A DNA stretch of 64,000 nucleotides from Tenggerimyces flavus (lineage in GTDB: Bacteria; Actinomycetota; Actinomycetes; Propionibacteriales; Actinopolymorphaceae). The position numbers were made by a program, and so were the translations under genes. The first letter of the stretch is position 1; each line of letters opens with the position of its first letter. The notes under the pieces were generated by a model. It made no database searches, was not told the origin of the DNA, and was given only the letters and a program-made list of their open reading frames with translations. Positions 1 through 64,000 of this stretch are shown here, piece by piece. The stretch covers positions 5,270,001-5,334,000 of the forward strand of contig NZ_JAFBCM010000001.1 of the NCBI RefSeq assembly GCF_016907715.1, given 5' to 3'.

Positions 1-662
1 CGTTCGCCCGCGAGGGCATCGGCGAGATCGAGGCGTTCGCGCTGCGGCTCGCCCGGCACTTCGTCGACACCCAGGAGCCGATCCACCGCGCGCGGATCCG
101 CGTCGAGCAGTACGCCTGGCAGCGCATCGGCGACGCGCCGCACTCGTTCGCCCGCGGCGAGGCGGCGGTCCGTACGACGACCGTCACCTACGACGGCACG
201 AACACCCACGTCGTCTCCGGCGTCGAGGGACTCGTCGTGCTGAACTCGACCGACTCGGAGTTCTGGGGCTTCCCGCGCGACGAGTACACCACGCTCGGCG
301 AGACCCAGGACCGGATCCTCGCGACCGCGGTCAACGCGCACTGGCGGCACGGCACCCACTCCGAGGACTGGGGCGCGTCGTACGCACAGGCGAGGCAAGC
401 GCTGCTTGACGCGTTCGTCGGTACGTACAGCTACTCGCTCCAGCAGACGCTCTACGCCATGGGACAGCAAGTCCTCGAGCGTCAACCCACCCTTGCCGAG
501 ATCCGGCTCTCGCTACCGAACAAGCACCACTTCGTCATGGACCTCGAACCCTTCGGGCTCACCAACCCCGGTGAGGTGTTCCACGCCGACGACCGACCGT
601 ACGGGCTGATCCAGGGCACGGTCCAGCGCGACGGATTCCCCTCCGCAGAAGACGCCTGGTAA
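1..662 (+). CDS. Urate oxidase (uricase), C-terminal part
   Basis: Cofactor-free oxidase that converts urate to 5-hydroxyisourate in purine breakdown. The gene enters from the left edge; the frame is open from base 3 and gives 219 residues, so roughly the first 75 of a normal uricase of about 300 are missing. Family hallmarks are clear: SGVEGLVVLNSTDSEFWGFP, then DEYTTL, and near the end NKHHFVMDLEPFG, EVF and DRPYGLI. The stop lies 9 bases before the next start, with the AAGGAG of the permease's ribosome site immediately after it, so the two are co-transcribed. The 141-residue reading from the ATG at 237 is only an internal start. Confidence 0.95.
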   Translation, partial: FAREGIGEIEAFALRLARHFVDTQEPIHRARIRVEQYAWQRIGDAPHSFARGEAAVRTTTVTYDGTNTHVVSGVEGLVVLNSTDSEFWGFPRDEYTTLGETQDRILATAVNAHWRHGTHSEDWGASYAQARQALLDAFVGTYSYSLQQTLYAMGQQVLERQPTLAEIRLSLPNKHHFVMDLEPFGLTNPGEVFHADDRPYGLIQGTVQRDGFPSAEDAW

Positions 663-671
663 GGAGCCGCT

Positions 672-2033
672 TTGAGCAACGACACCCCAAAGCCCACGAA
701 GGCACAGGTCGACCAGGTGCCGCCGTGGGGGCAGCTCGCTGCTCTCGGATTCCAGCACGTGCTCGCGATGTACGCCGGTGCGGTCGCCGTTCCGCTGATC
801 GTCGGCGGCGCGATGAAGCTCCCGAGCGCCGACCTCGCGTACCTGATCAACGCCGACCTGCTCATCTCGGGCATCGCGACGTTGATCCAGTGCATCGGCG
901 TCTGGCGGTTCGGCGTACGCATGCCGCTCATGCAGGGCTGCACGTTCGCCGCGGTCAGCCCGATGGTGATCATCGCGACGACCGGCGGCGGGCTGCCGGC
1001 GATCTACGGGGCGGTGATCCTGTCCGGAGTGATGGTGGTGATCCTCGCGCCGGTCTTCGGGCGGCTGCTGAGATTCTTCCCGCCGCTCGTGACCGGCACG
1101 ATCATCCTCATCATCGGGATCAGCCTGCTGCCGGTGGCCGTCAACTGGGCCGGTGGCGGGGTCGGTGCGCCGACGTTCGGCGCTCCCCGCAACCTCGCGC
1201 TGGCGGCCGGCGTGCTGCTCGTCGTCCTGCTGCTGCAGCGGTTCGCGCCGCCGTTCCTCAGCCGCGTCTCGGTCCTGCTCGGCATCGTGATCGGCACGCT
1301 GGTCGCGATCCCGCTTGGCTTCACCGACTTCTCCAAGGTGGGCGACGCGCCGCTGTTCGGCATCAGTACGCCGTTCCACTTCGGTCTGCCCACGTTCGAG
1401 CTCGGCGCGATCGTGGCGATGATGATCGTCATGCTCGTCACGATGACCGAGACGAGCGGATCGATCCTCGCGATCGGCGACCTCGTCGACAAGAAGGTCG
1501 ACCGGGTCGTGCTCGCCGACGGGCTGCGGGCGGACGGGCTGTCGACGGTCCTCGGCGGCATCTTCAACACGTTCCCGTACACCGCGTTCGGCCAGAACGT
1601 CGGGCTGATCGGGCTCACCAAGGTGCGCAGCCGGTTCGTGGTCGCGGCCGGCGGCGCGATCCTCGTGCTGCTCGGGCTGGTGCCGGTGCTCGGCGAGGTC
1701 GTGGCGGCCGTGCCGCTGCCCGTCCTGGGCGGCGCGGGGATCGCGATGTTCGGCACCGTGGCGGCGTACGGCGTGCGCACGCTGTCGCAGGTGTCGTTCA
1801 AGGACAACTCGAACTTCTTCATCGTGGCCGTCGCGCTCGGCATCGGGCTCGTCCCGGTCGGCGCGCCGACGATCTACGAGGCGTTCCCGACCTGGTTCCG
1901 TACGGTGATGGACTCCGGCATCGCGGCCGGCTCGATCGCGGCGATCCTGTTGAACCTGCTGTTCAACCACCTGCCGTCGAAGAACGGATCGGACGCCGAA
2001 GAGACCGCCGACGTGGCACGATCAGCTCGGTGA
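672..2033 (+). CDS. NCS2 family xanthine/uric acid permease
   Basis: Membrane transporter of the nucleobase:cation symporter-2 family that would import xanthine, urate or a related purine for the surrounding catabolic enzymes. The 453-residue length and alternating hydrophobic segments fit the 14-helix fold. The family signature is present as QNVGLIGLTKV (about residues 310-320), and the helix-1 QH motif as GFQHVLAMY (about residues 25-33). The start is TTG at 672, preceded by AAGGAG at 661-666; no better start lies nearby. It sits between uricase and the xanthine dehydrogenase genes, which favours an oxidised purine over uracil as substrate. Exact substrate is inference. Confidence 0.9.
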   Translation: MSNDTPKPTKAQVDQVPPWGQLAALGFQHVLAMYAGAVAVPLIVGGAMKLPSADLAYLINADLLISGIATLIQCIGVWRFGVRMPLMQGCTFAAVSPMVIIATTGGGLPAIYGAVILSGVMVVILAPVFGRLLRFFPPLVTGTIILIIGISLLPVAVNWAGGGVGAPTFGAPRNLALAAGVLLVVLLLQRFAPPFLSRVSVLLGIVIGTLVAIPLGFTDFSKVGDAPLFGISTPFHFGLPTFELGAIVAMMIVMLVTMTETSGSILAIGDLVDKKVDRVVLADGLRADGLSTVLGGIFNTFPYTAFGQNVGLIGLTKVRSRFVVAAGGAILVLLGLVPVLGEVVAAVPLPVLGGAGIAMFGTVAAYGVRTLSQVSFKDNSNFFIVAVALGIGLVPVGAPTIYEAFPTWFRTVMDSGIAAGSIAAILLNLLFNHLPSKNGSDAEETADVARSAR

Positions 2034-2043
2034 GGTACCTGTC

Positions 2044-2907
2044 ATGGAGTTCTTGAGGCCAACGACCTGGACCGACGCCCTCGCCGCCAAGGCCGAGCAT
2101 CCGTCCGCGCTGCCGATCCGCGGCGGTACGGACGTGATGGTCGAGCTGAACTTCGACGTCCGGCGGCCGGACGTCCTGCTCGACCTCGGCGGGGTGAAGG
2201 AGCTCGGCGAGTGGAGCCCGTCGAACGGCTCGATCCAGCTCGGCGCCGGCGTGCCGTACACGCGGATCATCACCGAGCTCGGCGAGCGGCTGCCCGGGCT
2301 CGCGCTCGCCTCGCGTACCGTCGGGTCGCCGCAGATCCGCAACCGTGGCACGGTCGGCGGCAACCTGGGGTCAGCGTCTCCCGCGGGCGACGCCCATCCC
2401 CCGCTGCTCGCGTCGAACGCGGTGGTGGTGGCGGAGTCTGTCCGCGGGCGCCGCGAGATCGCGATCGACGACTACTTCACCGGGGTGAAGAAGAACGCGC
2501 TCGCGCCGGACGAGCTCATCCACTCGGTGCTGCTCCCCCTCGCCACTGGTCCGCAGCAGTTCAGCAAGGTGGGAACGCGCAACGCGATGGTGATCGCGGT
2601 GTGCGCGTTCGGCCTCGCACTGCACCCTCGGGAGCGGGTCGTCGGAACGGGGATCGGCTCGGCGGCGCCGACACCGGTGCGGGCGCCCGAGGCGGACGCG
2701 TTCCTCTCGGGCGAGCTGCCCTGGGAGACGCGGGGTTCGCTCCCCGAGACGGTGGGACTGGAGTTCGGCCGTCTCGTGGCGGCAGCGGCATCGCCGATCG
2801 ACGACGTACGGGGAACGGCGGCGTACCGCCGGCACGCGTTGAGTGTGCTGGCCCGCCGCACGCTGGGCTGGGCCTGGCACGACTATCAAACGGGAGCGTG
2901 GTCCTGA
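2044..2907 (+). CDS. Xanthine dehydrogenase, FAD-binding subunit
   Basis: The 287-residue flavin subunit of a three-subunit molybdenum hydroxylase; it passes electrons from the Fe-S clusters to NAD or another acceptor. The N-terminal FAD signature is LPIRGGTDVMVELNF (about residues 23-37), followed by the second FAD loop TVGSPQIRNRGTVGGNLGSA (about residues 97-116), both typical of the CoxM/XdhB fold. The stop codon overlaps the next start (TGATG). Position between permease and 2Fe-2S subunit matches the split xanthine dehydrogenases of Gram-positive bacteria. Assignment to xanthine rather than another purine or aldehyde rests on the uricase and permease upstream. Confidence 0.92.
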   Translation: MEFLRPTTWTDALAAKAEHPSALPIRGGTDVMVELNFDVRRPDVLLDLGGVKELGEWSPSNGSIQLGAGVPYTRIITELGERLPGLALASRTVGSPQIRNRGTVGGNLGSASPAGDAHPPLLASNAVVVAESVRGRREIAIDDYFTGVKKNALAPDELIHSVLLPLATGPQQFSKVGTRNAMVIAVCAFGLALHPRERVVGTGIGSAAPTPVRAPEADAFLSGELPWETRGSLPETVGLEFGRLVAAAASPIDDVRGTAAYRRHALSVLARRTLGWAWHDYQTGAWS

Positions 2908-3386
2908 TGCGTGTGACGTTCACTGTCAACGGGACCTTGCAGGAGGCGGACGACGTCTGGGAGGGCGAGAGCCTGCTCTACGTCCTGCGTGAGCGGATGG
3001 GTCTGCCGGGTTCCAAGAACGCTTGTGAGCAAGGCGAATGTGGTTCCTGCACGGTCTATCTCGACGACGTTCCGGTGTGCTCGTGCCTGGTCGCCGCGGG
3101 GCAGGTGCAGGACCGGGACGTCCGTACGGTCGAGGGCCTGGCGTCCGGTGACGACCTTGACCCGGTGCAGGAGGCGTTCATCGAGGCGGGCGCGGTGCAG
3201 TGCGGTTTTTGCACGCCCGGCTTGATCGTCGCGACGCACGAGCTGCTGCGCCGCGACGACGATCCGTCCGATGCCGAGATCCGCGAGGCGTTGGCCGGCA
3301 ACCTGTGCCGGTGCACCGGGTACGAGATGATCATCGACGCGGTGCGCCTCGCGGCGACGCGTGCGCGAACGGGGGTTCGGCAGTGA
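2907..3386 (+). CDS. Xanthine dehydrogenase, 2Fe-2S subunit
   Basis: Small 159-residue iron-sulfur subunit that carries two [2Fe-2S] clusters between the molybdenum site and FAD. The plant-ferredoxin cluster is seen as CEQGECGSC plus a following CSC; the second, four-helix cluster as CGFCTPG and NLCRCTGY. All eight expected cysteines are present. The ATG at 2907 overlaps the stop of the FAD subunit, and its own stop overlaps the GTG start of the deaminase (GTGA), so translation is probably coupled through the whole operon. A longer upstream reading in this frame is a shadow of the FAD subunit gene. Confidence 0.94.
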   Translation: MRVTFTVNGTLQEADDVWEGESLLYVLRERMGLPGSKNACEQGECGSCTVYLDDVPVCSCLVAAGQVQDRDVRTVEGLASGDDLDPVQEAFIEAGAVQCGFCTPGLIVATHELLRRDDDPSDAEIREALAGNLCRCTGYEMIIDAVRLAATRARTGVRQ

Positions 3387-4726
3387 GAACGGTCATCGAG
3401 CACGCCGCGATCGCGACGGTGGACCACGCGAGCAACGAGTACGCCGACGGCCATGTCGTCATCGAGGACGGTCGCATCACCGCGGTCGGCCCCGGCCCCG
3501 CGCCGGAAGGCGCGGTCGATCGCCGGATCGACGGCTCCGGCTGCCTGGTGACGCCGGGGTTCGTCAACACCCACCATCACCTGTACCAGTGGGCGACGCG
3601 TGGGTACGCGCCCGAGTCGGACCTGTTCGGCTGGCTCACGACGTTGTATCCGGTGTGGGCGCGGCTGACCGACGTCGAGTTCTACGCCGCCGCCTCGGCC
3701 GGCCTGGCGAAGCTGGCGTTGTCCGGCTGCACGTTGGCAGCGGACCACTGCTACCTGCATCCACGCGAGGGCGGCGACGTGTTCGGCGCGGTCGTCCGCG
3801 GCGCCGAGCGGGTGGGCATCCGGCTGCTCGGCGTACGCGGGTCGATGGACCGCGGCGAGTCGCACGGCGGGCTGCCGCCGGACAGTGTGGTGGAGACGAC
3901 CGAGGCGGCGTTGCTCGCGACCGAGGAGGCGATCAAGCGGTTCCACGATCCGTCGCCGGCCGCGATGATCCAGGTCGCGGTGGGGCCCTGCTCGCCGTTC
4001 ACCGTGAGCAAGGAGCTGATGCGGGAGGGCGCCGAGCTGGCGCGGCGTACGGGGACGCGGCTGCACACCCACCTCGCGGAGACGGTCGACGAGGAAGAGC
4101 AGTGCCTGGCGGAGTTCGGGGTGAAGCCGATCGACTACGCCGACGAGCTCGGCTGGCTGGCCGACGACGTGTGGTTGGCGCACGGCATCCACTTCGACGA
4201 CGCGGCGATCGATCGGCTCGGCGCTTCGCAGACCGGCGTGGCGCACTGCCCGAGCTCGAACGCGCGGATCGCCGCGGGCATGGCGCCCGTTCGCGCCCTG
4301 CTTGATGCCGGCGCTCCGGTCGGGCTCGGCGTCGACGGTGCCGCGTCGCACGAGGCGGGCGGGTTGGCCGGTGAGTTGCAGGAGGCCTTGTATGTCGCGC
4401 GCTGGCGGGACGGCGCGACCGCGTTGACGCCGCGGCAGGCGCTGTGGCTGGCGACGATGGGCGGCGCGCGGTGCCTGGGCAGGCAGAACGAGCTCGGCTC
4501 GCTCGAGGTCGGCAAGCTGGCCGATCTCGCGGTGTGGCGGCTGTCCGGGTTGGACCACGCGGGGATCATGGATCCCGTTGCGGCGTTGGTCTTTTCGGAC
4601 GTTCCGCCGCTCGCGTTGTTGCTCGTCGGCGGCGAGGCGGTCGTCGAGTCCGACGAGCTGCTGACGACTTCGGAAGCCGAGATCGCCGCTGAGTTGGCCG
4701 TCGTCGGTCGGCGGATGGCGTCATGA
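3383..4726 (+). CDS. 8-oxoguanine deaminase-like amidohydrolase
   Basis: Metal-dependent amidohydrolase of 447 residues, closest by motif to 8-oxoguanine deaminase and the AtzB-type chlorohydrolases. It would deaminate an oxidised or normal guanine to feed xanthine dehydrogenase. The metal ligands are visible as GFVNTHHHLYQ (about residues 55-65), HTHLAET (about 228-234), a histidine in WLAHGIHF (about 265-272) and GVDGAAS near residue 320; HCPSSNARIAAG is characteristic of this subgroup. The GTG start at 3383 overlaps the preceding stop. It is inserted between the 2Fe-2S and Mo subunit genes, and its stop overlaps the next ATG. Guanine deaminase proper is the main alternative. Confidence 0.85.
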   Translation: MRTVIEHAAIATVDHASNEYADGHVVIEDGRITAVGPGPAPEGAVDRRIDGSGCLVTPGFVNTHHHLYQWATRGYAPESDLFGWLTTLYPVWARLTDVEFYAAASAGLAKLALSGCTLAADHCYLHPREGGDVFGAVVRGAERVGIRLLGVRGSMDRGESHGGLPPDSVVETTEAALLATEEAIKRFHDPSPAAMIQVAVGPCSPFTVSKELMREGAELARRTGTRLHTHLAETVDEEEQCLAEFGVKPIDYADELGWLADDVWLAHGIHFDDAAIDRLGASQTGVAHCPSSNARIAAGMAPVRALLDAGAPVGLGVDGAASHEAGGLAGELQEALYVARWRDGATALTPRQALWLATMGGARCLGRQNELGSLEVGKLADLAVWRLSGLDHAGIMDPVAALVFSDVPPLALLLVGGEAVVESDELLTTSEAEIAAELAVVGRRMAS

Positions 4727-6954
4727 CCGCGCCCTCCGATCTCCGCACCCGTACCGTCGGCGGCGTAGGCGAGAGCCCGCTGCGCCCGGACGGAATCCTC
4801 AAGGTACGTGGGGAGTTCGCGTACTCCTCCGACCTGTGGGCCGACGACATGCTGTGGGGCGCGACGTTGCGCAGCCCGCATCCGTACGCGCGGATCCTCT
4901 CGGTCGACCTCTCGGCCGCGCTGGCGCTGCCGGGTGTGTACGCGGTGCTCACGCACGAGGACGTGCCGGGCGAGAACATCTACGGTCCCGAACATGCCGA
5001 CCAACCCGTGCTCGCGGTCGACATCGTCCGCTACCACGGTGAGCCGATCGTCGTCGTCGCCGCGGACCATCCGGAGACCGCGCGCCGGGCGATCGCGAAG
5101 ATCGCCGTCGAGTACGAGGTGCTCGAGCCCGTCGTCGACGTCGAGACCGCTGCGTTCGACGGCGTGCCGCACCTGCACGAGGGCGGCAACATCGTGCGCC
5201 ACGTGCGGATCCGCGCCGGTTCGCCGGACGACGCCGAGGCCGAGGTCGTCGTGACCGGTGAGTACCACGTGGGCATGCAGGACCAGGCGTTCCTCGGTCC
5301 CGAGTCCGGGCTCGCGATCCCCGCCGAAGACGGCGGCGTCGACCTCTACATCGCCACCCAGTGGCTGCATGTCGATCAGGGGCAGGTGGCGCACGCGCTC
5401 GGCCTGCCCATTGACAAGGTGCGGTTGACACTCGGCGGCGTGGGCGGCGCGTTCGGTGGGCGCGAGGACATCTCGATCCAGGTGCACGCGTGCATGCTGG
5501 CGCTGCACACGCGCAAGCCGGTGAAGATGGTCTACTCGCGCGAGGAGTCGTTCTTCGGACACGTGCACCGGCACCCCGCGGTGCTGCGGTACGAGCACGG
5601 GGCTGATTCTTCCGGCCGGCTGGTGTTCGTGCGGGCGTCGGTCCATCTGGACGGCGGGGCGTACGCGTCGACGACGTCCGCGGTGGTGGCCAACGCGGCG
5701 ACGCTCGGCGTCGGTCCGTACGTCGTGCCGCATGTCGCGATGGACTGTTGGGGGATGTACACGAACAACCCTCCGTGCGGGGCGATGCGCGGCTTCGGCG
5801 CGGTGCAGGCGGCGTTCGCGTACGAGTCGCAGATGGACAAACTGGCTTCGGCATTGGGGATGGACCCGGTGGCGCTGCGGGTCCTCAACGCGATGAGCGA
5901 GGGCTCGTCGTTGCCGACCGGGCAGGTGATCGACTCGCCGGCTCCGGTGGCGGAGCTGCTGTCTCGTGTGCAGGCGAAGCCCCTTCCGGCGGTGGCGGAC
6001 ACGGATCTGCGCTCGATGCCTGGTGGCGTGTCGAACGTGACGCACGGCGAGGGTGTCGTGCGCGGCATCGGGTACGGGGTCGGGATCAAGAACGTCGGCT
6101 TCTCGGAGGGCTTCGACGACTACTCGACGGCGCGCGTGCTGCTGCAGGTCGTCGCCGGTGAGCCGGTGGTGTCGGTGCAGACGGCGGCCGCCGAGGTCGG
6201 CCAGGGCTTGGTGACGGTCATGGCGCAGATCGCCCGTACCGAGCTCGGCGTCGCGAACGTGACGATGGCGCCGGCGGACACCTCGGTGGGGAGCGCGGGG
6301 TCGAGCTCGGCCTCGCGGCAGACGTACGTGACGGGCGGTGCGGTGAAGGCAGCGTGCGACGCCGTCCGGGCGCGGGTGGTGAAGCTCGCGGGTGGTGCTT
6401 CGTCGTACGAGTCGCTGGATCTCGTTGCTGTGTTGGGTTCTGAGGTCGTCGACGAGACCGTGGAGTGGCGGCATCGGCCGACGTTCGCCCTGGACAAGCG
6501 GACCGGGCAGGGCGTGGCGCACGTGCAGTACGCCTTCGCGGCACACCGCGCGGTGGTGGATGTGGACGTGGAGCTGGGCCTGGTGCGGGTGGTCGAACTG
6601 GCGTGCGCGCAGGACGTCGGGAAGGCGATGAACCCGCAGGCCGTGCTGGGCCAGATCCAGGGCGGCTCCGCGCAGGGGTTGGGGTTGGCGGTGATGGAGG
6701 AGATCCAGGTGTCGGAGGGGAAGGTGCGCAACCCTTCGTTCACCGACTACCTGATCCCGACGATCCTCGACATGCCGCCGATGACCATCGACGTGCTGGA
6801 GCTCGCCGACCCGCACGCGCCGTACGGTCTGAGAGGAGTCGGCGAGCCGCCGACGATCTCGTCCACGCCCGCCATCGTCGCCGCCATCCGCGCGGCAACC
6901 GGTCGTGCGCTGGCGCGGATCCCGGTCCGCCCGGAGGACATCACCGGCACCTGA
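4723..6954 (+). CDS. Xanthine dehydrogenase, molybdenum-binding subunit
   Basis: Large 743-residue catalytic subunit that binds molybdopterin and hydroxylates xanthine to urate. It has the two-lobed Mo-binding layout: an N-terminal substrate-channel domain (about residues 20-130), GGVGGAFGGRED (about 238-249), PPCGAMRGFGAVQAAFAYES (about 349-368), a QTAAAEVGQG loop (about 485-495), and the C-terminal GLRGVGEPP with the catalytic glutamate (about residue 708). The ATG overlaps the deaminase stop (ATGA). It is the last gene of the purine operon: a long palindrome 17 bases past its stop probably ends the transcript. No maturation factor (XdhC-like) is present in the window. Confidence 0.94.
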   Translation: MTAPSDLRTRTVGGVGESPLRPDGILKVRGEFAYSSDLWADDMLWGATLRSPHPYARILSVDLSAALALPGVYAVLTHEDVPGENIYGPEHADQPVLAVDIVRYHGEPIVVVAADHPETARRAIAKIAVEYEVLEPVVDVETAAFDGVPHLHEGGNIVRHVRIRAGSPDDAEAEVVVTGEYHVGMQDQAFLGPESGLAIPAEDGGVDLYIATQWLHVDQGQVAHALGLPIDKVRLTLGGVGGAFGGREDISIQVHACMLALHTRKPVKMVYSREESFFGHVHRHPAVLRYEHGADSSGRLVFVRASVHLDGGAYASTTSAVVANAATLGVGPYVVPHVAMDCWGMYTNNPPCGAMRGFGAVQAAFAYESQMDKLASALGMDPVALRVLNAMSEGSSLPTGQVIDSPAPVAELLSRVQAKPLPAVADTDLRSMPGGVSNVTHGEGVVRGIGYGVGIKNVGFSEGFDDYSTARVLLQVVAGEPVVSVQTAAAEVGQGLVTVMAQIARTELGVANVTMAPADTSVGSAGSSSASRQTYVTGGAVKAACDAVRARVVKLAGGASSYESLDLVAVLGSEVVDETVEWRHRPTFALDKRTGQGVAHVQYAFAAHRAVVDVDVELGLVRVVELACAQDVGKAMNPQAVLGQIQGGSAQGLGLAVMEEIQVSEGKVRNPSFTDYLIPTILDMPPMTIDVLELADPHAPYGLRGVGEPPTISSTPAIVAAIRAATGRALARIPVRPEDITGT

Positions 6955-6971
6955 CCGACCGCCAGCCCCCG

Positions 6972-7046
6972 GTGATCATGTACGTGATCATGAAGCCGAA
7001 CTGGCACCTGGGGCGGTTCCGCCTTCATGATCACGTACATGATCAC
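6972..7046 (+). repeat. Palindromic repeat family A, copy 1
   Basis: Perfect inverted repeat with 24-base arms (6972-6995 and 7023-7046) around a 27-base loop. The left arm begins GTGATCATGTACGTGATCAT and the right arm is its exact complement. It begins 17 bases after the stop of the Mo subunit gene. Compared with copies 2 and 3 it is inverted, yet all three have the same orientation relative to the upstream gene. It is strikingly AT-rich for this genome. It probably works as a transcription terminator or RNA-stabilising hairpin; there is no T-tract. Confidence 0.8.
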
Positions 7047-7117
7047 GGGGCGTGGCGGGGCGAGGAGCGGCTGAGCGGGGCCAGAAGTCGGTGGTGTTGG
7101 CGGATGGGCACCGATGT

Positions 7118-7200
7118 CGCCTTACCTGGCGAGTGGCTACTTTGCACGGTGTGTACCCCACGTAGAGCGGCAAATGATCATGTAAACATGATCATTTGCC
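7118..7200 (+). repeat. Palindromic repeat family B, copy 1
   Basis: Unit of about 83 bases. Its right end is a 32-base hairpin (7169-7200) with 15-base arms that open with GGCAAATGATCATGT around a 2-base loop. The hairpin is identical base for base to copy 2 at 49905-49936. The left flank (CGCCTTACCTGGC, later ACCCCACGTAGAGCGG) is conserved, less strictly, in copies 2 and 3. The core TGATCATGTA is shared with family A. Confidence 0.75.
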
Positions 7201-7213
7201 ACCACTGGGGAGT

Positions 7214-7304
7214 CACTCGGCGCGGAGGCGGTCGAGGTGGCGGCCAGTTGGAGGCGGGAGTGGACGTCGAGCTTGCGCATGGTCGCGGTGTGGAGGGCGT
7301 ACGA
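7214..7304 (-). pseudogene. Possible LuxR-type HTH C-terminal remnant
   Basis: A minus-strand stretch reads ALHTATMRKLDVHSRLQLAA, which resembles the last helix and tail of a LuxR/NarL-type DNA-binding domain (usual form RKLGVRSRLQLAA). No matching upstream helices or receiver domain can be found, and the frame then runs into a repeat of family B. If real it is a decayed regulator of the exporter locus or of the purine operon. The match is short and may be chance. Confidence 0.3.
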
Positions 7305-7387
7305 CGGTGGTCGGTGGACTCCATGGAGCTGAGCCTCGCGTCTTGCGGAGCCCACCGACTATGGGGAGATCACCCCGTACGTGTGTC

Positions 7388-9271
7388 TCAGGCGACCGGT
7401 GCCGGACTGTCCTCGTGGTCGAACTGGGTCCGGTACAGCTCGCCGTAACGCCCGCCCGCGGCGAGCAGCTCGGTGTGGGTGCCTCGTTCGACCACGACGC
7501 CGCCCTCGATCACGAGGATCTGGTCGGCGGCCCGGACGGTCGACAGCCGGTGCGCGATCACCACCGCGGTCCGGCCCGCGAGCGCCTCGCCGAGAGCGGC
7601 CTGGACCGCGGCCTCCGACGTGGAGTCCAGGTGCGCGGTCGCCTCGTCGAGGATCACGACGCGCGGCTTCGCGAGCAGCAGCCTCGCGATCGTCAGCCGT
7701 TGCCGTTCGCCGCCGGAGAGCCGGTAGCCGCGCTCCCCCACAACCGTCTCCAACCCGTCGGGCAGCGAGCCGATCAACGTGTCCAGCCGGGAGCGGCGCA
7801 GTGCCTCCCAGATCTCGTCGTCGGTGGCCTCCGGGGCGGCGAGCATGAGGTTCGACCGGATCGACTCGTGGAACAGGTGCCCGTCCTGGGTGACCATGCC
7901 GAGCGCGTCGCGGATCGAGTCGAACGAGAGGTCCCGTACGTCCACACCGCCGATCGTGACCGAGCCGGAGTCCACGTCGTACAGCCGCGGCAGCAGGCTC
8001 GCGATCGTCGACTTGCCCGCGCCGGACGAGCCGACCAGCGCGACCATCTGCCCGGGCTCGGCGCGGAACGAGATGCCGTGCAGCACCTCCTCGCCGCCGC
8101 GGGTGTCGAGCTTCGCGACCTCCTCGAGCGAGGCCAGCGAGACCTTGTCCGCCGACGGGTAGGAGAACTTCACGTCCTTGAACTCGACCGCAGCCGGGCC
8201 GTCCGGCACCTTCTTCGGGTCCGGCTTCTCCTGGATCAGCGGCTTCAGGTCGAGCACCTCGAAGACGCGCTCGAAGCTCACCAGCGCGCTCATCACCTCG
8301 ACGCGAGCGCTCGCGAGCGCGGTGAGCGGCGCGTACAGGCGGACGAGCAGGAACGACAGCGCGACCACGTCGCCGGGATCGAGCGTGCCACGCAGCGCGT
8401 AGAAGCCGCCCAGCCCGTACACGACCGCCAACGCCAGCGCGGAGACCAGCGTGAGCGCGGCGATGAAGATCCACTGCACCATCGCCGAACGGACGCCGAT
8501 GTCGCGAACACGCCGTGCCCGCAGGGCGAACTCCTCCGACTCGTGCCAGGGGCGGCCCATCAGCTTGACCAACGTGGCGCCGGGCGCGGAGAACCGTTCG
8601 GTCATCGTGTTGCCCATGGTGGCGTTGTGGTTGGCGGCCTCACGTTCCATCCGGGCCAGCCGGTTGCCCATGCGGCGGGCAGGAATCACGAACACCGGAA
8701 GGATGATCAGCGCGATCAGGGTGATCTGCCAGGACAGCCCGAGCATGACGACGAGCGTGAGGATCAGCATCACGACGTTGCTGATCACGCCGGACAGCGT
8801 GTCGCTGAAAGCCCGCTGCGCGCCGATCACGTCGTTGTTGAGGCGGCTGACCAGCGCGCCCGTTCGCGTGCGGGTGAAGAACGCGATCGGCATCCGCTGG
8901 ACGTGGTCGAACACCGCCGTCCGCAGGTCGAGGATCAGTCCCTCGCCGATGCGCGCGGACAGCCAGCGTTGCAGGACGCTGAGGCCGGCCTCGGCGAGCG
9001 CGATCACCGCGATCACGATCGCGAAGAACAGCACGAGGCTGAACGCGGACCTGTTCACGATCGCGTCGACGACCCGTCCGGCGAGTACCGGCGTTGCTAC
9101 GGCGAGTACGGCGGTGACGACGCTCAGCAGGAGGAAGGCGATCAGCAACTGACGGTGCGGGCGCGCGAAGGCGAGGATCCGCTTCGTCGTCGCCATCGAG
9201 AACGGGCGGCGCTCTTCCTCCGCGGTCATCGCGTGGTAGAGCGAGGTCCACGCGGTGGTTTCCATGTCCAT
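7388..9271 (-). CDS. ABC transporter, fused membrane and ATPase domains (exporter half)
   Basis: A 627-residue ABC exporter half-transporter of the MsbA/LmrA type. The membrane domain spans about residues 45-335 and the ATPase domain about 365-610. The ATPase has Walker A GSSGAGKST, signature LSGGERQRL, Walker B VVILDEATAHLD and an H-loop in AHRLST, so it should be active. Start chosen at the ATG reading MDMETTAWTSL; it lies 5 bases after the stop of the MFS gene, which argues for one operon. A much longer open frame in this phase (to 10789) is only a shadow of the MFS gene. A half-transporter should form a homodimer. Likely function is drug or lipid efflux. Confidence 0.9.
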   Translation of the reverse strand: MDMETTAWTSLYHAMTAEEERRPFSMATTKRILAFARPHRQLLIAFLLLSVVTAVLAVATPVLAGRVVDAIVNRSAFSLVLFFAIVIAVIALAEAGLSVLQRWLSARIGEGLILDLRTAVFDHVQRMPIAFFTRTRTGALVSRLNNDVIGAQRAFSDTLSGVISNVVMLILTLVVMLGLSWQITLIALIILPVFVIPARRMGNRLARMEREAANHNATMGNTMTERFSAPGATLVKLMGRPWHESEEFALRARRVRDIGVRSAMVQWIFIAALTLVSALALAVVYGLGGFYALRGTLDPGDVVALSFLLVRLYAPLTALASARVEVMSALVSFERVFEVLDLKPLIQEKPDPKKVPDGPAAVEFKDVKFSYPSADKVSLASLEEVAKLDTRGGEEVLHGISFRAEPGQMVALVGSSGAGKSTIASLLPRLYDVDSGSVTIGGVDVRDLSFDSIRDALGMVTQDGHLFHESIRSNLMLAAPEATDDEIWEALRRSRLDTLIGSLPDGLETVVGERGYRLSGGERQRLTIARLLLAKPRVVILDEATAHLDSTSEAAVQAALGEALAGRTAVVIAHRLSTVRAADQILVIEGGVVVERGTHTELLAAGGRYGELYRTQFDHEDSPAPVA

Positions 9272-9276
9272 GGGCA

Positions 9277-10767
9277 CTAGCTTTCCACGACTTCGAGCTC
9301 GGGCTCGCGCGCGTTGTCGCGCTCGAGCAGGACCGCGGTGAGGACGGCGGCGGTCGCGACGACCACGGCGGCGACGATGCCGACGACGTGCAGGCTGCCG
9401 ACGAACGCCTCCCGCGCCTGTTCCAGCTCCGGTCCGGTCGCGGCGGCGAGGGTCTCGCGTACGGCTGCCGAGGCGTCCGCCGGTAGGCCGCTGACGTACA
9501 CGGCCGTCGCGATGCTGCCGAACGCGGCGATGCCGAGGGCGGCGCTGAGCTCGGAGCCGGTCTCGGAGATCGCCGAGGCGGCGCCGGAACGTTCGACCGG
9601 AGCCGAGCCGACGACGAGGTCCATGCCGACGACGATCAGCGGCGAGGCGCCGAGGAAGAACAACGTGTGCGCGAGCGTCGGGACGAGCGGTCCGGACGTC
9701 TGGTCGGTCTGGGTGAGCAGCAGCAGCGCCAGCGCGCCGATCGCGAGGCCGCCGGCGGCGACGTACACGCGCGGGAGCCAGCGGAACAGGATCGGCGCGG
9801 CGACGAACCCGAGCACGATCGCGACGGCCGGGATCAGCGACCAGAAGCCGGCTTCGAGGGGCGAGAGGCCGGCGACGAGCTGGAGGTACTGGCTGACGAG
9901 GAACGCGGTGCCGGGGCCGACCAGCATGACGAGCATCATCGTGACCAGGGCCGCGGTGAACTCGCGCATCTTGAACATGTCGAGGTCGAGCAGCGGGTGC
10001 TCGAGCCGGCGTTGTCTGCGTACGAAGGCGAGGGCGAGGCCCGCGCCAGCGACGATCGCGGCCGCCGCCTCCAGACTGAGGCCGTCGGCGGCGATCTGCT
10101 TGAGGCCGTAGATCACGCCGAGGATGGCGCCGAGCGACATCGCGGTGCTGAGGAGGTCGATCCGTCCGTTCGTCAGGGTCTTGAACTCCGGGACGAGGAA
10201 CGGGCCGAGGACGACGAGGAGCGCCATCACGGGGACGCCGGCGAGGAACACCGAGCCCCACCAGAAGTGCTCGAGCAGCAGGCCGCCGACGAGCGGGCCG
10301 ATGACGGTGCCGACGGAGAAGCCGGTCATCCAGAGGCTGAGCGCGACCGTGCGTTGCCTGTCGTCGTGGAACATGTTGCGGATCAGCGACATCGTGCTCG
10401 GCATCAGGGTCGCGCCGGCGATGCCGAGGAGCGCGCGGGCGGCGATGAGCAGCTCCGGCGTGGGGGCGTACGCGGCGAGGACGGAGGCCAGGCCGAACGC
10501 GGCGGCGCCGATCAGCAGCAGCTTGCGCCGGCCGATCCGGTCGCCGATCGTGCCCATGGTGATGAGGGAGCCGGCGATCAGGAACCCGTAGATGTCGGTG
10601 ATCCAGAGCAGCTCGACGCTGGTGGGTTGGAGATCGGCGGAGAGCTTGGGGACGGCGAGGTAGAGGACGGACATGTCGACAGAGATCAGAACGGTCGGCA
10701 GGACCAGAACGGCAAGCCCGATCCACTCCCGCCGACCGGCACGTTGCGGCATTGCGGTGCCAGTCAT
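9277..10767 (-). CDS. MFS multidrug exporter, DHA2 (14-helix) family
   Basis: A 496-residue proton-coupled efflux pump resembling QacA/SmvA. It opens with the family's motif around LPTVLISVDMSVLYLAVPKL (about residues 23-42), has the loop motif GDRIGRRK (about 79-86) and a motif C-like GFSVGTVIGPLVGG in helix 5 (about 149-162). Start is the ATG at 10767, only 7 bases from the -10 of a MerR-type promoter, so the mRNA is probably leaderless; a second ATG five codons in has no better ribosome site. It leads a two-gene operon with the ABC exporter. Induction by a redox-active or antibiotic signal through a SoxR-like protein is inferred from the operator. Confidence 0.9.
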   Translation of the reverse strand: MTGTAMPQRAGRREWIGLAVLVLPTVLISVDMSVLYLAVPKLSADLQPTSVELLWITDIYGFLIAGSLITMGTIGDRIGRRKLLLIGAAAFGLASVLAAYAPTPELLIAARALLGIAGATLMPSTMSLIRNMFHDDRQRTVALSLWMTGFSVGTVIGPLVGGLLLEHFWWGSVFLAGVPVMALLVVLGPFLVPEFKTLTNGRIDLLSTAMSLGAILGVIYGLKQIAADGLSLEAAAAIVAGAGLALAFVRRQRRLEHPLLDLDMFKMREFTAALVTMMLVMLVGPGTAFLVSQYLQLVAGLSPLEAGFWSLIPAVAIVLGFVAAPILFRWLPRVYVAAGGLAIGALALLLLTQTDQTSGPLVPTLAHTLFFLGASPLIVVGMDLVVGSAPVERSGAASAISETGSELSAALGIAAFGSIATAVYVSGLPADASAAVRETLAAATGPELEQAREAFVGSLHVVGIVAAVVVATAAVLTAVLLERDNAREPELEVVES

Positions 10768-10805
10768 GTCCTCGAACGTAGAACCTCAAGCAACGTTGAG
10801 GTCAA
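10768..10805 (-). promoter_or_regulatory. SoxR/MerR-type promoter and operator of the MFS-ABC operon
   Basis: On the minus strand a TTGACC -35 (10800-10805) and TACGTT -10 (10775-10780) are 19 bases apart, the long spacer typical of MerR-family activated promoters. The spacer is filled by an inverted repeat; on the plus strand it reads CCTCAAGCAACGTTGAGG (10784-10801), with both 6-base half-sites identical to the enterobacterial SoxR box. The start codon follows the -10 by 7 bases. No SoxR or other MerR gene is in the window, so the regulator must be encoded elsewhere. Confidence 0.75.
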
Positions 10806-10823
10806 GTCCGCGCCCCCTGGCCC

Positions 10824-10899
10824 GTGATCATGTACGTGATCGTGAAGCCGTAGCCGTCGTATACGCACAGTTTGGCTTCATGATCACGTACATGATCAC
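10824..10899 (-). repeat. Palindromic repeat family A, copy 2
   Basis: Inverted repeat with arms at 10824-10847 and 10876-10899 (23 of 24 pairs, plus two more GC pairs inward). It begins 5 bases past the stop of the ricin-lectin gene on the minus strand. The loop side CAGTTTGGCTTCATGATCAC is nearly the same in copy 3, including a preceding GTATACG. It lies between that gene and the SoxR-like promoter, so it would insulate the exporter operon from read-through. Confidence 0.8.
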
Positions 10900-10904
10900 G
10901 CCGG

Positions 10905-13900
10905 TCACTGGCGCTTGAAGAACCACCGTTGGCAGGCGCCGCCGTGGTAGAACCACGTGTCCACGTTGGCGCCCTGGGCCGAGCTGCAGCCAGCAACGTC
11001 GAGCGACAAGCCCGACCCGAGCTGCAGGACGGAGAAGCTGCCACCGGGGCTCGGTTCGATCCGCCAGCGCTGGCACTCCGACTCGTTGCTCGTCCACGTG
11101 TGGATCGTCCCGCCGGGCAGCTTCGAGCAGCCGTCGATGTCGATCACCTTGCTCGAGTTCGGATCCACGATCTTGTAGACGTCGTCACCGATGCTCTCCA
11201 GCTTCCATCTCTGACACGGGCTCCCAGTCACCCACGCCCACATCCGCACGTCCGACCCGTCCGCGGTCTGGCAGTTCGTGATGTCCAGCACCCGTGCCGT
11301 GCTGGTCGCCGCCTCCACGCGATACCGGCCGGCACCACCCTCCCCCAGCTGGGTCGCGTTGAACGCCGGGCGCAGGATCCACTGCTGGTTCGCGCCCTGC
11401 CCGCACGTCTCCTGCTTCACTGGGTCGAGGTCGGCCACCGTCCCGTTGAGGATGCTGAGGCACTTCCCGCTGTGCGCGGCCTTCAGATGGATCACCGTGT
11501 CGTACGCGGCGCCGTCTACGTACTCGAGCAGGAACTGCTGGTTCGCCGTCGGGTCGCCGTTGCCGTTGCCGCACGGCCACTGCAGCAGCTGGCCGCCGTC
11601 GACCATGCTCCAGTCCTCGACGTCCGCGCACTTCAACGGACCGGCGGCCGTCGCGGTGTGGACCGGCTTCAGCGCGTACTGGTCCGACCCAGCTACCTGC
11701 TCGACGTGGAAGCGTGCGTTCAGGTCGACCGGCAGGCACTGGTACTGCACGTACCGCGCGTCGTTCGCCGTGCTCGCGCCCTGGACGTTCAGGCACTTTC
11801 CGCTGTTGCGGTTGACGAGCTCGTACGTCCGCTGCTCGATGTCGAACTTCGGCCCCGTCACCGCGCCGACCGGCCCACCCCAGCCGAGCACCTTGTCGCC
11901 GAACGCGGCGCCGCTGGAGTGGAACGTGTACACCTGACGGTCGCCACTCGCGCCGCCCGCGTAGACGATCGCCGCGTCGCCCTTGCCGTCCCCGTCGTAG
12001 TCGCCCGCAGACAGCGACGCCTTCGCCAGATCGAGCTCACCCGTACGCCGCCACCACGACGAAGCAGACAGAGCGGTCCCCGAAGAGCGGAACACGAACA
12101 GCCCCGCGTCGTTGGCCGCGTGCTCGTACAGAGCCACGACGTCATCCTTGCCATCGCCGTCTGCGTCGGTCACCGCGGTCCGGCTCTTCTCCCAGCAGAA
12201 CGCACCAGCGCCACTGTCGTAGATCGTCGTGGCCGCGGCGAAGCCCGTGCCGGTCGACTTGTACAGATCAACCGTCGTACGGCAGTCGGTCTGGTTCCGC
12301 ATGCTCAGCAGGTCGTCCTTGCCGTCGCCATCGACGTCGGCGAGCAGCGGCGCGCTGCGCGACCACGGGTTGCCCACCGCGGCCGTCGTCCAGGTGACCG
12401 GCGTCCGGAAACCGTCCGAAGCACGGAACACCAGCGCGGACCAGTTGTCGCCCGTGCCCGCGTTCTGCACGACGATGTCGTCCTTGCCGTCGCCGTCCAC
12501 GTCCCCGGCGATCACGCGGGCCGTGCTGAGGGGCCAGCTGTTCGGCGGGCTCGTCCACACGTGCGGGAACATGTCGTACCTGTTGCCGTCCGAGACGAGC
12601 GGGTACAGCCACACCTGCCGGCCCGCCCCCTCGCGGAACATCGCGAGCTCGGTCCGGCCGTCGCCGTCGAAGTCGCCCTGCACCGGCTTGGTGCGGTACA
12701 ACGCGAAGCCACCCGCCTCGCCGCTGTCCCAGCCGATGTAGCCACTGTGGAAGGCGTTTCCGTCGTCCGAGGTCACGTTCCAGATGGCGGTCCGTCCGTA
12801 CCCGTGATCGAACACCGCGGTGACATCGGCCTTGCCGTCACCGTTGGCGTCACCGCGCGTCTTGGGGACGACGGGGTCCTCGGGAGTACGTTCGATCGCC
12901 TGCAGGGACCAGGGTGGGCGGGTCGCGCTGACGTTGCCGGCCTCGTCGACCGCCTTGACGTACAGCGTCTTCGACGGGTCGTCCTGTGGAAGCGTGACGG
13001 GGATCGTGGCCGTACCGTCGGCTTTCACCTTCACCGACAGGGAAAGGTCGTCTTGGTCGAAGCCGTACGCGTACTCCGTCACGTCCGTCTCCGTCGTCGT
13101 GCCGGGGAGGAACGTCACGGTGCCGGCCCGTTGGGTCAACAGGGTGGGCTCGCCGTGCGGGTAGTCGCTGGACTGGATCCGAGGGATCGACGGCTTGACG
13201 GAGTCGATGGTGAAGTAGCAGTCCGGTGTCGCCGGTCCGGTCGTCTGGGGGTCTCGGGTGAACGCGCGGTAGCGGTAGAGCGTGTTCACCGCCAACTTGC
13301 CGGCGGGTGTCTCCGGCCAGGCGAACGCCGCGCCAGTGACGGTCGGACCGACGTCGATCGTGTGGACGACAGTGCCTGCCTGGTTGAGGATCTGCAGCGT
13401 CGTGGTGACGGCGTCGCCGGCGTCCGGGTCGTTCGCGATCGCGGAGAACTGCGGCTTCAGGGTGGCGATCGCGGTCGGATCGGCCGCCGTTCCGCACGGC
13501 CGCGACCGGGTGAAGTTCAGGTTCTTGGGCATCAGTGGCGCGGTGTTGTACGTCACCGAGAGCACGGCTGTGTTCGGGTGGAATTTCTTCCACTGGTTCT
13601 GCGCCACGGCAGACGTGGTCTCGTTCGGTGCGCGCAGGCCGAGCGTGACTGTGGGACGGCGCGCGTTCGCGACATCCTGCACCACCCGATGCAGAAGCGT
13701 GCCCGGACCACCGATGAACTCCATCGGGTTGTCCTCGGTCCAGGGATACGCCTCGCCCTTGACCTCGGCGAGGTTCTCCAGCCAGAAGCCGGGGACGCTG
13801 TTGTCCCAGTTGATGAACTGGTTGGTCTGGATGTCGGTCAGCCGCCATAGCTGAACGGGTGTCACTGTGCTGCTCGGCGTCTTGTTGAGCGTGATCCGGA

Positions 13901-14960
13901 AGGTGGCGCTTACGATCTGGCTGCCGGCGATCGTCTGCGCGCCGCTGGTCGTGTTGAGCAGGAACATCGACCGGTAGAGGTTCGCGATGGACCCGTACGC
14001 GCGGCCGACCTTGGCCCCCTCGTCGTTCCGGTCGTAGGTCCACGCGTTCAGGCCGTCCATGTTGGGGTTGACGTGCGCCCAGTTGACGAGCCGGCCGTCG
14101 AGCGACGGGTCGATGGCGACGGGGAACTTCGTTTTCGGATCGGTCAGCATGCCGGCGTTCGGCGTCAACGTCATCGTCTTGCTCGCGAGCTGGATGCCGA
14201 GCCGCTCCGGCTTGCCGTCCGCGTCCCACATCGTCGGCGGCGGGGCGGAGAAGACCGTCTTGCCGTTCTTGGTGGCGAGCGTCGACCCGTCCGGCCGTAC
14301 GGACAGCTTCAGTCCGTCGCTGCTGACGGGGTACCGGAGCGTCTTGAGCGCGGGATTCAACGCCGCTTGGCGATTCTTCACGATCAAAAGATGCGTGAAG
14401 TCGTTCACGCCGACGTCGATCCGCAGGTCGACGCCGGGAAACACCTCGGGGTAGACCGCTCGCGAGCCGGTGACGACGGGCGCCGGCAGCTTCCCGACCC
14501 AGCCGAGGTCGACCCGCTTGCCGGGCTCGCCGAACGTCAGCAGGTGCTTGCCGCCCCCACCGGACAGCACGATCGGAGTGATCGCCGCGACCGGACGGTA
14601 CGACCCGTCAATCCCCTTGCGCAGTGAAGGATCCGGCGCGACCCACCCCTCCCCCGTACGCACCCGCACCGGCAGCGGATGCTGGTCCATCGTCTTGGTG
14701 CCGTCGGGGTTGACGTAGATCTCGGAGGTCTCCGTGCGGAACGCGGACACCTCCACCCGCTTCCCCGTCTCCCTCGCCCGCACGCCAGCCGCGGCCATCG
14801 GCGCGAGCTCCTTCGCCGGCGCGACCGCCGCACTCGCGGCAGGGCCGCGAGGCTCGGCTCCAAGCGTTGCTGCCGGAGCAGCGGTCGCGACCATCCCTTG
14901 CACGATCAACGCGACCGCCACAGCAGCGAACGCCCAACCCCTCAGCCGCACCACGACCAC
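10905..14960 (-). CDS. Secreted DNRLRE / FG-GAP (VCBS) / ricin-lectin protein
   Basis: A 1351-residue secreted protein. It begins with a signal peptide (hydrophobic run WAFAAVAVALIVQGMVATAA, about residues 9-28). Residues about 40-280 resemble the N-terminal region of actinobacterial RHS and LamG surface proteins. A DNRLRE-like domain follows (about 285-470), then Ig-like segments, then four or five FG-GAP calcium loops such as GDANGDGKADV, GDFDGDGRTEL and GDVDGDGKDDI (about 700-1040). Two ricin-type lectin domains end the chain (about 1043-1351) with repeated CQRW motifs. The GTG start gives MVVVRLRGWAF. It lies downstream of the RHS toxin and immunity genes on the same strand and may belong to that locus. 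A carbohydrate-binding surface or effector role is inferred; no catalytic motif was found. Confidence 0.8.
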   Translation of the reverse strand: MVVVRLRGWAFAAVAVALIVQGMVATAAPAATLGAEPRGPAASAAVAPAKELAPMAAAGVRARETGKRVEVSAFRTETSEIYVNPDGTKTMDQHPLPVRVRTGEGWVAPDPSLRKGIDGSYRPVAAITPIVLSGGGGKHLLTFGEPGKRVDLGWVGKLPAPVVTGSRAVYPEVFPGVDLRIDVGVNDFTHLLIVKNRQAALNPALKTLRYPVSSDGLKLSVRPDGSTLATKNGKTVFSAPPPTMWDADGKPERLGIQLASKTMTLTPNAGMLTDPKTKFPVAIDPSLDGRLVNWAHVNPNMDGLNAWTYDRNDEGAKVGRAYGSIANLYRSMFLLNTTSGAQTIAGSQIVSATFRITLNKTPSSTVTPVQLWRLTDIQTNQFINWDNSVPGFWLENLAEVKGEAYPWTEDNPMEFIGGPGTLLHRVVQDVANARRPTVTLGLRAPNETTSAVAQNQWKKFHPNTAVLSVTYNTAPLMPKNLNFTRSRPCGTAADPTAIATLKPQFSAIANDPDAGDAVTTTLQILNQAGTVVHTIDVGPTVTGAAFAWPETPAGKLAVNTLYRYRAFTRDPQTTGPATPDCYFTIDSVKPSIPRIQSSDYPHGEPTLLTQRAGTVTFLPGTTTETDVTEYAYGFDQDDLSLSVKVKADGTATIPVTLPQDDPSKTLYVKAVDEAGNVSATRPPWSLQAIERTPEDPVVPKTRGDANGDGKADVTAVFDHGYGRTAIWNVTSDDGNAFHSGYIGWDSGEAGGFALYRTKPVQGDFDGDGRTELAMFREGAGRQVWLYPLVSDGNRYDMFPHVWTSPPNSWPLSTARVIAGDVDGDGKDDIVVQNAGTGDNWSALVFRASDGFRTPVTWTTAAVGNPWSRSAPLLADVDGDGKDDLLSMRNQTDCRTTVDLYKSTGTGFAAATTIYDSGAGAFCWEKSRTAVTDADGDGKDDVVALYEHAANDAGLFVFRSSGTALSASSWWRRTGELDLAKASLSAGDYDGDGKGDAAIVYAGGASGDRQVYTFHSSGAAFGDKVLGWGGPVGAVTGPKFDIEQRTYELVNRNSGKCLNVQGASTANDARYVQYQCLPVDLNARFHVEQVAGSDQYALKPVHTATAAGPLKCADVEDWSMVDGGQLLQWPCGNGNGDPTANQQFLLEYVDGAAYDTVIHLKAAHSGKCLSILNGTVADLDPVKQETCGQGANQQWILRPAFNATQLGEGGAGRYRVEAATSTARVLDITNCQTADGSDVRMWAWVTGSPCQRWKLESIGDDVYKIVDPNSSKVIDIDGCSKLPGGTIHTWTSNESECQRWRIEPSPGGSFSVLQLGSGLSLDVAGCSSAQGANVDTWFYHGGACQRWFFKRQ

Positions 14961-15027
14961 CCACGTTCATCGGTCACCACGAACGAACCCTGGACCCTCC
15001 GCCGATCGGCCGAGGCCTACGCGTCCT

Positions 15028-15366
15028 TCACTGCCCTTGCATGAACAGGAACTCGCGGGCGAGCTGGCGGATCCGTTCCCACCGCTCGTCCTCGACGAGG
15101 CCCCTCGTCCTCCACAGGCTTTCGTCGCTTGCTTCGGTCAGCTCGACGAGCAATCCGTCGATCGCCTCGAGCCGCCCGAGCTCACCCGGTGTCAACCCGA
15201 GGTCGGCCTGGAGCGACGCCTTGTAGTCATCGAGATCGAGAGCCAGCTCGTCGGCGAGATCGCCGACCCCGATGCTCGCCAGATAGGCGAGCTGGTCCGA
15301 GGCGGGCAGCGCCAAACGTGCCACTGCCCGCATCAGTCCGATCAGCTGTCGTGCTTGAACGCTCAC
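15028..15366 (-). CDS. Probable immunity protein for the RHS toxin
   Basis: A 112-residue, acidic, mostly helical protein with no signal peptide and no family I recognise. Its GTG start (15366) overlaps the stop of the RHS gene by three bases (GTGA), so the two are translationally coupled. That position, directly after the variable tip of an RHS protein, is where the cognate immunity gene normally lies. It reads MSVQARQLIGLMRAVARLAL at the start and ends in FLFMQGQ. A longer frame reaching back to 15720 is a shadow inside the toxin gene. Function is assigned by context only. Confidence 0.7.
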   Translation of the reverse strand: MSVQARQLIGLMRAVARLALPASDQLAYLASIGVGDLADELALDLDDYKASLQADLGLTPGELGRLEAIDGLLVELTEASDESLWRTRGLVEDERWERIRQLAREFLFMQGQ

Positions 15367-18300
15367 GGGAAGTCCAGACCCACTCTCACGGTTCCAGTCC
15401 TGCCACTCGACACCTTGTAGTACGGGTTCGGTCCGTGGTGACCGCCGCCAGGATGCCACTGCATCATGCGGTCGGTGGGATTGCCGCGCGCGTTCTTCTC
15501 GACTGCCTTCCAGCCCCTGCCCGCCGCGCTTCCCCTCGACAGCGTGCCGGCCTCCCAGTTGCCAGCCTTGTCGACCGTGTCCTTGACCTTGTCGATCGAC
15601 TTGAGCTTGCCGTTGCGCATCAGCTGGCCCACCGGATCCTTGAAGATCTTGTCGACCGCTCTCGCCGCTTTGGCCGCCGAGTGCGCTCGATGTGCGCTGG
15701 CCGCCGCCCTGATACCCCACATGGCACCCCGGACGGCGAGCGCTCCGACCCCGCCGGTCAACGCGCCGATCGCGACGGTCAGGGCTATCTCGGCGACCAC
15801 CATGGCTATTGCCGCTCGATGCTCGTAGACCCAGGTCGCTGCCTTGACGGCCACCGCCGCGACCTTGTGGGCGACGGCCTTCGCGGTCTTCACCACCGCT
15901 TTGGCTACCTGTTTGACCTTCGCGACAGCCTTCTTCGCGACCTGGGCGACCTTCTTGGTCACCTTCTTCACGACCTTGACCGCGACCTTCACCACGGTCT
16001 TGACCGTTTTGACGATCTTCTTCGTCACCTCGACGGTCTTAGCCACGAAGGACCGCACCGCCGAGAACGTGTCAGTGGCTCGGTCCTTTACCCAGTTGAC
16101 CACCGGTGTGACGACCTTCACCGCCTCCTTGACGGTGTCCGTCACGCGCTTGGTGACCGTCTTGGCGACGTTCGTGACGCTCGAGACGATGCTGGAGAAC
16201 CACGACCTGCCGTCCGGGTCGCTGAACGACACGGGGTTGTTGTTGCCGTACGAGTACCCGTTCAGCGTCTGCGGGTCCTCGATGTCCACCAACGGGTCGA
16301 TGGAGATGAACCGTCCGGTCGTGGGGTCGTACTCCCGCGCCCCCAGATGGATCAGTCCCGTCGACGGATCCGCCGTTCCGCCGACGAACGAGCGCTGTCC
16401 GGGCCACGCGGCAGGTCCCGTGCCGCGCTCGTTGCCGTACGGGTCCTGGCGCCGCCGCTGCACGTTCTGCACAGCGGTGTTGTCGATCGCCGTCGTGGCT
16501 GTGCCGTGGTGGTCCGAGGCCAGCCAGTGCAGGTTGTTCCCCATCCGTACGGCGATCGTCTGCTCGCCGTGCTGGTAGTACCGGGTCCCGTTGACCGCCC
16601 CAGCCTTGAGGGTGAGCTCGGTGTCGCCGAGATACAGCGTGGTCCCGGAGGCGTCGCGCCGGATCAGCCGCTCACCGTTCGCGTCGTAGAGGAACGACGT
16701 CTCCTGGCCGTTCTTGGCGACCTTCTCCAGGTCACCTTCGGCGTTCCACGTCATCGCCTCGCCGACACCGTTCAGCGTGCGAGTCTTCAGATCGCCCGTC
16801 TCGTTGTAGGTGTAGCTGTCGGTGCGCCCACCGGCGGGCATTCCCGAGCCGGTCGTGACGACGCTCTGCAGCGCGTGTGGCTGCGCGGCGCGGGCGTTCG
16901 GATAGGTGTACGTCGCCGTCGTCGAGCCGCCCGACCACTTCTTCGTCTCGGTCTTGCGGTTGCCGGTCTTGTCGAAGGTCCACGCGTTCCAGTAGGGCGC
17001 CGGTCCACCGAGGTTCGCCACCGTTGGCGCGGCCTCGCAGTCGCCGGCCACGTTGTCCGTACCCGGCTTGGGAGTCCACGCCTGCTCCATCCGGCGCAGG
17101 TAGTCGTAGGTGAAGCACTGTGTGTCCGTCGGCGCCCCGCTCGTCGACGACGGGGTGTCGGTGACCTTCGTGACGTTGCCGGACTCGTCGTAGACGTAGT
17201 CGACGGTCGCCACCATCCGCGGCAGCGTCTCCTTCTGCGTCACCACCTGCTGGAGTCGTCGAGTGGCCGTCTCATACGTGTAGCCCAGCTCGACCCACTT
17301 GCCGCCGGTCGCGCCGAGCTTGACCGTCTGCACCTCGCCGAAGCGCGTGTACCCCGTCTCGCGCACGTAGGTGGTGGAGGCGGAAGCGAGCGTCGTCGGC
17401 TGGTCCTTCTCGTCGTACCCGTACGTCAGTGTCTCTGCCGGAAGCCCACCGACTCCCGGAAGCGTCTCGGTAGCGAGCTGCCCGTCCTGTTTGTAGGTCG
17501 AGTCGAACCGGTAGGTGCCGGAGAGCTCGCCCTCGGACGCGGGGATCACGTACTCGGTCCCGGTCGCACGACCAGCGCCGTCGTAGCCCGTGATCCGCGT
17601 CGTGTACTTGTCGCCGTCGGTGTCGGTGCGGGTCGACGACGTCGGCATGCCCGGCAACAGCGTGTCGTACACCCACGACGCTCGCTCTGGCCCCTGAGCC
17701 GATCCTTCGCGGATCTTCGTCGTCCGGCCGATGCTGTCGTACTCGTACGCGAGCGTCGCCCCCCGTGCGTCGGTCTTGGTCGCCATCCGGTCGAGCTCGT
17801 CGAACGTGTACGTCGTCGCGCCCTTGTCCGGGTCGGTCTCCTTGAACATCCGGCCACGGACGTCGTACTCGTACTTCCACTGGTTGCCCTCGGGGTCGGT
17901 CACCGTCGCCAGCTGACCCGACTTGTTGTAGGTGTATTTCGTCGAGTCGTAGTCGGTACCCGTAGGCGTGGCGGAGCGATACTGCCGCAGCTCCAGCAGC
18001 CGGCCCTGTACGTCGGTGAAGCGGGTGACCGGCGTCTCGCCCTTCGGCGGATCGACCGACTCGCTGTCGCCGGAGTACGTGTGGATGGTCTCCCACTTGG
18101 GCTCGTTCTCGGACTTGAAGATCTCTTTGACCGGTCGGCCCGCGAGGTCGTACTCGGTGACCTTCTGGCTCGGGAGCCTCAGCTCGTCGGGCTCGGCCAC
18201 CACGTCGGGTACCGGTGCGGCGGCGTTGTGGTACGGCCCGTTCTCCTTCACCTCCAGGCCGCGGCTGTCGTAGACCACGTCGCTGATGATCCGGCCGCCA

Positions 18301-21300
18301 CCCTGTGCGGCCTCCTGCGTCTGTTTCGGGCGCATCAGGCCGTCGAACAGCTGGTACGAGGTCTCGATGCTGCCGTCGGTCTGCAGGGACTTCGTGGTGA
18401 CGAACGGCGGCTTGTTCGCGAAGATGCCGTAGTCGTAGTCGACATCCGAGGTCGCGGCATTGTCGGCCGCCGCCGCGCGACCGGCCACGTTGGCACCGGC
18501 GATCCCGCTGCGGATCGACGCGCTGGCGCTACCAGCTCGGCCCGGGTACCAGACCTGGTCCGTCCGTCCGAGTGCGTCGTACGTCGCCTCGGTGCGCTTG
18601 CCGGTCTCGTCGGTGATCGCGACTTCCTCACCCCAGGCCGGCTCGAGCTCGATCGTCGTCTTCTGGCCGTTCGGCTTGTTCGTCTCGATCTTCGTCACCG
18701 GCCCGGCACCGGCCGGCGTGTAGGTCGTCGTGCTCTTCTGGTTCAGAACATCGGTCATCTCGGTCGTTCGGCCGAGACCGTCGTACTTCACCGTGCTGAC
18801 CGTCTGGTACTCCGGCGTCCCGCTCGACGTGAAGCCCTTCAGCCGTTCGGTCTTCGTGACGTCGCCCTTCGTCGGCGGGGCGTCCAGCGAGGTGGCGTTG
18901 TCGTAGAACGTGCGGTTGTCGCCGACGACGTCGTCCTTGGTGTACGCGACGTTGCACGCCTTGGCGACCGTCAGCTCGCGCTTCGGCATCTCGGTGATGC
19001 CGAGCGCGTCGTTCTTTGTGTACTCGTAGTAGGTACAGGTGTCGTCCGCGGCCGTGCTCAGGTCGTTGCGGTCGTTGGCTCGCAGCAGCACGCCGTTCGT
19101 GTCGTACTCGTTGTTCGCGCCGCTCTCGCGGAAGCCGCCGCCGGCGAGTGTCTCGACCTGCCGGTTGGCCAGCTGCTGCGTCTGGAACGCGCTCGTCGTG
19201 CCCCACGTACGCACCCGCGTCGCGGTCGGCTCCGACACCCACGGGTCCGTGATCGTCCGGTCCACCAGAACGCCGGCCCCGTTGAACGTCCGGACCTCAC
19301 GCGGTTGGCCGGCGAGCGGCAGCAGGTCATCGACCTTCGCGCCGGTCGAGTCGGTGACCTTGACGTCCTTGAACACGTTCGGAACCGACGTCTTGTCGCC
19401 GTCCATGCCGCGGTAGTAGCGGTTCTCGGTGACGATCTGCGGACCGCCGGGATTGCCCTTCTTGGTGATCACGACGTCGTAGCCGCGCCACTGCGACCAG
19501 GTCTTCTGGCCGATCTCGACCAGGCCGTCCTCGTCGTCGTGCCGCCACATCGGCGCGTTCGGGTACTCGAGCGTGGTCACCATCGGCTCGGCCTCGGAGA
19601 CGAGGTCGTGTTCCTCGACCGACTTCACGACGTACTTGTGGAACCAGTCGGTCCGCTCCGTCGTCGCGCCGGGCGGCGTCCACTTCATCGGATGGCAGCG
19701 ACGTCCGTTCGTGTCCGGCGCGGGAACGTCGCCGGGCACGCAGTCCACCGGGTAGTAGCCGATGTTCAGGTAGCCGCCGGTGCCGTAGTTGACCCGGGTC
19801 ATGCGCCACCAGTTCATCGGCGGCAGCTGGTCACCGACGGGGTCGACCCGGTTGGCCTTCGGCTCGCCGTCGAAGTTCACCTCGGGGATCGCCACCCCGC
19901 CGGCGTTGCCGACGTGCCCGGCGTGCGTGATCGCGGTCATCCAGAGGCTGCGGCTGGTGCCGTCGCCATTGTCGGGGAACGAGTACCGCAGGGTCCACGA
20001 GCTCACCGGCTGGTACGCGGTGCCGCGCCAGATGTCGGCGGTGACCTTGCTCAGCTTCTTCATCGTGAAGAACGTCGGGTTGTGCTTGTTCTCGCACTTC
20101 GCCGGAGCGGATCCGTCGGCGTTGATGCAGCGCTGGTCCATCGGCACGTCGGGGTAGTCCGGCTGCGTCGCGCAGGGACTGTTCTCGATGCAGCGCTGGG
20201 TGGTGTCGAACGTGACCCGCCCGACCCGGCCGGTGCTCAGCGCGCCCGCCAGCTGGCCGTACTCGATCCGCTTGATGCTGCCGGCACGCGTGTACTTCGT
20301 GACCGCGGTCGCCGTGGAGTTCCGGCCGTAGTAGTTGGCCTCGGTGTCGTAGTACAGGCTCATCGTGTTGCCGTGCTTGTCCACGACGTAGTCGAGGTTC
20401 CACTTGTAGGTCTGCTGGCACCACGAGTCGGCGAACGCGGTCGCGTGGCACTGCTCGCCGGAGTGGTTGCCGTACACCGGAACGGTCCAACTGGAGTTCG
20501 TCACGTCGGTGCCGCCGGGCAGGTTGTTCAGGCCGAAGTAGTACTTGGTGCCGTCCTTCGTGGTGAGCAGCCAGTGCTCGCCCTTGTCCGCGGCGTTGCG
20601 GCCGTCGTCACCGTTGGTCGCGCCGGACAGCTTCTCGATCGTCGAGCCGTCGTCGTTGCGCGGACGCCACGTGCCGGAGTCGTCGTCACGGACGAGTTCG
20701 CCGCCCGCCCCGTTGAGAGTGAACGTCGCGTTGTCCGCCAAGCCTCGTTCGGACGACCAGCACAGGTCGCCGGTGATGCGGGTGCCGTTGTTGCCGGTCT
20801 TCTCCGGCTTCGAGGCACAGGACGCGTAGCGGCGTTCGATCGAACCGCCGGGCTGCAGGTCGAACCCCTGACCGACCCACGACGGCTGGTTGTTCGTCGA
20901 GGCCGTGCGGCCGTCGACGCCGCCGGAGACGTAGCCGAGCGCGAGCTGCGGGGCGGGACCGCCCGTGCTCGGCGGGACGGCCATCGGGTAGTTCCAGCTG
21001 AAGTCGCCGGAGGAACCGCCGACCTGCCAGGTGGCCGACGGCATCAGCTGCGAGGCGCCGAAGTTGCCGGCGCCGCTCGATGCGGCCGCTTGGATGGCGT
21101 ACGTCTTGGTGGTGTCGCCGACCGTGACGTCGCCGGTCAGCGTGCCGTCGCCGTTGTTGCGGGTCTCGACGGGCGTGCCGCCGGGGAGCTCGAGCAGCCG
21201 CAGCCGCAGCGCCCAGTCGCCGCCGAACGTGTCGCGGAAGGCGTCGTAGTTGAGCTGGAGGCTCACCTTGCCGTTCTGCTTCACGCCGTCGGCACGGGCG

Positions 21301-21761
21301 ACCTTGACCAGCAGGCCGTCGGTGCCGCGGCGGGCGAGGTCGACGCGGACCTTTCCTGGCGTACCGGCGCGAGCGCTCGCCTTCTCGGCGGCGCCGACCG
21401 CGACCGGCAGCACACCGGCGCGCGCCTTCGGCGTGACCGTACGTCCGCTCGCGAGGAGCAGGCCGACGTTCGCCTTGGCTTGCGGAACGGCGACCTCGGC
21501 CGTGCCGGCCTTCGGCCAGCTGACCTTGGGCGTGAACTTCGTCGCCGCCAGCTCGGCCTGGTCGACGGGCGGCGCCTTGGGCTTGATGTCCCTTACCGGG
21601 ACGGACTTCTCCTCCGTTGGCTTCCACAGTGGGTCGTCCGCCTTCGGCGTGGCCTGCGCTGAGGGACCCCACAGCGTGGCGATCAGGGCCAGGGCGGTGA
21701 CGATCGCGAGCATGATCGCGGCCGTACGGAGTGTGGACAGGCTGATGCGCACAGACGACAT
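15363..21761 (-). CDS. RHS/YD-repeat polymorphic toxin, 2132 residues
   Basis: Giant secreted protein of the WapA/TcC-like class used against neighbouring cells. It has a signal peptide or anchor (hydrophobic run near residues 12-33), an SpvB-like N-terminal part (about 230-700), then many YD repeats (for example YEYDVRGRMFKETDPDKG, YEYDSIGRTTKI). The RHS core motif GLIHLGAREYDPTTGRF is near residue 1810 and the DPDG boundary near 1850. After it comes an unusual Lys/Val/Ala-rich stretch (about 1857-1974), then a hydrophobic segment (about 1980-2013), and a short variable tip (about 2066-2132) with HPGGGHHGPNPYYKVSSG. The tip is presumably the toxin, but I cannot name its family. The ATG at 21761 is preceded by GGGGAGGGG. 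Confidence 0.88.
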   Translation of the reverse strand: MSSVRISLSTLRTAAIMLAIVTALALIATLWGPSAQATPKADDPLWKPTEEKSVPVRDIKPKAPPVDQAELAATKFTPKVSWPKAGTAEVAVPQAKANVGLLLASGRTVTPKARAGVLPVAVGAAEKASARAGTPGKVRVDLARRGTDGLLVKVARADGVKQNGKVSLQLNYDAFRDTFGGDWALRLRLLELPGGTPVETRNNGDGTLTGDVTVGDTTKTYAIQAAASSGAGNFGASQLMPSATWQVGGSSGDFSWNYPMAVPPSTGGPAPQLALGYVSGGVDGRTASTNNQPSWVGQGFDLQPGGSIERRYASCASKPEKTGNNGTRITGDLCWSSERGLADNATFTLNGAGGELVRDDDSGTWRPRNDDGSTIEKLSGATNGDDGRNAADKGEHWLLTTKDGTKYYFGLNNLPGGTDVTNSSWTVPVYGNHSGEQCHATAFADSWCQQTYKWNLDYVVDKHGNTMSLYYDTEANYYGRNSTATAVTKYTRAGSIKRIEYGQLAGALSTGRVGRVTFDTTQRCIENSPCATQPDYPDVPMDQRCINADGSAPAKCENKHNPTFFTMKKLSKVTADIWRGTAYQPVSSWTLRYSFPDNGDGTSRSLWMTAITHAGHVGNAGGVAIPEVNFDGEPKANRVDPVGDQLPPMNWWRMTRVNYGTGGYLNIGYYPVDCVPGDVPAPDTNGRRCHPMKWTPPGATTERTDWFHKYVVKSVEEHDLVSEAEPMVTTLEYPNAPMWRHDDEDGLVEIGQKTWSQWRGYDVVITKKGNPGGPQIVTENRYYRGMDGDKTSVPNVFKDVKVTDSTGAKVDDLLPLAGQPREVRTFNGAGVLVDRTITDPWVSEPTATRVRTWGTTSAFQTQQLANRQVETLAGGGFRESGANNEYDTNGVLLRANDRNDLSTAADDTCTYYEYTKNDALGITEMPKRELTVAKACNVAYTKDDVVGDNRTFYDNATSLDAPPTKGDVTKTERLKGFTSSGTPEYQTVSTVKYDGLGRTTEMTDVLNQKSTTTYTPAGAGPVTKIETNKPNGQKTTIELEPAWGEEVAITDETGKRTEATYDALGRTDQVWYPGRAGSASASIRSGIAGANVAGRAAAADNAATSDVDYDYGIFANKPPFVTTKSLQTDGSIETSYQLFDGLMRPKQTQEAAQGGGRIISDVVYDSRGLEVKENGPYHNAAAPVPDVVAEPDELRLPSQKVTEYDLAGRPVKEIFKSENEPKWETIHTYSGDSESVDPPKGETPVTRFTDVQGRLLELRQYRSATPTGTDYDSTKYTYNKSGQLATVTDPEGNQWKYEYDVRGRMFKETDPDKGATTYTFDELDRMATKTDARGATLAYEYDSIGRTTKIREGSAQGPERASWVYDTLLPGMPTSSTRTDTDGDKYTTRITGYDGAGRATGTEYVIPASEGELSGTYRFDSTYKQDGQLATETLPGVGGLPAETLTYGYDEKDQPTTLASASTTYVRETGYTRFGEVQTVKLGATGGKWVELGYTYETATRRLQQVVTQKETLPRMVATVDYVYDESGNVTKVTDTPSSTSGAPTDTQCFTYDYLRRMEQAWTPKPGTDNVAGDCEAAPTVANLGGPAPYWNAWTFDKTGNRKTETKKWSGGSTTATYTYPNARAAQPHALQSVVTTGSGMPAGGRTDSYTYNETGDLKTRTLNGVGEAMTWNAEGDLEKVAKNGQETSFLYDANGERLIRRDASGTTLYLGDTELTLKAGAVNGTRYYQHGEQTIAVRMGNNLHWLASDHHGTATTAIDNTAVQNVQRRRQDPYGNERGTGPAAWPGQRSFVGGTADPSTGLIHLGAREYDPTTGRFISIDPLVDIEDPQTLNGYSYGNNNPVSFSDPDGRSWFSSIVSSVTNVAKTVTKRVTDTVKEAVKVVTPVVNWVKDRATDTFSAVRSFVAKTVEVTKKIVKTVKTVVKVAVKVVKKVTKKVAQVAKKAVAKVKQVAKAVVKTAKAVAHKVAAVAVKAATWVYEHRAAIAMVVAEIALTVAIGALTGGVGALAVRGAMWGIRAAASAHRAHSAAKAARAVDKIFKDPVGQLMRNGKLKSIDKVKDTVDKAGNWEAGTLSRGSAAGRGWKAVEKNARGNPTDRMMQWHPGGGHHGPNPYYKVSSGRTGTVRVGLDFP

Positions 21762-21961
21762 GGACGGTGCCCCTCCCCAAGGGTGACGCCAGTTTCCAGC
21801 GTTGAAAATCCTCGGGAGGTTACCGCGCGATCGAGCCGCGGGAGAAGACTTGTGGCACCCTGCTGCCGCCCTTGTTCAGTGCGGAGTTCCGCCATGGCGT
21901 CGCGACGCCAAATCCCCTGTGCTGGCGCGGTTCTGGCGTATCGCTGGCGGCTTCGGCCACC

Positions 21962-22636
21962 TCAGCCGGCGTGCTTGCCGGCTTCGGCGCGTCGGCGGCG
22001 GAGCCTGGTGACGACGAAGTAGCCGACGGCGAGAACGCAGACCACGATCACGGCGGCCTGGAACCAGCCGATGTAGCGCTCGACGACGTGCCAGTTCTCC
22101 CCCAGCCCGTACCCGGCGCCGATCAGCGCGGAGTTCCAGACCAGGCTGCCGATGCCGGTGAGCCCGAGGAAGATCGGCAGCGGCATCCGTTCGATCCCGG
22201 CGGGGATGGAGATGAGGCTGCGGAAGATCGGGATGAGGCGGCCGATCAGGATCGCCTTCGTACCGTGCTTGCTGAACCAGGCCTCGGTTTTGTCGAAGTC
22301 CGCCACGTTCACCAGCGGCAGCTTGTCGGCGATCCAGCGGATCCGGTCGCGGCCGACCAACGCGCCGATGTAGTAGAGAACGGTGGCCCCGACGAGCGAA
22401 CCGAGCGTGGTCCAGATGATCGCGCCGACGAGGCTCAAGTTGCCCTGGCTGGAGGCGAAGCCCGCGAGCGGCAGGATCACCTCGCTAGGGATCGGCGGGA
22501 ACAGGTTCTCGAGCGCGACCAGCAGACCGGCGCCAGGGCCGCCGAGTGCCTCCATCACCGAGGTGACCCAGCCGACAAGGCCGCCGGTCGTCTCGGGCGA
22601 GGTGGCGGCCGTGGCGGCCATGGGCAGGAAGGACAT
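21962..22636 (-). CDS. DedA family membrane protein
   Basis: A 224-residue polytopic membrane protein of the DedA/VTT (SNARE-associated) family, thought to act in lipid scrambling and envelope homeostasis. Seen: ALENLFPPIPSEVILPLAG (about residues 41-59), and FSKHGTKAILIGRLIPIFRS (about 121-140), the conserved amphipathic re-entrant motifs with the essential arginines, followed by two further membrane spans and a basic tail RLRRRRAEAGKHAG. It stands alone on the minus strand between the RHS locus and a divergent DUF5703 gene. Confidence 0.92.
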   Translation of the reverse strand: MSFLPMAATAATSPETTGGLVGWVTSVMEALGGPGAGLLVALENLFPPIPSEVILPLAGFASSQGNLSLVGAIIWTTLGSLVGATVLYYIGALVGRDRIRWIADKLPLVNVADFDKTEAWFSKHGTKAILIGRLIPIFRSLISIPAGIERMPLPIFLGLTGIGSLVWNSALIGAGYGLGENWHVVERYIGWFQAAVIVVCVLAVGYFVVTRLRRRRAEAGKHAG

Positions 22637-22789
22637 CGGGGCTCCCGTTCGCTTACGTCTACGACTTACCCCGGAACGGTACGGTGCGCGCCTGTGGTTT
22701 CCCTATGAGGCCCACCATCGACCTGTTCGGGTCTGAGCACCACCGGACAAGGTGGGGGTTTCCGCAGTGGATCGTGCCACCATGGAGCG

Positions 22790-22987
22790 ATGGCAGAGTA
22801 CGAGTTCCATCACCTCCAGCTGCCGCGCACCCTGTCCCGCAGAGTCGTGCGACAGCTTCTCGTCGACCGGGCTGAATATGACGGTTGGGAACTCGCACGC
22901 GTACGCCTCTACCCCGACGGCCGCCGGAAAGTCACCCTGCGCCGCCGGATCATCCGGGTGCGAAAGACGCTCAGTCCGGTGAGCTGA
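22790..22987 (+). CDS. Small DUF5703-type protein
   Basis: A 65-residue basic cytoplasmic protein of a family restricted to actinobacteria and of unknown function. It reads MAEYEFHHLQLPRTLSRRVV at the start, then YDGWELARVRLYPDGRRKVT and a strongly basic tail with RRRIIRVRK. The ATG at 22790 lacks a well-spaced ribosome site (GGAG is only 2-3 bases away), so initiation may be leaderless. Its 3' end overlaps that of the convergent VOC gene by 17 bases. Confidence 0.8.
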   Translation: MAEYEFHHLQLPRTLSRRVVRQLLVDRAEYDGWELARVRLYPDGRRKVTLRRRIIRVRKTLSPVS

Positions 22988-23366
22988 CGCCCGTCACCTC
23001 GCCCTTGTCGTCGGTCGTGTAGAGGCCCTTCGACAGGTCGACGAGCACGAGCTTCGTACCGAACGGGTCGTCCACGACGGCGATCCGTCCCACCGGGATG
23101 TCGAACGTCTCCCGCAGCCTCCCGCCCGCCTCGACGATGGTCCGCGCGGCCTCGTCGGCGGAGTCCACCAGCCAGTTCGGCTCGTACGTCAACCCGGTGC
23201 TGAGCACGAGCTCGGCGTCGCTCTCCGGCAACCGCAGTGCCACCTGCCCAAGCTCGTCGTTGCGCCAGATCAGCGCGTGGCCCAGAACGTCGCGATAGAA
23301 CGCCAGCCCACTGTCGAGATCCGGCACCGGCACCGTGACCGCGTCGACCTTCCGAAACAGCGGCAT
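22971..23366 (-). CDS. VOC superfamily (glyoxalase-like) protein
   Basis: A 131-residue vicinal-oxygen-chelate protein: glyoxalase, dioxygenase or resistance fold with paired beta-alpha-beta-beta-beta modules. It starts MPLFRKVDAVTVPVPDLDSG, the usual first strand, followed by LAFYRDVLGH. The last module ends with VVDDPFGTKLVLVDLSKG, which carries the typical DPFG turn, though the usual metal-binding glutamate after it is not obvious. The start at 23366 is preceded by GGGAGAGG; an in-frame ATG 26 codons upstream has no such site and would add an unrelated basic tail. Substrate unknown. Confidence 0.85.
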   Translation of the reverse strand: MPLFRKVDAVTVPVPDLDSGLAFYRDVLGHALIWRNDELGQVALRLPESDAELVLSTGLTYEPNWLVDSADEAARTIVEAGGRLRETFDIPVGRIAVVDDPFGTKLVLVDLSKGLYTTDDKGEVTGVSSPD

Positions 23367-23380
23367 CGCCCTCTCCCTAT

Positions 23381-24115
23381 TTGTCCCACGCGCGACCTGC
23401 CGAGAACAAGACTGTTTCTTTGTCCGATTTCGCCCCACACTCAACCCTCGTGGAGAAACGCGAACCCGTCACAGCCGCAGACCTCGACACCGTCATCGAC
23501 CACCTGCTCGACACGCTCCGGCCCGTCTCGACCCAGGACTGGTCCGTTCCCGCCGGAACGTTGGACTGGTCCTGCTGGGAGACCGGCGAACATCTCGGCC
23601 AAGCCCTTACCCACTGGGCCTCCCAGCTCACCCTCCGGGCAACGACCCGCTACGTCCGCTGGGCCGCCCGCGCCCAGGAGGGCGCCCCGCCGGACGGCGT
23701 GCTCGACTTCGTCGAAGCGGGCGGCCGCCTGCTCGCGGTCGTCGTCCGTTCGGCACCGCCGTCGGCCCGTGCCTTCCACCCGATGGGCGTCACCGACCCC
23801 GAAGGCTTCGCCGGCATGGCCTGCATCGAGGCCATCGCGCATGGCCACGACATCGCCACCGGCCTCGGCCGGTCCCTCAACCCACCCACCGGCCTCTGCG
23901 ACCGCGTCCTGCGGCGGATGTTCCCGCACCACGCGGAGGTCGAAGCAGAGCCGTGGCCCAAGCTCCTCTGGTCCACCGGCCGGGGAGACCTCCCCGGCCA
24001 TGAGCGGCCCGAGGACTGGCGCTGGCGCGGCCAACCGTTGGACGAGCCCTGGGAGCCGCACCCCACCCCCGACCCGATCCCGTTCGCCCACCTACTTCAG
24101 TCGGGCGGTGCGTAG
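23381..24115 (+). CDS. Maleylpyruvate isomerase N-terminal (DinB-like) family protein
   Basis: Up to 244 residues; a member of the mycothiol-dependent maleylpyruvate isomerase/DinB-like group, small helical-bundle enzymes that often bind zinc and mycothiol. The bundle starts at DLDTVIDHLLDTLRPVS and includes WSCWETGEHLGQALTHWASQ and a histidine pair in EAIAHGHDIATGL. The GTG at 23450 gives VEKREPVTAADL and leaves room for a promoter between this gene and the divergent VOC gene. The ATG at 23381 is only 14 bases from the VOC start. I list the longer form but prefer the shorter. Its end overlaps the convergent MFS gene by 24 bases. Confidence 0.75.
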   Translation: MSHARPAENKTVSLSDFAPHSTLVEKREPVTAADLDTVIDHLLDTLRPVSTQDWSVPAGTLDWSCWETGEHLGQALTHWASQLTLRATTRYVRWAARAQEGAPPDGVLDFVEAGGRLLAVVVRSAPPSARAFHPMGVTDPEGFAGMACIEAIAHGHDIATGLGRSLNPPTGLCDRVLRRMFPHHAEVEAEPWPKLLWSTGRGDLPGHERPEDWRWRGQPLDEPWEPHPTPDPIPFAHLLQSGGA

Positions 24116-25276
24116 GAGCCGCCAGCCGAGGAAGGCGCCTCCCAGCAGGATCGGCAGCCCGAGCAGGAGCGGGGCGCGTAGTCCCCAGGCGTTCGCGGCA
24201 AGTCCGCCAAGCAGCGCGCCGAGCGGAGACGCGCCCATGATCGCGGTCCGATCGGCGGCCATCACCCGGCCCATCAGACCGTTCGGCGTGTGCCGCTGGA
24301 ACTGGGTGACCGTGACCACGTCCCAGATCCCGAATGCGAAGGCGCTCACCGCGAGCGCGGCTGTCGCCACGACGGCGCCTCCGGTCACGGCGAGCACGAC
24401 CTGACCCGCGGCCGCGGCGACGAGGAGCCCGGGCAGCAGAACGTGGGTGGGCAGGACCCTGGCGATCGTCGCCGCGGCTAGACCACCGACGAGACCACCG
24501 GCAGCCGCGATGCCGACGACGATCCCGTACGCGCTCGGCGGAAGGTGGAGGATCTCGGTGACGTACAACGCCAGCAACGCGAACCACGCGCTGTCGGTGA
24601 TCACGAAGACCATGGTGAGAACCGTGATGCTGCCAAGCCGTCGATGACCGACCAGCCATCGGATCCCTTCCCAGATCTCGCTCAGCGCGCCACGGACCGT
24701 CGTCGTCTGCCGGCCCGGCGCGAAGCGATCGGGAAGGGAACCGAGGAGGAAGGTCGCCGCCACGTTCGTCAACCCCTGAAAGAAGAACGGCACGGCGGCG
24801 ACGAGACCGAAGAGGGCGCTGCCCAGGGGCGGGCCGACGAGCTCACCACTGGCGTTACCAGCGGTGATGATGCGGCCGTTGGCCCGTTCCAGGTCAGCGG
24901 GCTCGACGAGCGCCGGAGTCATCGTTCTTACGGCCGAACCGGCGAACGTGGCGCACGTCCCCATGCCGAACGCGGCCGCATAGATCATCGCCATCCCGGC
25001 GACGCCGGTGATCATGGCCACGGCGAGGACGATCACGAGGGCACCCTGCGTCGCGGTGGCGGCGACCGCGAGCGTTCGTCGATCCCGGCGGTCGGCGAGC
25101 GCACCCGCGGGCAGCCCGAACAGCAGCCACGGCAGCTCGAGGGCGACCGCGATCCCGGCGACGTGGATGGGCTCGGACGACAACGCGGCCGCCGCCAGCG
25201 GGAACGCCGCCGCACCCGTCCCGCCGCCGAGGCGGGCGACGGAACTCGCTGCCCAGAATCTCCAGAACGCGCTCAG
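24092..25276 (-). CDS. MFS exporter (EntS/enterobactin-exporter-like), probable CTG start
   Basis: Drug:H+ antiporter-like exporter of 394 residues with 12 predicted spans. Reading only from the first conventional start (TTG at 25183) would remove helix 1. The frame upstream encodes FWRFWAASSVARLGGGTGAA, the standard opening of this family, back to a CTG at 25276 that has GGGAGG six bases upstream. I therefore place the start at CTG. The motif A loop is seen as GALADRRDRRT. It diverges from a recombinase-like gene across a perfect 16-base palindrome that also contains both ribosome sites. Substrate unknown. Confidence 0.8.
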   Translation of the reverse strand: MSAFWRFWAASSVARLGGGTGAAAFPLAAAALSSEPIHVAGIAVALELPWLLFGLPAGALADRRDRRTLAVAATATQGALVIVLAVAMITGVAGMAMIYAAAFGMGTCATFAGSAVRTMTPALVEPADLERANGRIITAGNASGELVGPPLGSALFGLVAAVPFFFQGLTNVAATFLLGSLPDRFAPGRQTTTVRGALSEIWEGIRWLVGHRRLGSITVLTMVFVITDSAWFALLALYVTEILHLPPSAYGIVVGIAAAGGLVGGLAAATIARVLPTHVLLPGLLVAAAAGQVVLAVTGGAVVATAALAVSAFAFGIWDVVTVTQFQRHTPNGLMGRVMAADRTAIMGASPLGALLGGLAANAWGLRAPLLLGLPILLGGAFLGWRLLRTARLK

Positions 25277-25282
25277 CTCACA

Positions 25283-25331
25283 CCTCCCAATATCAGAAGT
25301 ACGGTAGCCTGTTGGTTCTGATATTGGGAGG
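25283..25331. promoter_or_regulatory. Palindromic divergent promoter/operator with both ribosome sites
   Basis: Perfect inverted repeat with 16-base arms, CCTCCCAATATCAGAA (25283-25298) and its complement (25316-25331), around a 17-base centre holding a nearly symmetric TACGGTA. Each arm ends in GGGAGG, which serves as ribosome site for the gene on that side. Beyond the arms, both genes continue with CTGAGCG. The two divergent mRNAs would therefore carry the same 5' end. Confidence 0.75.
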
Positions 25332-25336
25332 CTTCG

Positions 25337-26191
25337 CTGAGCGTCATTTCGGAGTCGCGGGCTCGCCAGCTCCTGTCCGACTACGAGCGGACGCTGGCGG
25401 GTGCCGACCTGTCGCCAGGGACGTGTCGCGCCTATGTGTCGCGGGTCGGCGGCTACCTGCGCTGGCTCGCGGGGCCCGAGATCGGCGGCACCGACCTCGG
25501 AACCGGTGATCCGCTCACCGACCCCGTCACCGCGAGGCGAGCGGTCCGCGAGTACCGCTCATGGATCGAGTCCGAGCGCGCCGCCAAGCCGACGACGGTG
25601 AACGCCACCCTCACCGCCCTCGACCACTTCCACGCCTACCAGGGAATCAGCGAGCTCGAGTCCGCCCGCGTCGACCAGCCGGCCGCGGCACCGCCGGCGT
25701 TGAGCCCGGACGAACTGGACGCGTTCCAGCACGCGGTCGCCCGCCGGCAGGCTGTTCGGGACCGGGCGATCGCGCTCGTGCTCGTGGACACCGGGCTCCT
25801 CGCCTCGGAGCTGGTGGCCCTCGACGTTCCCGACGTTCGCCGGGGCACCGCGAGTCTGATCGTTCGACATGACGACGTCGCCAAGCGCCGCGAGCTGCCG
25901 ATGTCACCGCACTCCGAGATCCCGCTTCGCGGCTGGCTACGCGAGCGGTCGCGATGGACGGGGTCCCCCGCCCTGTTCGTCAACCGGCGCGGCGGGCGGC
26001 TCAGCACCCGCTGGGTCACCGAGTTGGTCGTGGCGATCAGCCAGGCCGCGTCGCTGGATCGAGTCGTCACACCGGCCCTGCTGCGGCGTACGTTCGCGAC
26101 CAACCTGCTCGACCGCGGCACCGACCCCCACGACGTCGCGGCGCTGATGGGTCACAAGCGCGTACAGACGACCAACGCGTACCGGCGTTAG
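25337..26191 (+). CDS. Tyrosine recombinase-like protein with two catalytic residues lost
   Basis: XerD-like protein of 284 residues: N-terminal SAM-like DNA-binding domain (LSPGTCRAYVSRVGGYLRWL, about residues 26-45) and C-terminal catalytic fold. Conserved: lysine in AKRRELPM, second arginine in ALLRRTFATN, histidine in LMGHKR, tyrosine in TTNAYRR. Lost: the first arginine (GLLASEL instead of GLRxSEL, about residue 154) and the first histidine (PALLRR instead of PHxLRH). It ends two residues after the tyrosine, shorter than XerD. The frame has no ATG/GTG/TTG before 25436, which would cut the SAM-like domain; the CTG at 25337 follows GGGAGG and is my choice. Strand cleavage seems unlikely; a DNA-binding role is possible. 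Confidence 0.8.
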   Translation: MSVISESRARQLLSDYERTLAGADLSPGTCRAYVSRVGGYLRWLAGPEIGGTDLGTGDPLTDPVTARRAVREYRSWIESERAAKPTTVNATLTALDHFHAYQGISELESARVDQPAAAPPALSPDELDAFQHAVARRQAVRDRAIALVLVDTGLLASELVALDVPDVRRGTASLIVRHDDVAKRRELPMSPHSEIPLRGWLRERSRWTGSPALFVNRRGGRLSTRWVTELVVAISQAASLDRVVTPALLRRTFATNLLDRGTDPHDVAALMGHKRVQTTNAYRR

Positions 26192-26262
26192 ACCTGGTCG
26201 AGGAACCGGTCCAGGACCTTCGTCCCGAACTCCAGCGCGTCCGTCGGGACCCGCTCGTCCAC
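26189..26262. repeat. 74-bp direct repeat, left copy (M20 gene 3' end fragment)
   Basis: Bases 26189-26262 match 28139-28212 at 72 of 74 positions (differences at 26242 and 26251). The right copy is the last part of the M20 peptidase gene. The left copy still encodes, on the minus strand, ERVPTDALEFGTKVLDRFL and the final DQV. Its first three bases form the TAG stop of the recombinase-like gene. The pair brackets the XRE-PIN module and looks like a duplicated attachment or target site. Confidence 0.85.
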
Positions 26263-26376
26263 CTCCTCGCCTAGCTCAACGGACGTGTCGCATCTCGCGG
26301 CTCGGCTGCAGCCGAATGGCCCTTCGCAAGCGACAGCAGCTCGCATGAAGGCTTGTGCGGAATCTGATGTGGACAT

Positions 26377-26414
26377 GTGTGCACACCGGCTCTGCGTGTG
26401 CGAAAATCGCACAC
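26377..26414 (+). promoter_or_regulatory. Operator-like palindromes upstream of the XRE-ImmA gene
   Basis: A perfect inverted repeat GTGTGCGAAAATCGCACAC (26396-26414; 8-base arms, 3-base loop) ends on the base before the ATG. A second palindrome sharing the GTGTGC half-site, GTGTGCACAC, lies at 26377-26386. Such paired sites over the start fit autoregulation by the XRE-type helix-turn-helix protein. No ribosome site fits between palindrome and ATG, so the transcript may be leaderless. Confidence 0.65.
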
Positions 26415-27533
26415 ATGGCTGACGTGGACATTCAAACCCTGGGTGAACGGCTCCGAGTAGCACGTGAGCGGGCGGGCCTGAAGCAAGGCGAGCTTGCGAC
26501 GCTCGTGAACCTCGATCGAACTGCCGTCAACAGGATCGAGACCGGCATCCGCAAAGTCACCGCCCTGGAACTATCCGACATCGCGACGGCCCTGGGCGTG
26601 CGGATGTCCTCATTCTTCGAAGACCCAACTCCGGCACTAGTCTCGCACCGCTCCAGTCAAGGTCTTGATACCGCCGACTCCAAGATTGACCGACTGCTGG
26701 CGGGCATAGCTGCCGACGTGGAGTTCGTGAATGAGCTAGCTCCGGACGAACTTGCACTCCCAGGTGAAGCGACACAGCAGCCCCGTCCCACCAGTTCGTC
26801 CGAAGCCGAGGACCTTGCGGCAACTGCGAGGACCATGCTCGGAGTTGACAGTGCAGAGCCCCTGTGCGACCTGGTTGACCGGGTTGCCTCGGTTGGGCTC
26901 CTTGCGTTCTCTACCGATCTGGGCGTGGACACTGCCGACGCTGGAACGATCCTGCTGCGTCAAGGCGGGGTCTGCCTGATGAACAGTCACAACAAGGTTG
27001 GACGTCGACGCCTGGCGTTGGCCCACGAACTGGGCCACTACTTGGTGGCCGACGAATATACGGTCGATTGGCGTGTCGCCGACCAACGTGGTGGTGACCT
27101 CGAGTCGCTTCTGGACCGATTCGCACGGTCGGTCCTGCTACCTGATGCTGGGGTCCGTGCGTCGTGGGCTCAGCACGAACCGCGGACGCTTCGTGAGATG
27201 GCGGTGCTGCTGGCAAGCAGGTTCCGAGTCGACATGGCGACACTCGCCCGAAGGCTGAATGAGCTGGGTCTGATCGACCGCGACGACGTAGCTCTCGTCC
27301 GCGGCACAACGACGACGCGTGCCGACATCGTGGAGTTTGGTCTCTACGTCCCGTCTGACCTCGAAGGCACCAGCCTTCCCGTGCCGTACCAGAAGGCGGT
27401 CTTGCGAGCTTTCAGGGACGAACGGATCAGCCGGGAACGCGCCCTGGAGCTACTCCACAACACGTTCGCAGAAGCTGATCTACCGGCGCTCCGGCCCCGC
27501 CGTGAAGACGAGATCTGGACGTTCGTGTCGTGA
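26415..27533 (+). CDS. XRE regulator fused to ImmA/IrrE metallopeptidase (antitoxin-type)
   Basis: A 372-residue protein with an N-terminal XRE helix-turn-helix (about residues 8-65: LGERLRVARERAGLKQGELA, then VNRIETGIRKV) and a C-terminal ImmA/IrrE zinc peptidase domain with LAHELGHYLVADEY (about residues 200-213). Such proteins repress a partner operon and are cleaved or act as proteases on stress or phage signals. The ATG at 26415 begins directly after an operator-like palindrome; an in-frame ATG 20 codons upstream would translate through the operator. Its stop overlaps the GTG of the PIN-like gene. Codon use is visibly poorer in G/C at third positions than in neighbouring genes, suggesting transfer. 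Confidence 0.88.
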   Translation: MADVDIQTLGERLRVARERAGLKQGELATLVNLDRTAVNRIETGIRKVTALELSDIATALGVRMSSFFEDPTPALVSHRSSQGLDTADSKIDRLLAGIAADVEFVNELAPDELALPGEATQQPRPTSSSEAEDLAATARTMLGVDSAEPLCDLVDRVASVGLLAFSTDLGVDTADAGTILLRQGGVCLMNSHNKVGRRRLALAHELGHYLVADEYTVDWRVADQRGGDLESLLDRFARSVLLPDAGVRASWAQHEPRTLREMAVLLASRFRVDMATLARRLNELGLIDRDDVALVRGTTTTRADIVEFGLYVPSDLEGTSLPVPYQKAVLRAFRDERISRERALELLHNTFAEADLPALRPRREDEIWTFVS

Positions 27534-28078
27534 GCATGCCGCCATCCGCACTAGTCTTCGACACCGGTCCGTTGCGTCATTTTGCGGTGCAGGGATGGCT
27601 TGGTGTGTTGAAGTTTGTCGCGGGGGATCGCGCCGTCGTCATCCCAGCGAGCGTGGAGTACGAACTCAACAGGCAAGCCCACGACGTTCCCGCTGTGCTC
27701 CAAGTTCTCGGTGCGGACTGGATCGAGGTCGATCGGAGCGACGACCTCCCGTTTCTGATGGCGTTCGCAAAGTATGAGCGGCGTCTCGCCGTCGGGGAAC
27801 AGAATCGCGGTGAGTGTGGTGTTCTTGCCCTCGGCAGGACTAGAGGATTCGAAGCTGTCCTTGACGACGCCGTGCCGCGGGCCGTTGCGAAGGAGGACGG
27901 CATCCAAGTAACGGCGACGCTGCCATTACTCTGCCACGCGATTCGCGAAGGCCAGTTGGCCGTCGCAACGGTAGAGGCGCTCGCCGACGACCTGCTGTCC
28001 GGGGACTACTACCTACCCTTCGCAAAGGGTGGGTTCAGGCAGTGGGCCTACGAGCAAGGACTCATCGAATACGGCTGA
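27530..28078 (+). CDS. PIN-like nuclease domain protein (toxin-type)
   Basis: A 182-residue protein with the layout of PIN/DUF3368-like endoribonucleases: first acidic residue in LVFDTGPLRHFA (aspartate near residue 11), a second in VEYELNRQ, a third in GECGVLALGRTRG and a fourth in LDDAVPRAVAK. The four-acid pattern suggests an active metal-dependent RNase toxin. GTG at 27530 overlaps the preceding stop; an ATG two codons later is the alternative. Pairing with an XRE-ImmA/IrrE gene is a recognised predicted toxin-antitoxin arrangement. The gene ends 60 bases before the right copy of the 74-bp repeat, inside the inserted module. Confidence 0.75.
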   Translation: MSMPPSALVFDTGPLRHFAVQGWLGVLKFVAGDRAVVIPASVEYELNRQAHDVPAVLQVLGADWIEVDRSDDLPFLMAFAKYERRLAVGEQNRGECGVLALGRTRGFEAVLDDAVPRAVAKEDGIQVTATLPLLCHAIREGQLAVATVEALADDLLSGDYYLPFAKGGFRQWAYEQGLIEYG

Positions 28079-28137
28079 GCACTGTCGTTGGGTCCATGCC
28101 ATTGTGTCGTCACATCGCTCGAGCGGGTGGTCGGCGG

Positions 28138-29460
28138 CTAGACCTGGTCGAGGAACCGGTCCAGGACCTTCGTCCCGAACTCCAGCGCGTCGGTCGGGAC
28201 TCGCTCGTCCACGCCGTGGAACATGCCGACGAAGTCCAGGTCGGCGGGCAGCTTCAGGGGCGCGAAGCCGTACGAACGGATGCCCAACCGGCTCCAGGCC
28301 TTGCCGTCCGTGCCGCCCGACATCAGGTACGGGATGGGGCGGGCGGCGGGGTCCTCGGCGATCAGCGAAGCCTTCATCGCCTCGACCAGCCCTCCGGCGA
28401 ACTCGGCCTCCGGCGCGACGTCGAGGTTGACCATCTCGCGCACGACCTTGTCGCCGATCAGCGAGTCGATCGTGGTCAGGAACTCCTCCTGCGCGCCCGG
28501 GACGAAGCGGCCGTCGACGTACGCGATGGCCTCGCCGGGGATGACGTTCAGCTTGTAGCCGGCCTCGAGCATCGTCGGGTTCGCGGTGTTGCGCAGCGAC
28601 GCGCCGATCATCCGCGCGGCCGTGCCGAGCTTCGCCACCGTCGCCTCGAGGTCCGCCGACTTGGGGTCGAGGTCGACGCCGAAGACGTCGGACAGCTCGG
28701 CCAGGAAGGCCGCCACCGTCGGCGTGATCCGCAGCGGCCACTTGTGCTGGCCGATGCGCGTGACGGCCTCGGCGAGCGCGATCACCGCGTTGTCGTCGTT
28801 CGTCATCGACCCGTGTCCCGCGGTCCCGCGAGCGCGCAGCCGCATCCAGGCCATGCCCTTCTCGGCGGCCTGGATCAGGTAGAGCCGCAGGTCGTCGCGG
28901 ATCGTCAACGAGAACCCGCCGACCTCCCCGATCGCCTCTTTGCAGTCCGCGAGCAGCTCCGGGTGCTTGTCGACCAGCCAGTGCGCGCCGTCGTACCCGC
29001 CGGCCTCCTCGTCCGCCGTGTAGACCAGAACGAGCGGCCGCCGCGGCCGCGCGCCGGCGCGTTCGCGGGAACGGACGACCGACAGCACCATCGCGTCGAA
29101 GTCCTTCATGTCGACCGCGCCGCGGCCCCAGACGCAGCCGTCCTGGATCTCGCCGGAGAACGGGTCCACGGTCCAGTCCGCCGCCTGGGCGGGTACGACG
29201 TCGAGGTGACCGTGCACGAGCAGCGGCTCCGCGGCAGGGTCGGTCCCCTCCCAGCGGGCGACGACGGTCGTACGCCCGGGCGAGGACTCGTAGAGCGTGG
29301 GCTCGATCCCGACCTCGGACAGCTTCTCGGCGACGTACTCCGCGGCCTTCCGCTCCCCCGGCCCCGATCCGTCCCCGTAGTTCGAGGTGTCGATCCGAAT
29401 CAGGTCTCGGCACAGCTCGACGACCTCAGCCTCTGGCCGGTACTCCACCCGCTCAGTCAT
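28138..29460 (-). CDS. M20 family metallopeptidase (ArgE/DapE-like)
   Basis: A 440-residue di-zinc aminoacylase, carboxypeptidase or deacetylase. Metal-site motifs are HGHLDVVP (residues 83-90), GRGAVDMKD (about 112-120), and TADEEAGG (about 150-157) with the catalytic glutamate; a C-terminal histidine in MFHGVDERVP completes the site. The insert domain starts at KGMAWMRLRARGTAGHGSM. It begins with a normal ATG. The last 75 bases, stop included, form the right copy of the 74-bp repeat, yet the gene itself is intact, as expected if an element entered at its 3' end and restored it. Substrate not deducible. Confidence 0.92.
   Translation of the reverse strand: MTERVEYRPEAEVVELCRDLIRIDTSNYGDGSGPGERKAAEYVAEKLSEVGIEPTLYESSPGRTTVVARWEGTDPAAEPLLVHGHLDVVPAQAADWTVDPFSGEIQDGCVWGRGAVDMKDFDAMVLSVVRSRERAGARPRRPLVLVYTADEEAGGYDGAHWLVDKHPELLADCKEAIGEVGGFSLTIRDDLRLYLIQAAEKGMAWMRLRARGTAGHGSMTNDDNAVIALAEAVTRIGQHKWPLRITPTVAAFLAELSDVFGVDLDPKSADLEATVAKLGTAARMIGASLRNTANPTMLEAGYKLNVIPGEAIAYVDGRFVPGAQEEFLTTIDSLIGDKVVREMVNLDVAPEAEFAGGLVEAMKASLIAEDPAARPIPYLMSGGTDGKAWSRLGIRSYGFAPLKLPADLDFVGMFHGVDERVPTDALEFGTKVLDRFLDQV
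28139..28212. repeat. 74-bp direct repeat, right copy
   Basis: Partner of the copy at 26189-26262 (72 of 74 identical). It is the 3' end of the M20 peptidase gene, starting one base inside its stop codon. The 1.95 kb from one copy to the other carries only the XRE-ImmA and PIN-like genes. Confidence 0.85.
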
Positions 29461-29573
29461 GCCGCCATCCTCTCCCGGCGCGCCCGAACCGTAAACGCCG
29501 AGCCACCTGGCGGGCCTATCAGCTACCGTTTGCTACAGTGAGCGCCGCGCCGCGAGAGCAAATGCGTGCGCTG

Positions 29574-29658
29574 GTCCGGGTGGCGGAATAGGTAGACGCG
29601 CTAGCTTGAGGTGCTAGTGCCCGTGTAGGGCATGGGGGTTCGAGTCCCCCCTCGGACA
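29574..29658 (+). tRNA. tRNA-Leu (anticodon GAG)
   Basis: Class II tRNA of about 85 bases. Acceptor strands GTCCGGG (29574-29580) and CTCGGAC (29651-29657) pair with one G-T. The anticodon arm reads CTAGC-TTGAGGT-GCTAG, giving anticodon GAG for CTC/CTT codons. A long variable arm (GTGCCCGTGTAGGGCAT) and the T arm GGGGGTTCGAGTCCCCC follow. CCA is not encoded. Confidence 0.96.
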
Positions 29659-29670
29659 CACGAATTCAGG

Positions 29671-29710
29671 AGCGGGCAGTCGAGTACGTCGACCGCCCGC
29701 TTTCTTCGTT
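29671..29710 (+). terminator. Rho-independent-type terminator of tRNA-Leu
   Basis: Stem AGCGGGC (29671-29677) pairs with GCCCGCT (29695-29701), and inside it GTCGA pairs with TCGAC around a 5-base loop. A T-rich run (TTTCTTCGTT) follows. It lies 12 bases past the tRNA and would also serve the convergent phosphotransferase gene. Confidence 0.75.
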
Positions 29711-30669
29711 CACAGGGCCGCTGCGACGACCGTTTCGTCGTAGCGGGGCGCGATCCAGGTGATGGCTCGTAGGTTGCGCTGGTAGCCGTTCGGATTGGGC
29801 ACCCAGCCGTGCAGGGACCAGCCGGCCCCGCCGACGAGGGACGTGAGGAGCAGTGGGACGACGGCCGCGAGCTCGCGTTCGGTCAACGGATGGATCTCGT
29901 GGTAGCCGGCGACATAGTGCCGCAGGACGGCGGTCATGGCCTGGGGATCGCCGTCGATGATCTGGCCCCGGAGGCGGCTGGCGAGGTAGCAGCTGAGGTC
30001 GCCGACTCCTGGGCCGTGCGGCAGGTGGTCGAGGTCGATGTAGCCGGTGACCTCGCCGTCGTGGACGAGGACGTTGCCGACGTTGCAGTCGCCGTGGGTG
30101 AGCTGGGTGGGCAGGTCGGTGAGCGCGGCCCAGAGGCGTTCCCGCAAGGGATCGACCAGGTCGCGCAGCTCCGCCGGCAGCTTGGCGTAGTCGTCGCCGA
30201 GGATGTCCGGCGCGGGATCGTCGGTGAACGACGTCACCCGCCACGGGCACGCGGCCAGCATGCTGTCGAGCCGGCCGATGCCGCGGCCGATCGTGTGCGC
30301 CTCCTCCGGCGACTCCTTGAGCTCAGGATCGTTGGGGAGCAGGGGAATGAGCACGTACGCGTCAGGGCCGGTCGGCTGCTTCTCTACCGGGTCGGTCCCG
30401 AGATTGTCGGCGTTGTACGCGATCAGCCCATCGTCGGTGACGACCGGCACCGCCACGGGCAGTCCGCCGGCCTGCAGGTAACACAGCACCCGGTACTCCT
30501 CGACAGGGCCGACTCCGGGTGGCCATTCCGGCAGGTGCTTGAGCACCCACTCCCGCCCGTCCTCGCCGGTGACCTTCCAAATCGGGTTGTTGACCTTCTC
30601 CATCGGCTCGACCCGGGCCGCTGGACCGACAACGCTCGTCCAGCCAGCCAGAGCCCCGCGTTCATCCAT
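29710..30669 (-). CDS. Aminoglycoside phosphotransferase/choline kinase-like protein
   Basis: A 319-residue kinase-fold protein of the APH family that phosphorylates a small molecule with ATP. The catalytic loop is THGDCNVGNVLVHDG (H.D....N pattern, about residue 195) and the metal-binding aspartate is in GYIDLDHLPHGP. Upstream, the ATP-binding lysine lies in EWVLKHLPEW. I start it at the ATG giving MDERGALAGW; the open frame continues 16 codons further but without a ribosome site. A TAGCGT seven bases ahead of this ATG could be the -10 of a leaderless transcript. Whether it gives drug resistance cannot be told. Confidence 0.85.
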   Translation of the reverse strand: MDERGALAGWTSVVGPAARVEPMEKVNNPIWKVTGEDGREWVLKHLPEWPPGVGPVEEYRVLCYLQAGGLPVAVPVVTDDGLIAYNADNLGTDPVEKQPTGPDAYVLIPLLPNDPELKESPEEAHTIGRGIGRLDSMLAACPWRVTSFTDDPAPDILGDDYAKLPAELRDLVDPLRERLWAALTDLPTQLTHGDCNVGNVLVHDGEVTGYIDLDHLPHGPGVGDLSCYLASRLRGQIIDGDPQAMTAVLRHYVAGYHEIHPLTERELAAVVPLLLTSLVGGAGWSLHGWVPNPNGYQRNLRAITWIAPRYDETVVAAAL

Positions 30670-31069
30670 GCCCGGCACGCTAGGCGCGCACGGTCCTTGC
30701 CCGCACGACTTCTCCATTGACCGGATCCGGCCATTGGGAGATGCCCAAGGCCGGCGATCACGGCCGCTTGCCTAGCAGCGCGAAACCTCCGATGTCCCGG
30801 CCATCCTCCTCGCGGTAGCCTGCATCTGAAAGCCCCGGTGGACCGCTGACCTCGGTCAGGTCGCCGGGGCTAAGTCTTTCGCTGGCCACCGACAACGCGG
30901 TCGCCTCAGGCGAGGACCAGGTAACTCGCGAGCGGTGAGTCGAGAACCTCGGTTGCCAGAGTCCGGGACCGGACGGACTCAACCCGTCGGGTTCGCGCCG
31001 GTGGACGAGGGGATACAAAGAACAGAGACTGTGACCAGTCGATGAGGCGACCTGGATACGGGGCGGGAC
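30670..31069. other. Divergent intergenic region (400 bases) with a strong hairpin
   Basis: This gap separates the phosphotransferase (minus) from the Hsp70 operon (plus) and should contain both promoters. A nested hairpin at 30831-30871 pairs AGCCCCGG with CCGGGGCT and, inside, CTGACC with GGTCAG; on the plus strand it is followed by AAGTCTTTC. It may be a terminator or structured leader. On the minus strand a frame ending at 30758 reads GYREEDGRDIGGFALLGKRP, which resembles the tail of a methyltransferase-like protein and could be a gene remnant. I can support no intact gene here. Confidence 0.4.
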
Positions 31070-33268
31070 TTGACGGACGCGATCGTCGGTGAGCTGCGCT
31101 CGCTCGCGGGCGCGGAGCTGTACCGGCGTAACGCGTTCCGGCTGAGCGGGTTGCCGGCGAACGTCGACCGGCGCACGACCAGACAGCTACTGCAGCGCCT
31201 CAAGGCGGCCCTCGAGGTCGGTGCCGACGTCGACTTCGGCACCACCGCGTCCAGGGATCCGCACGAGCTCCAGGCCGCCTGCGACCTCATTCTCGGTGAC
31301 CCGCGCCGACGCCTCGTGCACGAGGTGTTCGGGCCCTGGGGCGACGACGTGAGCGCCTGCGAGTGCGAGCGGGACTTCCACCGCCGCCACGACGCCGCGG
31401 TCGATGCGCACGCCACGGCGATCGAGGCCGAGCTGGCGGGCACACAATCCCCAGCCGAACGGGACGCGTACTGGAAGGCGGCCAGCCACCTCTGGGCGAA
31501 CGTGCTCGAGAGCGAGGAGACCTGGGACCACCTCGTCAGCCGGGTCGAGCAGCTGGACGACCGGCAGCTCGACCTGCGCGCGCTCGACGGCATCGAGGAC
31601 GAGCTCCCCCGCGCCCTGCTCAAGCCGCTCACCGACCTCGCCACCGCCAACCCCGCCGAGGCGCCGAGGCTGGCGGCACTCGCCAACGCCTGGCCGGCCG
31701 AGAACGAGCTCACCACCCAGCTGCTCGAGCGCGCCGCGCAGCCGCTGTACGAAGAGCTCGACGCGCACAGGCTCAGGCTCACCGACCAGCTCCAGGCGGA
31801 GGGCCCGCCAGACCCGGTCGCGAACGACATCCAGCGCACCCTCCTCCCCCTGCTCGAGAAGCTCGACGCGCTGCTGCCACCGGCCCGGCACCACCGCACC
31901 GCGACCCTGCACGACCAGCTCGCGATCCTGCTGAACAACTGCGCGGTCAAGCTGCTCGACACCGGCGACGTCACCGACGGCCGGGCCGAGACGTGGCTCA
32001 GCCTCGCGGCCGAACTGGCGATCGACCCGCGCGAGCAGGCGCTGGTCGCCGAGAACCAGCAGGCACTCCGGACGAGCGCCCAGGTGCTGGGCGACTTCGA
32101 GCAGCGGATCTACGACGAGTACACCCGCCGCGGCGAGTTCGCGGCGTTGTTCACGCTCCACGAGGTCCATCGCTCGACCGACGCGCAACCTGTGCGGGAC
32201 GCGGTCGACCGGATGCTCGCGGAGATCAAGGCCGGCACGTTCACGCGCCGGCACCAGGAACGCCGGGGTACGTACAAGCCCGCGGCCACGCGACCGACTC
32301 CGACCCGGCCCCCGCGCGCGCGTCGTCCGAAGCGCCCGAAACGCCCGAAGCGCCGCGGCCGGACCGGCCGGGTCGTGTTCTGGCTGGCGGTCGCCGCCGC
32401 GGTCGTGTTCGCGCTCTACCAATGGGGCACGCTCGGGTCGCTGATCGGACAGCTCGGGCAGGAAGGGCCGGGGCCCAACGCGGTGAACGCGTGGGCGGCC
32501 AAGATCGCCGACAACGCCAAGGTCGGCACCTGCCTGGACGAGCAGAACGGCGACTGGCGGGCGAATCCCGGCGCACTCCGCTCCATCGACTGTGGCCAGC
32601 CGCACTGGGCCGAGATCCTCGGGTACGTGCGGCTCGGCCCGGTCCCCGGCCCCTACCCCGGCGACGACCAGGCGACCGCACTCGCGACGTTCTCCTGCGG
32701 CGAGCAGCTGGCGCGGCAACGGCTGCCCAGGCTGTACCAGGCCGAGGAGGTCCACTCCCGCGCCAAGGACTGGAACACCGGCAAGGTCGAGGGCTACGAG
32801 TACGAGAACTACGCGGTCTGCATCCTCCGAGGCACCGACGACCAACCGATCTCGGCCGGGCGCAAGCTCAAGACCGCCGTGCCGGACGTCCCGATGCCAG
32901 TGCAGATGGAGCTGTACGGCGGCGCGATCGCCGCCAACGCGCCGGTCGGCACCTGCATCCAGAGCCAGGGCAAGATCGCCCAGGGCGGCGTGATCGGCAA
33001 GGTCCCGGTCGTACGCTGCGAGGCCAAGCACTGGGCTCAGGTGGTCGGCTATCCGGCCATCGGCAAGCAAGGCGAGAAGTGGCCTGGCGACAAGGCGGTG
33101 TTCGACCGGGCCAAGCAGGCGTGCGCGAAGCTGATCTCGCGCCGAGAAGGGTTCACAACCTCGGTCGGCTTCCCGGACAAGACCTGGTGGGACAACCCGA
33201 AGCTGACGATCTATACGTTCTGCGCGGCGCATCGCGTCGACGGCAAGCCGTGGGAGGGACGGTTGTGA
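31070..33268 (+). CDS. J-like / single-span membrane protein with two septum-formation domains
   Basis: A 732-residue protein in three parts. Residues about 8-93 (LYRRNAFRLSGLPANVDRR, later DPHELQAACDLILGDPRRRL, HEVFGPW) resemble the divergent J-like module found in other bacterial Hsp70-linked proteins; a helical cytosolic region follows to about 400. A very basic linker (PKRPKRPKRRGR) precedes one membrane span (VVFWLAVAAAVVFALYQWG, about 437-455). Outside are two domains like the septum-formation family: VGTCLDE...CGQPHWAEILGY (about 485-590) and VGTCIQS...CEAKHWAQVVGY (about 625-730). First gene of a five-gene run; its stop overlaps the GrpE-like start (TGATG). It probably couples the Hsp70 machine to the cell exterior. 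The J-like call is by pattern, without the classical HPD motif. Confidence 0.7.
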   Translation: MTDAIVGELRSLAGAELYRRNAFRLSGLPANVDRRTTRQLLQRLKAALEVGADVDFGTTASRDPHELQAACDLILGDPRRRLVHEVFGPWGDDVSACECERDFHRRHDAAVDAHATAIEAELAGTQSPAERDAYWKAASHLWANVLESEETWDHLVSRVEQLDDRQLDLRALDGIEDELPRALLKPLTDLATANPAEAPRLAALANAWPAENELTTQLLERAAQPLYEELDAHRLRLTDQLQAEGPPDPVANDIQRTLLPLLEKLDALLPPARHHRTATLHDQLAILLNNCAVKLLDTGDVTDGRAETWLSLAAELAIDPREQALVAENQQALRTSAQVLGDFEQRIYDEYTRRGEFAALFTLHEVHRSTDAQPVRDAVDRMLAEIKAGTFTRRHQERRGTYKPAATRPTPTRPPRARRPKRPKRPKRRGRTGRVVFWLAVAAAVVFALYQWGTLGSLIGQLGQEGPGPNAVNAWAAKIADNAKVGTCLDEQNGDWRANPGALRSIDCGQPHWAEILGYVRLGPVPGPYPGDDQATALATFSCGEQLARQRLPRLYQAEEVHSRAKDWNTGKVEGYEYENYAVCILRGTDDQPISAGRKLKTAVPDVPMPVQMELYGGAIAANAPVGTCIQSQGKIAQGGVIGKVPVVRCEAKHWAQVVGYPAIGKQGEKWPGDKAVFDRAKQACAKLISRREGFTTSVGFPDKTWWDNPKLTIYTFCAAHRVDGKPWEGRL

Positions 33269-33774
33269 TGAGCTGGCTGAGCACCCGCCAGTGGCGGCAG
33301 CACAAGGCGTTTCGCATCGCGCCGCCGCGCTGGCCCGAGGCCCAACGCGACGACCTGGCGTGGTACCTGAACGAGCTCGCGGAGCTCACCCAGCCAGCCG
33401 AGCAAGAACCAGTGCCCACCGGCGACACCCTGGACGACGGCTCGATGGCCACCGCGGCGACGCAGCTGTGGCGGGCGCAGCGCAAGCTCGCGCAGGGCAA
33501 GCCGGACTCGCAGTCCAAGCAGGCCGCACGCTACCTGCGGACCTGTGCCGAAGCGCTCGCCGAAGCCGGACTCACCGTCCAGGACCACGACGGCGAGCCG
33601 TTCCACGCCGGCAAGTCCATCGAGGTCCTCGTCTACTCCGAGGACCCGGACGTTGGCGCCGAGACCGTCGCCGAGACCGTACGCCCGGCCGTCTACCAGC
33701 ACGGCCGCCGGATCCAGACCGCCCAGGTGATCGTCGCCGTACCCACCGCCGACCCCGAGGACAGCCATGCGTGA
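33268..33774 (+). CDS. GrpE-like nucleotide exchange factor
   Basis: A 168-residue protein. The N-terminal two thirds are helical, with QLWRAQRKLAQ and QSKQAARYLRTCAEALAEAG. The last third (about residues 105-162: GEPFHAGKSIEVLVYSEDP, then RPAVYQHGRRIQTAQVIVAV) matches the small beta domain of GrpE, which opens the Hsp70 nucleotide cleft. It lies directly before the DnaK-like gene and overlaps it by 8 bases. Together these points support a dedicated exchange factor. It differs from housekeeping GrpE in having a short N-terminal helix. Confidence 0.75.
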   Translation: MSWLSTRQWRQHKAFRIAPPRWPEAQRDDLAWYLNELAELTQPAEQEPVPTGDTLDDGSMATAATQLWRAQRKLAQGKPDSQSKQAARYLRTCAEALAEAGLTVQDHDGEPFHAGKSIEVLVYSEDPDVGAETVAETVRPAVYQHGRRIQTAQVIVAVPTADPEDSHA

Positions 33775-36247
33775 CACGATCGACTTCGGCATCGACCTCG
33801 GGACCACCAACAGCGCGATCGCGGTGGCCGACGGCGACACGGTCACGGTGATCAAGAGCAACGACGACAGCCGCGACATCACCCCATCCGCGGTCTGGCT
33901 GCCGAGACCGGGGCTGATCCAGGTCGGCAAGAAGGCACGCGACCGAGCCGAGTTCGACCCGGACAACACCGCGGTCGAGTTCAAGCTGGAGATGGGTCTG
34001 GCCGACGCGGGCAAGAGCTTCGCCCGCGCGGGCGTACGGCTCACGCCGCCGCAGCTGTCCGCGGAGATCCTCAAGGCGCTCCGCGCCGACGCCGCCTCGT
34101 ACCTGAACGGCCCGCCGCCGACCGCAGCCGTGATCACCGTCCCAGCCTCGTTCTCGCTGAACCAGAACAAGGCGACGGTCGAGGCCGCGGTGCTGGCCGG
34201 GTTCGTGCCCGGGTGCCCGCTGGTGCAGGAGCCGACCGCCGCCGCGTTCGCGTACGGGTTCCGCGACGCCTCCGACCGCGCGTACTGGATGGTGTTCGAC
34301 TTCGGCGGCGGAACGTTCGACGCCGCTGTCGTGAGCAAGCGCGACGGCGACCTGCGGGTACTCAACCACGCCGGCGACTCCTACCTCGGCGGCAAGCTGA
34401 TCGACTGGGCGCTGGTCGACCGGGTGCTCGCGCCGGCCGCCGCCCGCGAGCTCGGGCTGACGAACTTCCGCCGCGACGACCCGGCCTGGCGGCACAGCTT
34501 CGCCCGGCTGAAGACGGCCGCCGAGGAGGCGAAGATCGCGCTGTCGCGGACCGCGTCGACCGCGGTCATGGTCGAGCTCGATACCCAATCAGGTATGACC
34601 GAGATGTTCGAGTACACGCTGACGAGAGGCGAGCTGGACCAAGTCGCGGAGCCGTACTACGTCCGCGCGATCAACCTCTGCCGCGAGGCGATGCGCGACA
34701 GCGGGCTGGCGGCGGACGCGATCGACAAGCTCCTGCTGGTCGGCGGCGTCACCCTGACGCCGGGGCTGCGCGAACGCCTCGCCGACCCCCAGGCCGGACT
34801 CGGGATCGAGCTCGACACCAGGCTCGACCCGACCACGGTGGTGGCGCACGGAGCCGCCGTTTTCGCCAGCACCGTAAGGCATCCCGCTCCGGCGGCGACG
34901 GCGCCCGCGGCCGGCGAGTACGGCGTCCAGCTCGCGTACGAGCCGAGCGTCACGACCACCACCCCGACCGTGGCCGGACGGCTGCGGGCCGGCCGCGAGC
35001 TGGACTGGACCGGGTTCTCCGTCGTGCTGGCGAATCCGGACGGCATGCCACCGTTCCGCTCGGCGAACATCGCGCTGAACCGGGCCGGCGCGTTCGCCGC
35101 CGAGGTGACCATCGACGAACGCCGGACGTCCCGCTTCACCCTCGAGCTGTACGACCCGACCGGGGCGCCGCAGAAGCTGACCCCGAACACGCTGTCGATC
35201 ACCCATCGCGAGGTCGAGTTCGGCGGCGCCCGGCTGACCCACTCGCTCGGCATCCAGCTGGCCGACCGCGGGTTCTCGCCGATCCTGCGCAAGGGCGCGG
35301 TCGTTCCGACGCAAGCCCGGGAGACGTTCCGGACCGCGCAGGCGCTGCACCGCCGCGACGACGAGGCGGTGATCCGGATCCCGGTCGTGCAGGGCGAGCG
35401 GCCCCGCGCGGATCGGAACCGACTGGTCGGCACACTCGAGATCCGCCCCGTCGACGTCCGGCTCGACCTGCCGGCCGGGACCGAGGTCGAGGTGACGTTC
35501 GAGGTCGACGCGTCGAACCTCGTCACCGTCGTCGCCGACGTCCCGCTGATCCAGGCGCAGTTCGAGGCCGAGATCGACCTCGACTCGATCCGTACGCCGA
35601 CCGCGGAGTCGCTGCACCAGCAGCTCGCGGAGGCGGAGCGCCGCCTCGACGAGGCACGCGCGTCGGACGACCTCCCGGAGGTGCGCGAACGGCTGGCCAA
35701 GCTGGAGGCAGAGGGCACGCTGACCACCGTCCGCGAACAGGTCCGAGCTGCCTCGACCGACGCCGGCGCGGCCGCGACCGCGGAGGACCGGCTGCGCGAC
35801 CTGCACGCCCAGTTGGACGACGTGGGTGACGCCGCGAAGCTGCCGCCGCTCGTACGGCAGCTGTTGGAGCTGCTCGACGAGGCCAGTGCGCTGGCCGCGC
35901 GGACGAACGCCGCCCGCGACGACCAGGAGCTCGCGCAGCTGCGCGAGCAGGCCCAGCGCGCGATCGACGAGCAGGATCTCCGGGCGGTCCAGGTCCAGAT
36001 CGAGCGGACGACCGCGTTCCTCGTCCGGCTCGAGAGCCGCCAGCCTGGGTGGCCGTCGCGGCTGTTCTACGGCATCACCGAGCAGCCCGGTCTGCTGCCG
36101 CCGACGCGGGAGGCGGACGACCTGGTGCGGGAGGGCAACCAGGCGATCTCGGCCGGCGACGAACGCGCGTTGGAACGGGTCAACCAGCGGCTCGTCCGGC
36201 TGATCCCGCAGGACGAGCAGAGCAAGATCATCGGGCTGATCAAGTGA
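33767..36247 (+). CDS. DnaK-like Hsp70 with divergent substrate domain and coiled-coil tail
   Basis: An 826-residue Hsp70, longer than DnaK (about 620-640). The ATPase is intact: GIDLGTTNSAIAVADGDTV (about residues 5-23), VFDFGGGTFDAAVVSK (about 176-191) and LLVGGVTLTPGLRERL (about 323-338). VQEPTAAAFAYGF is conserved too. The substrate-binding part (about 385-600) is unusual: an extra beta-rich segment precedes a recognisable GTLEIRPVDVRLDLPAGTEV and EVTFEVDASNLVTVVADV. From about 605 to the end the chain is charged and coiled-coil-like. The stop overlaps the GTG of the next gene. Its dedicated neighbours suggest a specialised chaperone, not the housekeeping one. Confidence 0.88.
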   Translation: MRDTIDFGIDLGTTNSAIAVADGDTVTVIKSNDDSRDITPSAVWLPRPGLIQVGKKARDRAEFDPDNTAVEFKLEMGLADAGKSFARAGVRLTPPQLSAEILKALRADAASYLNGPPPTAAVITVPASFSLNQNKATVEAAVLAGFVPGCPLVQEPTAAAFAYGFRDASDRAYWMVFDFGGGTFDAAVVSKRDGDLRVLNHAGDSYLGGKLIDWALVDRVLAPAAARELGLTNFRRDDPAWRHSFARLKTAAEEAKIALSRTASTAVMVELDTQSGMTEMFEYTLTRGELDQVAEPYYVRAINLCREAMRDSGLAADAIDKLLLVGGVTLTPGLRERLADPQAGLGIELDTRLDPTTVVAHGAAVFASTVRHPAPAATAPAAGEYGVQLAYEPSVTTTTPTVAGRLRAGRELDWTGFSVVLANPDGMPPFRSANIALNRAGAFAAEVTIDERRTSRFTLELYDPTGAPQKLTPNTLSITHREVEFGGARLTHSLGIQLADRGFSPILRKGAVVPTQARETFRTAQALHRRDDEAVIRIPVVQGERPRADRNRLVGTLEIRPVDVRLDLPAGTEVEVTFEVDASNLVTVVADVPLIQAQFEAEIDLDSIRTPTAESLHQQLAEAERRLDEARASDDLPEVRERLAKLEAEGTLTTVREQVRAASTDAGAAATAEDRLRDLHAQLDDVGDAAKLPPLVRQLLELLDEASALAARTNAARDDQELAQLREQAQRAIDEQDLRAVQVQIERTTAFLVRLESRQPGWPSRLFYGITEQPGLLPPTREADDLVREGNQAISAGDERALERVNQRLVRLIPQDEQSKIIGLIK

Positions 36248-37176
36248 CCGTTCTCGACGTGCTGCAGGCGCAACTCGCGCTGAGCCGTGCCGCCGAGGCC
36301 GCGCAGCGGGGTTCCCTCGAGTCGGCTGGCGACGAACTGGTCGCGCTCGACGAGGCGGGCGCCGCCACGCCGGAGCTGCTGGACCTGTTGGCGCGGATCC
36401 GCGCGCAGCAGGAACGGTGGTCGGAGGCCGACACGTACTGGGCCCGCTTGCAGGACCTGCGGCCGGACGACCCTGCCGCCGCCGCGGGGCGCGAGACCGT
36501 CGCGGCGATCGTCGCGGGCCGCCGCCGACCTCGGCCGGTCGCGCCCGTTGCGGGCGCGGTCGCGGGCGTCGCGGTGGTCGCGGCACTGGCGTTCGGGGCG
36601 GTACGGCTCGGCGACGTCGACCAGCCACCCACCCGGCCGGCTGCCCAGTCGACCGGCTCCCCTGTTCCCACGGCCGATCCGACGGTGAACGCGGACCGGG
36701 AGCGTGCGGAGGAGCTGGCCGCGCAACTCGCCGCGATCGAGGCGCGGAGTCGTTCCGACGCGGCCGCGCTGGCTGCCAAGCTGGACCAGCTCTCACGGCA
36801 GGTCGCCGGCCCGGGCGTCGTCGTCCGCCGGCAGTCGGGTGCCGTGCGGGTCCTCTTCTCCCAGGGGCTGTACGCGTACGGCACCGCGCTGACTCCCACG
36901 GGCCGCGATGCCCTTACGGCGTTGGGGAAACGCCTCAGCGGGCTGGACGCCGCGATCACCGTCGTCGGCCACTCGGTCGCCCTCCCCGACAAGCCGACGG
37001 GCGGCTCCACGACCGCACTCGCCCGCGCCCGGACCGCGACCCGAGAGCTGAGCGAGGCGTCTGGTCTCCCCCTCGCCGCCTTCACATTGCAGGCCGCCGA
37101 CCAGCGCGAGACCCCGTTCCGGACGGCTCGCCAGAACCGCACCGTCACCGTGCTGCTCACCCCGCGCGCGGCGTAG
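36244..37176 (+). CDS. TPR-like / membrane / OmpA-like wall-binding protein
   Basis: A 310-residue protein. Residues 1-85 are alpha-helical with TPR character (LALSRAAEAAQRGSLESAGD, then RWSEADTYWARLQDLRPDDP). One membrane span follows (about 100-122), then a Pro/Thr linker, a coiled coil (RERAEELAAQLAAIEARSRS) and a C-terminal OmpA/MotB-like domain (about 196-309: LTPTGRDALTALGKRLSGLD, VVGHSV, LARARTATRELSEASGLPL, RQNRTVTVLL). In a Gram-positive cell such a domain would bind peptidoglycan outside. GTG at 36244 overlaps the Hsp70 stop. Known OmpA-like proteins use it as a wall anchor; the link to an Hsp70 is unusual. Confidence 0.75.
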   Translation: MTVLDVLQAQLALSRAAEAAQRGSLESAGDELVALDEAGAATPELLDLLARIRAQQERWSEADTYWARLQDLRPDDPAAAAGRETVAAIVAGRRRPRPVAPVAGAVAGVAVVAALAFGAVRLGDVDQPPTRPAAQSTGSPVPTADPTVNADRERAEELAAQLAAIEARSRSDAAALAAKLDQLSRQVAGPGVVVRRQSGAVRVLFSQGLYAYGTALTPTGRDALTALGKRLSGLDAAITVVGHSVALPDKPTGGSTTALARARTATRELSEASGLPLAAFTLQAADQRETPFRTARQNRTVTVLLTPRAA

Positions 37177-37275
37177 GTATCGGCGCGGAACGCATTGGGC
37201 AGGTTCCCCGTCAGAAGACACGGCGAGCCTCGGATACGGTTCGCGAGGCATTTCCAGGCGTGAGCGGGCGGAGTT

Positions 37276-38427
37276 ATGGATCGACTGCAGTCCAGGCGGC
37301 AAGGCGTACGGACGATGACCATCCTGCTGATCGTGAACCTCGTCCTCGGCGGCGCGGGGATCGCGGCCGCGCTGACGATCGGGACGACGGGCAGCACGAC
37401 GACGTCCGACGCACCGACGCAGCCCGCCGAGACCTCCGATCCCACGACGGCGCCCACGCCCGAGCCGGAGCCCTCGACTGAGCCGACCGACGACGACCAG
37501 CCGCCCGAGCCGAGCGCCGAGCTCGTCAAGCTCCAGGAGGGGCTGAAGCGGGCCGGGTACGCGTGCTACCAAGCCGTCACCGAGCCCATTCTCGTGCACA
37601 GCTGCTACCTCGAGCCCGGCACGCGAAGCCTGGATGAGCAGCAGCTCCACATCCAGACCGGCCCGGACGGCAAGATCGCGGCGATCGAGGTCAAGATCAG
37701 CTACTTCGAGGACACGAAGGCCTCGCTGGCGCTGTTCCAGAAGACCGTGCACGCCCTCGAGGGCACGCTGCTCGACCAGGCCGAGGCCGCCAAGGTGCTG
37801 AACGGCCGTACCGACGACCAGGTCTCCGGCGCCGGCACGCACAACAACCAGACGCTCGCCTGGGGAACGTCGCGCCTCTTCGTCTCCGACGACAAGCGGG
37901 CGTACTACCTCGACCTCGCCGCCAAGGGCAAGAAGGAAACGCCGATCGCGCACGGCAGCACGGCCGTGACGATCGCGGATCTGAAGAAGAACTACGAAGG
38001 CAAGAAGTTCACCTGCAAGATCGACACCAAGCTCGAGTCGCTCAAGTGCCAGCAGCGGGAGAAGGGCGCGGTTTACACGATCCTCGCGTTCGACCCCTGC
38101 CTGACCGACGCCGAGAAGTACGAGCTGATCTGCCGCGACCACACGGCGTACAGCGTCAGCGCGAGTGTCGGGTTCGGCAACAACCTGCCCAACGCGCAGT
38201 ACGAGCGGATCTTCGAGTTTCTCGTCACCAGTACGGACTTCACGATGGGTGGCATGAGCCCCGAGACGCAGACGTGGCTGACGACGAGCCTGAACGACTC
38301 CGAGGCGCGGGTGCACCGGGCCGACTTCCAGCAGATGCACCTCAGCACCGAGCCCGGCGCCGGGGTGTACGAAGAGTTCCCGAACGTGTTCCAGGTCGAA
38401 GTGACGGGTCACAACCTCACGCAGTAA
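37276..38427 (+). CDS. Membrane-anchored extracellular protein of unknown family
   Basis: A 383-residue protein that I do not recognise. One N-terminal span (MTILLIVNLVLGGAGIAAAL, about residues 14-33) is followed by a Pro/Thr/Glu-rich stalk (about 40-80) and a soluble domain of about 300 residues with six cysteines that could form disulfides outside the cell. It follows the OmpA-like gene by 99 bases on the same strand, and a GGCGGAG sits before its ATG. By placement it may be an exported partner or client of the Hsp70 system, but the gap could also hold its own promoter. Confidence 0.6.
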   Translation: MDRLQSRRQGVRTMTILLIVNLVLGGAGIAAALTIGTTGSTTTSDAPTQPAETSDPTTAPTPEPEPSTEPTDDDQPPEPSAELVKLQEGLKRAGYACYQAVTEPILVHSCYLEPGTRSLDEQQLHIQTGPDGKIAAIEVKISYFEDTKASLALFQKTVHALEGTLLDQAEAAKVLNGRTDDQVSGAGTHNNQTLAWGTSRLFVSDDKRAYYLDLAAKGKKETPIAHGSTAVTIADLKKNYEGKKFTCKIDTKLESLKCQQREKGAVYTILAFDPCLTDAEKYELICRDHTAYSVSASVGFGNNLPNAQYERIFEFLVTSTDFTMGGMSPETQTWLTTSLNDSEARVHRADFQQMHLSTEPGAGVYEEFPNVFQVEVTGHNLTQ

Positions 38428-38446
38428 GGGCATTCGGGGGGGGAGC

Positions 38447-38879
38447 ATGCTCGGCCTGTGGATTCTCTACGGGCTCGCGGTGCTGATCGGCATCGCCGTA
38501 CCACTCACGCTGATCGTCCGGGATCGTCTTGTGGATGGCGCAAGGATGGACGAGGCGATCGGCCAGCTCGACCAGGATCCGAAGACGTTGGGCATGCTCA
38601 GCGGCGGACCCGGACGCATGGTCGACGCGATGGTGACCGACCTGGTCGAACGTGGATTGGCCCAAGCGGACAACGGGAAACTCACGTTGACCGCTGAGAC
38701 CGAGCGGCAGGTCACGATCCCGCGCGACGATCGGGATGATGCTCGCTGGAACGGACTCCGACAGCGTGTGGCGACTCTCGCGGCGTCGTGGCGAGGAAGG
38801 CGGCGCCGAGCTGCTCGGTTGGGCGGTCGTGGACACGGCCGGCGACCTCGCCGACGGCGGCGGCTCCTCCTCCGACTAG
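38447..38879 (+). pseudogene. TIGR04222-like small membrane protein, frameshifted
   Basis: The first part (ATG 38447 to about 38720) encodes LWILYGLAVLIGIAVPLTLI, one membrane span, then LSGGPGRMVDAMVTDLVERG, the conserved helix of the TIGR04222 membrane family. After about base 38725 the reading frame changes to Arg-rich noise with poor third-position GC, while another frame opens with good codon use and reads GEEGGAELLGWAVVDTAGDL and DGGGSSSD before a stop at 38877-38879. This fits one frameshift between 38715 and 38765, real or a sequencing error. Taken unshifted, the frame would run to 38992, deep into the convergent MFS gene; shifted, it overlaps only 4 bases. Confidence 0.6.
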
Positions 38880-40078
38880 GCGTTGGCTCGTCGCCAGGTC
38901 TGCCAGACGCCGAGCGCGAAGAGGACGCCGAGCGTGCCGATGACGCCGAGGACGAGATGCGGTCGCGCGTACTCCGCGGCGAGCCCGGCTAGCGCGACGC
39001 CGAGGCCCTGCGCGACGCGCAGCGCCGTGACCGCGAGCCCGAACGCCTGGCCGCGCCGGTCGTCGGGAACGGCGAGGACGAACGTGGTCGACGCGACCAG
39101 ATTGTACGAGGCGCCCAGGCCAGACAGGACGAACAGCGCTGCGACGACGGGCAAGGGCGGGTTGACGAAGCAGACGACGAGCGGGAGGCAGCTCGCCACC
39201 GCCATCGGCGGCATCATCCGCAGCCGAAGGGGCTTGTCCAGTCTGCCGAGCGCCAGCATGCCTGCTGCTGAGCCGACGGCGTACGAGGCGAACAGCAGCC
39301 CGACCGCGAGCGGACCGCCGCCCAGGCCTTTCGCGTACGGCGTCGCGAGTGCCTCGCCGGTGACGTAGAAGCCGGAGACGCAGGCGAACGCGACGAGCGC
39401 CCTGAGCTTGAGGTCGCCCCAGACCAGCCCGGCGCCGGCGACGACGTCGCTCCACCAGCCGCGCTTGACCACTTCCTGGTCCCCCGCGGCGGCGGGACGG
39501 GGGCGTACCCGCCACCACACGATGCCGGCCGCGAACACGAACGTGGCCGCGTCCACCAGCAGCGCGCCACTCGTCCCCATCGTGGCGACCAGTCCCCCGC
39601 CGCCGACGAAGCCGATGACGAGCGCGATCTGGAAGACGGTCTGCATCGCCGCCTGGCCGGCCGGATAGGCGTCCTCGCCGAGCACCTGCGGCAACAGCGA
39701 CCCGCGGGCGGCGGTGGCGGGCGAGCCGACGAGTTGGACGGCTACCAGGAGGGCGACGACGAGCAGGAGCGGCATGTTCGGGACCGCCATGAGCGCGACC
39801 AGCCCAGCGCGGGCGGCGTCGCACACGATCATGACGGCTCTTCGCGGGTAGCGGTCGGCCAAGCCGGAGAGCAGCGGCCCGCCGATCAGGTCGGGCAGGA
39901 ACGTCAGCGCATACGTGAGCGCCGTCCAAGCCGGCGACCCCGTCCGGTCGTAGACGAGAATCGACAACGCCACCCGGGCCAGCTGATCCCCCGCGACCGA
40001 GACCGTGTAGGCCGCGAACAGCGCCTGAAACTCCCGCACCCCGAACACGGCGCGATAACTGACCGCGTGCCCCTCCAT
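38876..40078 (-). CDS. MFS transporter (EntS-like exporter)
   Basis: A 400-residue, 12-span major facilitator. It opens with MEGHAVSYRAVFGVREFQAL and FAAYTVSVAGDQLARVALSI, the usual helix-1 form of exporters such as EntS. The loop 2-3 motif is LADRYPRRAVM and helix 5 carries GFVGGGGLVATMG. It overlaps the convergent frameshifted gene by four bases. It has no co-directional partner: the PhyH-like gene upstream on the same strand starts 79 bases earlier and may be co-transcribed. Substrate unknown. Confidence 0.88.
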   Translation of the reverse strand: MEGHAVSYRAVFGVREFQALFAAYTVSVAGDQLARVALSILVYDRTGSPAWTALTYALTFLPDLIGGPLLSGLADRYPRRAVMIVCDAARAGLVALMAVPNMPLLLVVALLVAVQLVGSPATAARGSLLPQVLGEDAYPAGQAAMQTVFQIALVIGFVGGGGLVATMGTSGALLVDAATFVFAAGIVWWRVRPRPAAAGDQEVVKRGWWSDVVAGAGLVWGDLKLRALVAFACVSGFYVTGEALATPYAKGLGGGPLAVGLLFASYAVGSAAGMLALGRLDKPLRLRMMPPMAVASCLPLVVCFVNPPLPVVAALFVLSGLGASYNLVASTTFVLAVPDDRRGQAFGLAVTALRVAQGLGVALAGLAAEYARPHLVLGVIGTLGVLFALGVWQTWRRANA

Positions 40079-40157
40079 ACCAACCCCCGAACACCCAGCC
40101 GACCAAAGAACGCGATCGTGCCACGAATCCCCTCGCCGACCCGCCTGGCGTCAGGTT

Positions 40158-40856
40158 TCAGCCACGGTGAGGACGATGCTCCTGGTCGGCGAGGGCGATG
40201 GGCTGCCGTGCTTGTGCGGTGACTCCATCGAAGACGCCGGGTGGTGCGACCACTTGTCGCTGCCGGGGCGTGAGTCGTTCGAGGTCCCGTTCCGCCCAGC
40301 GGTAGTCGAGCCAGCTGGCATGTCCTGGGGCGTACTTGTAGAACAGCGCGCGACGGACGCTTGGGCCGGCCCAGTCGAGCGAGCCATGCGTCAGCGCCTC
40401 GGTGAAGATCACGGCGTCTCCTGCGCGGAGCTCGGCATGGGCGAGGTGCTCGCGCACAGCGGTGGCGGCCTGGTCGAGGTACGGGGAGGAGAAGTTCGCC
40501 TTGTGACTGCCGGGAACACACACGAACCCGCCGGCGTCGGCAGGGACGTCGGTGAGCGCGTAGCTGACCACGGTGAGCCCGGCGGAGATGACTCCGTTGC
40601 GCACGTGGTACCAGGCGCAGTTGGGGGCTCGGTTGTCCGGTTCGCCGTGCAGCCCGAGCCCCGGCGAGCCGTCCATCATCTGGATCCCGTAGCTGTGGTC
40701 GAGTCGTACGTAGTCATCGACGAATGCGAGCAGATACGGCAGGATCCGCTCGTCATCGATCAGATCGACGAACGGCTGACCGAGGTCGGGCAGCCACTCC
40801 AGCCGGCCCTTGCGCCCCTGGTCGTCGAGGTCTTCCAGCCCGAGGTCGTCGAGCAC
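40158..40856 (-). CDS. Phytanoyl-CoA dioxygenase (PhyH) family protein
   Basis: A 232-residue Fe(II)/2-oxoglutarate oxygenase of the PhyH fold, a family that hydroxylates lipids, amino acids and natural products. Metal ligands appear as LHGEPDN (H-x-E in place of the common H-x-D) and the distal histidine in THGSLDW; the 2-oxoglutarate arginine is in VRRALFYKY. GGFVCVPGSHKANF is the typical strand before the second half. The start is GTG at 40856; the frame upstream closes after ten codons, so the protein lacks the usual N-terminal 'fill in' region and is somewhat short. It precedes the MFS gene on the same strand, possibly as an operon. Confidence 0.82.
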   Translation of the reverse strand: MLDDLGLEDLDDQGRKGRLEWLPDLGQPFVDLIDDERILPYLLAFVDDYVRLDHSYGIQMMDGSPGLGLHGEPDNRAPNCAWYHVRNGVISAGLTVVSYALTDVPADAGGFVCVPGSHKANFSSPYLDQAATAVREHLAHAELRAGDAVIFTEALTHGSLDWAGPSVRRALFYKYAPGHASWLDYRWAERDLERLTPRQRQVVAPPGVFDGVTAQARQPIALADQEHRPHRG

Positions 40857-40925
40857 GGCACACGTCCGTCCGCGACCGAGCGAAACTCAATGGCCGGTAC
40901 GGGCCGCAGGTGTGAGGATCGCACG

Positions 40926-41714
40926 ATGGTGACGGACTCCAGCGCCGAGCAACGCGAGATCTGGGACCGGATCGCTGCCGGCTGGAGCCCGGACGAGGCA
41001 GTGGAGACCGAAGCCACCACTCCCATGATCGACTTCCTCGCTCAGCTGGCCGGCGAGGGTCCAGCATTGGAGTTCGCCATCGGTACGGGGAGGATCGCGG
41101 TCCCGCTGGCCCGGCGTGGCGTTCGCGTGGCCGGGATCGACGTGTCACCGGCGATGATCGACGTCCTCCATGCCGCGATGCCAGCCGACGAGTTGCCCGC
41201 GACCGTAGGAAGCATGGCCACCGCCGACGCCCCCGGGCGGGACTACCGGCTCGTCTACCTCATCGCCAACGCGATCAGCTGCCTGCTGCACCAGGACGAG
41301 CAGATCGCCTGCTTCCAGAACGCCGCCCGGCATCTGCGACCCGGCGGTCACTTCGTGATCCAGGTCTGGGTTCCCCAGCTGCGCCTGCTACCCCCGGGCC
41401 AGACCGTGGTACCAGGAACGGTCAGCGACGACCAGCTCATCTTCGACACCTACGACCTCGTCACCCAGCGCCTGGTCTCCCACCACTACCGGCTGGACAA
41501 CGGCAAGGTCGTCGAGACCGGGTCGACTCCCCATCGTTACGTCTGGCCCTCCGAGCTGGACGTCATGGCCAAGCTGGCGGAGCTCGACCTGGTGGCACGC
41601 TATGCCGGCTGGGACCGAGCCGAGTTCACCGGCGACAGCTACTCCAGCGTCTCCGTCTGGTCGAAGCCAACGGTGAGGACGACGTTTCCGATCTTGCGGC
41701 CGGACTCGACGTAG
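40926..41714 (+). CDS. Class I SAM-dependent methyltransferase
   Basis: A 262-residue Rossmann-fold methyltransferase. Motif I is ALEFAIGTGRIAVPLARRGV (about residues 47-66), motif II VAGIDVSPAMI, and the post-II region DYRLVYLIANAISCLLHQDE; motif III follows as HLRPGGHFVIQVWVP. The C-terminal sheet (YRLDNGKVVETG, then LVARYAGWDRAEFTGDSYSS) matches small-molecule methyltransferases. The ATG at 40926 is used; upstream frame is a shadow of the PhyH-like gene. The last 76 bases overlap the convergent oxidoreductase gene, an unusually long overlap that adds a tail after the normal end of the fold. Confidence 0.85.
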   Translation: MVTDSSAEQREIWDRIAAGWSPDEAVETEATTPMIDFLAQLAGEGPALEFAIGTGRIAVPLARRGVRVAGIDVSPAMIDVLHAAMPADELPATVGSMATADAPGRDYRLVYLIANAISCLLHQDEQIACFQNAARHLRPGGHFVIQVWVPQLRLLPPGQTVVPGTVSDDQLIFDTYDLVTQRLVSHHYRLDNGKVVETGSTPHRYVWPSELDVMAKLAELDLVARYAGWDRAEFTGDSYSSVSVWSKPTVRTTFPILRPDST

Positions 41715-42631
41715 CGGTAGGCGTCGACGATCTGATCCAGCGGGTAGGTCCGCTCGTCGAGGACCGGCCGGAACCTTCCGCTCTCCAGGTGGGCTCGGAG
41801 CTCGGCCATCAGCTCCGGTGGCTGCGGCGCCATCGGGAAGCGCACCCGCTTGCCGCCGCCGACGCGGGTGACCAGCGGCAGGAGGAGGTTCTGCAGCCAG
41901 GGGCCGAGGTCGGTGGACAGGTACGTGCCCGTGGGCTTCAGCAGCTTCTTGCACTGCTTGAACGTGCTCTTGCCGACCGCGTCCAACACCACGTCGTAGC
42001 GCTGGTCGGTCTCGGTGAAGTCCCGCACGGTGTAGTCGACGACCTGGTCGGCCCCCAACGCTCGGACGACGTCCACGTTCGCCGTGTCACAGACCGCTGT
42101 CACGTTGACGGCCTGGATCTTCAGGATCTGGACGGCGGCCGATCCGATCGCGCCGGTCGCGCCGTAGACGAGGACGTCCTGCCCGGCCTCGACGCGCGCC
42201 GTCCGCAGCGCCGTGAGCGCGTAGTGGTAGCCCTCGGTGGCAGGTGCGGCCTGGGCGAACGTGAGGTTCGCGGGGATGTTCGCGAGCATGCCGGTCGCGC
42301 GTACGGCGACGTACTCGGCGTGGGTCCCGAACCCGCCGTTCTCGTTGTAGCCGAAGACCCGGTCGCCGACCGCGAAGGTCGTGACCGCATCGCCGAGCGC
42401 CTCGACCACACCGGCGAACTCGGTGCCGAGCACCGGCCGGCGCGGTCGCCTGAGGCCGGTGAAGATCCGGATGACGCCCGGCCGGGCCGCCCGATAGCCG
42501 CAGTCGGTCCGGTTCACGGTGGCGGCATGGACCTTGACGAGCACGTCCCCGTCGCCGATCCGCGGGCGGTCGACCTCCGCGACACGCACGACCTCCGGCG
42601 GCCCGTACCTGGCGTAGATCGCTGCCCTCAT
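41639..42631 (-). CDS. NAD(P)-dependent zinc-free alcohol dehydrogenase/quinone oxidoreductase
   Basis: A 330-residue medium-chain dehydrogenase of the QOR subgroup. It opens MRAAIYARYGPPEVVRVAEV, has GTEFAGVVEALGDAV and GDRVFGYNENGGFGTHAEYV in the GroES-like domain (about residues 60-110), and the nucleotide motif VLVYGATGAIGSAAVQI (about 145-161). The structural and catalytic zinc cysteines are absent, so it is an NADPH-dependent quinone or enone reductase. The start at 42631 is the ATG of the conserved opening; 23 upstream codons are unconserved. It overlaps the methyltransferase tail by 76 bases. Confidence 0.9.
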   Translation of the reverse strand: MRAAIYARYGPPEVVRVAEVDRPRIGDGDVLVKVHAATVNRTDCGYRAARPGVIRIFTGLRRPRRPVLGTEFAGVVEALGDAVTTFAVGDRVFGYNENGGFGTHAEYVAVRATGMLANIPANLTFAQAAPATEGYHYALTALRTARVEAGQDVLVYGATGAIGSAAVQILKIQAVNVTAVCDTANVDVVRALGADQVVDYTVRDFTETDQRYDVVLDAVGKSTFKQCKKLLKPTGTYLSTDLGPWLQNLLLPLVTRVGGGKRVRFPMAPQPPELMAELRAHLESGRFRPVLDERTYPLDQIVDAYRYVESGRKIGNVVLTVGFDQTETLE

Positions 42632-42797
42632 TCCTCGCAGCGTAGGCGCGTTCGGGTTGCTCGATGCGCCGTTCGCCGACGCCGCTCGGCCGTCCAGCAC
42701 ACAGCGTCATCCGTTGACGCGTCGAATGGGCAGGGCGAGGGAAGATCAATACGGTGAGAAACCGCCCAATCTCCTGGTCGCTGAGGGAGTGAGACCA

Positions 42798-44471
42798 GTG
42801 GACAACCCACTGCGGATCGATGCCACGTTCGTCGACTACGCCTTGGTCGTCGTGTACTTCGCCGTCGTCCTGCTGATCGGGTTCGCCGCCCGGCGACGCA
42901 TCTCCGACAGCCTCGACTTCTTCCTCTCCGGAAGATCTCTGCCCGCCTGGATCACCGGCCTCGCGTTCATCTCGGCCAACCTCGGTGCTGTCGAGATCAT
43001 CGGCATGTCGGCCAACGGGGCCGAGTACGGCATGGCGACAATGCACTACTACTGGATCGGCGCCGTCCCCGCGATGCTCTTCCTCGGCGTCGTGATGATG
43101 CCGTTCTACTACGGCTCGAAGGTGCGCAGCGTCCCGGAGTTCATGCTCCGCCGCTTCGGCCCGGGCGCGCATCTGGTGAACGCGATCAGCTTCGCAGTGG
43201 CGCAGATCCTCATCGCCGGCATCAACCTGTTCCTGTTGGCCACGGTCGTCAACAGCCTGCTGGGCTGGCCGCTCTGGGTCGCGCTGCTCGTCGCCGCCGC
43301 GATCGTGCTCAGCTACATCACGCTCGGCGGTCTGTCCGCGGCGATCTACAACGAGGTACTGCAGTTCTTCGTGATCGTCGCCGCCCTCCTGCCGCTCACA
43401 CTCATCGGCCTGCACCGCGTCGGCGGGGTCAGCGGGCTGATCGACAAGGTCACGGCCTCGCCGGGCGGAGCCACCCAGCTCACCTCGTGGCCGGGGCTCG
43501 AGCTGTCCGGTTTCACGAACTCGTTCCTCTCCGTCGTCGGCATCGTCTTCGGCCTCGGCTTCGTACTCTCGTTCGGTTACTGGACGACGAACTTCGTCGA
43601 GGTGCAACGGGCGATGGCGACCGGCTCGATGTCGGCGGCGCGGCGGACGCCGATCATCGGCGCGTTCCCGAAGATGTTCATCCCGTTCGTCGTCGTGATC
43701 CCGGGCATGATCGCCGCCGTCCTGGTGCCGGAGGCGGCGCAGATCAAGGCGGCGGGTGGATCGGCGAACGGGTTGACGTACAACGACTCGATCCTGCTGC
43801 TGATCCGCGACATCATGCCGAACGGTCTCCTCGGCGTGGCTTTGGCCGGACTGCTGGCCGCGTTCATGGCCGGCATGGCGGCGAACATCTCCGCGTTCAA
43901 CACGGTCTTCAGCTACGACCTGTGGCAGCGGTACGTCCGCAAGGACAAGCCCGACGGGTACTACCTCAAGGTCGGCCGCTGGGCGACGGTCGGCGCGACC
44001 TTGCTGGCGGTCGGGACGGCGCTGATCGCGGCCGGCTACAGCAACCTGATGAACTACCTGCAGACGCTGTTCGGGTTCTTCAACGCGCCGCTGTTCGCGA
44101 CGTTCATCCTCGGCATGTTCTGGAAGCGGATGACGGCGACGGCCGGCTGGATCGGGCTGGTGTCCGGCACGGCGGGCGCGGTGTTCGTCTGGGCGCTGAA
44201 CGAGGTCGGCGTGATCTCCCTGCCCGGCCAGGGCGCGGCGTTCGTCGCGGCCGGTGTGGCGTTCGTGCTCGACATCGTGGTGAGCGTGCTGGTCAGCCTG
44301 GTGACGCGGCCGAAGCCCGACTCCGAGCTGGTGGGGCTGGTGTACTCGGAGACACCGAAGTCGCAGCGCTCCGACCCCGAGGTCAGCCGGCCGCCCTGGT
44401 ACCAGTCGCCGACGAAGCTCGCGGGCGTCGCGCTCGTTCTCGTCATCGCATTGAACATCGTCTTTCACTGA
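42798..44471 (+). CDS. Sodium:solute symporter (SSS family)
   Basis: A 557-residue Na+-coupled importer with the LeuT-type fold. Opening FVDYALVVVYFAVVLLIGFA and FFLSGRSLPAWITGLAFISA with NLGAVEIIG (about residues 40-75) are family hallmarks of the sugar-transporting SGLT branch; GYWTTNFVEVQRAMAT lies near 260 and LAGLLAAFMAGMAANISAFN near 350. I use GTG at 42798 because GAGGGAG lies 8 bases ahead and the conserved sequence begins there; the open frame extends 47 codons upstream without conservation. It is followed after 14 bases by a small membrane protein. Substrate may be a sugar but is not proven. Confidence 0.88.
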   Translation: MDNPLRIDATFVDYALVVVYFAVVLLIGFAARRRISDSLDFFLSGRSLPAWITGLAFISANLGAVEIIGMSANGAEYGMATMHYYWIGAVPAMLFLGVVMMPFYYGSKVRSVPEFMLRRFGPGAHLVNAISFAVAQILIAGINLFLLATVVNSLLGWPLWVALLVAAAIVLSYITLGGLSAAIYNEVLQFFVIVAALLPLTLIGLHRVGGVSGLIDKVTASPGGATQLTSWPGLELSGFTNSFLSVVGIVFGLGFVLSFGYWTTNFVEVQRAMATGSMSAARRTPIIGAFPKMFIPFVVVIPGMIAAVLVPEAAQIKAAGGSANGLTYNDSILLLIRDIMPNGLLGVALAGLLAAFMAGMAANISAFNTVFSYDLWQRYVRKDKPDGYYLKVGRWATVGATLLAVGTALIAAGYSNLMNYLQTLFGFFNAPLFATFILGMFWKRMTATAGWIGLVSGTAGAVFVWALNEVGVISLPGQGAAFVAAGVAFVLDIVVSVLVSLVTRPKPDSELVGLVYSETPKSQRSDPEVSRPPWYQSPTKLAGVALVLVIALNIVFH

Positions 44472-44485
44472 ACGGAGGTTGTGGC

Positions 44486-44722
44486 ATGAGCGACATTCGA
44501 GCACCGCACAAGGCAGGCGCGTTCGACGTCCGCAACGTGATCGCGGCCCTGGTCGGCTTCTACGGCATCGTGCTGATCGCGCTGGGCCTGTTCGCGGACA
44601 CGGCGGCGGAACGCGCGAAGACCGGCGACGTCAACGCCAACCTCTGGGCCGGCCTCGCGATGGCCGCGATGGCGATCGTCTTCGTCCTCTGGGCCCGCCT
44701 CCGCCCGGTGGCCGTGCAGTAG
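44486..44722 (+). CDS. Small two-span membrane protein paired with the symporter
   Basis: A 78-residue protein with two membrane spans: VIAALVGFYGIVLIALGLFA (about residues 18-37) and LWAGLAMAAMAIVFVLWARL (about 53-72). It has a good ribosome site (AACGGAGG) and follows the symporter by 14 bases, so it is part of the same operon. Small two-span subunits accompany other sodium symporters, and a stabilising or accessory role is likely. I do not recognise a named family. It is too short to be detected reliably by similarity alone. Confidence 0.72.
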   Translation: MSDIRAPHKAGAFDVRNVIAALVGFYGIVLIALGLFADTAAERAKTGDVNANLWAGLAMAAMAIVFVLWARLRPVAVQ

Positions 44723-44921
44723 CGCGCGGCCCTATGTCTTCGTGGGAGGACGTCCGCACGTTCGCGCTCGCTTCTCCGCACCAAAACTGCGTCCCGACGG
44801 CTGACGTCGTGGCGTCAAGTGGCCAGAAACAAGTTTCCCGGAGCCGAGGCGAGAAATCGATTCCCAATGTGGGCAAGCTAGCGACCAGACCGGCCCACAG
44901 AGAGCCAGCACGGAGGAACGG

Positions 44922-46028
44922 ATGAGCCTCAGCCGCAGAGCATTCCTCGGTACGGTCGCCGGCGCGGGCGTGGCAGCCGCCACCATCCCCGACATCATCG
45001 CCCCGCACCAGGCGCAGGCCGCCACCTGGAAGAAGCGCCTCACCGGCGCGGACCTGGACACGGCCAGCAGGTGGCATGTCGCCGGCACGGACCTCGGCAT
45101 CCCGTACGTCCTCGAGAACGGCTCGATCGGCTACCTGTTCGGCGACACGTTCAGCACCCCGTGGCCCGAGTCCGGCCAGGACTGGCGCTCCCCCGTCATG
45201 CTCCGCAGCGCGATCCACCCCGGCGAACCAGGCGGCGTCGTGTTCGACAGCGCGGCACGAGTGGCGGGCAACGGCAGAGCCCCGGAGCTCATGCACAACG
45301 GCCACAACGGCAACGACCACGAGGGCCGCTTCGAGGTCACCGTCATCCCGAACGACGGCATCAGCTTCCCCGAGACCGGCCGCCAGCTCATCAGCTACAT
45401 GAGCATCGAGAACTGGAACCCCGGCCCGCGCGGTGCCGGTTGGAAGTCCCGCTACGCCGGGCTCGCCTACTCCGACAACGGCAACGACTTCGTTCGCACC
45501 AACCTGGAGTGGATGAACGACGGCGACAACGCCGACCCGTTCCAGATGTGGTCGATGCAGCGCGACGGCGACTACGTCTACGTGTTCTCGGTCCGATCCG
45601 GCCGCCAGGACGGCCCGATGATGCTGCGCAGGGTCCGCTGGGACCGGATGTTCTTCCCCGCCGAGTACGAGGGCTGGGGGTGGAACGGCAGCAACTGGGG
45701 CTGGGGCCGCCCACCGAGCCCGATCCTCACCGGCAGGTTCGGCGAGCCCTCCGTCCGGCGACTGGCCGACGGCACCTGGGTGATGGCGTACCTCAACACC
45801 ACCACGCTGAACATCGTCACCCGCACCGCCGCCGGCCCCGACCAGGTCTGGACGCCGGAGAAGGTGCAGATCACCATCGCGCAGGAGCCCAACCTGTACG
45901 GCGGCTTCATCCACCCCTGGTCGACCAGCGAGCCGGACGGCCTCCATCTGATGGTCTCGACCTGGCGTCGCAACGGCGCCGGCCAGTCGACGGCGTACCA
46001 CATGAGCCAGTTCGTCGGATCCGTGTGA
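44922..46028 (+). CDS. Tat-exported DUF4185 domain protein
   Basis: A 368-residue extracellular protein. The Tat signal is plain: SRRAFLG followed by a hydrophobic stretch and AQA cleavage (about residue 32). The rest is a beta-propeller-like DUF4185 domain with features of five-bladed glycosidase folds: IGYLFGDTFSTPW (about residues 69-81), MLRSAIHPGEPGG, ENWNPGPRGAGWKSRYAGLA, VYVFSVRSGRQDGPMMLRRV and a tail with HPWSTSEPDGLHLM. The ATG at 44922 follows ACGGAGGAACGG. It probably acts on a cell-wall or plant polysaccharide, given the lyase and glycosidase genes downstream. Confidence 0.82.
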   Translation: MSLSRRAFLGTVAGAGVAAATIPDIIAPHQAQAATWKKRLTGADLDTASRWHVAGTDLGIPYVLENGSIGYLFGDTFSTPWPESGQDWRSPVMLRSAIHPGEPGGVVFDSAARVAGNGRAPELMHNGHNGNDHEGRFEVTVIPNDGISFPETGRQLISYMSIENWNPGPRGAGWKSRYAGLAYSDNGNDFVRTNLEWMNDGDNADPFQMWSMQRDGDYVYVFSVRSGRQDGPMMLRRVRWDRMFFPAEYEGWGWNGSNWGWGRPPSPILTGRFGEPSVRRLADGTWVMAYLNTTTLNIVTRTAAGPDQVWTPEKVQITIAQEPNLYGGFIHPWSTSEPDGLHLMVSTWRRNGAGQSTAYHMSQFVGSV

Positions 46029-46087
46029 CACATTCGGGCAGGGTCATCGCGTCTTAGAGACAGAAGGCCCATACCCGAGAGGCACGG

Positions 46088-46585
46088 ATGCGATCGAAAG
46101 TGGACTTCGAGGAGTTCGCCCTGGCCAGGACTCCTCACCTGTTCCGCACGGCATGGCTGCTCTGCGCCGACCACCACCTCGCCGAGGACCTCGTGCAGGA
46201 GACGTTGGCGCGGATGTTCCTCGCCTGGCGCGGCCTGGACCGGGTGGAGAACCCGAGCGCGTACGCGCAGACCGTGCTTGTACGTACGTTCATCTCCCAG
46301 CGGCGCAAGCGCAGCTCGACGGAACGACCGACCGAGACCGTGCCAGAGAAGATGGCGAACGAGGGCGACCAAACCCTCCGCATGGCCCTGCAGTCGGCGT
46401 TGTCGGAGCTGTCGCCTCAAGATCGCGCCGTTCTGGTGCTGCGGTTCTTCGAAGATCGCAGCGTCGAACAGGTCGCTCGCGATCTCGGCACCAGCTCCAA
46501 CGCCGTACGAAGTCGCACCTCCCGTGCCCTGAACCGAATCCGGACGGTGTTCGGCGCGGACCTCGCCCACCTCGCCCTGTCCTGA
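46088..46585 (+). CDS. SigE-family ECF RNA polymerase sigma factor
   Basis: A 165-residue extracytoplasmic-function sigma factor. Region 2 runs from FEEFALARTPHLFRTAWLLC to LVQETLARMFLAWRGLDRVE (about residues 8-55), with the region 2.4 promoter-reading part following. Region 4 is SELSPQDRAVLVLRFFEDRS and SSNAVRSRTSRALNRIR (about 105-155). The pattern fits the SigE group of actinobacteria, which lacks a classical zinc anti-sigma partner. The next gene starts 30 bases downstream and encodes a membrane protein, probably its regulator. Its targets may include the extracellular genes on both sides. Confidence 0.93.
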   Translation: MRSKVDFEEFALARTPHLFRTAWLLCADHHLAEDLVQETLARMFLAWRGLDRVENPSAYAQTVLVRTFISQRRKRSSTERPTETVPEKMANEGDQTLRMALQSALSELSPQDRAVLVLRFFEDRSVEQVARDLGTSSNAVRSRTSRALNRIRTVFGADLAHLALS

Positions 46586-46615
46586 CGTACCTGAACCACT
46601 GTGGAGAACGCACCC

Positions 46616-47467
46616 ATGAACGACACCGACGAGCTCCTGCCCGAGCTGATGCGGCGCGCGACCGACCGGCTCGAGCAGCCCGACGCTGCGGCCCTGGTCG
46701 AGCGCGGCGTACGCAGGGGCGCCCAGCTCCGGCGCCGCCGGACGATAGGGATCAGCATCGTGGCGGCCTCCGCCGTCGTGCTCGCCGCGACCAGCGCGTT
46801 CGCCGTGCGAACAATGTTGCCCGGCAACGACCTCCAGGTCGCCGATCCGCCGCCCACGCCCTCCGCCGCGGCCGAGCAACCGGCCGAGCAACCGGCCGAG
46901 CAACCGTCCGAGCAACCGTCCGCGACGCCAAGCAAGCAGCCAAAGAACGAGCCGACGGGCGGGCCCACCTCGTCGCGCGACACCGGCTGGAGCCCGTCCC
47001 AGAAGGACACCCTCGCGGTCCTGCGGGCCATCGTGCCCCCGAGCTACAAGATCTCCGACCCCGAGACCTGGGGCGACGAGAGCTTCGCGGGCGCACGGAT
47101 CACGGTGGACGACGGCGGCGGTGCCACCGAGCTGTCCGTCCTGGTCCAGGGCGTGTCCGACGAGCTCCGCTGCCCGGTCGAACCGCCGGGCGACTGCCAG
47201 CGCTTCCCCGACGGCTCGGTGGTCCAGACCATGGAGAACACGCCCGAGTACACGAAGGGCCATCCGAGCGACCTCGGCGTGATCTACAACACCGCGACGC
47301 TGGGACGCGCCGACGGTCTGCACGTGTCGCTCACGACGTACAACGCCATCGCCGAGAAGGGCGAGCCGAAGACCCGGACGCTCCCCCTGTTCAGCGTCGA
47401 CAAGCTGACCGCGCTGGCCCAGGATCCGCGCTGGCGGAAGAGTGGCAAGAAGCTGCCCGTGCGTTGA
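46616..47467 (+). CDS. Single-span membrane protein, probable anti-sigma partner
   Basis: A 283-residue protein: short cytoplasmic N-terminus (MNDTDELLPELMRRATDRLE), basic stretch, one membrane span (ISIVAASAVVLAATSAFAVR, about residues 44-63), a low-complexity EQPAEQP-type linker built from a 12-base tandem repeat (46876-46923), and an extracellular domain of about 180 residues with one disulfide-sized Cys pair. No zinc HxxxCxxC motif is present. The position right after a SigE-type sigma factor is the usual place of its membrane-bound partner. The start at 46616 follows GGAGAACG; a GTG at 46601 is the alternative. Confidence 0.7.
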   Translation: MNDTDELLPELMRRATDRLEQPDAAALVERGVRRGAQLRRRRTIGISIVAASAVVLAATSAFAVRTMLPGNDLQVADPPPTPSAAAEQPAEQPAEQPSEQPSATPSKQPKNEPTGGPTSSRDTGWSPSQKDTLAVLRAIVPPSYKISDPETWGDESFAGARITVDDGGGATELSVLVQGVSDELRCPVEPPGDCQRFPDGSVVQTMENTPEYTKGHPSDLGVIYNTATLGRADGLHVSLTTYNAIAEKGEPKTRTLPLFSVDKLTALAQDPRWRKSGKKLPVR

Positions 47468-47515
47468 CAGCGCTCCTCCGGCGACGCCTAGGGTGACGGC
47501 GTAGAAAGGCCTTTC
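47464..47515 (+). promoter_or_regulatory. Promoter and palindromic operator of the PL8 lyase gene
   Basis: TTGACA (47464-47469) overlaps the stop of the previous gene; TAGGGT (47489-47494) is a possible -10, spaced 19 bases. Ten bases further a perfect 12-base palindrome GAAAGGCCTTTC (47504-47515) precedes the ribosome site GGAGGTGA. Its position fits repression by a LacI-type sugar regulator, but that assignment is inference. Confidence 0.55.
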
Positions 47516-47539
47516 CGTCGCCGGAGGTGAGTGCGGCCG

Positions 47540-49843
47540 ATGAACCCGCTGACTCGTCGTGGGCTGCTGTTGTCGGGCGCCGCGGCCGCGATCGTCGGCT
47601 CGCTACCGACCAGGGCGCACGCGGCGGACGACTTCGCGTTGATGCGGCAGCAGTGGCGGGCGCAGTTGGTCGCCGAGGGGTACGACCCCGCCGACCCGGC
47701 GATCGCGCCGGTCCTGACGCGGATCGCGGACACCGCGCAGTCGTGGTGGAACTCGATGAACAAGGCCGCGAACCGCACGTACCTGTGGAGCGACGCGCAG
47801 CTCAGCCAGCACCAGTCGTTCGCGATCTCGAGGTCGTTCGACCGGCTGCGGGCGATGGCACTCGCGTACGCCACCCCCGGCAGCCGCCTCGCGGGAAACG
47901 CCACCCTCCTGACCGACCTGATCGGCGGCTTCGAGTGGATGGTCGCGAACTTCTACAAGGAGACCGGCTCGATCGTCGGCAACTGGTACGAGTGGCAGAT
48001 CAGCGGCCCGACCTGGTTCAACGACGCGATCGTCCTCGTGTACGACCGGCTGTCGGCGGCGCAGATCGCCAAGTACACAAGGGCAGTCGCGCACTACACG
48101 CCCGCGCCGTTCGGCACCGCAGCCAACCGCGCGCTGTCGTCGTACGTGGTCGTCGGCTGGGGCGTCCTCGCCGGCAACGCGACCGCGGTCGGCAGCGGCG
48201 TCAACGGACTGGGCCCGGTGTTCCCGTACGTCACGTCCGGCGACGGCTTCTACCGGGACGGCTCGTTCATCCAGCACGGCGCCCACCCGTACACCGGCAC
48301 GTACGGCACGCTGCTGCTCGAGGCGATCGCCCCGCTGGCGTGCACGGTCGCCAACACCACGTGGCAGGTGAACACCGCCACGGTGATGGCCTGGTACCGC
48401 GACTCGTTCGACCCGGTGATGTGGCGCGGCGCGTTGATGGACACGGTGGCCGGGCGGACGATCGCGCGCTTCGACGAGACCGAACGCGTGCACTACCAGC
48501 GCGTGCTGAAGGCCGGTCTCGCGCTGGCTCCGTCGGCGCCCGCGGCGGATCGCGCGTGGCTGCGGTCGGTGCTGAAGGAGTGGCTGCTGTGTGACCCGGA
48601 GTCCGACCCGACGCCGACCGACACGGTCCCGTCGCTACTGGCGGCACGGGCGCTGGTCGCGGACGGCTCGGTGGCGCGGCGGGGCGAGCTCGTGGTGAGC
48701 AAGGTGTTCCCGCGGATGGACCGCATCGTGCACCGCCGCCCGACCTGGGCGCTCGCCGTCTCGATGTACTCCGCGCGAATCGCGAACTTCGAGTCGATCA
48801 ACGGCGAGAACCTGCGCGGCTGGACCACCGCCGAGGGCGCCGCGTACCTGTACGTGAACGGATCCCGGCAGTACGTCGACGGCTACTGGCCGACGGTCAA
48901 CCCGATCCGGCTGCCCGGCACGACCGTCGACGTCCGGTCCCGCGCTCAGGGCGAGGGCGCCGGAGCGAAGAGCCCGAACCGCTGGGCCGGCGGCGCGTCG
49001 CTGGGTGGGCGCTATACCGCCGGCGGCATGAACGTCGCGGTGCAGGGCGGCACGCTCGGCCTGCAGAAGTCGTGGATGTGCTTCGACGATTTCGTGGTCG
49101 CGCTCGGCACCGGCATCAAGGCGACCGGCGGGCACCGGATCGAGACCGTGGTGGAGAACCGCCGGCTGTCCGCGGCGGCGAACGAGACCGTACTCGTCAA
49201 CGGCTCCGTCGTGGTGCCCGCGTCGGGCGACACAGCGACGATCGCCAAGGTGCGTTGGCTGCACCTCGCCGGCACCGGTGGCTACGTCTTCCCGGCGCCG
49301 GTCACCCTCGGCCTCATCCGGCAGGTCCGGACGCGGAGATGGGCGGACATCACCACGCACCAGTCGTGGGCGCTGACGACGCCGATCACGCACACGTACC
49401 TGACCGCCTGGCTCGACCACGGAATCAACCCGAACGGGCAGGCGTACGCGTACGTCATGCTGCCGACCGCCACGCCCGCCCAGACCGAGGCATTCGCCGC
49501 CAGCCAGGGCGCCTCGGTGCTGGCGAACACGTCGAACGCGCAGGTCGTCCGCGCCGGCGGGGTGACGTGCGCGAACCTATGGCAGCCCGGCACCGCGTCC
49601 ATCGTCACCGCGAACCAGGGCGTGTCGGCCGTGATCTCCACCGGCGAGGGCCTGGCGACCGTGGCGCTCGCCGACCCGAAGCACGCCACCACCACGATGA
49701 CGGCGACCATCGCGCTCACCGCGACCTCGGTCGTCTCCGCCGACGCCGGGCTCCAGGTGACGTCGCTGAATCCGCTGACGATCAACGCCAACCTCACCGG
49801 AGCCGCCGGCTCCACCAAGTCCGTCCAGGTGCGCACCGCCTAG
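47540..49843 (+). CDS. Tat-exported polysaccharide lyase family 8
   Basis: A 767-residue secreted lyase acting on hyaluronan, chondroitin or xanthan. A Tat signal (LTRRGLLLSGAAAAIVGSLP) is followed by an alpha/alpha-toroid domain with the family active-site elements: WYEWQISGPTWFNDAIVLVY, an Asn/Trp patch (about residues 140-170), and SFIQHGAHPYTGTYGTLLLE with the catalytic His and Tyr (about residues 240-258). A beta-sandwich C-terminal half follows. The ATG at 47540 follows GGAGGTGA with normal spacing; a GTG at 47531 abuts that site and is less likely. Terminated by repeat B copy 2. The substrate cannot be fixed by eye. Confidence 0.88.
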   Translation: MNPLTRRGLLLSGAAAAIVGSLPTRAHAADDFALMRQQWRAQLVAEGYDPADPAIAPVLTRIADTAQSWWNSMNKAANRTYLWSDAQLSQHQSFAISRSFDRLRAMALAYATPGSRLAGNATLLTDLIGGFEWMVANFYKETGSIVGNWYEWQISGPTWFNDAIVLVYDRLSAAQIAKYTRAVAHYTPAPFGTAANRALSSYVVVGWGVLAGNATAVGSGVNGLGPVFPYVTSGDGFYRDGSFIQHGAHPYTGTYGTLLLEAIAPLACTVANTTWQVNTATVMAWYRDSFDPVMWRGALMDTVAGRTIARFDETERVHYQRVLKAGLALAPSAPAADRAWLRSVLKEWLLCDPESDPTPTDTVPSLLAARALVADGSVARRGELVVSKVFPRMDRIVHRRPTWALAVSMYSARIANFESINGENLRGWTTAEGAAYLYVNGSRQYVDGYWPTVNPIRLPGTTVDVRSRAQGEGAGAKSPNRWAGGASLGGRYTAGGMNVAVQGGTLGLQKSWMCFDDFVVALGTGIKATGGHRIETVVENRRLSAAANETVLVNGSVVVPASGDTATIAKVRWLHLAGTGGYVFPAPVTLGLIRQVRTRRWADITTHQSWALTTPITHTYLTAWLDHGINPNGQAYAYVMLPTATPAQTEAFAASQGASVLANTSNAQVVRAGGVTCANLWQPGTASIVTANQGVSAVISTGEGLATVALADPKHATTTMTATIALTATSVVSADAGLQVTSLNPLTINANLTGAAGSTKSVQVRTA

Positions 49844-49850
49844 CGCGTCG

Positions 49851-49936
49851 TGCCGCCTTACCCGGCCAGTGGCCCCCCTACCTGGCGTCCACCCCACGTA
49901 AAGGGGCAAATGATCATGTAAACATGATCATTTGCC
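49851..49936 (+). repeat. Palindromic repeat family B, copy 2
   Basis: Begins 7 bases past the stop of the PL8 gene. The 32-base hairpin (49905-49936) is identical to copy 1. The left flank shares CGCCTTACCCGGCCAGTG and TACCTGGCGTCCACCCCACG with copy 3 (read on the opposite strand). Same orientation relative to the upstream gene as the other copies. Confidence 0.8.
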
Positions 49937-50012
49937 TCAGGGCGCGAGCTGGCCGGGAGCCGGCTTCGGCCATCTCATTGCGCTGCCCGCCTGTGCGCGG
50001 TTACCGTTCGAA

Positions 50013-50041
50013 CGTATTTCGAGAAACGTTTACGAAATACG
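50013..50041 (+). promoter_or_regulatory. Nested palindromic operator upstream of the glycosidase-like gene
   Basis: Outer arms CGTATTTCG (50013-50021) and CGAAATACG (50033-50041) are perfect complements around 11 bases. Inside lies the self-complementary AAACGTTT (50025-50032), a LacI-family type core. It lies 32 bases before the ATG, a position suitable for repression. Regulator unknown. Confidence 0.6.
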
Positions 50042-50073
50042 AGAACGACAACCTCGGAGGGGCCCGTGCGGAC

Positions 50074-52536
50074 ATGACCCGCAGGACGCTGCTCGCGCTG
50101 GGTGGAGGCGCCGCGGCGGGTAGTTTGGCCGCGCCCACGACCGCGTGGGCGGAGCCGGAGACGGGATCACCGATGAGCAGCGCCAGCACGCCCGAGTCAA
50201 AGGCTGAGCCGAACGTCGAGGTCGCGAAGACCTGGTGGTCGCCGCAGCGACAGGTGTGGACTCCGGTCGGCTGGAAGGGACACGTGTTCCGGTTCGACGT
50301 GTTCTACAACGGCGCGACGATCTGTCAACCCGCGATTGCGCTGCCACCGAGCAGCGCACCCACGCTCAAGCCGTACCTCACGCCCTACAAGGGCAAGGAC
50401 TTCCAGGTCACGCCGGTCATGCCGGACGGCGGCGGTTTCCCCAACCTGCCCGAAGACAACATCTACCTGTACAAGACCGACTACGGCGTCGGCATCCAGA
50501 GCTGGCAAGCCGACGTTGACACTCCCGTCCTCCGTACGGACTGGCGGCGCCAGGAGGGCCTTGTCCTCCGCCAGTCGCAGTTCGCCCACATCAAAGGCGG
50601 CCAGGCAGTCGACACCGCGCTCGAGCCGATCTACAACTGGACGCGGTACGAGATCGCGCATGTGGACGAGCTGAAGGCACCGGCGAACTTCGAGTTCGTC
50701 CTCCGCCTCAGCGGCCTGTACTACCAACACTTCGTCGGGCCGCCCCAGCAACAAGAGGCGTTCCTCACCATCCAGCTCACGCCGTCCGCAGCGCCACTGG
50801 CGAACCCGTTGGTGATGGACCGCGTCTGGAACCCCGAGGGCAAACCGCTCACCGTCAAGATCCGCGACGAGAACGACGACGTCCGCCTGATCGTCGGCAC
50901 GCCGGCCAAGGGCACGATCAGCATGCGCCCGGCCGACGGTTACGAGAACGTCTTCGACCTGCACCTCAGCCTGCCCGTGACGGTCGGCAACCACATCGAC
51001 GTCCTGCTCCCGATGCTCCCCCAGCCCGCGGCGGAGGCTGAACGGGAGTGGGCGCAGGGCCGCGAAGGCGCGCTCGCGGAGTGCCAGACGTTCTGGCGCC
51101 CACCGCAGGCGGCGAAGATCAGCACCCCCGAAGACCACGTCAACGAGTACTTCCGCCGCAGCGTCCAGCTCGCCGAGGTCATCGCGGAGAAGAGCCCGGA
51201 CTCGGGCAAGTACACGTTCCTCACCGGCTCGTTCGGCTACGACCTGCTGTGGAGCACGCCGACTTCGATGGTCAGCCACATGTTCCTCGACCTGCTCGGC
51301 CAGCACGAGATCGTCGCGCGGCACCTCGACCTCTACCGTGACGTCCAGGGCAAACGCCAGCCACCCGGCAAGGCGTACGCGCAGCTCTCCAAGGACGGCT
51401 TCTTCGCCACGCCGCTCAGCCTGCAGTCGTTCGACTGGCTCGGCGACCACGGCGCGATCCTCGAAGCCGTCGCCAGGCACGCGCTGCTCAGTCGAGACCA
51501 GGCGTTCATCGATCTGTGGCTCGAGCTGATCATCAAGGCCTGCGATTTCATCAAGCGGGTTTGCGAATACACCGACCACACCGGCGTCAAGGGCCTCATG
51601 CCCGCCGCGGCGTCGAACGACACCGGCGTCGAGCAGCAGTCGGTCTGGATCCAGGTGTGGAACTACAAGGGTCTGGCCAGCTCGGTCGAGCTGCTGAAGC
51701 GGCTCAACCATCCGCGAGCCGCGGAGTTCGCCACGCTCGCGAACGGGTTCAAGGCGACGTACGCCAAGGCGCTGCGCGACGCCGCCGCGACGGCACCGAA
51801 GTGGACGGCGCCGGACGGCAGCAGGCATCCGGTGCTGCCGAGCAAGTTCGAAGGCCCGGAGAGCCCGTGGCCGTTCCTCGAGGCGTTCGACTCCGGCGCG
51901 CTCTCGACGGTGTGGTCCGGCCTGATGGACGCGAGCGATCCGTTGATGCGCTCGTTCGTCGACTTCTTCCGCGTCGGGCCGAACACCAAGCTGTTCGACC
52001 CGAACCACCACACCGCGCTGGACCGGGTCGTGCTCGACCACGAGCAGAGCAGCGGCGAGCCCTGCTACAGCTGGAACCTGTTCCACACCTGGCAGCTCAA
52101 GGACCGGCATCGCTTCCTGGAAGGGATGTACGGCCTCATGATCGGCGCGTGTTCGCCGGACACGTACATCGCCTCCGAGCACCGCAACGCGATGTACGGG
52201 TCGCTGTTCGTCCAGCCGCTCGTCACCTGGGCCGCACGGCACGCGGTGATCGACGACGCGATCACGCCGGGCGAGCTCCACCTGCTGCGCCTCTGCCCGC
52301 TGGCCTGGATCAGCGCGACCGAGGAGACCAGCTTCGAACGGATGCCGACGCAGTTCGGGCCAATGTCGCTGCGGTTCAAGCTGCAGGCCGACGGGCGCGA
52401 GCTCGCTGTGACGTTCTCCCAGACCTGGAAGCAGAAACCGGCCCGCATCGTGCTGCACTGCCCGCCGATACCCGGCCTGCTGTTCGTCATCGTCAACGGC
52501 CGTCGGCGCAAGGCCGCCGACACAATCGTGCTCTGA
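50074..52536 (+). CDS. Tat-exported six-hairpin (alpha/alpha) glycosidase-like protein
   Basis: An 820-residue secreted protein. The Tat signal is MTRRTLLALGGGAAAGSLAA with cleavage near AWA. A beta-sandwich N-terminal half (to about residue 330) is followed by an alpha/alpha-toroid with GSFGYDLLWSTPTSMVSHMF (about 386-405), FDWLGDHGAILEAVARHALL (about 453-472), AAASNDTGVEQQSVWIQVWN and SGEPCYSWNLFHTWQLKDRH, the layout of GH63/GH15-like enzymes. An acidic residue in LLWSTP or the ASNDTG loop may be catalytic. RBS GGAGGGG precedes the ATG. Family number not assignable by eye. It is part of the polysaccharide cluster; a palindromic operator lies upstream. Confidence 0.78.
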   Translation: MTRRTLLALGGGAAAGSLAAPTTAWAEPETGSPMSSASTPESKAEPNVEVAKTWWSPQRQVWTPVGWKGHVFRFDVFYNGATICQPAIALPPSSAPTLKPYLTPYKGKDFQVTPVMPDGGGFPNLPEDNIYLYKTDYGVGIQSWQADVDTPVLRTDWRRQEGLVLRQSQFAHIKGGQAVDTALEPIYNWTRYEIAHVDELKAPANFEFVLRLSGLYYQHFVGPPQQQEAFLTIQLTPSAAPLANPLVMDRVWNPEGKPLTVKIRDENDDVRLIVGTPAKGTISMRPADGYENVFDLHLSLPVTVGNHIDVLLPMLPQPAAEAEREWAQGREGALAECQTFWRPPQAAKISTPEDHVNEYFRRSVQLAEVIAEKSPDSGKYTFLTGSFGYDLLWSTPTSMVSHMFLDLLGQHEIVARHLDLYRDVQGKRQPPGKAYAQLSKDGFFATPLSLQSFDWLGDHGAILEAVARHALLSRDQAFIDLWLELIIKACDFIKRVCEYTDHTGVKGLMPAAASNDTGVEQQSVWIQVWNYKGLASSVELLKRLNHPRAAEFATLANGFKATYAKALRDAAATAPKWTAPDGSRHPVLPSKFEGPESPWPFLEAFDSGALSTVWSGLMDASDPLMRSFVDFFRVGPNTKLFDPNHHTALDRVVLDHEQSSGEPCYSWNLFHTWQLKDRHRFLEGMYGLMIGACSPDTYIASEHRNAMYGSLFVQPLVTWAARHAVIDDAITPGELHLLRLCPLAWISATEETSFERMPTQFGPMSLRFKLQADGRELAVTFSQTWKQKPARIVLHCPPIPGLLFVIVNGRRRKAADTIVL

Positions 52537-52546
52537 GAGGTACGCG

Positions 52547-54289
52547 ATGACGCCACGCGGAGCTGTCGCGGTCGCACTCGCGATCGTCTGTCTCACCGCA
52601 ACGCCGGCACTGGCCGGCGCGAGTAAGGGCAAGAACGAGCGGCGGCTCGAGCTGCCGCACACGCACCGGATGTCCTTACTGGCAACGGCATCCAGCGACG
52701 ACGTGACCGGCGACGGGCTCGCCGACGCCGTCGTTCGCGACCCCGGAGCGTGGAGCGGGACGCTGCGCGCGTTCGTCCACGACGGCGCGACCACCGGCAA
52801 CCCGTGGGCGACGCCGACCTCGCTCGGCGGCGCGTGGGACTTCGCGGACGCGCTGCTGCTCGGCGATATCACGGGCGACGGCCGCCTCGACCTCGTCGCC
52901 CGCGACCCGTTCGCGGGCAACGGCACGCTGTGGATCTACCCGCACAACGGCGCCGCGACCGGCAACCCGTGGACGACGCGCTTCCAGGCCGGAACGGGCT
53001 GGAACGCGCACGGTCTGCTCCAGCTCGGCGACATGAACGGCGACGGGCGGCTCGATCTCGTCACGCGCGAGCAGGGAAGTGCCAACGGGACAAGGTGGAT
53101 CTACCCGCACAACGGATCGTCGACGAGCAACCCGTGGACGGCGAGCACCAGGCTCTGGGCCGGAACGGGCTGGAACATCGGCAACGTCGTCCTGCTCGCC
53201 GACGTCACCGGCGACGGGCTGCCCGACTCACTCCTCCGCGACAGCTCGTCCGGCCTGTGGATCTACCCGCACAACGGCGTGACGAACGGCAACCCGTACA
53301 CGTCGAGGTTCGCCGCCGGCAGCGGCTGGGACCTCGCGAAGACCCTGCTGGTCGGCGACGCCAACGCCGACGGGCACAACGACCTGCTGGCGATCGACGC
53401 GTCCGGGACGCTGTTCGTCTATCCGAGCAGTGGTGCCGCGACGGGCAATCCGTTCACGGTCCCCCGCTACGCGGCGGGCACCGGTTGGAACAGCATCGCG
53501 AACACGTTCGTGGTCGCGGATGTCAACGGGGACGGGCGATCCGACCTGCTCGCGCGGCTGCGAGCCGGCGATCTCTGGGTGCATCCGAACGACGCGAGCG
53601 CCACGCCGTGGACCCAGCGGATCAGTGCCGGCGCGGGGTGGACGTACGAGAACCAGCTGCTGCTCGGCGACGTCACCGGCGACCACCGGCCCGACCTCGT
53701 CGCACGCGACCCGGGCGATGCCGACGGCGCGCTGTGGATCTACCCGCACGACGGATCGTCCAGTGCGAATCCGTGGACGCTGCCGCGGGTGCTCGCGGGC
53801 ACCGGCTGGAACCTCGCGGTGGAGCTGCAGCTCGGCGACCTCACCGGCGACGGCCGGCGGGACATCCTGCTGCGCGACCGCGCCGGTGACCTGTGGATCT
53901 ACCCGCACACGGGCACGACGACCGGCAACCCCTGGCTGAGCACCAGGCAGTGGGCCGGGTCCGGCTGGCAGACCGCCGCGTCGCTCGCGCTCGCCGACGT
54001 GAACGGGGACGGGTCGAACGACCTCGTCGACCGGGAACGCGACGGCTCGCTGTGGATCTACCCCACCGGCTCCTCGTCGGCGCCCATCCGTGTCGCGGGC
54101 GACTGGCGTACGACCCGCACCCTCGCCGTGGCCGATGTCGAGGGGACCGACCTGCCGGAGCTCGTCGCGGTCGACGCCGACGGCACGGTCTGGATCCACC
54201 CGCACAACGGCTCGACCACCGCCAACCCCTGGCCGGCCAACCACCCCGCCGGCGCGAGCTGGCCCACCGCATCAACCGTTCTGTTCTGA
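52547..54289 (+). CDS. Secreted FG-GAP/VCBS repeat protein
   Basis: A 580-residue exported protein with a signal peptide (VAVALAIVCLTATPALAGAS, about residues 7-26). The mature part is about nine copies of a roughly 57-residue unit with a calcium-loop (GDITGDGRLDLVARD, GDVTGDHRPDLVARD, ADVNGDGSNDLVDRE) followed by LWIYPHNGAATGNPWT-type strands. Such repeats build a beta-propeller or an adhesive surface. It starts 10 bases after the glycosidase-like gene and is co-transcribed. No enzyme motif is seen; a substrate-binding or spacer role is likely. The internal near-identity of the repeats could cause assembly or recombination errors. Confidence 0.82.
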   Translation: MTPRGAVAVALAIVCLTATPALAGASKGKNERRLELPHTHRMSLLATASSDDVTGDGLADAVVRDPGAWSGTLRAFVHDGATTGNPWATPTSLGGAWDFADALLLGDITGDGRLDLVARDPFAGNGTLWIYPHNGAATGNPWTTRFQAGTGWNAHGLLQLGDMNGDGRLDLVTREQGSANGTRWIYPHNGSSTSNPWTASTRLWAGTGWNIGNVVLLADVTGDGLPDSLLRDSSSGLWIYPHNGVTNGNPYTSRFAAGSGWDLAKTLLVGDANADGHNDLLAIDASGTLFVYPSSGAATGNPFTVPRYAAGTGWNSIANTFVVADVNGDGRSDLLARLRAGDLWVHPNDASATPWTQRISAGAGWTYENQLLLGDVTGDHRPDLVARDPGDADGALWIYPHDGSSSANPWTLPRVLAGTGWNLAVELQLGDLTGDGRRDILLRDRAGDLWIYPHTGTTTGNPWLSTRQWAGSGWQTAASLALADVNGDGSNDLVDRERDGSLWIYPTGSSSAPIRVAGDWRTTRTLAVADVEGTDLPELVAVDADGTVWIHPHNGSTTANPWPANHPAGASWPTASTVLF

Positions 54290-54319
54290 CGCATTTCCCA
54301 CCAGTGAGGAGATCGCGCC

Positions 54320-54870
54320 ATGCCGAAGTTGCTCGTGACCTTCACCGCCGCGTTGGCTCTCACCCTCTCGACCGCGCCAGCCGCGCACGCCACCGCCGCA
54401 CCCGTCCCGGAAGTCCCGAAGCTGGGCCGCTGACGGCGCCACCTGGGCACCGGACGTCTTCCCCAACCCCGACGGCACGATCACGCCGACCTACACAGCG
54501 CTCAACCCCTCGATCAACAAGGAGTGCATCGGCGTCGCGGTCGCGAGCAGCCCCACCGGCCCGTTCCTCCCGCAAGGCAGCGGCCCGCTGATCTGCCAGT
54601 CGGACCTCGGCGGCTCGATCGACGCCAACACGCACCTCGACGCCAACGGCACGCGCTGGCTGACGTGGAAGAACGACGGCAACCGGATCGGGCTGCCGAA
54701 CACGCTGTGGGTGCAGCAGACGACGAACAACGGCCGCACGCTGACCGGCCCGCGGTACGCGATGCTCACCCGCAACGGGACCGAGGTCATCGAGGCGCCC
54801 GACATCGTACGGCACCTCGGTCGTCATCGGGGCCGGCTTCACCGACCCCGTGCGGACGTTTCTGCTCTAG
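54320..54870 (+). pseudogene. Decayed glycoside hydrolase family 43 gene
   Basis: An ATG at 54320 starts a perfect signal peptide (VTFTAALALTLSTAPAAHAT) that then reads PEVPKLGR and stops at 54432-54434. In another frame the next bases continue the GH43 fold: ADGATWAPDVFPNPDG, then CIGVAVASSPTGPFLP, GSIDANTHLDANGTRWLTWK. A loss of 8 bases from a tandem GGGCCGCT would explain both the stop and the frame change. The N-terminal blade is absent, and near 54815 the frame changes again to SVVIGAGFTDPVRTFLL before a stop at 54868. So a secreted arabinanase or xylosidase-type gene with a deletion and two frameshifts, last in the polysaccharide cluster. Confidence 0.8.
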
Positions 54871-55850
54871 AGGAGGTCGTCGAGGGACCGCTTTATCCAG
54901 CCCATCGTCTTGTCCAGGTCGCCCGCCATCGCCGGGTTGACCTGGGCCATGCCGGCGAACCACAGGCCGAAGGACACGAACCGAGTGGCGATGAAGTCGT
55001 CCAGGTGCGTCAGCTCGGGCAGCGCGCGGCGTTCGCGGTAGCCCTCGAGCAGCGCCGTACGGAACTCCGGGTAGTCGTCCCGCCAGCAGTTGTCCCACAG
55101 GGGAACCGCGAGGTCGTAGAGCCAGTAGCCGAATCCGCAGTCGTCGAAGTCGATCAGCCGGACCGCGTCGCCGTCGAACAGCGCGTTCTCCAGATGCAGG
55201 TCGGCATGGATCAGGCCGAACGCGTCCGGCCCTGACCCGACCTCCGCCACGACCGTACGCATCCGGCGCGCGACCTCGTCGAACTGCGTCCGCACCGGCG
55301 CCGGCAGTAGGTCCCAGCACCCAGCCGCGGACACCCCGCCGTACTCCATGGTGTTGCCGAAGAACGTCTCCCAGTCCCACCGCATGCGGACGAAGCCGGA
55401 GGGCGGGGTCCAGGCCGAAGCGTGCTCGTGCAGGCGGGCGAGGATGCCGCCCACCCGGCGGAAGTGCACGGCCCGCGGGTGCGACGCCTGCATGCGTCCG
55501 TTCTGCCAGCCGAGGAGCGAGCAGACTCGGTCGTTGGCGACGGCGGTCCACTGTCCGTCGCGAGCCCGGATCGGCGTCGGGACGCTCAGCTCTGTCTCTG
55601 CTTGCAGGGCGGCCAGCCAGTCCAGCTCCGACCCGACCGCGACCCGCGAGTCGACGCCAGGGCCGTGCCGGTTCGGCCGGTGGACGCGCAGCAGGAATCG
55701 GGTATCTCCGGAGTCGACCCGGAACGTGGTGTTCTCGCCGTGCGCGATGAACGTCAGGCGTGGCTCGTCGATCGGATAGGCCGCGAGCGCCCGCACGGCA
55801 AGGCGGCGGATGCGCGCGACCTGCGCGCGCTTGGACACCAGTTCGGGCAT
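54867..55850 (-). CDS. Phosphotransferase (APH/homoserine kinase-like)
   Basis: A 327-residue kinase-fold protein. ATP-binding region FIAHGENTTFRVDSG (about residues 35-49) and RFLLRVHRP, catalytic loop GLIHADLHLENALFDGD (H.D....N, about residue 205), metal site VRLIDFDDCGFGYWLYDLAV. This HADLHLEN form with DFDDCG is typical of the SrkA/YihE-like and homoserine-kinase-like groups. The ATG at 55850 begins MPELVSKRAQVARI; the open frame reaches 36 codons further but into low-quality sequence. TACGTT lies 6 bases upstream and might be a -10 for a leaderless message. It overlaps the pseudogene by 4 bases. Confidence 0.85.
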   Translation of the reverse strand: MPELVSKRAQVARIRRLAVRALAAYPIDEPRLTFIAHGENTTFRVDSGDTRFLLRVHRPNRHGPGVDSRVAVGSELDWLAALQAETELSVPTPIRARDGQWTAVANDRVCSLLGWQNGRMQASHPRAVHFRRVGGILARLHEHASAWTPPSGFVRMRWDWETFFGNTMEYGGVSAAGCWDLLPAPVRTQFDEVARRMRTVVAEVGSGPDAFGLIHADLHLENALFDGDAVRLIDFDDCGFGYWLYDLAVPLWDNCWRDDYPEFRTALLEGYRERRALPELTHLDDFIATRFVSFGLWFAGMAQVNPAMAGDLDKTMGWIKRSLDDLL

Positions 55851-55952
55851 CCGCGCAACGTAGCGCCGACGCCTCGTTCGTCGCCAGGCGATTTTGCCCT
55901 TTAGCTTCGATCTTTCGTCCGGCGGTGGGTTCGACCGGTCCGGCCCACCCTG

Positions 55953-56045
55953 GGCCAATGATCATGTTTACATGGTCATTGGCCGCTTTACGTGGGGTGG
56001 ACGCCAGGTAGAGCGGTCACTGGCCGGGTAAGGCGACCACGACGC
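55953..56045 (-). repeat. Palindromic repeat family B, copy 3
   Basis: Minus-strand copy. Hairpin at 55953-55984 (15-base arms with one G-T type mismatch; GGCCAATGATCATGT on the plus strand), followed by the conserved flank read on the minus strand as CGCCTTACCCGGCCAGTGAC and TACCTGGCGTCCACCCCACG. It lies 125 bases past the stop of the sulfotransferase gene and is oriented as in the other copies. The rest of the gap 55851-56169 shows nothing I can name. Confidence 0.78.
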
Positions 56046-56169
56046 TTCACCTACGGAGTAGCTTTCCCGCTCGGATCACTCGAGACGTCGCCACCCCAAG
56101 TGTGCCCAGCAGGACGGGCACGTCCGGCTTTCCCAGGCCACTGTCGCCCACCCACCTGAAGTCCCGAGG

Positions 56170-56859
56170 CTAGGGCAGGTAGCCCAGCAGCTCCATCGCC
56201 GCGCGGTTGTCCGGCACCGACCAGAACAGCTCGTGCAGCTCGTCCGGCAGCTCGTCGCGATGGCTCCCGGTGCGGCCGCGGCGGAAGAAGCCGGAGTCGG
56301 TCCGCTGGAGCTCGGCGAACGTCGGCACCGTCGCGTCGTCCGCCGGCTTGACGTCCAGGCCGAGCCGGTCGAGGGTCGCACCCACCGAGGTCAGCGGCGA
56401 GGCGACGAGGTCCTCGTACCGCAGCACGGCATGCGCCGGATCGGGATCGGCCAACCAGCTCAGGACGTTCCGGCCCCAACCGCCGACGCCCGACTCGGCC
56501 GGGCGGAGGATCGCCGCGCGCACCTCGTCCTCGAACCGGCCACCGCACTCCTCGACGCGAAGCCGCGCGTACGACACGATCGAGTCGCGCCCGTCGCGCA
56601 CGAGACAGATCGCCGGATCCCCTTTCTGTACGGGATCTCGCCGCTGGTTGTGGGTCTTGACCAGATGCAGCTCCGGCGAGCTCCGAAGCTCCTCGTAGTC
56701 GGCCGCCAGATCCCGATATCCCACCAGGGCCTTGCCGATCCGCTCGGCCACACCGTCGACGTCGTAGACGACCGCGGTCTCCAGCTCGTAGACGCGCCGC
56801 AGCACGATGCGCAGGAACGTGTTACCCGAACGCGGATACGACGCCACCCAGGTGATCAT
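56170..56859 (-). CDS. Sulfotransferase family protein
   Basis: A 229-residue PAPS-dependent sulfotransferase. The 5'-phosphosulfate loop is SYPRSGNTFLRIVLRRVYEL (about residues 7-26) and the 3'-phosphate site is VRDGRDSIVSYARLRVEE (about 88-105). The lid and C-terminal part carry RYEDLVASPLTSVGATLDRL and the usual dimerisation-like tail FFRRGRTGSHRDELPDELHE. The ATG at 56859 is the one directly before MITWVASYPRSG; a longer frame to 58233 is a shadow of the ABC binding-protein gene. Acceptor unknown. Stands alone, divergent from the ABC importer. Confidence 0.9.
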   Translation of the reverse strand: MITWVASYPRSGNTFLRIVLRRVYELETAVVYDVDGVAERIGKALVGYRDLAADYEELRSSPELHLVKTHNQRRDPVQKGDPAICLVRDGRDSIVSYARLRVEECGGRFEDEVRAAILRPAESGVGGWGRNVLSWLADPDPAHAVLRYEDLVASPLTSVGATLDRLGLDVKPADDATVPTFAELQRTDSGFFRRGRTGSHRDELPDELHELFWSVPDNRAAMELLGYLP

Positions 56860-56899
56860 CCGCAGACCGTACCGGCGAGCGCCGACAACGCACCACCGT

Positions 56900-56911
56900 G
56901 AGAGCGCTTTC
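56900..56911. promoter_or_regulatory. LacI-type operator candidate in the divergent sulfotransferase/ABC promoter region
   Basis: GAGAGCGCTTTC is a near-perfect 12-base palindrome with the AGCGCT core used by several LacI-family sugar regulators. It lies in the 114-base divergent gap, 63 bases before the importer start and 41 bases before the sulfotransferase start. No regulator gene is adjacent. A chance match in this GC-rich DNA cannot be excluded. Confidence 0.35.
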
Positions 56912-56973
56912 CCAAACCCGCTCCGGCCAGTAGCCTGCCTCCACCAGATCGCGGACGGCCCACGGGAGGCAGC

Positions 56974-58230
56974 ATGCGTCAGGTCGTTGGCCCCTTGCTC
57001 CTCGCTGTTGTCCTGCTCGCGGGGTGCGGCGGTACGCCGGAGGACCCCACCGCCGGCGGCGGTGAGTCCGACAACCCGCAGGCGACGACCGGCGCCACGC
57101 CGTCCGGCGACCCGGTGCGCATCGGGATCTCCCTCCCCCTCAGCGGCGACTTCTCCGAACCCGGCTCCGGCATCCGGCGGGGCTACGAGACCTGGGCGGA
57201 CGCCGTCAACGCCGAGGGCGGCCTCGACGGCCGCAAGGTCGAGCTGATCTTCCGCGACGACGCCTCCGACCCGAACCGCGTGGTCTCCGACTACGAGAGC
57301 CTGATCACCCGCGACAAGGTCGACCTCGTCTTCGGGCCGTTCTCCAGCCGCCTCGTGATCCCTGCCGCCAAGGTGGCCGAGCAGTACGACATGCTGTTCG
57401 TCGAGCCGGCCGGCGCCGCGCCGGAGGTCTTCGAGCAGGGCTTCACGTACCTGTTCTACGCCGCGCCCGCGATCGCGAGCGACCACTACGACTACCTGGC
57501 CGAGTGGATCACCAAGCTGCCGGCAGACCAACGCCCGAAGACCGCCGCGTACGCGTCGCTCGACGACCCGTTCGCCCAGGGCACGGCGTACGGGCTCAAG
57601 GAGAACCTCGAGAAGGCCGGCATCAAGACCGTGATCAACGAGGTCTACCCGCCCGAGAACACCGACTTCGCCGCGATCGCCGCGCGCATCGCGGACAAGA
57701 AGGCCGACATCTTCGTCGGCGGTACGCAGTTCGAGGACTCCGTGGGTCTGGTCCGCGCGTTCCAGGAGCTCGGCTACCAGCCCAAGCTCGCCGCGTTCTC
57801 GACCGGTCCGACGCTGCCCGAGTTCGACGAGGCTGTGAAGGGCGGAAGCAACGACATCCTGTCGCCGACGGGATGGGCGGCGGAGTCCGGCTTCAGCGGC
57901 AACCAGGAGTTCGTCGACCGGTACAAGAAGCTGTTCAAGGCCGAGCCCAACGAGGACGCGGCGAACGGCTACACCGTGGGGCAGATCGTGGCCGCGGCGG
58001 TCGAGGCCGTCGGCTGCGCCGAGCAGGGCGAGGCGTGTCAAGGCAAGCTTGCCGACCACATTCGGGCGAACGAGTTCGACACGATCGTCGGTCCGCTGAA
58101 GTTCGACAAGGACGGCCGCCCGCTGGCCGCGCACATGATCCAGCAGTGGCAGGACGGCAAGATCGAGATCGTGCTGCCGGACTCGGAGGTCCAGACGAAG
58201 GAGCTCCGGTTCCCGAAGGCGACCTGGTGA
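56974..58230 (+). CDS. LIV-type ABC transporter substrate-binding lipoprotein
   Basis: A 418-residue periplasmic-type binding protein anchored as a lipoprotein. The signal peptide ends in a lipobox LLAGC (cysteine near residue 22), then a Gly/Thr-rich linker. The body is the two-lobe type-I fold of LivJ/AmiC: IGISLPLSGDFSEPGSGIRR, NAEGGLDGRKVELIFRDDAS, LVFGPFSSRLVIPAAKVAEQ and YDPFAQG-like strands. Its stop overlaps the GTG of the permease. First gene of a five-gene importer. LIV-type systems carry branched-chain amino acids, amides or urea, so the substrate is open. Confidence 0.93.
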   Translation: MRQVVGPLLLAVVLLAGCGGTPEDPTAGGGESDNPQATTGATPSGDPVRIGISLPLSGDFSEPGSGIRRGYETWADAVNAEGGLDGRKVELIFRDDASDPNRVVSDYESLITRDKVDLVFGPFSSRLVIPAAKVAEQYDMLFVEPAGAAPEVFEQGFTYLFYAAPAIASDHYDYLAEWITKLPADQRPKTAAYASLDDPFAQGTAYGLKENLEKAGIKTVINEVYPPENTDFAAIAARIADKKADIFVGGTQFEDSVGLVRAFQELGYQPKLAAFSTGPTLPEFDEAVKGGSNDILSPTGWAAESGFSGNQEFVDRYKKLFKAEPNEDAANGYTVGQIVAAAVEAVGCAEQGEACQGKLADHIRANEFDTIVGPLKFDKDGRPLAAHMIQQWQDGKIEIVLPDSEVQTKELRFPKATW

Positions 58231-59120
58231 CACTCCCCTCGGCGAGCCTGCTCGCCCAGGGCTTGGCGCTCGGCGTGCTCACCGGCGGTCTCTACGCGCT
58301 GCTGTCGTCGGGGCTCACGCTCTACTTCGGCGTGATGCGCATCGTGATGGTGGCGCACCCCGCGTTCCTGTTCCTGGCGGCGTACGGGACGTACTTCCTA
58401 CACGTCACCACCGGCATGGACCCGCTGCTGACGATGTTCATCACGGCGCCGGTGTTCTTCCTGCTGGGCATAGGGATTCAACGGCTCCTCGTCGCTCGGC
58501 TCGCTCCGGAGTCGCTGGCGACGATGTCGGTGCTGCTCACGTTCGCCCTTGCCTTGTTGATCGAGGGCGGCCTCGGCGTCGTCGCGACCGGCTCGTACCG
58601 TTCGGTCACGGTCGACTACGCGTCGAGCTCGCTCCGGATGTTCGGTGTGTCGTTCCCGGTCGACCGGCTGATCGGCTTCGGCATCGCGGCGGTCACGCTC
58701 GCGGCGCTCTTCCTCCTGCTGCGCGCGACGCGGTTCGGCCGGGCGCTCCGGGCGACGATCCAGCACCGTACGGCGGCCCGCCTCGTTGGCATCGACACCG
58801 AGCGCGTGACAGGCATCGGGTTCGGGCTCGGCCTCGCGACCGCCGCGATCGGTGGCGCGGTGCTCGCGTTGATCACGACGTTCTTCCCCGCCGCGCACTG
58901 GGGGTGGATCGGCAAGCTGATGGCGATCATCGTCGTCGGTGGGCTCGGCAGCATCCAGGGCGCGGCGATCGCGGCGCTGCTGCTCGGTGTCGTCGAAGGT
59001 GTCGTGCTCGTGACGGCCGGGGCAACGCCGGCCGCGCTGCTGTTCTACCTGTTCCTGTTCGCGACGTTGCTGCTGCGTCCGCAGGGTCTGTTCGGAGGTC
59101 GCCTTGCCGAACGATTCTGA
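58227..59120 (+). CDS. livH: LIV-type ABC permease, LivH family
   Basis: A 297-residue inner-membrane permease, eight or so spans. The opening LGVLTGGLYALLSSGLTLYF and GVMRIVMVAHPAFLFLAAYG (about residues 12-45) are typical of LivH. The coupling loop is RTAARLVGIDTERVTGIGFG (about 183-202) and the tail ends in LRPQGLFGGRLAERF, a family signature. GTG at 58227 overlaps the preceding stop. It pairs with the next permease to form a heterodimer. Confidence 0.92.
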   Translation: MTLPSASLLAQGLALGVLTGGLYALLSSGLTLYFGVMRIVMVAHPAFLFLAAYGTYFLHVTTGMDPLLTMFITAPVFFLLGIGIQRLLVARLAPESLATMSVLLTFALALLIEGGLGVVATGSYRSVTVDYASSSLRMFGVSFPVDRLIGFGIAAVTLAALFLLLRATRFGRALRATIQHRTAARLVGIDTERVTGIGFGLGLATAAIGGAVLALITTFFPAAHWGWIGKLMAIIVVGGLGSIQGAAIAALLLGVVEGVVLVTAGATPAALLFYLFLFATLLLRPQGLFGGRLAERF

Positions 59121-60126
59121 CCGGGCTGTTCTGCTGCGCAGGCTGCTGTTCGTCGCCGGCGCCGCCGTCCTGCTCGCGTTCCCGTGGCTGATGCCGAACA
59201 GCTACTTCCGGTACGCCGGTGTGCTCGTGCTCATGTACGCGGCGCTCTCGACCTCGTGGAGTCTCGTCGGCGGGTTCACCGGCTACGTCTCGCTCGGTCA
59301 CGCCGCGTTCTTCGGCATCGGCGCGTACGCGACCGCGCTCGGCGTGATCGAGCTGCGACTCCCCCACGTCGTCGCGCTGCTCGGCGCGGCGCTGCTCACT
59401 GCCGTGTTCGCCGCTCTGGTCGGCATCGCGGCCGTGCGCGTCCGCGGCGCCTCGTTCGTCATCGTGTCGATCGCGCTCGTCGCGATGATGAACCTGATCG
59501 CGCAGAGCGCCCGCGGACTCACCGGAGGATCGAGCGGCCTCAGAGTCCCAGCCCTGTTGGAGAGTCTGGACCGTACGTCCAACCACCTCGTGTTCTTCTA
59601 CCTGTTCCTCGCCCTGCTGGGCGTCGTGTTGCTGACCTGGTGGGTGATCGACCGTTCGCGCTTCGGGGCCGGGCTCAAGGCGATCCGCGAGGACGAGGAC
59701 AAGGCCGAAGCGCTCGGCGTCCCCACCGCGGCCTACAAGGTGTTCGTCTTCGGCCTGTCCGCGTTCTTCACGGCGCTGGCGGGCGGGCTGTACGGCATCT
59801 GGTTCGGCAACCTCGACCCGATCTTCGTGTTCTCGATCATCGTCGGCGCGAACCTGGTGCTGATGGCGCTGCTCGGCGGCGCGCGACACCTGCTCGGTCC
59901 GACCCTGGGCGCGTTCATCGTCGTGCCCGCTGGCGAGTATTTCCTGATCGCGTTCGGCGAGACGCAGGCGCACATCGTGGCGTCCGGGTTGCTGCTGGCG
60001 ATCGTCGTGCTGTTCATGCCGGACGGCATCATCCCTGCCGTTCGTGGGCTGGTGCGTCGGTTCCGGCCGGCGGCGACGTCGATCCGCGAGCAGTCGCAGG
60101 AGGAGCTGCGGGAGGTGCGCCGGTGA
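59104..60126 (+). CDS. livM: LIV-type ABC permease, LivM family
   Basis: A 340-residue permease, the second membrane subunit. Recognisable pieces are SLVGGFTGYVSLGHAAFFGI (about residues 40-59), RVRGASFVIVSIALVAMMNL, TGGSSGLRV, the coupling loop AGLKAIREDEDKAEALGVPT (about 188-207) and LFMPDGIIPAVRGLVRR at the end. The start is TTG at 59104 with GGAGG five bases ahead; it overlaps the LivH gene by 17 bases. Its stop overlaps the next GTG. Confidence 0.92.
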   Translation: MPNDSDRAVLLRRLLFVAGAAVLLAFPWLMPNSYFRYAGVLVLMYAALSTSWSLVGGFTGYVSLGHAAFFGIGAYATALGVIELRLPHVVALLGAALLTAVFAALVGIAAVRVRGASFVIVSIALVAMMNLIAQSARGLTGGSSGLRVPALLESLDRTSNHLVFFYLFLALLGVVLLTWWVIDRSRFGAGLKAIREDEDKAEALGVPTAAYKVFVFGLSAFFTALAGGLYGIWFGNLDPIFVFSIIVGANLVLMALLGGARHLLGPTLGAFIVVPAGEYFLIAFGETQAHIVASGLLLAIVVLFMPDGIIPAVRGLVRRFRPAATSIREQSQEELREVRR

Positions 60127-60857
60127 CCACGCTCTCCACGCGGGGACTGACCCGTTCGTTCGGCGGGGTGGTCGCGGTCTCCGACGTCAGTGTCGCGTTC
60201 CTGGACGGCAAGGTGAACGGGCTGATCGGGCCGAACGGGTCCGGCAAGACCACGTTCTTCAACCTGGTCACGGGAATGATCCGTCCGGACTCGGGTCGGG
60301 TGCTGATCGACAGCACGGACGTCACGCGCTGGTCGCCGCACCGGATCGCGCACGCCGGGCTCGGCCGGACGTTCCAGCTGTGCCGGGTGTTTCCGCGGAT
60401 GTCTGTGCTGGAGAACATGCTCGTCGCTGTGCGGCGTACGCGGCTCCGCGAGCTGCTCGGTGGCGTGGCCGGTCGAGCCGATGTCCTGCGGGCGCGGGAG
60501 TGGCTGGCGCGGGTCGGACTCGACCATCTGGAACGTGCCGAGGCTCGCGATCTGTCGTTCGGCCAGCAGAAGCTGCTCGAGCTCGCCGCTGCGCTGATGG
60601 CCGAGCCCGCTCTCGTCCTGCTCGACGAGCCCGCCGGCGGCGTCAACCCCGCCTTGACGGAGCGGATCGCCGATCTCGTGCGCGAGCTCAACGTTCGGGA
60701 GGGGCGGACGTTCCTCGTCGTCGAGCACAACATGGAACTGGTGATGAGTCTCTGCGACCACATCGTGGTGTTCGACCGAGGCTCTCCGATCGCCGCCGGG
60801 ACGCCGTCCGAGGTCCGGTCGGACCAGCGCGTGTTGGAGGCGTACCTCGGTGTCTGA
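60123..60857 (+). CDS. livG: LIV-type ABC ATPase, LivG family
   Basis: A 244-residue ATPase. Walker A GPNGSGKTTFFN (about residues 36-47), Q-loop GRTFQLCRVF, signature DLSFGQQKLLEL (about 144-155), Walker B LVLLDEPAGGVNP (about 163-175) and H-loop VVEHNMELV. The LivG hallmark is the GGVNP after Walker B. GTG start overlaps the LivM stop; the C-terminal end overlaps the next gene by 8 bases. The signature reads SFGQQ rather than SGGQ, normal for this group. Confidence 0.93.
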   Translation: MTTLSTRGLTRSFGGVVAVSDVSVAFLDGKVNGLIGPNGSGKTTFFNLVTGMIRPDSGRVLIDSTDVTRWSPHRIAHAGLGRTFQLCRVFPRMSVLENMLVAVRRTRLRELLGGVAGRADVLRAREWLARVGLDHLERAEARDLSFGQQKLLELAAALMAEPALVLLDEPAGGVNPALTERIADLVRELNVREGRTFLVVEHNMELVMSLCDHIVVFDRGSPIAAGTPSEVRSDQRVLEAYLGV

Positions 60858-61584
60858 TCCTCTGTTCAGCGTGCGCGACGTGGTCGCCGGCTACGGCCGG
60901 GCGGCGCCGGTGCTGCGCGGCCTGTCGGTCGACGTGGCGGCGGGGTCGATCGTGTGCCTGGTCGGGCCGAACGGCGCGGGCAAGTCGACCGTGCTGAAGG
61001 TCGCGAGCGGGCTGCTCCCGCCACGTTCCGGGTCGCTCGTGCTGAGCGGCGAGGACGTCACGCGGCTCGGTCCGCAACGCCTGCTGGCCAGGGGCGTCGC
61101 GCACGTGCTGCAGGGGCACAGCGTGTTTCCGGAGATGACGGTCGAGGAGAACGTTCGGCTCGGTGCTTACACCGTGCGGGACTCGTCTTTGGTGGCTTCG
61201 CGTTGCGCGCGGGTGCGGGAGATCTTCCCGGTGGTCGGCGAGCGCTGGAGGTCGCCGGCGGGGTTGTTGTCGGGTGGGCAGCAGAAGCAGGTCGAGTTCG
61301 CCCGCGCGTTGATGCTCGAGCCCGCGGTGATCCTGCTGGACGAGCCGTCGATGGGCCTGGACCCGAAGACGACGGCGGTGGTCTTCGAGCAGATCGGGCG
61401 GATGCGGTCCTTGGGGCTGGCGGTGCTGCTCGTCGAGCAGAACGCCCGGCGCGCGCTGGAGCTGGCCGACGTCGGCTGTGTGTTGGACCTCGGGCGCGTA
61501 CACATCTCGGGGCCAGCCCGTTCGCTGCTCGCCGACCCCAAGCTCGCCGCCCTCTACCTCGGCGGCACCCCCCACCCCTCGTAG
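60850..61584 (+). CDS. livF: LIV-type ABC ATPase, LivF family
   Basis: A 244-residue ATPase, partner of LivG. Walker A GPNGAGKSTVLK (about residues 41-52), a second motif ARGVAHVLQGHSVFPEMTVE, signature LLSGGQQKQVEFARALM (about 140-156), Walker B VILLDEPSMGLDPK (about 160-173) and H-loop LLVEQNARRALE. The GTG start is inside the LivG gene. It ends the operon; a 54-base palindrome 17 bases after its stop is the probable terminator. Confidence 0.93.
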   Translation: MSDPLFSVRDVVAGYGRAAPVLRGLSVDVAAGSIVCLVGPNGAGKSTVLKVASGLLPPRSGSLVLSGEDVTRLGPQRLLARGVAHVLQGHSVFPEMTVEENVRLGAYTVRDSSLVASRCARVREIFPVVGERWRSPAGLLSGGQQKQVEFARALMLEPAVILLDEPSMGLDPKTTAVVFEQIGRMRSLGLAVLLVEQNARRALELADVGCVLDLGRVHISGPARSLLADPKLAALYLGGTPHPS

Positions 61585-61601
61585 CCCCCCATCCCCCCCA
61601 A

Positions 61602-61655
61602 AGTGTGGGGTTCTGGTACCGACACGCCGGCGTGTCTGTACCAGAACCCCACACT
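61602..61655. terminator. Long palindromic bidirectional terminator
   Basis: Arms AGTGTGGGGTTCTGGTAC (61602-61619) and its complement (61638-61655) flank a further self-complementary GACACGCCGGCGTGTC (61621-61636), with one mismatch between them. It sits between the convergent importer operon and SGNH esterase gene. There is no strong T-tract. No other copy was found in the window. Confidence 0.7.
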
Positions 61656-61684
61656 TGGGGGAAGGCTAGCGGGGTGCTCGGGGG

Positions 61685-62527
61685 TTAGAGGGTTGCCTGG
61701 ACGACGGCGGCCATGCCGGCTTCGCCGCGGGCGTTGGGGTGGACGATGACCGGGTTGGTGCCGCCGAGGACGGGCTCGACCCAGCGGGTCTTGATCGAGC
61801 CGCAGGTGTCCTTGCCCTCCGAGGCCTGCTCGAGGTCGACGTACTCGACGCCTTCTTCGCTGCTGGCCTGGGCGATGCGGTCGTGCAGCCTCGCTTGCAG
61901 CGCGCGGACGTACGGGACGTCGCCGCGTGCGACTGGCATCAGCGGGAAGCAGCCCCTGGTTGCGGGCATGATCCACGGGTAGCCAACGACGACGATGCGC
62001 GCGTTCGGGCCTTTGTCCTTGGTGAGCTGCAAGGCCTGCTTGACGTTCGGGTAGACGATCGTGTCGATGATGTCGAGGTACTTGCTGCCGTACTTGCGTT
62101 CGCACGGGTTGCCGAAGCCGCCGGTGGACAGGCCGGCGAGCGCGCACTCCTGGATCGCCGTGCCGAACAGCCCGCCGTCGTTGCCGCCGATGCTGATCGT
62201 GATCAGGTCGGTCGCTTCGTCGACGGCGTTGAGCTGGGCGGGAGTGCCGGGGTACTGCGCCTCATTGAAGTCGTTGGTCGCCGCGCCGCCACAGGTCCGG
62301 TCGTCGAGGTTCGCGCCGATGCTCGCCGCGAGGACGTGCGGGTAGTTGCGGCTCGACTGCAGGCAGAGCGGGTTGCGGTTCTTGACGATCGGCAGCACGC
62401 CGGAGCCTGCCGCGTAGGAGTCGCCGAGGGCGACGTACTCGACCGGTTCGTCCGCCTGCGCGACCGCGGGGGCGGCCAGCAGTCCAACCGTCGTGCTCAG
62501 CGCCACCAGCGCCACACGAATCCTCAT
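61685..62527 (-). CDS. Secreted SGNH/GDSL-type esterase
   Basis: A 280-residue exported hydrolase. Signal peptide VALVALSTTVGLLAAPAVAQ (about residues 5-24). SGNH blocks: YVALGDSYAAGSG with the nucleophilic serine (about 31-43), a glycine in CGGAATNDFN, ISIGGNDGGLFG with the asparagine (about 111-122), and the C-terminal NPVIVHPNARGEAGMA with the catalytic histidine (Asp/His region). Such enzymes cleave lipids or esters outside the cell. Six cysteines could form three disulfides, common in the actinobacterial group. The ATG at 62527 follows a GGGAGG-type site. Confidence 0.92.
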   Translation of the reverse strand: MRIRVALVALSTTVGLLAAPAVAQADEPVEYVALGDSYAAGSGVLPIVKNRNPLCLQSSRNYPHVLAASIGANLDDRTCGGAATNDFNEAQYPGTPAQLNAVDEATDLITISIGGNDGGLFGTAIQECALAGLSTGGFGNPCERKYGSKYLDIIDTIVYPNVKQALQLTKDKGPNARIVVVGYPWIMPATRGCFPLMPVARGDVPYVRALQARLHDRIAQASSEEGVEYVDLEQASEGKDTCGSIKTRWVEPVLGGTNPVIVHPNARGEAGMAAVVQATL

Positions 62528-62635
62528 GGGCAGCCTCCCGCGTTACTCGTCGGTAACGCGGGAGGCTACGCCCACCCTCAGCAACCGGTCAATGGCCGAC
62601 CGTGAGTTGGCATGCCCGTCTTAACCGCCTGCGCG

Positions 62636-62711
62636 GTGATCATGTACGTGATCATGAAAGCGAACCCGGCGTATACGACCAGTTTGGCTTCATGATCACG
62701 TACATGATCAC
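62636..62711 (-). repeat. Palindromic repeat family A, copy 3
   Basis: Arms 62636-62660 and 62688-62711 pair over 22 bases, with one extra A in the left arm. The loop side repeats the CAGTTTGGCTTCATGATCAC and GTATACG of copy 2. It lies 20 bases past the stop of the ABM monooxygenase gene on the minus strand, and so has the same orientation to the upstream gene as the other two. Confidence 0.8.
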
Positions 62712-62731
62712 GGGCGAGCGCCGCCCGCTGC

Positions 62732-63031
62732 TCAGAGGTGGCTGGCGACCAGCTCGTGGTCGAGCTCGACGAACTCGACGATCTCGTTCGCGAACTGGCC
62801 CGCGATCAGCTTGTTGTAGACCTCCGAGGTCGTGTGCGCGTCGTAGGCGGCCTGGTCGGCGAAGTGCTCGACGAACAGCAGGTAGTCGGGCCGGTTCTTG
62901 TCCCGGTACACGCGGAACGACACCGTTCCCGGCTCCTGACCAGGCCCGATCGGCGCGAACTCGCGGACGAGCTCCTCCATCGCAGCTTGGCGGCCGGGCT
63001 TGAGCTCGATCGGGAAGACCTTCACCAACAT
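62732..63031 (-). CDS. Antibiotic biosynthesis monooxygenase (ABM) domain protein
   Basis: A 99-residue single-domain dimeric alpha-beta barrel protein. It begins MLVKVFPIELKPGRQAAMEE, followed by EPGTVSFRVYRDKNRPDYLL and FVEHFADQAAYDAHTTSEVY, the standard ABM strand-helix pattern with the conserved histidine. Start at the ATG (63031) that follows AGGAG; a GAG-rich ATG seven codons upstream is less likely. Family members oxidise quinones or aromatic substrates without cofactor. It is divergent from the Ada-type gene across an inverted repeat. Confidence 0.85.
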   Translation of the reverse strand: MLVKVFPIELKPGRQAAMEELVREFAPIGPGQEPGTVSFRVYRDKNRPDYLLFVEHFADQAAYDAHTTSEVYNKLIAGQFANEIVEFVELDHELVASHL

Positions 63032-63126
63032 GGGGTGTTTCTCCTCATTCATCGGGGGGATCGAACGAGTCCCATCCTTCGACTTCGGCGGTCTCGGGTC
63101 TGGCCGGATCTGGTCCTGCAGTGGAC

Positions 63127-63160
63127 GGATTCGGACCTACCGAACGCGAGGTCCGAATCC
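63127..63160. promoter_or_regulatory. Inverted repeat in the divergent ABM/Ada-like promoter region
   Basis: Arms GGATTCGGACCT (63127-63138) and AGGTCCGAATCC (63149-63160) are perfect complements around 10 bases. Their centres are 22 bases apart, two turns of the helix. The repeat sits between two divergent start codons and could be a shared operator or a hairpin. The regulator is unknown; the downstream AraC/Ada-like protein is one candidate. Confidence 0.5.
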
Positions 63161-63199
63161 GGCTAGTCCGTTGTCGGTGCTCCCGGTAGAACGGACAGT

Positions 63200-64000
63200 G
63201 TGACCACGTACTCAGCCGTCCGAACGACCGGCATCTACTGCCGCCCGGGCTGCGGCGCGCGGCCTCGGGCGGAGAACGTCACGACGTTCGAGCTCGCCGC
63301 CGCGGCCGAGGCCGCCGGCTTCCGCGCGTGCCTGCGCTGCCGCCCGTACCGCGTGGCTGGCGAGGTCTCCCCCACGTCGCCCGAGCTGGTGTGCCGGGCC
63401 GTACGCCTCGTCCTCGACGGCGCACTGGACGACGCGACCGAGGAACAGCTCGGCCACCGGATCGGCGTCTCGGCCAGGCATCTGCGCCGGCTGTTCCACG
63501 AGCACCTCGGCGTGACGCCGACGCAGCTCGCGCTGTCGCGGCGGGCGCATTTCGCGCGCCGGCTGCTGGACGACTCCGACCTGTCGATCGCGCAGATCGC
63601 GTTCGCGTCGGGGTTCGGCAGCATCCGGCACTTCAACCGGGCGATGCGCGAGGTGTTCCGTTCGTCGCCGAAGGAGCTGCGCGACCGGCGCCGGCGGCAC
63701 GACCGGCTGCTGACGGACGGCGGGTTGGGGCTGCGGATCCCGTACGAGCAGCCGTACGACTTCGGCGCGGCGCTCTCGTTCCTCGCCGCGCGGGTCATCC
63801 CGGGCGTCGACTCGGTGGAGGACGGAACGTACCGCCGCACGATCATGCTCGACGGCGGGCCGGGCGTACTCGAGCTCAGCGTGGGCGGCCCGGACCATCT
63901 GGTGCTGGTGGCACATCTGCCTTACTGGGAAGGGCTTATCCACGTCGTCTCGCGGGCCGCGCAGGTGGCGGGCATCGGGCTGGAGCAGCCCGGGGCTTGG
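63200..64000 (+). CDS. Ada/AlkA-type DNA repair regulator, cut by the window edge
   Basis: Opening of a bifunctional protein with an Ada metal-binding part (TTGIYCRPGCGARPRAENVT, then CLRCRP: the four zinc cysteines), an AraC helix-turn-helix (IGVSARHLRRLFHEHLGVTP and AQIAFASGFGSIRHFNRAMR), and the first segment of an AlkA glycosylase (LRIPYEQPYDFGAALSFLAA). Such proteins sense methylated phosphates and excise alkylated bases. The first cysteine is already at residue 14, so about 20 residues of the usual Ada leader are missing; the frame closes at a stop 12 codons upstream, so it cannot be extended far. GTG start is the only one available. At least 267 residues are in the window. Confidence 0.85.
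   Translation, partial: MTTYSAVRTTGIYCRPGCGARPRAENVTTFELAAAAEAAGFRACLRCRPYRVAGEVSPTSPELVCRAVRLVLDGALDDATEEQLGHRIGVSARHLRRLFHEHLGVTPTQLALSRRAHFARRLLDDSDLSIAQIAFASGFGSIRHFNRAMREVFRSSPKELRDRRRRHDRLLTDGGLGLRIPYEQPYDFGAALSFLAARVIPGVDSVEDGTYRRTIMLDGGPGVLELSVGGPDHLVLVAHLPYWEGLIHVVSRAAQVAGIGLEQPGAW

Follow-up and report, generated by a model that had tools for sequence, protein, structure and literature searches.

Several described systems bring an Hsp70 to a membrane or give it partners of its own. Kaur et al. 2020 describe GTPase-centric conflict systems of the GAP1-N2 class with an HSP70/GrpE theme (PMC7159879), E. coli HscC works with the membrane-anchored proteins DjlB and DjlC according to one review (PMC8215388), and mitochondrial PAM, as set out in PMC5773037, is a further case. 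The latter two already make too strong the premise on which a preliminary description of the present locus rested, namely that Hsp70s are cytosolic and served by general partners. By the account of the same review, the HPD motif of J proteins touches R167 and the interdomain linker of DnaK, and loss of HPD ended J-domain stimulation of the Hsp70 ATPase in every system tested (PMC8215388).

We analysed a stretch of 64,000 nucleotides of Tenggerimyces flavus (GCF_016907715.1, NZ_JAFBCM010000001.1, forward strand 5,270,001–5,334,000), hereafter the window, and within it a set of genes around an Hsp70 at positions 31070–38427 (Table 1). Four overlapping genes, P1–P4, span 31070–37176. The overlaps of 1 to 8 bases originally claimed are present: the P1 stop and the P2 ATG have 1 base in common, P2 and P3 overlap by 8 bases, and P3 and P4 by 4. 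P1 opens with a TTG codon, which lies in register with the Kribbella starts by alignment.

Table 1 Genes of the set and features of their products, in window coordinates
Feature	Position	Strand	Description
P1	31070..33268	+	732 aa; J-like module, helical region, one TM, two exocytoplasmic Septum_form domains
P1 J-like module	31109..31354	+	residues ~14–95; without HPD
P1 TM helix	32369..32443	+	residues 434–458; Arg/Lys-rich on N side
P1 two Septum_form domains	32465..33265	+	
P2	33268..33774	+	168 aa, GrpE-like; GrpE match at residues 86–157
P3	33767..36247	+	826 aa, Hsp70 of a separate family
P3 nucleotide-binding domain	33767..34873	+	catalytic residues kept
P3 extra beta domain in NBD–SBD linker	34904..35233	+	strands in AF2 model
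P3 SBD-beta	35243..35596	+	phmmer match to solved DnaKs from residue 493
P3 long helical lid/tail	35603..36220	+	residues 613–818
P4	36244..37176	+	310 aa; TPR-like N-part, TM ~102–120, OmpA-like outside domain
P5	37276..38427		99-base gap after P4

A scan of named genomes returned 56 related loci, nearly all of them actinomycete, and in 50 of these the genes for the J-like, GrpE-like and Hsp70 proteins occur together. The dedicated, tightly packed Hsp70 set with exocytoplasmic domains, first read from a single genome, recurs as a conserved unit across many actinomycetes, its genes being adjacent in other genomes too. Of 53 pairs of GrpE-like and Hsp70 genes, 41 overlap, 20 of them by exactly 4 bases and 18 by exactly 8. 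An OmpA-like gene was detected in 36/56 loci, some of the other 20 ending at contig ends. Contig ends also truncate some of the loci that are short of the three core genes, which hold the combinations GHO (two loci), GH, JKH, JHO and H (one each; J, J-like; G, GrpE-like; H, Hsp70; O, OmpA-like; K, kinase). Sampling at the level of phyla gave 8 matches in 396 at E<=1e-5, with the own genome as the sole strong match, and sampling at the level of classes gave 31 in 394 at E<=0.001, of which 13, the own genome among them, were strong (E<1e-20) and 18 were weak. In 16 of the 17 weak matches that could be placed in a locus (all but L069), the gene proved by profile to be canonical GrpE, and 15 of these loci also contain an ORF for canonical DnaK. 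The titles and abstract openings of the literature matches listed held no description of the P1–P4 operon. P5, which had been counted with the set, is ruled out as a member, as no relative turned up among ORFs in two overlapping sets of related loci, with 13 and 56 members; the P4 profile matches it weakly (E=2.7e-4), perhaps through a Thr/Pro-rich stretch.

The Hsp70 itself is unmistakable by profile (P3 against HSP70 PF00012, E=6.3e-80) and scores 272.7 bits against the prok_dnaK equivalog TIGR02350, below the cut-off of 822.55, which places it outside the DnaK orthologous group. Its ATPase had been called intact, and the catalytic D, T, K and E positions are indeed kept in 35/35 rows of the family. 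What had been called a divergent substrate part resolves into an additional linker domain, an SBD-beta that can be recognised and a longer helical tail. The interdomain linker spans 118–127 residues in all 35 family rows versus 18 in 21/21 canonical rows, and holds a beta domain of ~105 residues; one of six members matched CarboxypepD_reg with this domain (E=0.0034), and P3 of the window was unmatched. Where the canonical rows have R at the R167 position and N at the N170 position (21/21 rows for both, from 18 distinct genes), P3 has Pro151 and Gln154; among 55 family Hsp70s the first position is Pro in 47, Arg in five, Thr in two and Glu in one, and the second is Gln in 54. All five Hsp70s that keep Arg come from Streptomyces, with HPD not seen in their J-like rows; their retention of Arg tells against the reading that we prefer below.

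GrpE ancestry of P2 is well supported by sequence comparison. P2 alone reaches only E=0.004 against Pfam GrpE (17.3 bits, under the curated cut-off of 25.8), and phmmer against solved structures returned nothing at E<=10. Comparison of profiles confirmed the proposed relation: the GrpE-like family aligned to canonical GrpE by hhalign with P=1.5e-5, GrpE-like ORFs filled the top 30 places when all 5184 ORFs of the loci were ranked by a canonical GrpE profile, the reverse search with the GrpE-like profile recovered canonical GrpE genes, and Pfam GrpE matched 17/33 relatives at E<=0.1 (best 4.3e-5).

The first protein had been described as J-like, and here kinship with J domains is of moderate strength at most. 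In its favour, the family aligned to canonical J domains by hhalign over 66 columns (P=7.7e-5), and the AF2 model (mean pLDDT 88.0, pTM 0.56) predicts module helices at residues 22–26, 34–50, 64–75 and 78–86, a helix pattern in keeping with the claim. In shuffle controls, one of 200 shuffled alignments exceeded the real J score of 29.9 (next best 17.4) and three of 200 exceeded the real GrpE score of 40.4 (next best 25.2); those above the real scores, in both controls, cover 15–37 columns with scores of 130–134 and look like program artefacts. Other tests went against the claim. Pfam DnaJ matched 0/35 P1 relatives at E<=0.1. A Foldseek search with the complete P1 model produced 497 matches at E<=10, of which none reached E<=0.001 and the 50 listed include no J domain. 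With a canonical J profile, no J-like ORF among the 5184 fell at E<0.1 (best 0.25); the J-like ORFs (53/5184) made up 6 of the top 30 and 14 of the 85 matches at E<=100. Furthermore, the HPD motif is absent from its expected place in 66 J-like rows, a number that includes 14 seed rows partly repeating named loci, one sequence (L186) being too short to tell; nor did a pattern scan of the 56 loci and the window reveal any HPD J-domain ORF.

Taken together, the canonical J trigger appears, as read from the sequences, to be missing on both partners, because the J-like proteins carry no HPD and most or all members of the Hsp70 family no longer have R167 and a plain linker. The same facts leave the notion of a "complete" Hsp70 machine unsupported.

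P1 and P4 have one hydrophobic span each, that of P1 lying at about residues 431–459 behind an Arg/Lys-rich stretch, and the single span and two exported septum-formation-type domains proposed for P1 were borne out by a match to Septum_form in two stretches (E=1.9e-11). Septum_form was found in 11/35 P1 relatives, and the eight Cys of the pair (four in each domain) are kept in all 11 of these rows. For P4, proposed as a TPR-like/membrane/OmpA-like protein, the membrane span stands and the other two parts are suggested by its relatives, of which 15/18 match TPR_2 (best 5.7e-7) and 8/18 match OmpA (best 1.2e-10) at E<=0.1; P4 of the window has a weak TPR match of its own (0.041) and is not among the OmpA matches listed.

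PknB-type kinase/FHA signalling occurs in actinobacteria, and sister operons of the set carry kinase and FHA genes. A Ser/Thr kinase gene lies in 16/56 loci (own profile, E<=1e-60), and the two examined match Pkinase at 4.5e-43 and 2.2e-41. An FHA protein (FHA E=5.5e-7) adjoins the kinase in one locus (L158) and has relatives in 6/56 loci, that one counted; in Frankia-type loci, inspection by eye had hinted at FHA as well, yet the one protein examined (L089) gave no Pfam match at E<=0.01. Neither the kinase profile nor the FHA protein has a matching ORF in the window, so control by a kinase from within the operon is impossible here, and the nearest Kribbella relatives are likewise without the kinase. 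The limited spread of Septum_form (10/56 loci) and of the kinase (16/56), the 20 loci with no OmpA-like gene detected and the moderate J kinship also speak against our preferred reading.

That reading, in which we place about even confidence, is that P1–P4 form an accessory, envelope-tethered, dedicated Hsp70 machine, linked to a kinase in sister operons. P1 would lie N-in/C-out, and P3 would be brought to the membrane by the cytoplasmic part of P1 with its J-like and helical regions. The ATPase of P3 would not be fired by P1 through the HPD–R167–linker contact; firing would instead be set by the domain inserted in the linker, with phosphorylation as an added control in sister operons, and P2 would serve nucleotide exchange on P3. 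The OmpA-like domain of P4 would anchor the complex to peptidoglycan, and the machine could serve membrane or wall complexes as an ATP-driven switch or an assembly factor, reporting or answering the state of wall or membrane. Both the envelope role of P1–P4 and the target of the machine are matters that we infer. Since the canonical switching contact appears missing on both partners, control of the machine may be of a new type. We put forward more tentatively, and with some doubt, that it represents a distinct class of bacterial Hsp70 machine that discarded the J-domain trigger on both partners in favour of control through the linker-grafted domain and, within sister operons, through phosphorylation by the kinase, its cycle being gated by envelope or phospho-signals and not by a J protein with HPD. 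Loss of the contact on both sides, in a conserved family that retains its ATPase residues along with a relative of GrpE, offers a natural test of other ways to drive an Hsp70. The setting ties a chaperone ATPase to domains that face wall and membrane, and sister operons add a tie to Ser/Thr-kinase signalling.

A role in conflict is possible for P1–P4, and an antiphage or other conflict system in which the Hsp70 sets the threshold for a membrane response, akin to the GAP1-N2 HSP70–GrpE theme, is an unlikely alternative with several points to commend it. The unit is patchy, occurring in 13/38 Kribbella genomes, which argues against a core wall function; together with the placement of one Kribbella copy (G027) in a distant branch of the tree, beside Streptomyces, this suggests that the unit has been gained and lost. 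Sequence varies in P1 (mean column identity 25%) and in the GrpE-like protein (28%), the C-terminal part of P1 differs by exchange between branches, and Kaur et al. 2020 (PMC7159879) place actinobacterial and firmicute neighbourhoods of HSP70 and GrpE, with DnaJ or a TPR fusion, near the membrane in conflict systems. Direct support for defence was not found. Against these points, only six families recur near the Hsp70 on the same strand in at least 3 of the 56 loci, and no GTPase, GAP1 or effector was seen by eye among them. PADLOC gave no component for P1, P3 or P4 and only weak matches for P2 (0.049) and P5 (0.0091). The first 400 residues of P1 matched none of 72,556 plasmid records, 242 records matched P3 but none over 80% of its length, and of 44 stretches matching a pattern in viral contigs none was confirmed. 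A membrane motor for translocation or folding after the manner of mitochondrial PAM, in which proteins are pulled or folded at a channel by a degenerate J protein together with Hsp70 and GrpE, seems improbable: the cast of parts is the same, and the J-like domain of Pam16 is described as unable to stimulate ATPase (PMC5773037), yet PAM keeps an HPD J protein, of which the pattern scan found no counterpart, no gene for a channel was noticed, and R167 and the linker are also altered in the P3 family. Harder still to sustain is an ordinary extra DnaK paralogue buffering general folding with its partners; the intact catalytic residues and the several other Hsp70s in the T. flavus genome would suit it, but in the tree the P3 family forms a branch apart from the three canonical DnaKs included (support 100, though with long branches), and the linker insertion, the lost J contacts and the conserved operons with their GrpE-like and membrane partners all oppose it. 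Chance adjacency of unrelated genes, conceivable when one genome had been read, is refuted by the recurrence of the three core genes across loci.

The preferred reading of an envelope-tethered Hsp70 machine borders on several known systems. PknB-type signalling has kinase and FHA genes in common with the sister operons but not with the window operon, which is without both. GAP1-N2 systems, as characterized in the source cited above, share actinobacterial HSP70 and GrpE operons, a DnaJ- or TPR-bearing protein, membrane- or wall-facing domains and a kinase theme in the class, but centre on a GTPase, GAP1 and FNIII, none of which was seen by eye in the window operon or its recurring neighbours. 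HscC, too, is a divergent Hsp70 of bacteria, served by J proteins of its own that are anchored in the membrane, but the review holds that it is thought not to use GrpE (PMC8215388), whereas the window set has a GrpE-like gene, a linker domain and OmpA-like and Septum_form parts, and no HPD. PAM, by its published account, offers a membrane Hsp70, a GrpE relative and a degenerate J-like protein, but it retains Pam18 as a J protein and operates at TIM23 (PMC5773037). Relative to canonical DnaK–DnaJ–GrpE, finally, the window set is without HPD, R167 and the plain linker and has an extra beta domain, a longer helical tail and membrane partners, yet it shares the catalytic NBD, SBD-beta and the GrpE head.

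The positions first given for P1 to P4 were correct, with overlaps of 1, 8 and 4 bases between successive genes, and P5 starts 99 bases after P4 (see table). Pfam searches recovered Septum_form twice in P1 (E=1.9e-11), HSP70 in P3 (6.3e-80), a GrpE match under cut-off in P2 (0.004) and a weak TPR match in P4. By column identity P3 was conserved (57%), while P1 (25%) and the GrpE-like protein (28%) were not. The anatomy of the operon is very probably as described. No Pfam family matches P5 significantly, and the related loci contain no relative of it; the P4 profile matches it weakly (2.7e-4). The host genome (8.5 Mb, one contig) contains several further Hsp70 genes.

Coordinates of features in the window and elsewhere in the host genome
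Feature	Coordinates	Strand	Description
P1	31070-33268	+	J-like, 732 aa, one TM helix
P1 residues 97-110	31358-31399		CxC...HD stretch
P2	33268-33774	+	GrpE-like, 168 aa
P3	33767-36247	+	Hsp70, 826 aa
P4	36244-37176	+	TPR/TM/OmpA-like, 310 aa
P5	37276-38427		hydrophobic N-terminal stretch, Thr/Pro/Glu-rich stalk
Phage-integrase-family ORF	25436-26191		adjoins left repeat copy
Direct repeat	26189-26262, 28139-28212		74 nt, 97%
HTH/ImmA-IrrE-type gene	26355-27533		between repeat copies
182-aa gene	27530-28078		between repeat copies
M20 peptidase gene	28138-29460	-	3' end duplicated by the repeat
Apparent small integrated element	26189-28212		~1.95 kb
L208 (~4.80 Mb)	5786-8657		second divergent Hsp70, then gene with J-type start
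L209 (~0.41 Mb)	3677-11527		Hsp70-like gene near apparent dynamin-like GTPase gene (by eye)

A pattern scan of an 84,980-species collection with the P3 C-terminal alignment yielded 56 loci from 125 stretches, hosted by Kribbella, Plantactinospora, Micromonospora, Actinoplanes, Catenuloplanes, Nonomuraea, Actinocrispum, Crossiella, Saccharothrix, Nocardia, Pseudonocardia, Actinomadura, Frankia and kin, Streptomyces, Microlunatus, Allokutzneria, Promicromonospora, a Stackebrandtia MAG, and single MAGs labelled Accumulibacter, Thermoguttaceae and Myxococcales. Most of these genera form hyphae. The contig labelled Candidatus Accumulibacter vicinus carries a J-G-H-O gene set (order code below), attributable to either transfer or mis-binning. 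Full-length P3 relatives occurred in two other genomes (68% and 42% identical) among 38 genomes including the host's own. The GrpE-like profile matched 13 of 38 Kribbella genomes and, own genome counted, at least 14 of the order's 391 genomes and at least 31 of the class's 394 (E<=0.001; 13 strong), with the own genome the sole strong match among 396 of the phylum; these last three scans are lower bounds because 8-9 candidates were scored per genome.

Component profiles were run on every ORF of the 56 loci, coding J-like (J), GrpE-like (G), Hsp70 (H), OmpA-like (O) and kinase (K, E<=1e-60) genes. The orders were JGH (16 loci), JGHO (11), JKGHO (9), GHOJ (8), KJGHO (5), GHO (2) and JKH, GH, JHO, KJGH and H (1 each). 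The preliminary description's proposal of a dedicated Hsp70 gene set was borne out elsewhere, J, G and H occurring jointly in 50 of 56 loci. An OmpA-like gene is present in 36 of the 56 and a kinase gene in 16. Of 53 G-H pairs, 41 overlapped, 20 of them by 4 bases and 18 by 8, and P1 is fused to Septum_form in 10 of 56 loci. At one locus (L158) a gene for an FHA/Trans_reg_C protein (FHA E=5.5e-7), which with its relatives occurs in 6 of 56 loci, lies upstream of the kinase. In a quick-method Hsp70 tree carrying long-branch warnings, three canonical DnaKs separated from the P3 family (support 100), and the window grouped at support 100 with seven Kribbella copies, every one of them of JGHO order and Septum_form-bearing; the three Kribbella copies that carry a kinase fell just outside this group. 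Another Kribbella copy (G027) was distant from these and close to Streptomyces; the genus therefore holds at least two distant versions, most simply read as horizontal transfer.

The alignment of P3-family sequences included 21 rows of canonical type, drawn from 18 distinct genes. Catalytic positions were retained in all 35 family rows. The stretch from NBD to SBD-beta spans 118-127 residues in 35/35 against 18 in 21/21 canonical rows. The AF2 model of P3 (mean pLDDT 88.8, pTM 0.82) places strands at 385-480 within this stretch, followed by SBD-beta and helices 613-818, and DnaK/Hsp70 structures were its best Foldseek matches (E 9.7e-42). One of six members gave a CarboxypepD_reg match (0.0034) in the linker insert. 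At the DnaK R167 position, Pro stands in 47 of 55 family members, Arg in 5 (every one from Streptomyces), Thr in 2 and Glu in 1, and at N170 54 of 55 carry Gln; all 21 canonical rows have R and N, respectively.

Descent of P2 from the GrpE family, as first proposed, was upheld by hhalign (71 columns, P=1.5e-5), a top-30 ranking and the recovery of canonical GrpE genes by the GrpE-like profile. The proposed J-like module of P1 stood in part: the family gave a single colinear 66-column alignment with canonical J domains (P=7.7e-5), and the P1 model shows helices matching J domains in order and size, but HPD is missing. Controls gave 0.35 (J) and 0.12 (GrpE) for reversed alignments and 0.07 and 0.52 for crossed pairs. 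Kinship with J domains is moderately supported. Every J-like row long enough to judge (all but L186) lacks HPD between helices II and III. Nor did a pattern search of the window and of all 56 loci turn up any J-domain ORF with HPD; the letters HPD in L188 are a chance occurrence beyond the module. The P1 model also has a helical region reaching residue 400, then a TM helix, then a pair of beta domains; the eight Septum_form cysteines are kept in 11/11. Cys97 and Cys99, each retained in 21 of 35 P1s, may form a putative metal site with nearby His107; some other P1 branches have CxxC...CxxC before hydrophobic segments instead.

Elsewhere in the host genome, the J-type-start gene of L208 showed no HPD, and DnaJ and GrpE family matches lie nearby; a GrpE-family match also lies near the Hsp70-like gene of L209. 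The 182-aa gene between the window's repeat copies has no Pfam match.

In DnaK, according to PMC8215388, HPD touches linker L391, P419 and R167/Q378. Nearly all family members lack HPD, R167 and a plain linker while retaining ATPase residues and the GrpE head, a pattern suggesting that the J-like protein would recruit Hsp70 rather than fire its ATPase, on the model of Pam16, whose J-like domain is inactive (PMC5773037). Firing would pass to another input, most likely the domain in the linker and also, for sister operons, the kinase. TM helices, Septum_form domains and the OmpA-like domain would put the machine's other end outside the membrane, our best guess for its target being wall or membrane complexes. 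We regard this reading as a whole as evenly poised between right and wrong. Among the open-licence papers listed by our searches, we recognised none that describes this operon. Of the kinds searched, the closest are the GAP1-N2 HSP70/GrpE theme (PMC7159879), HscC-DjlB/DjlC and PAM, and it matches none of these in full.
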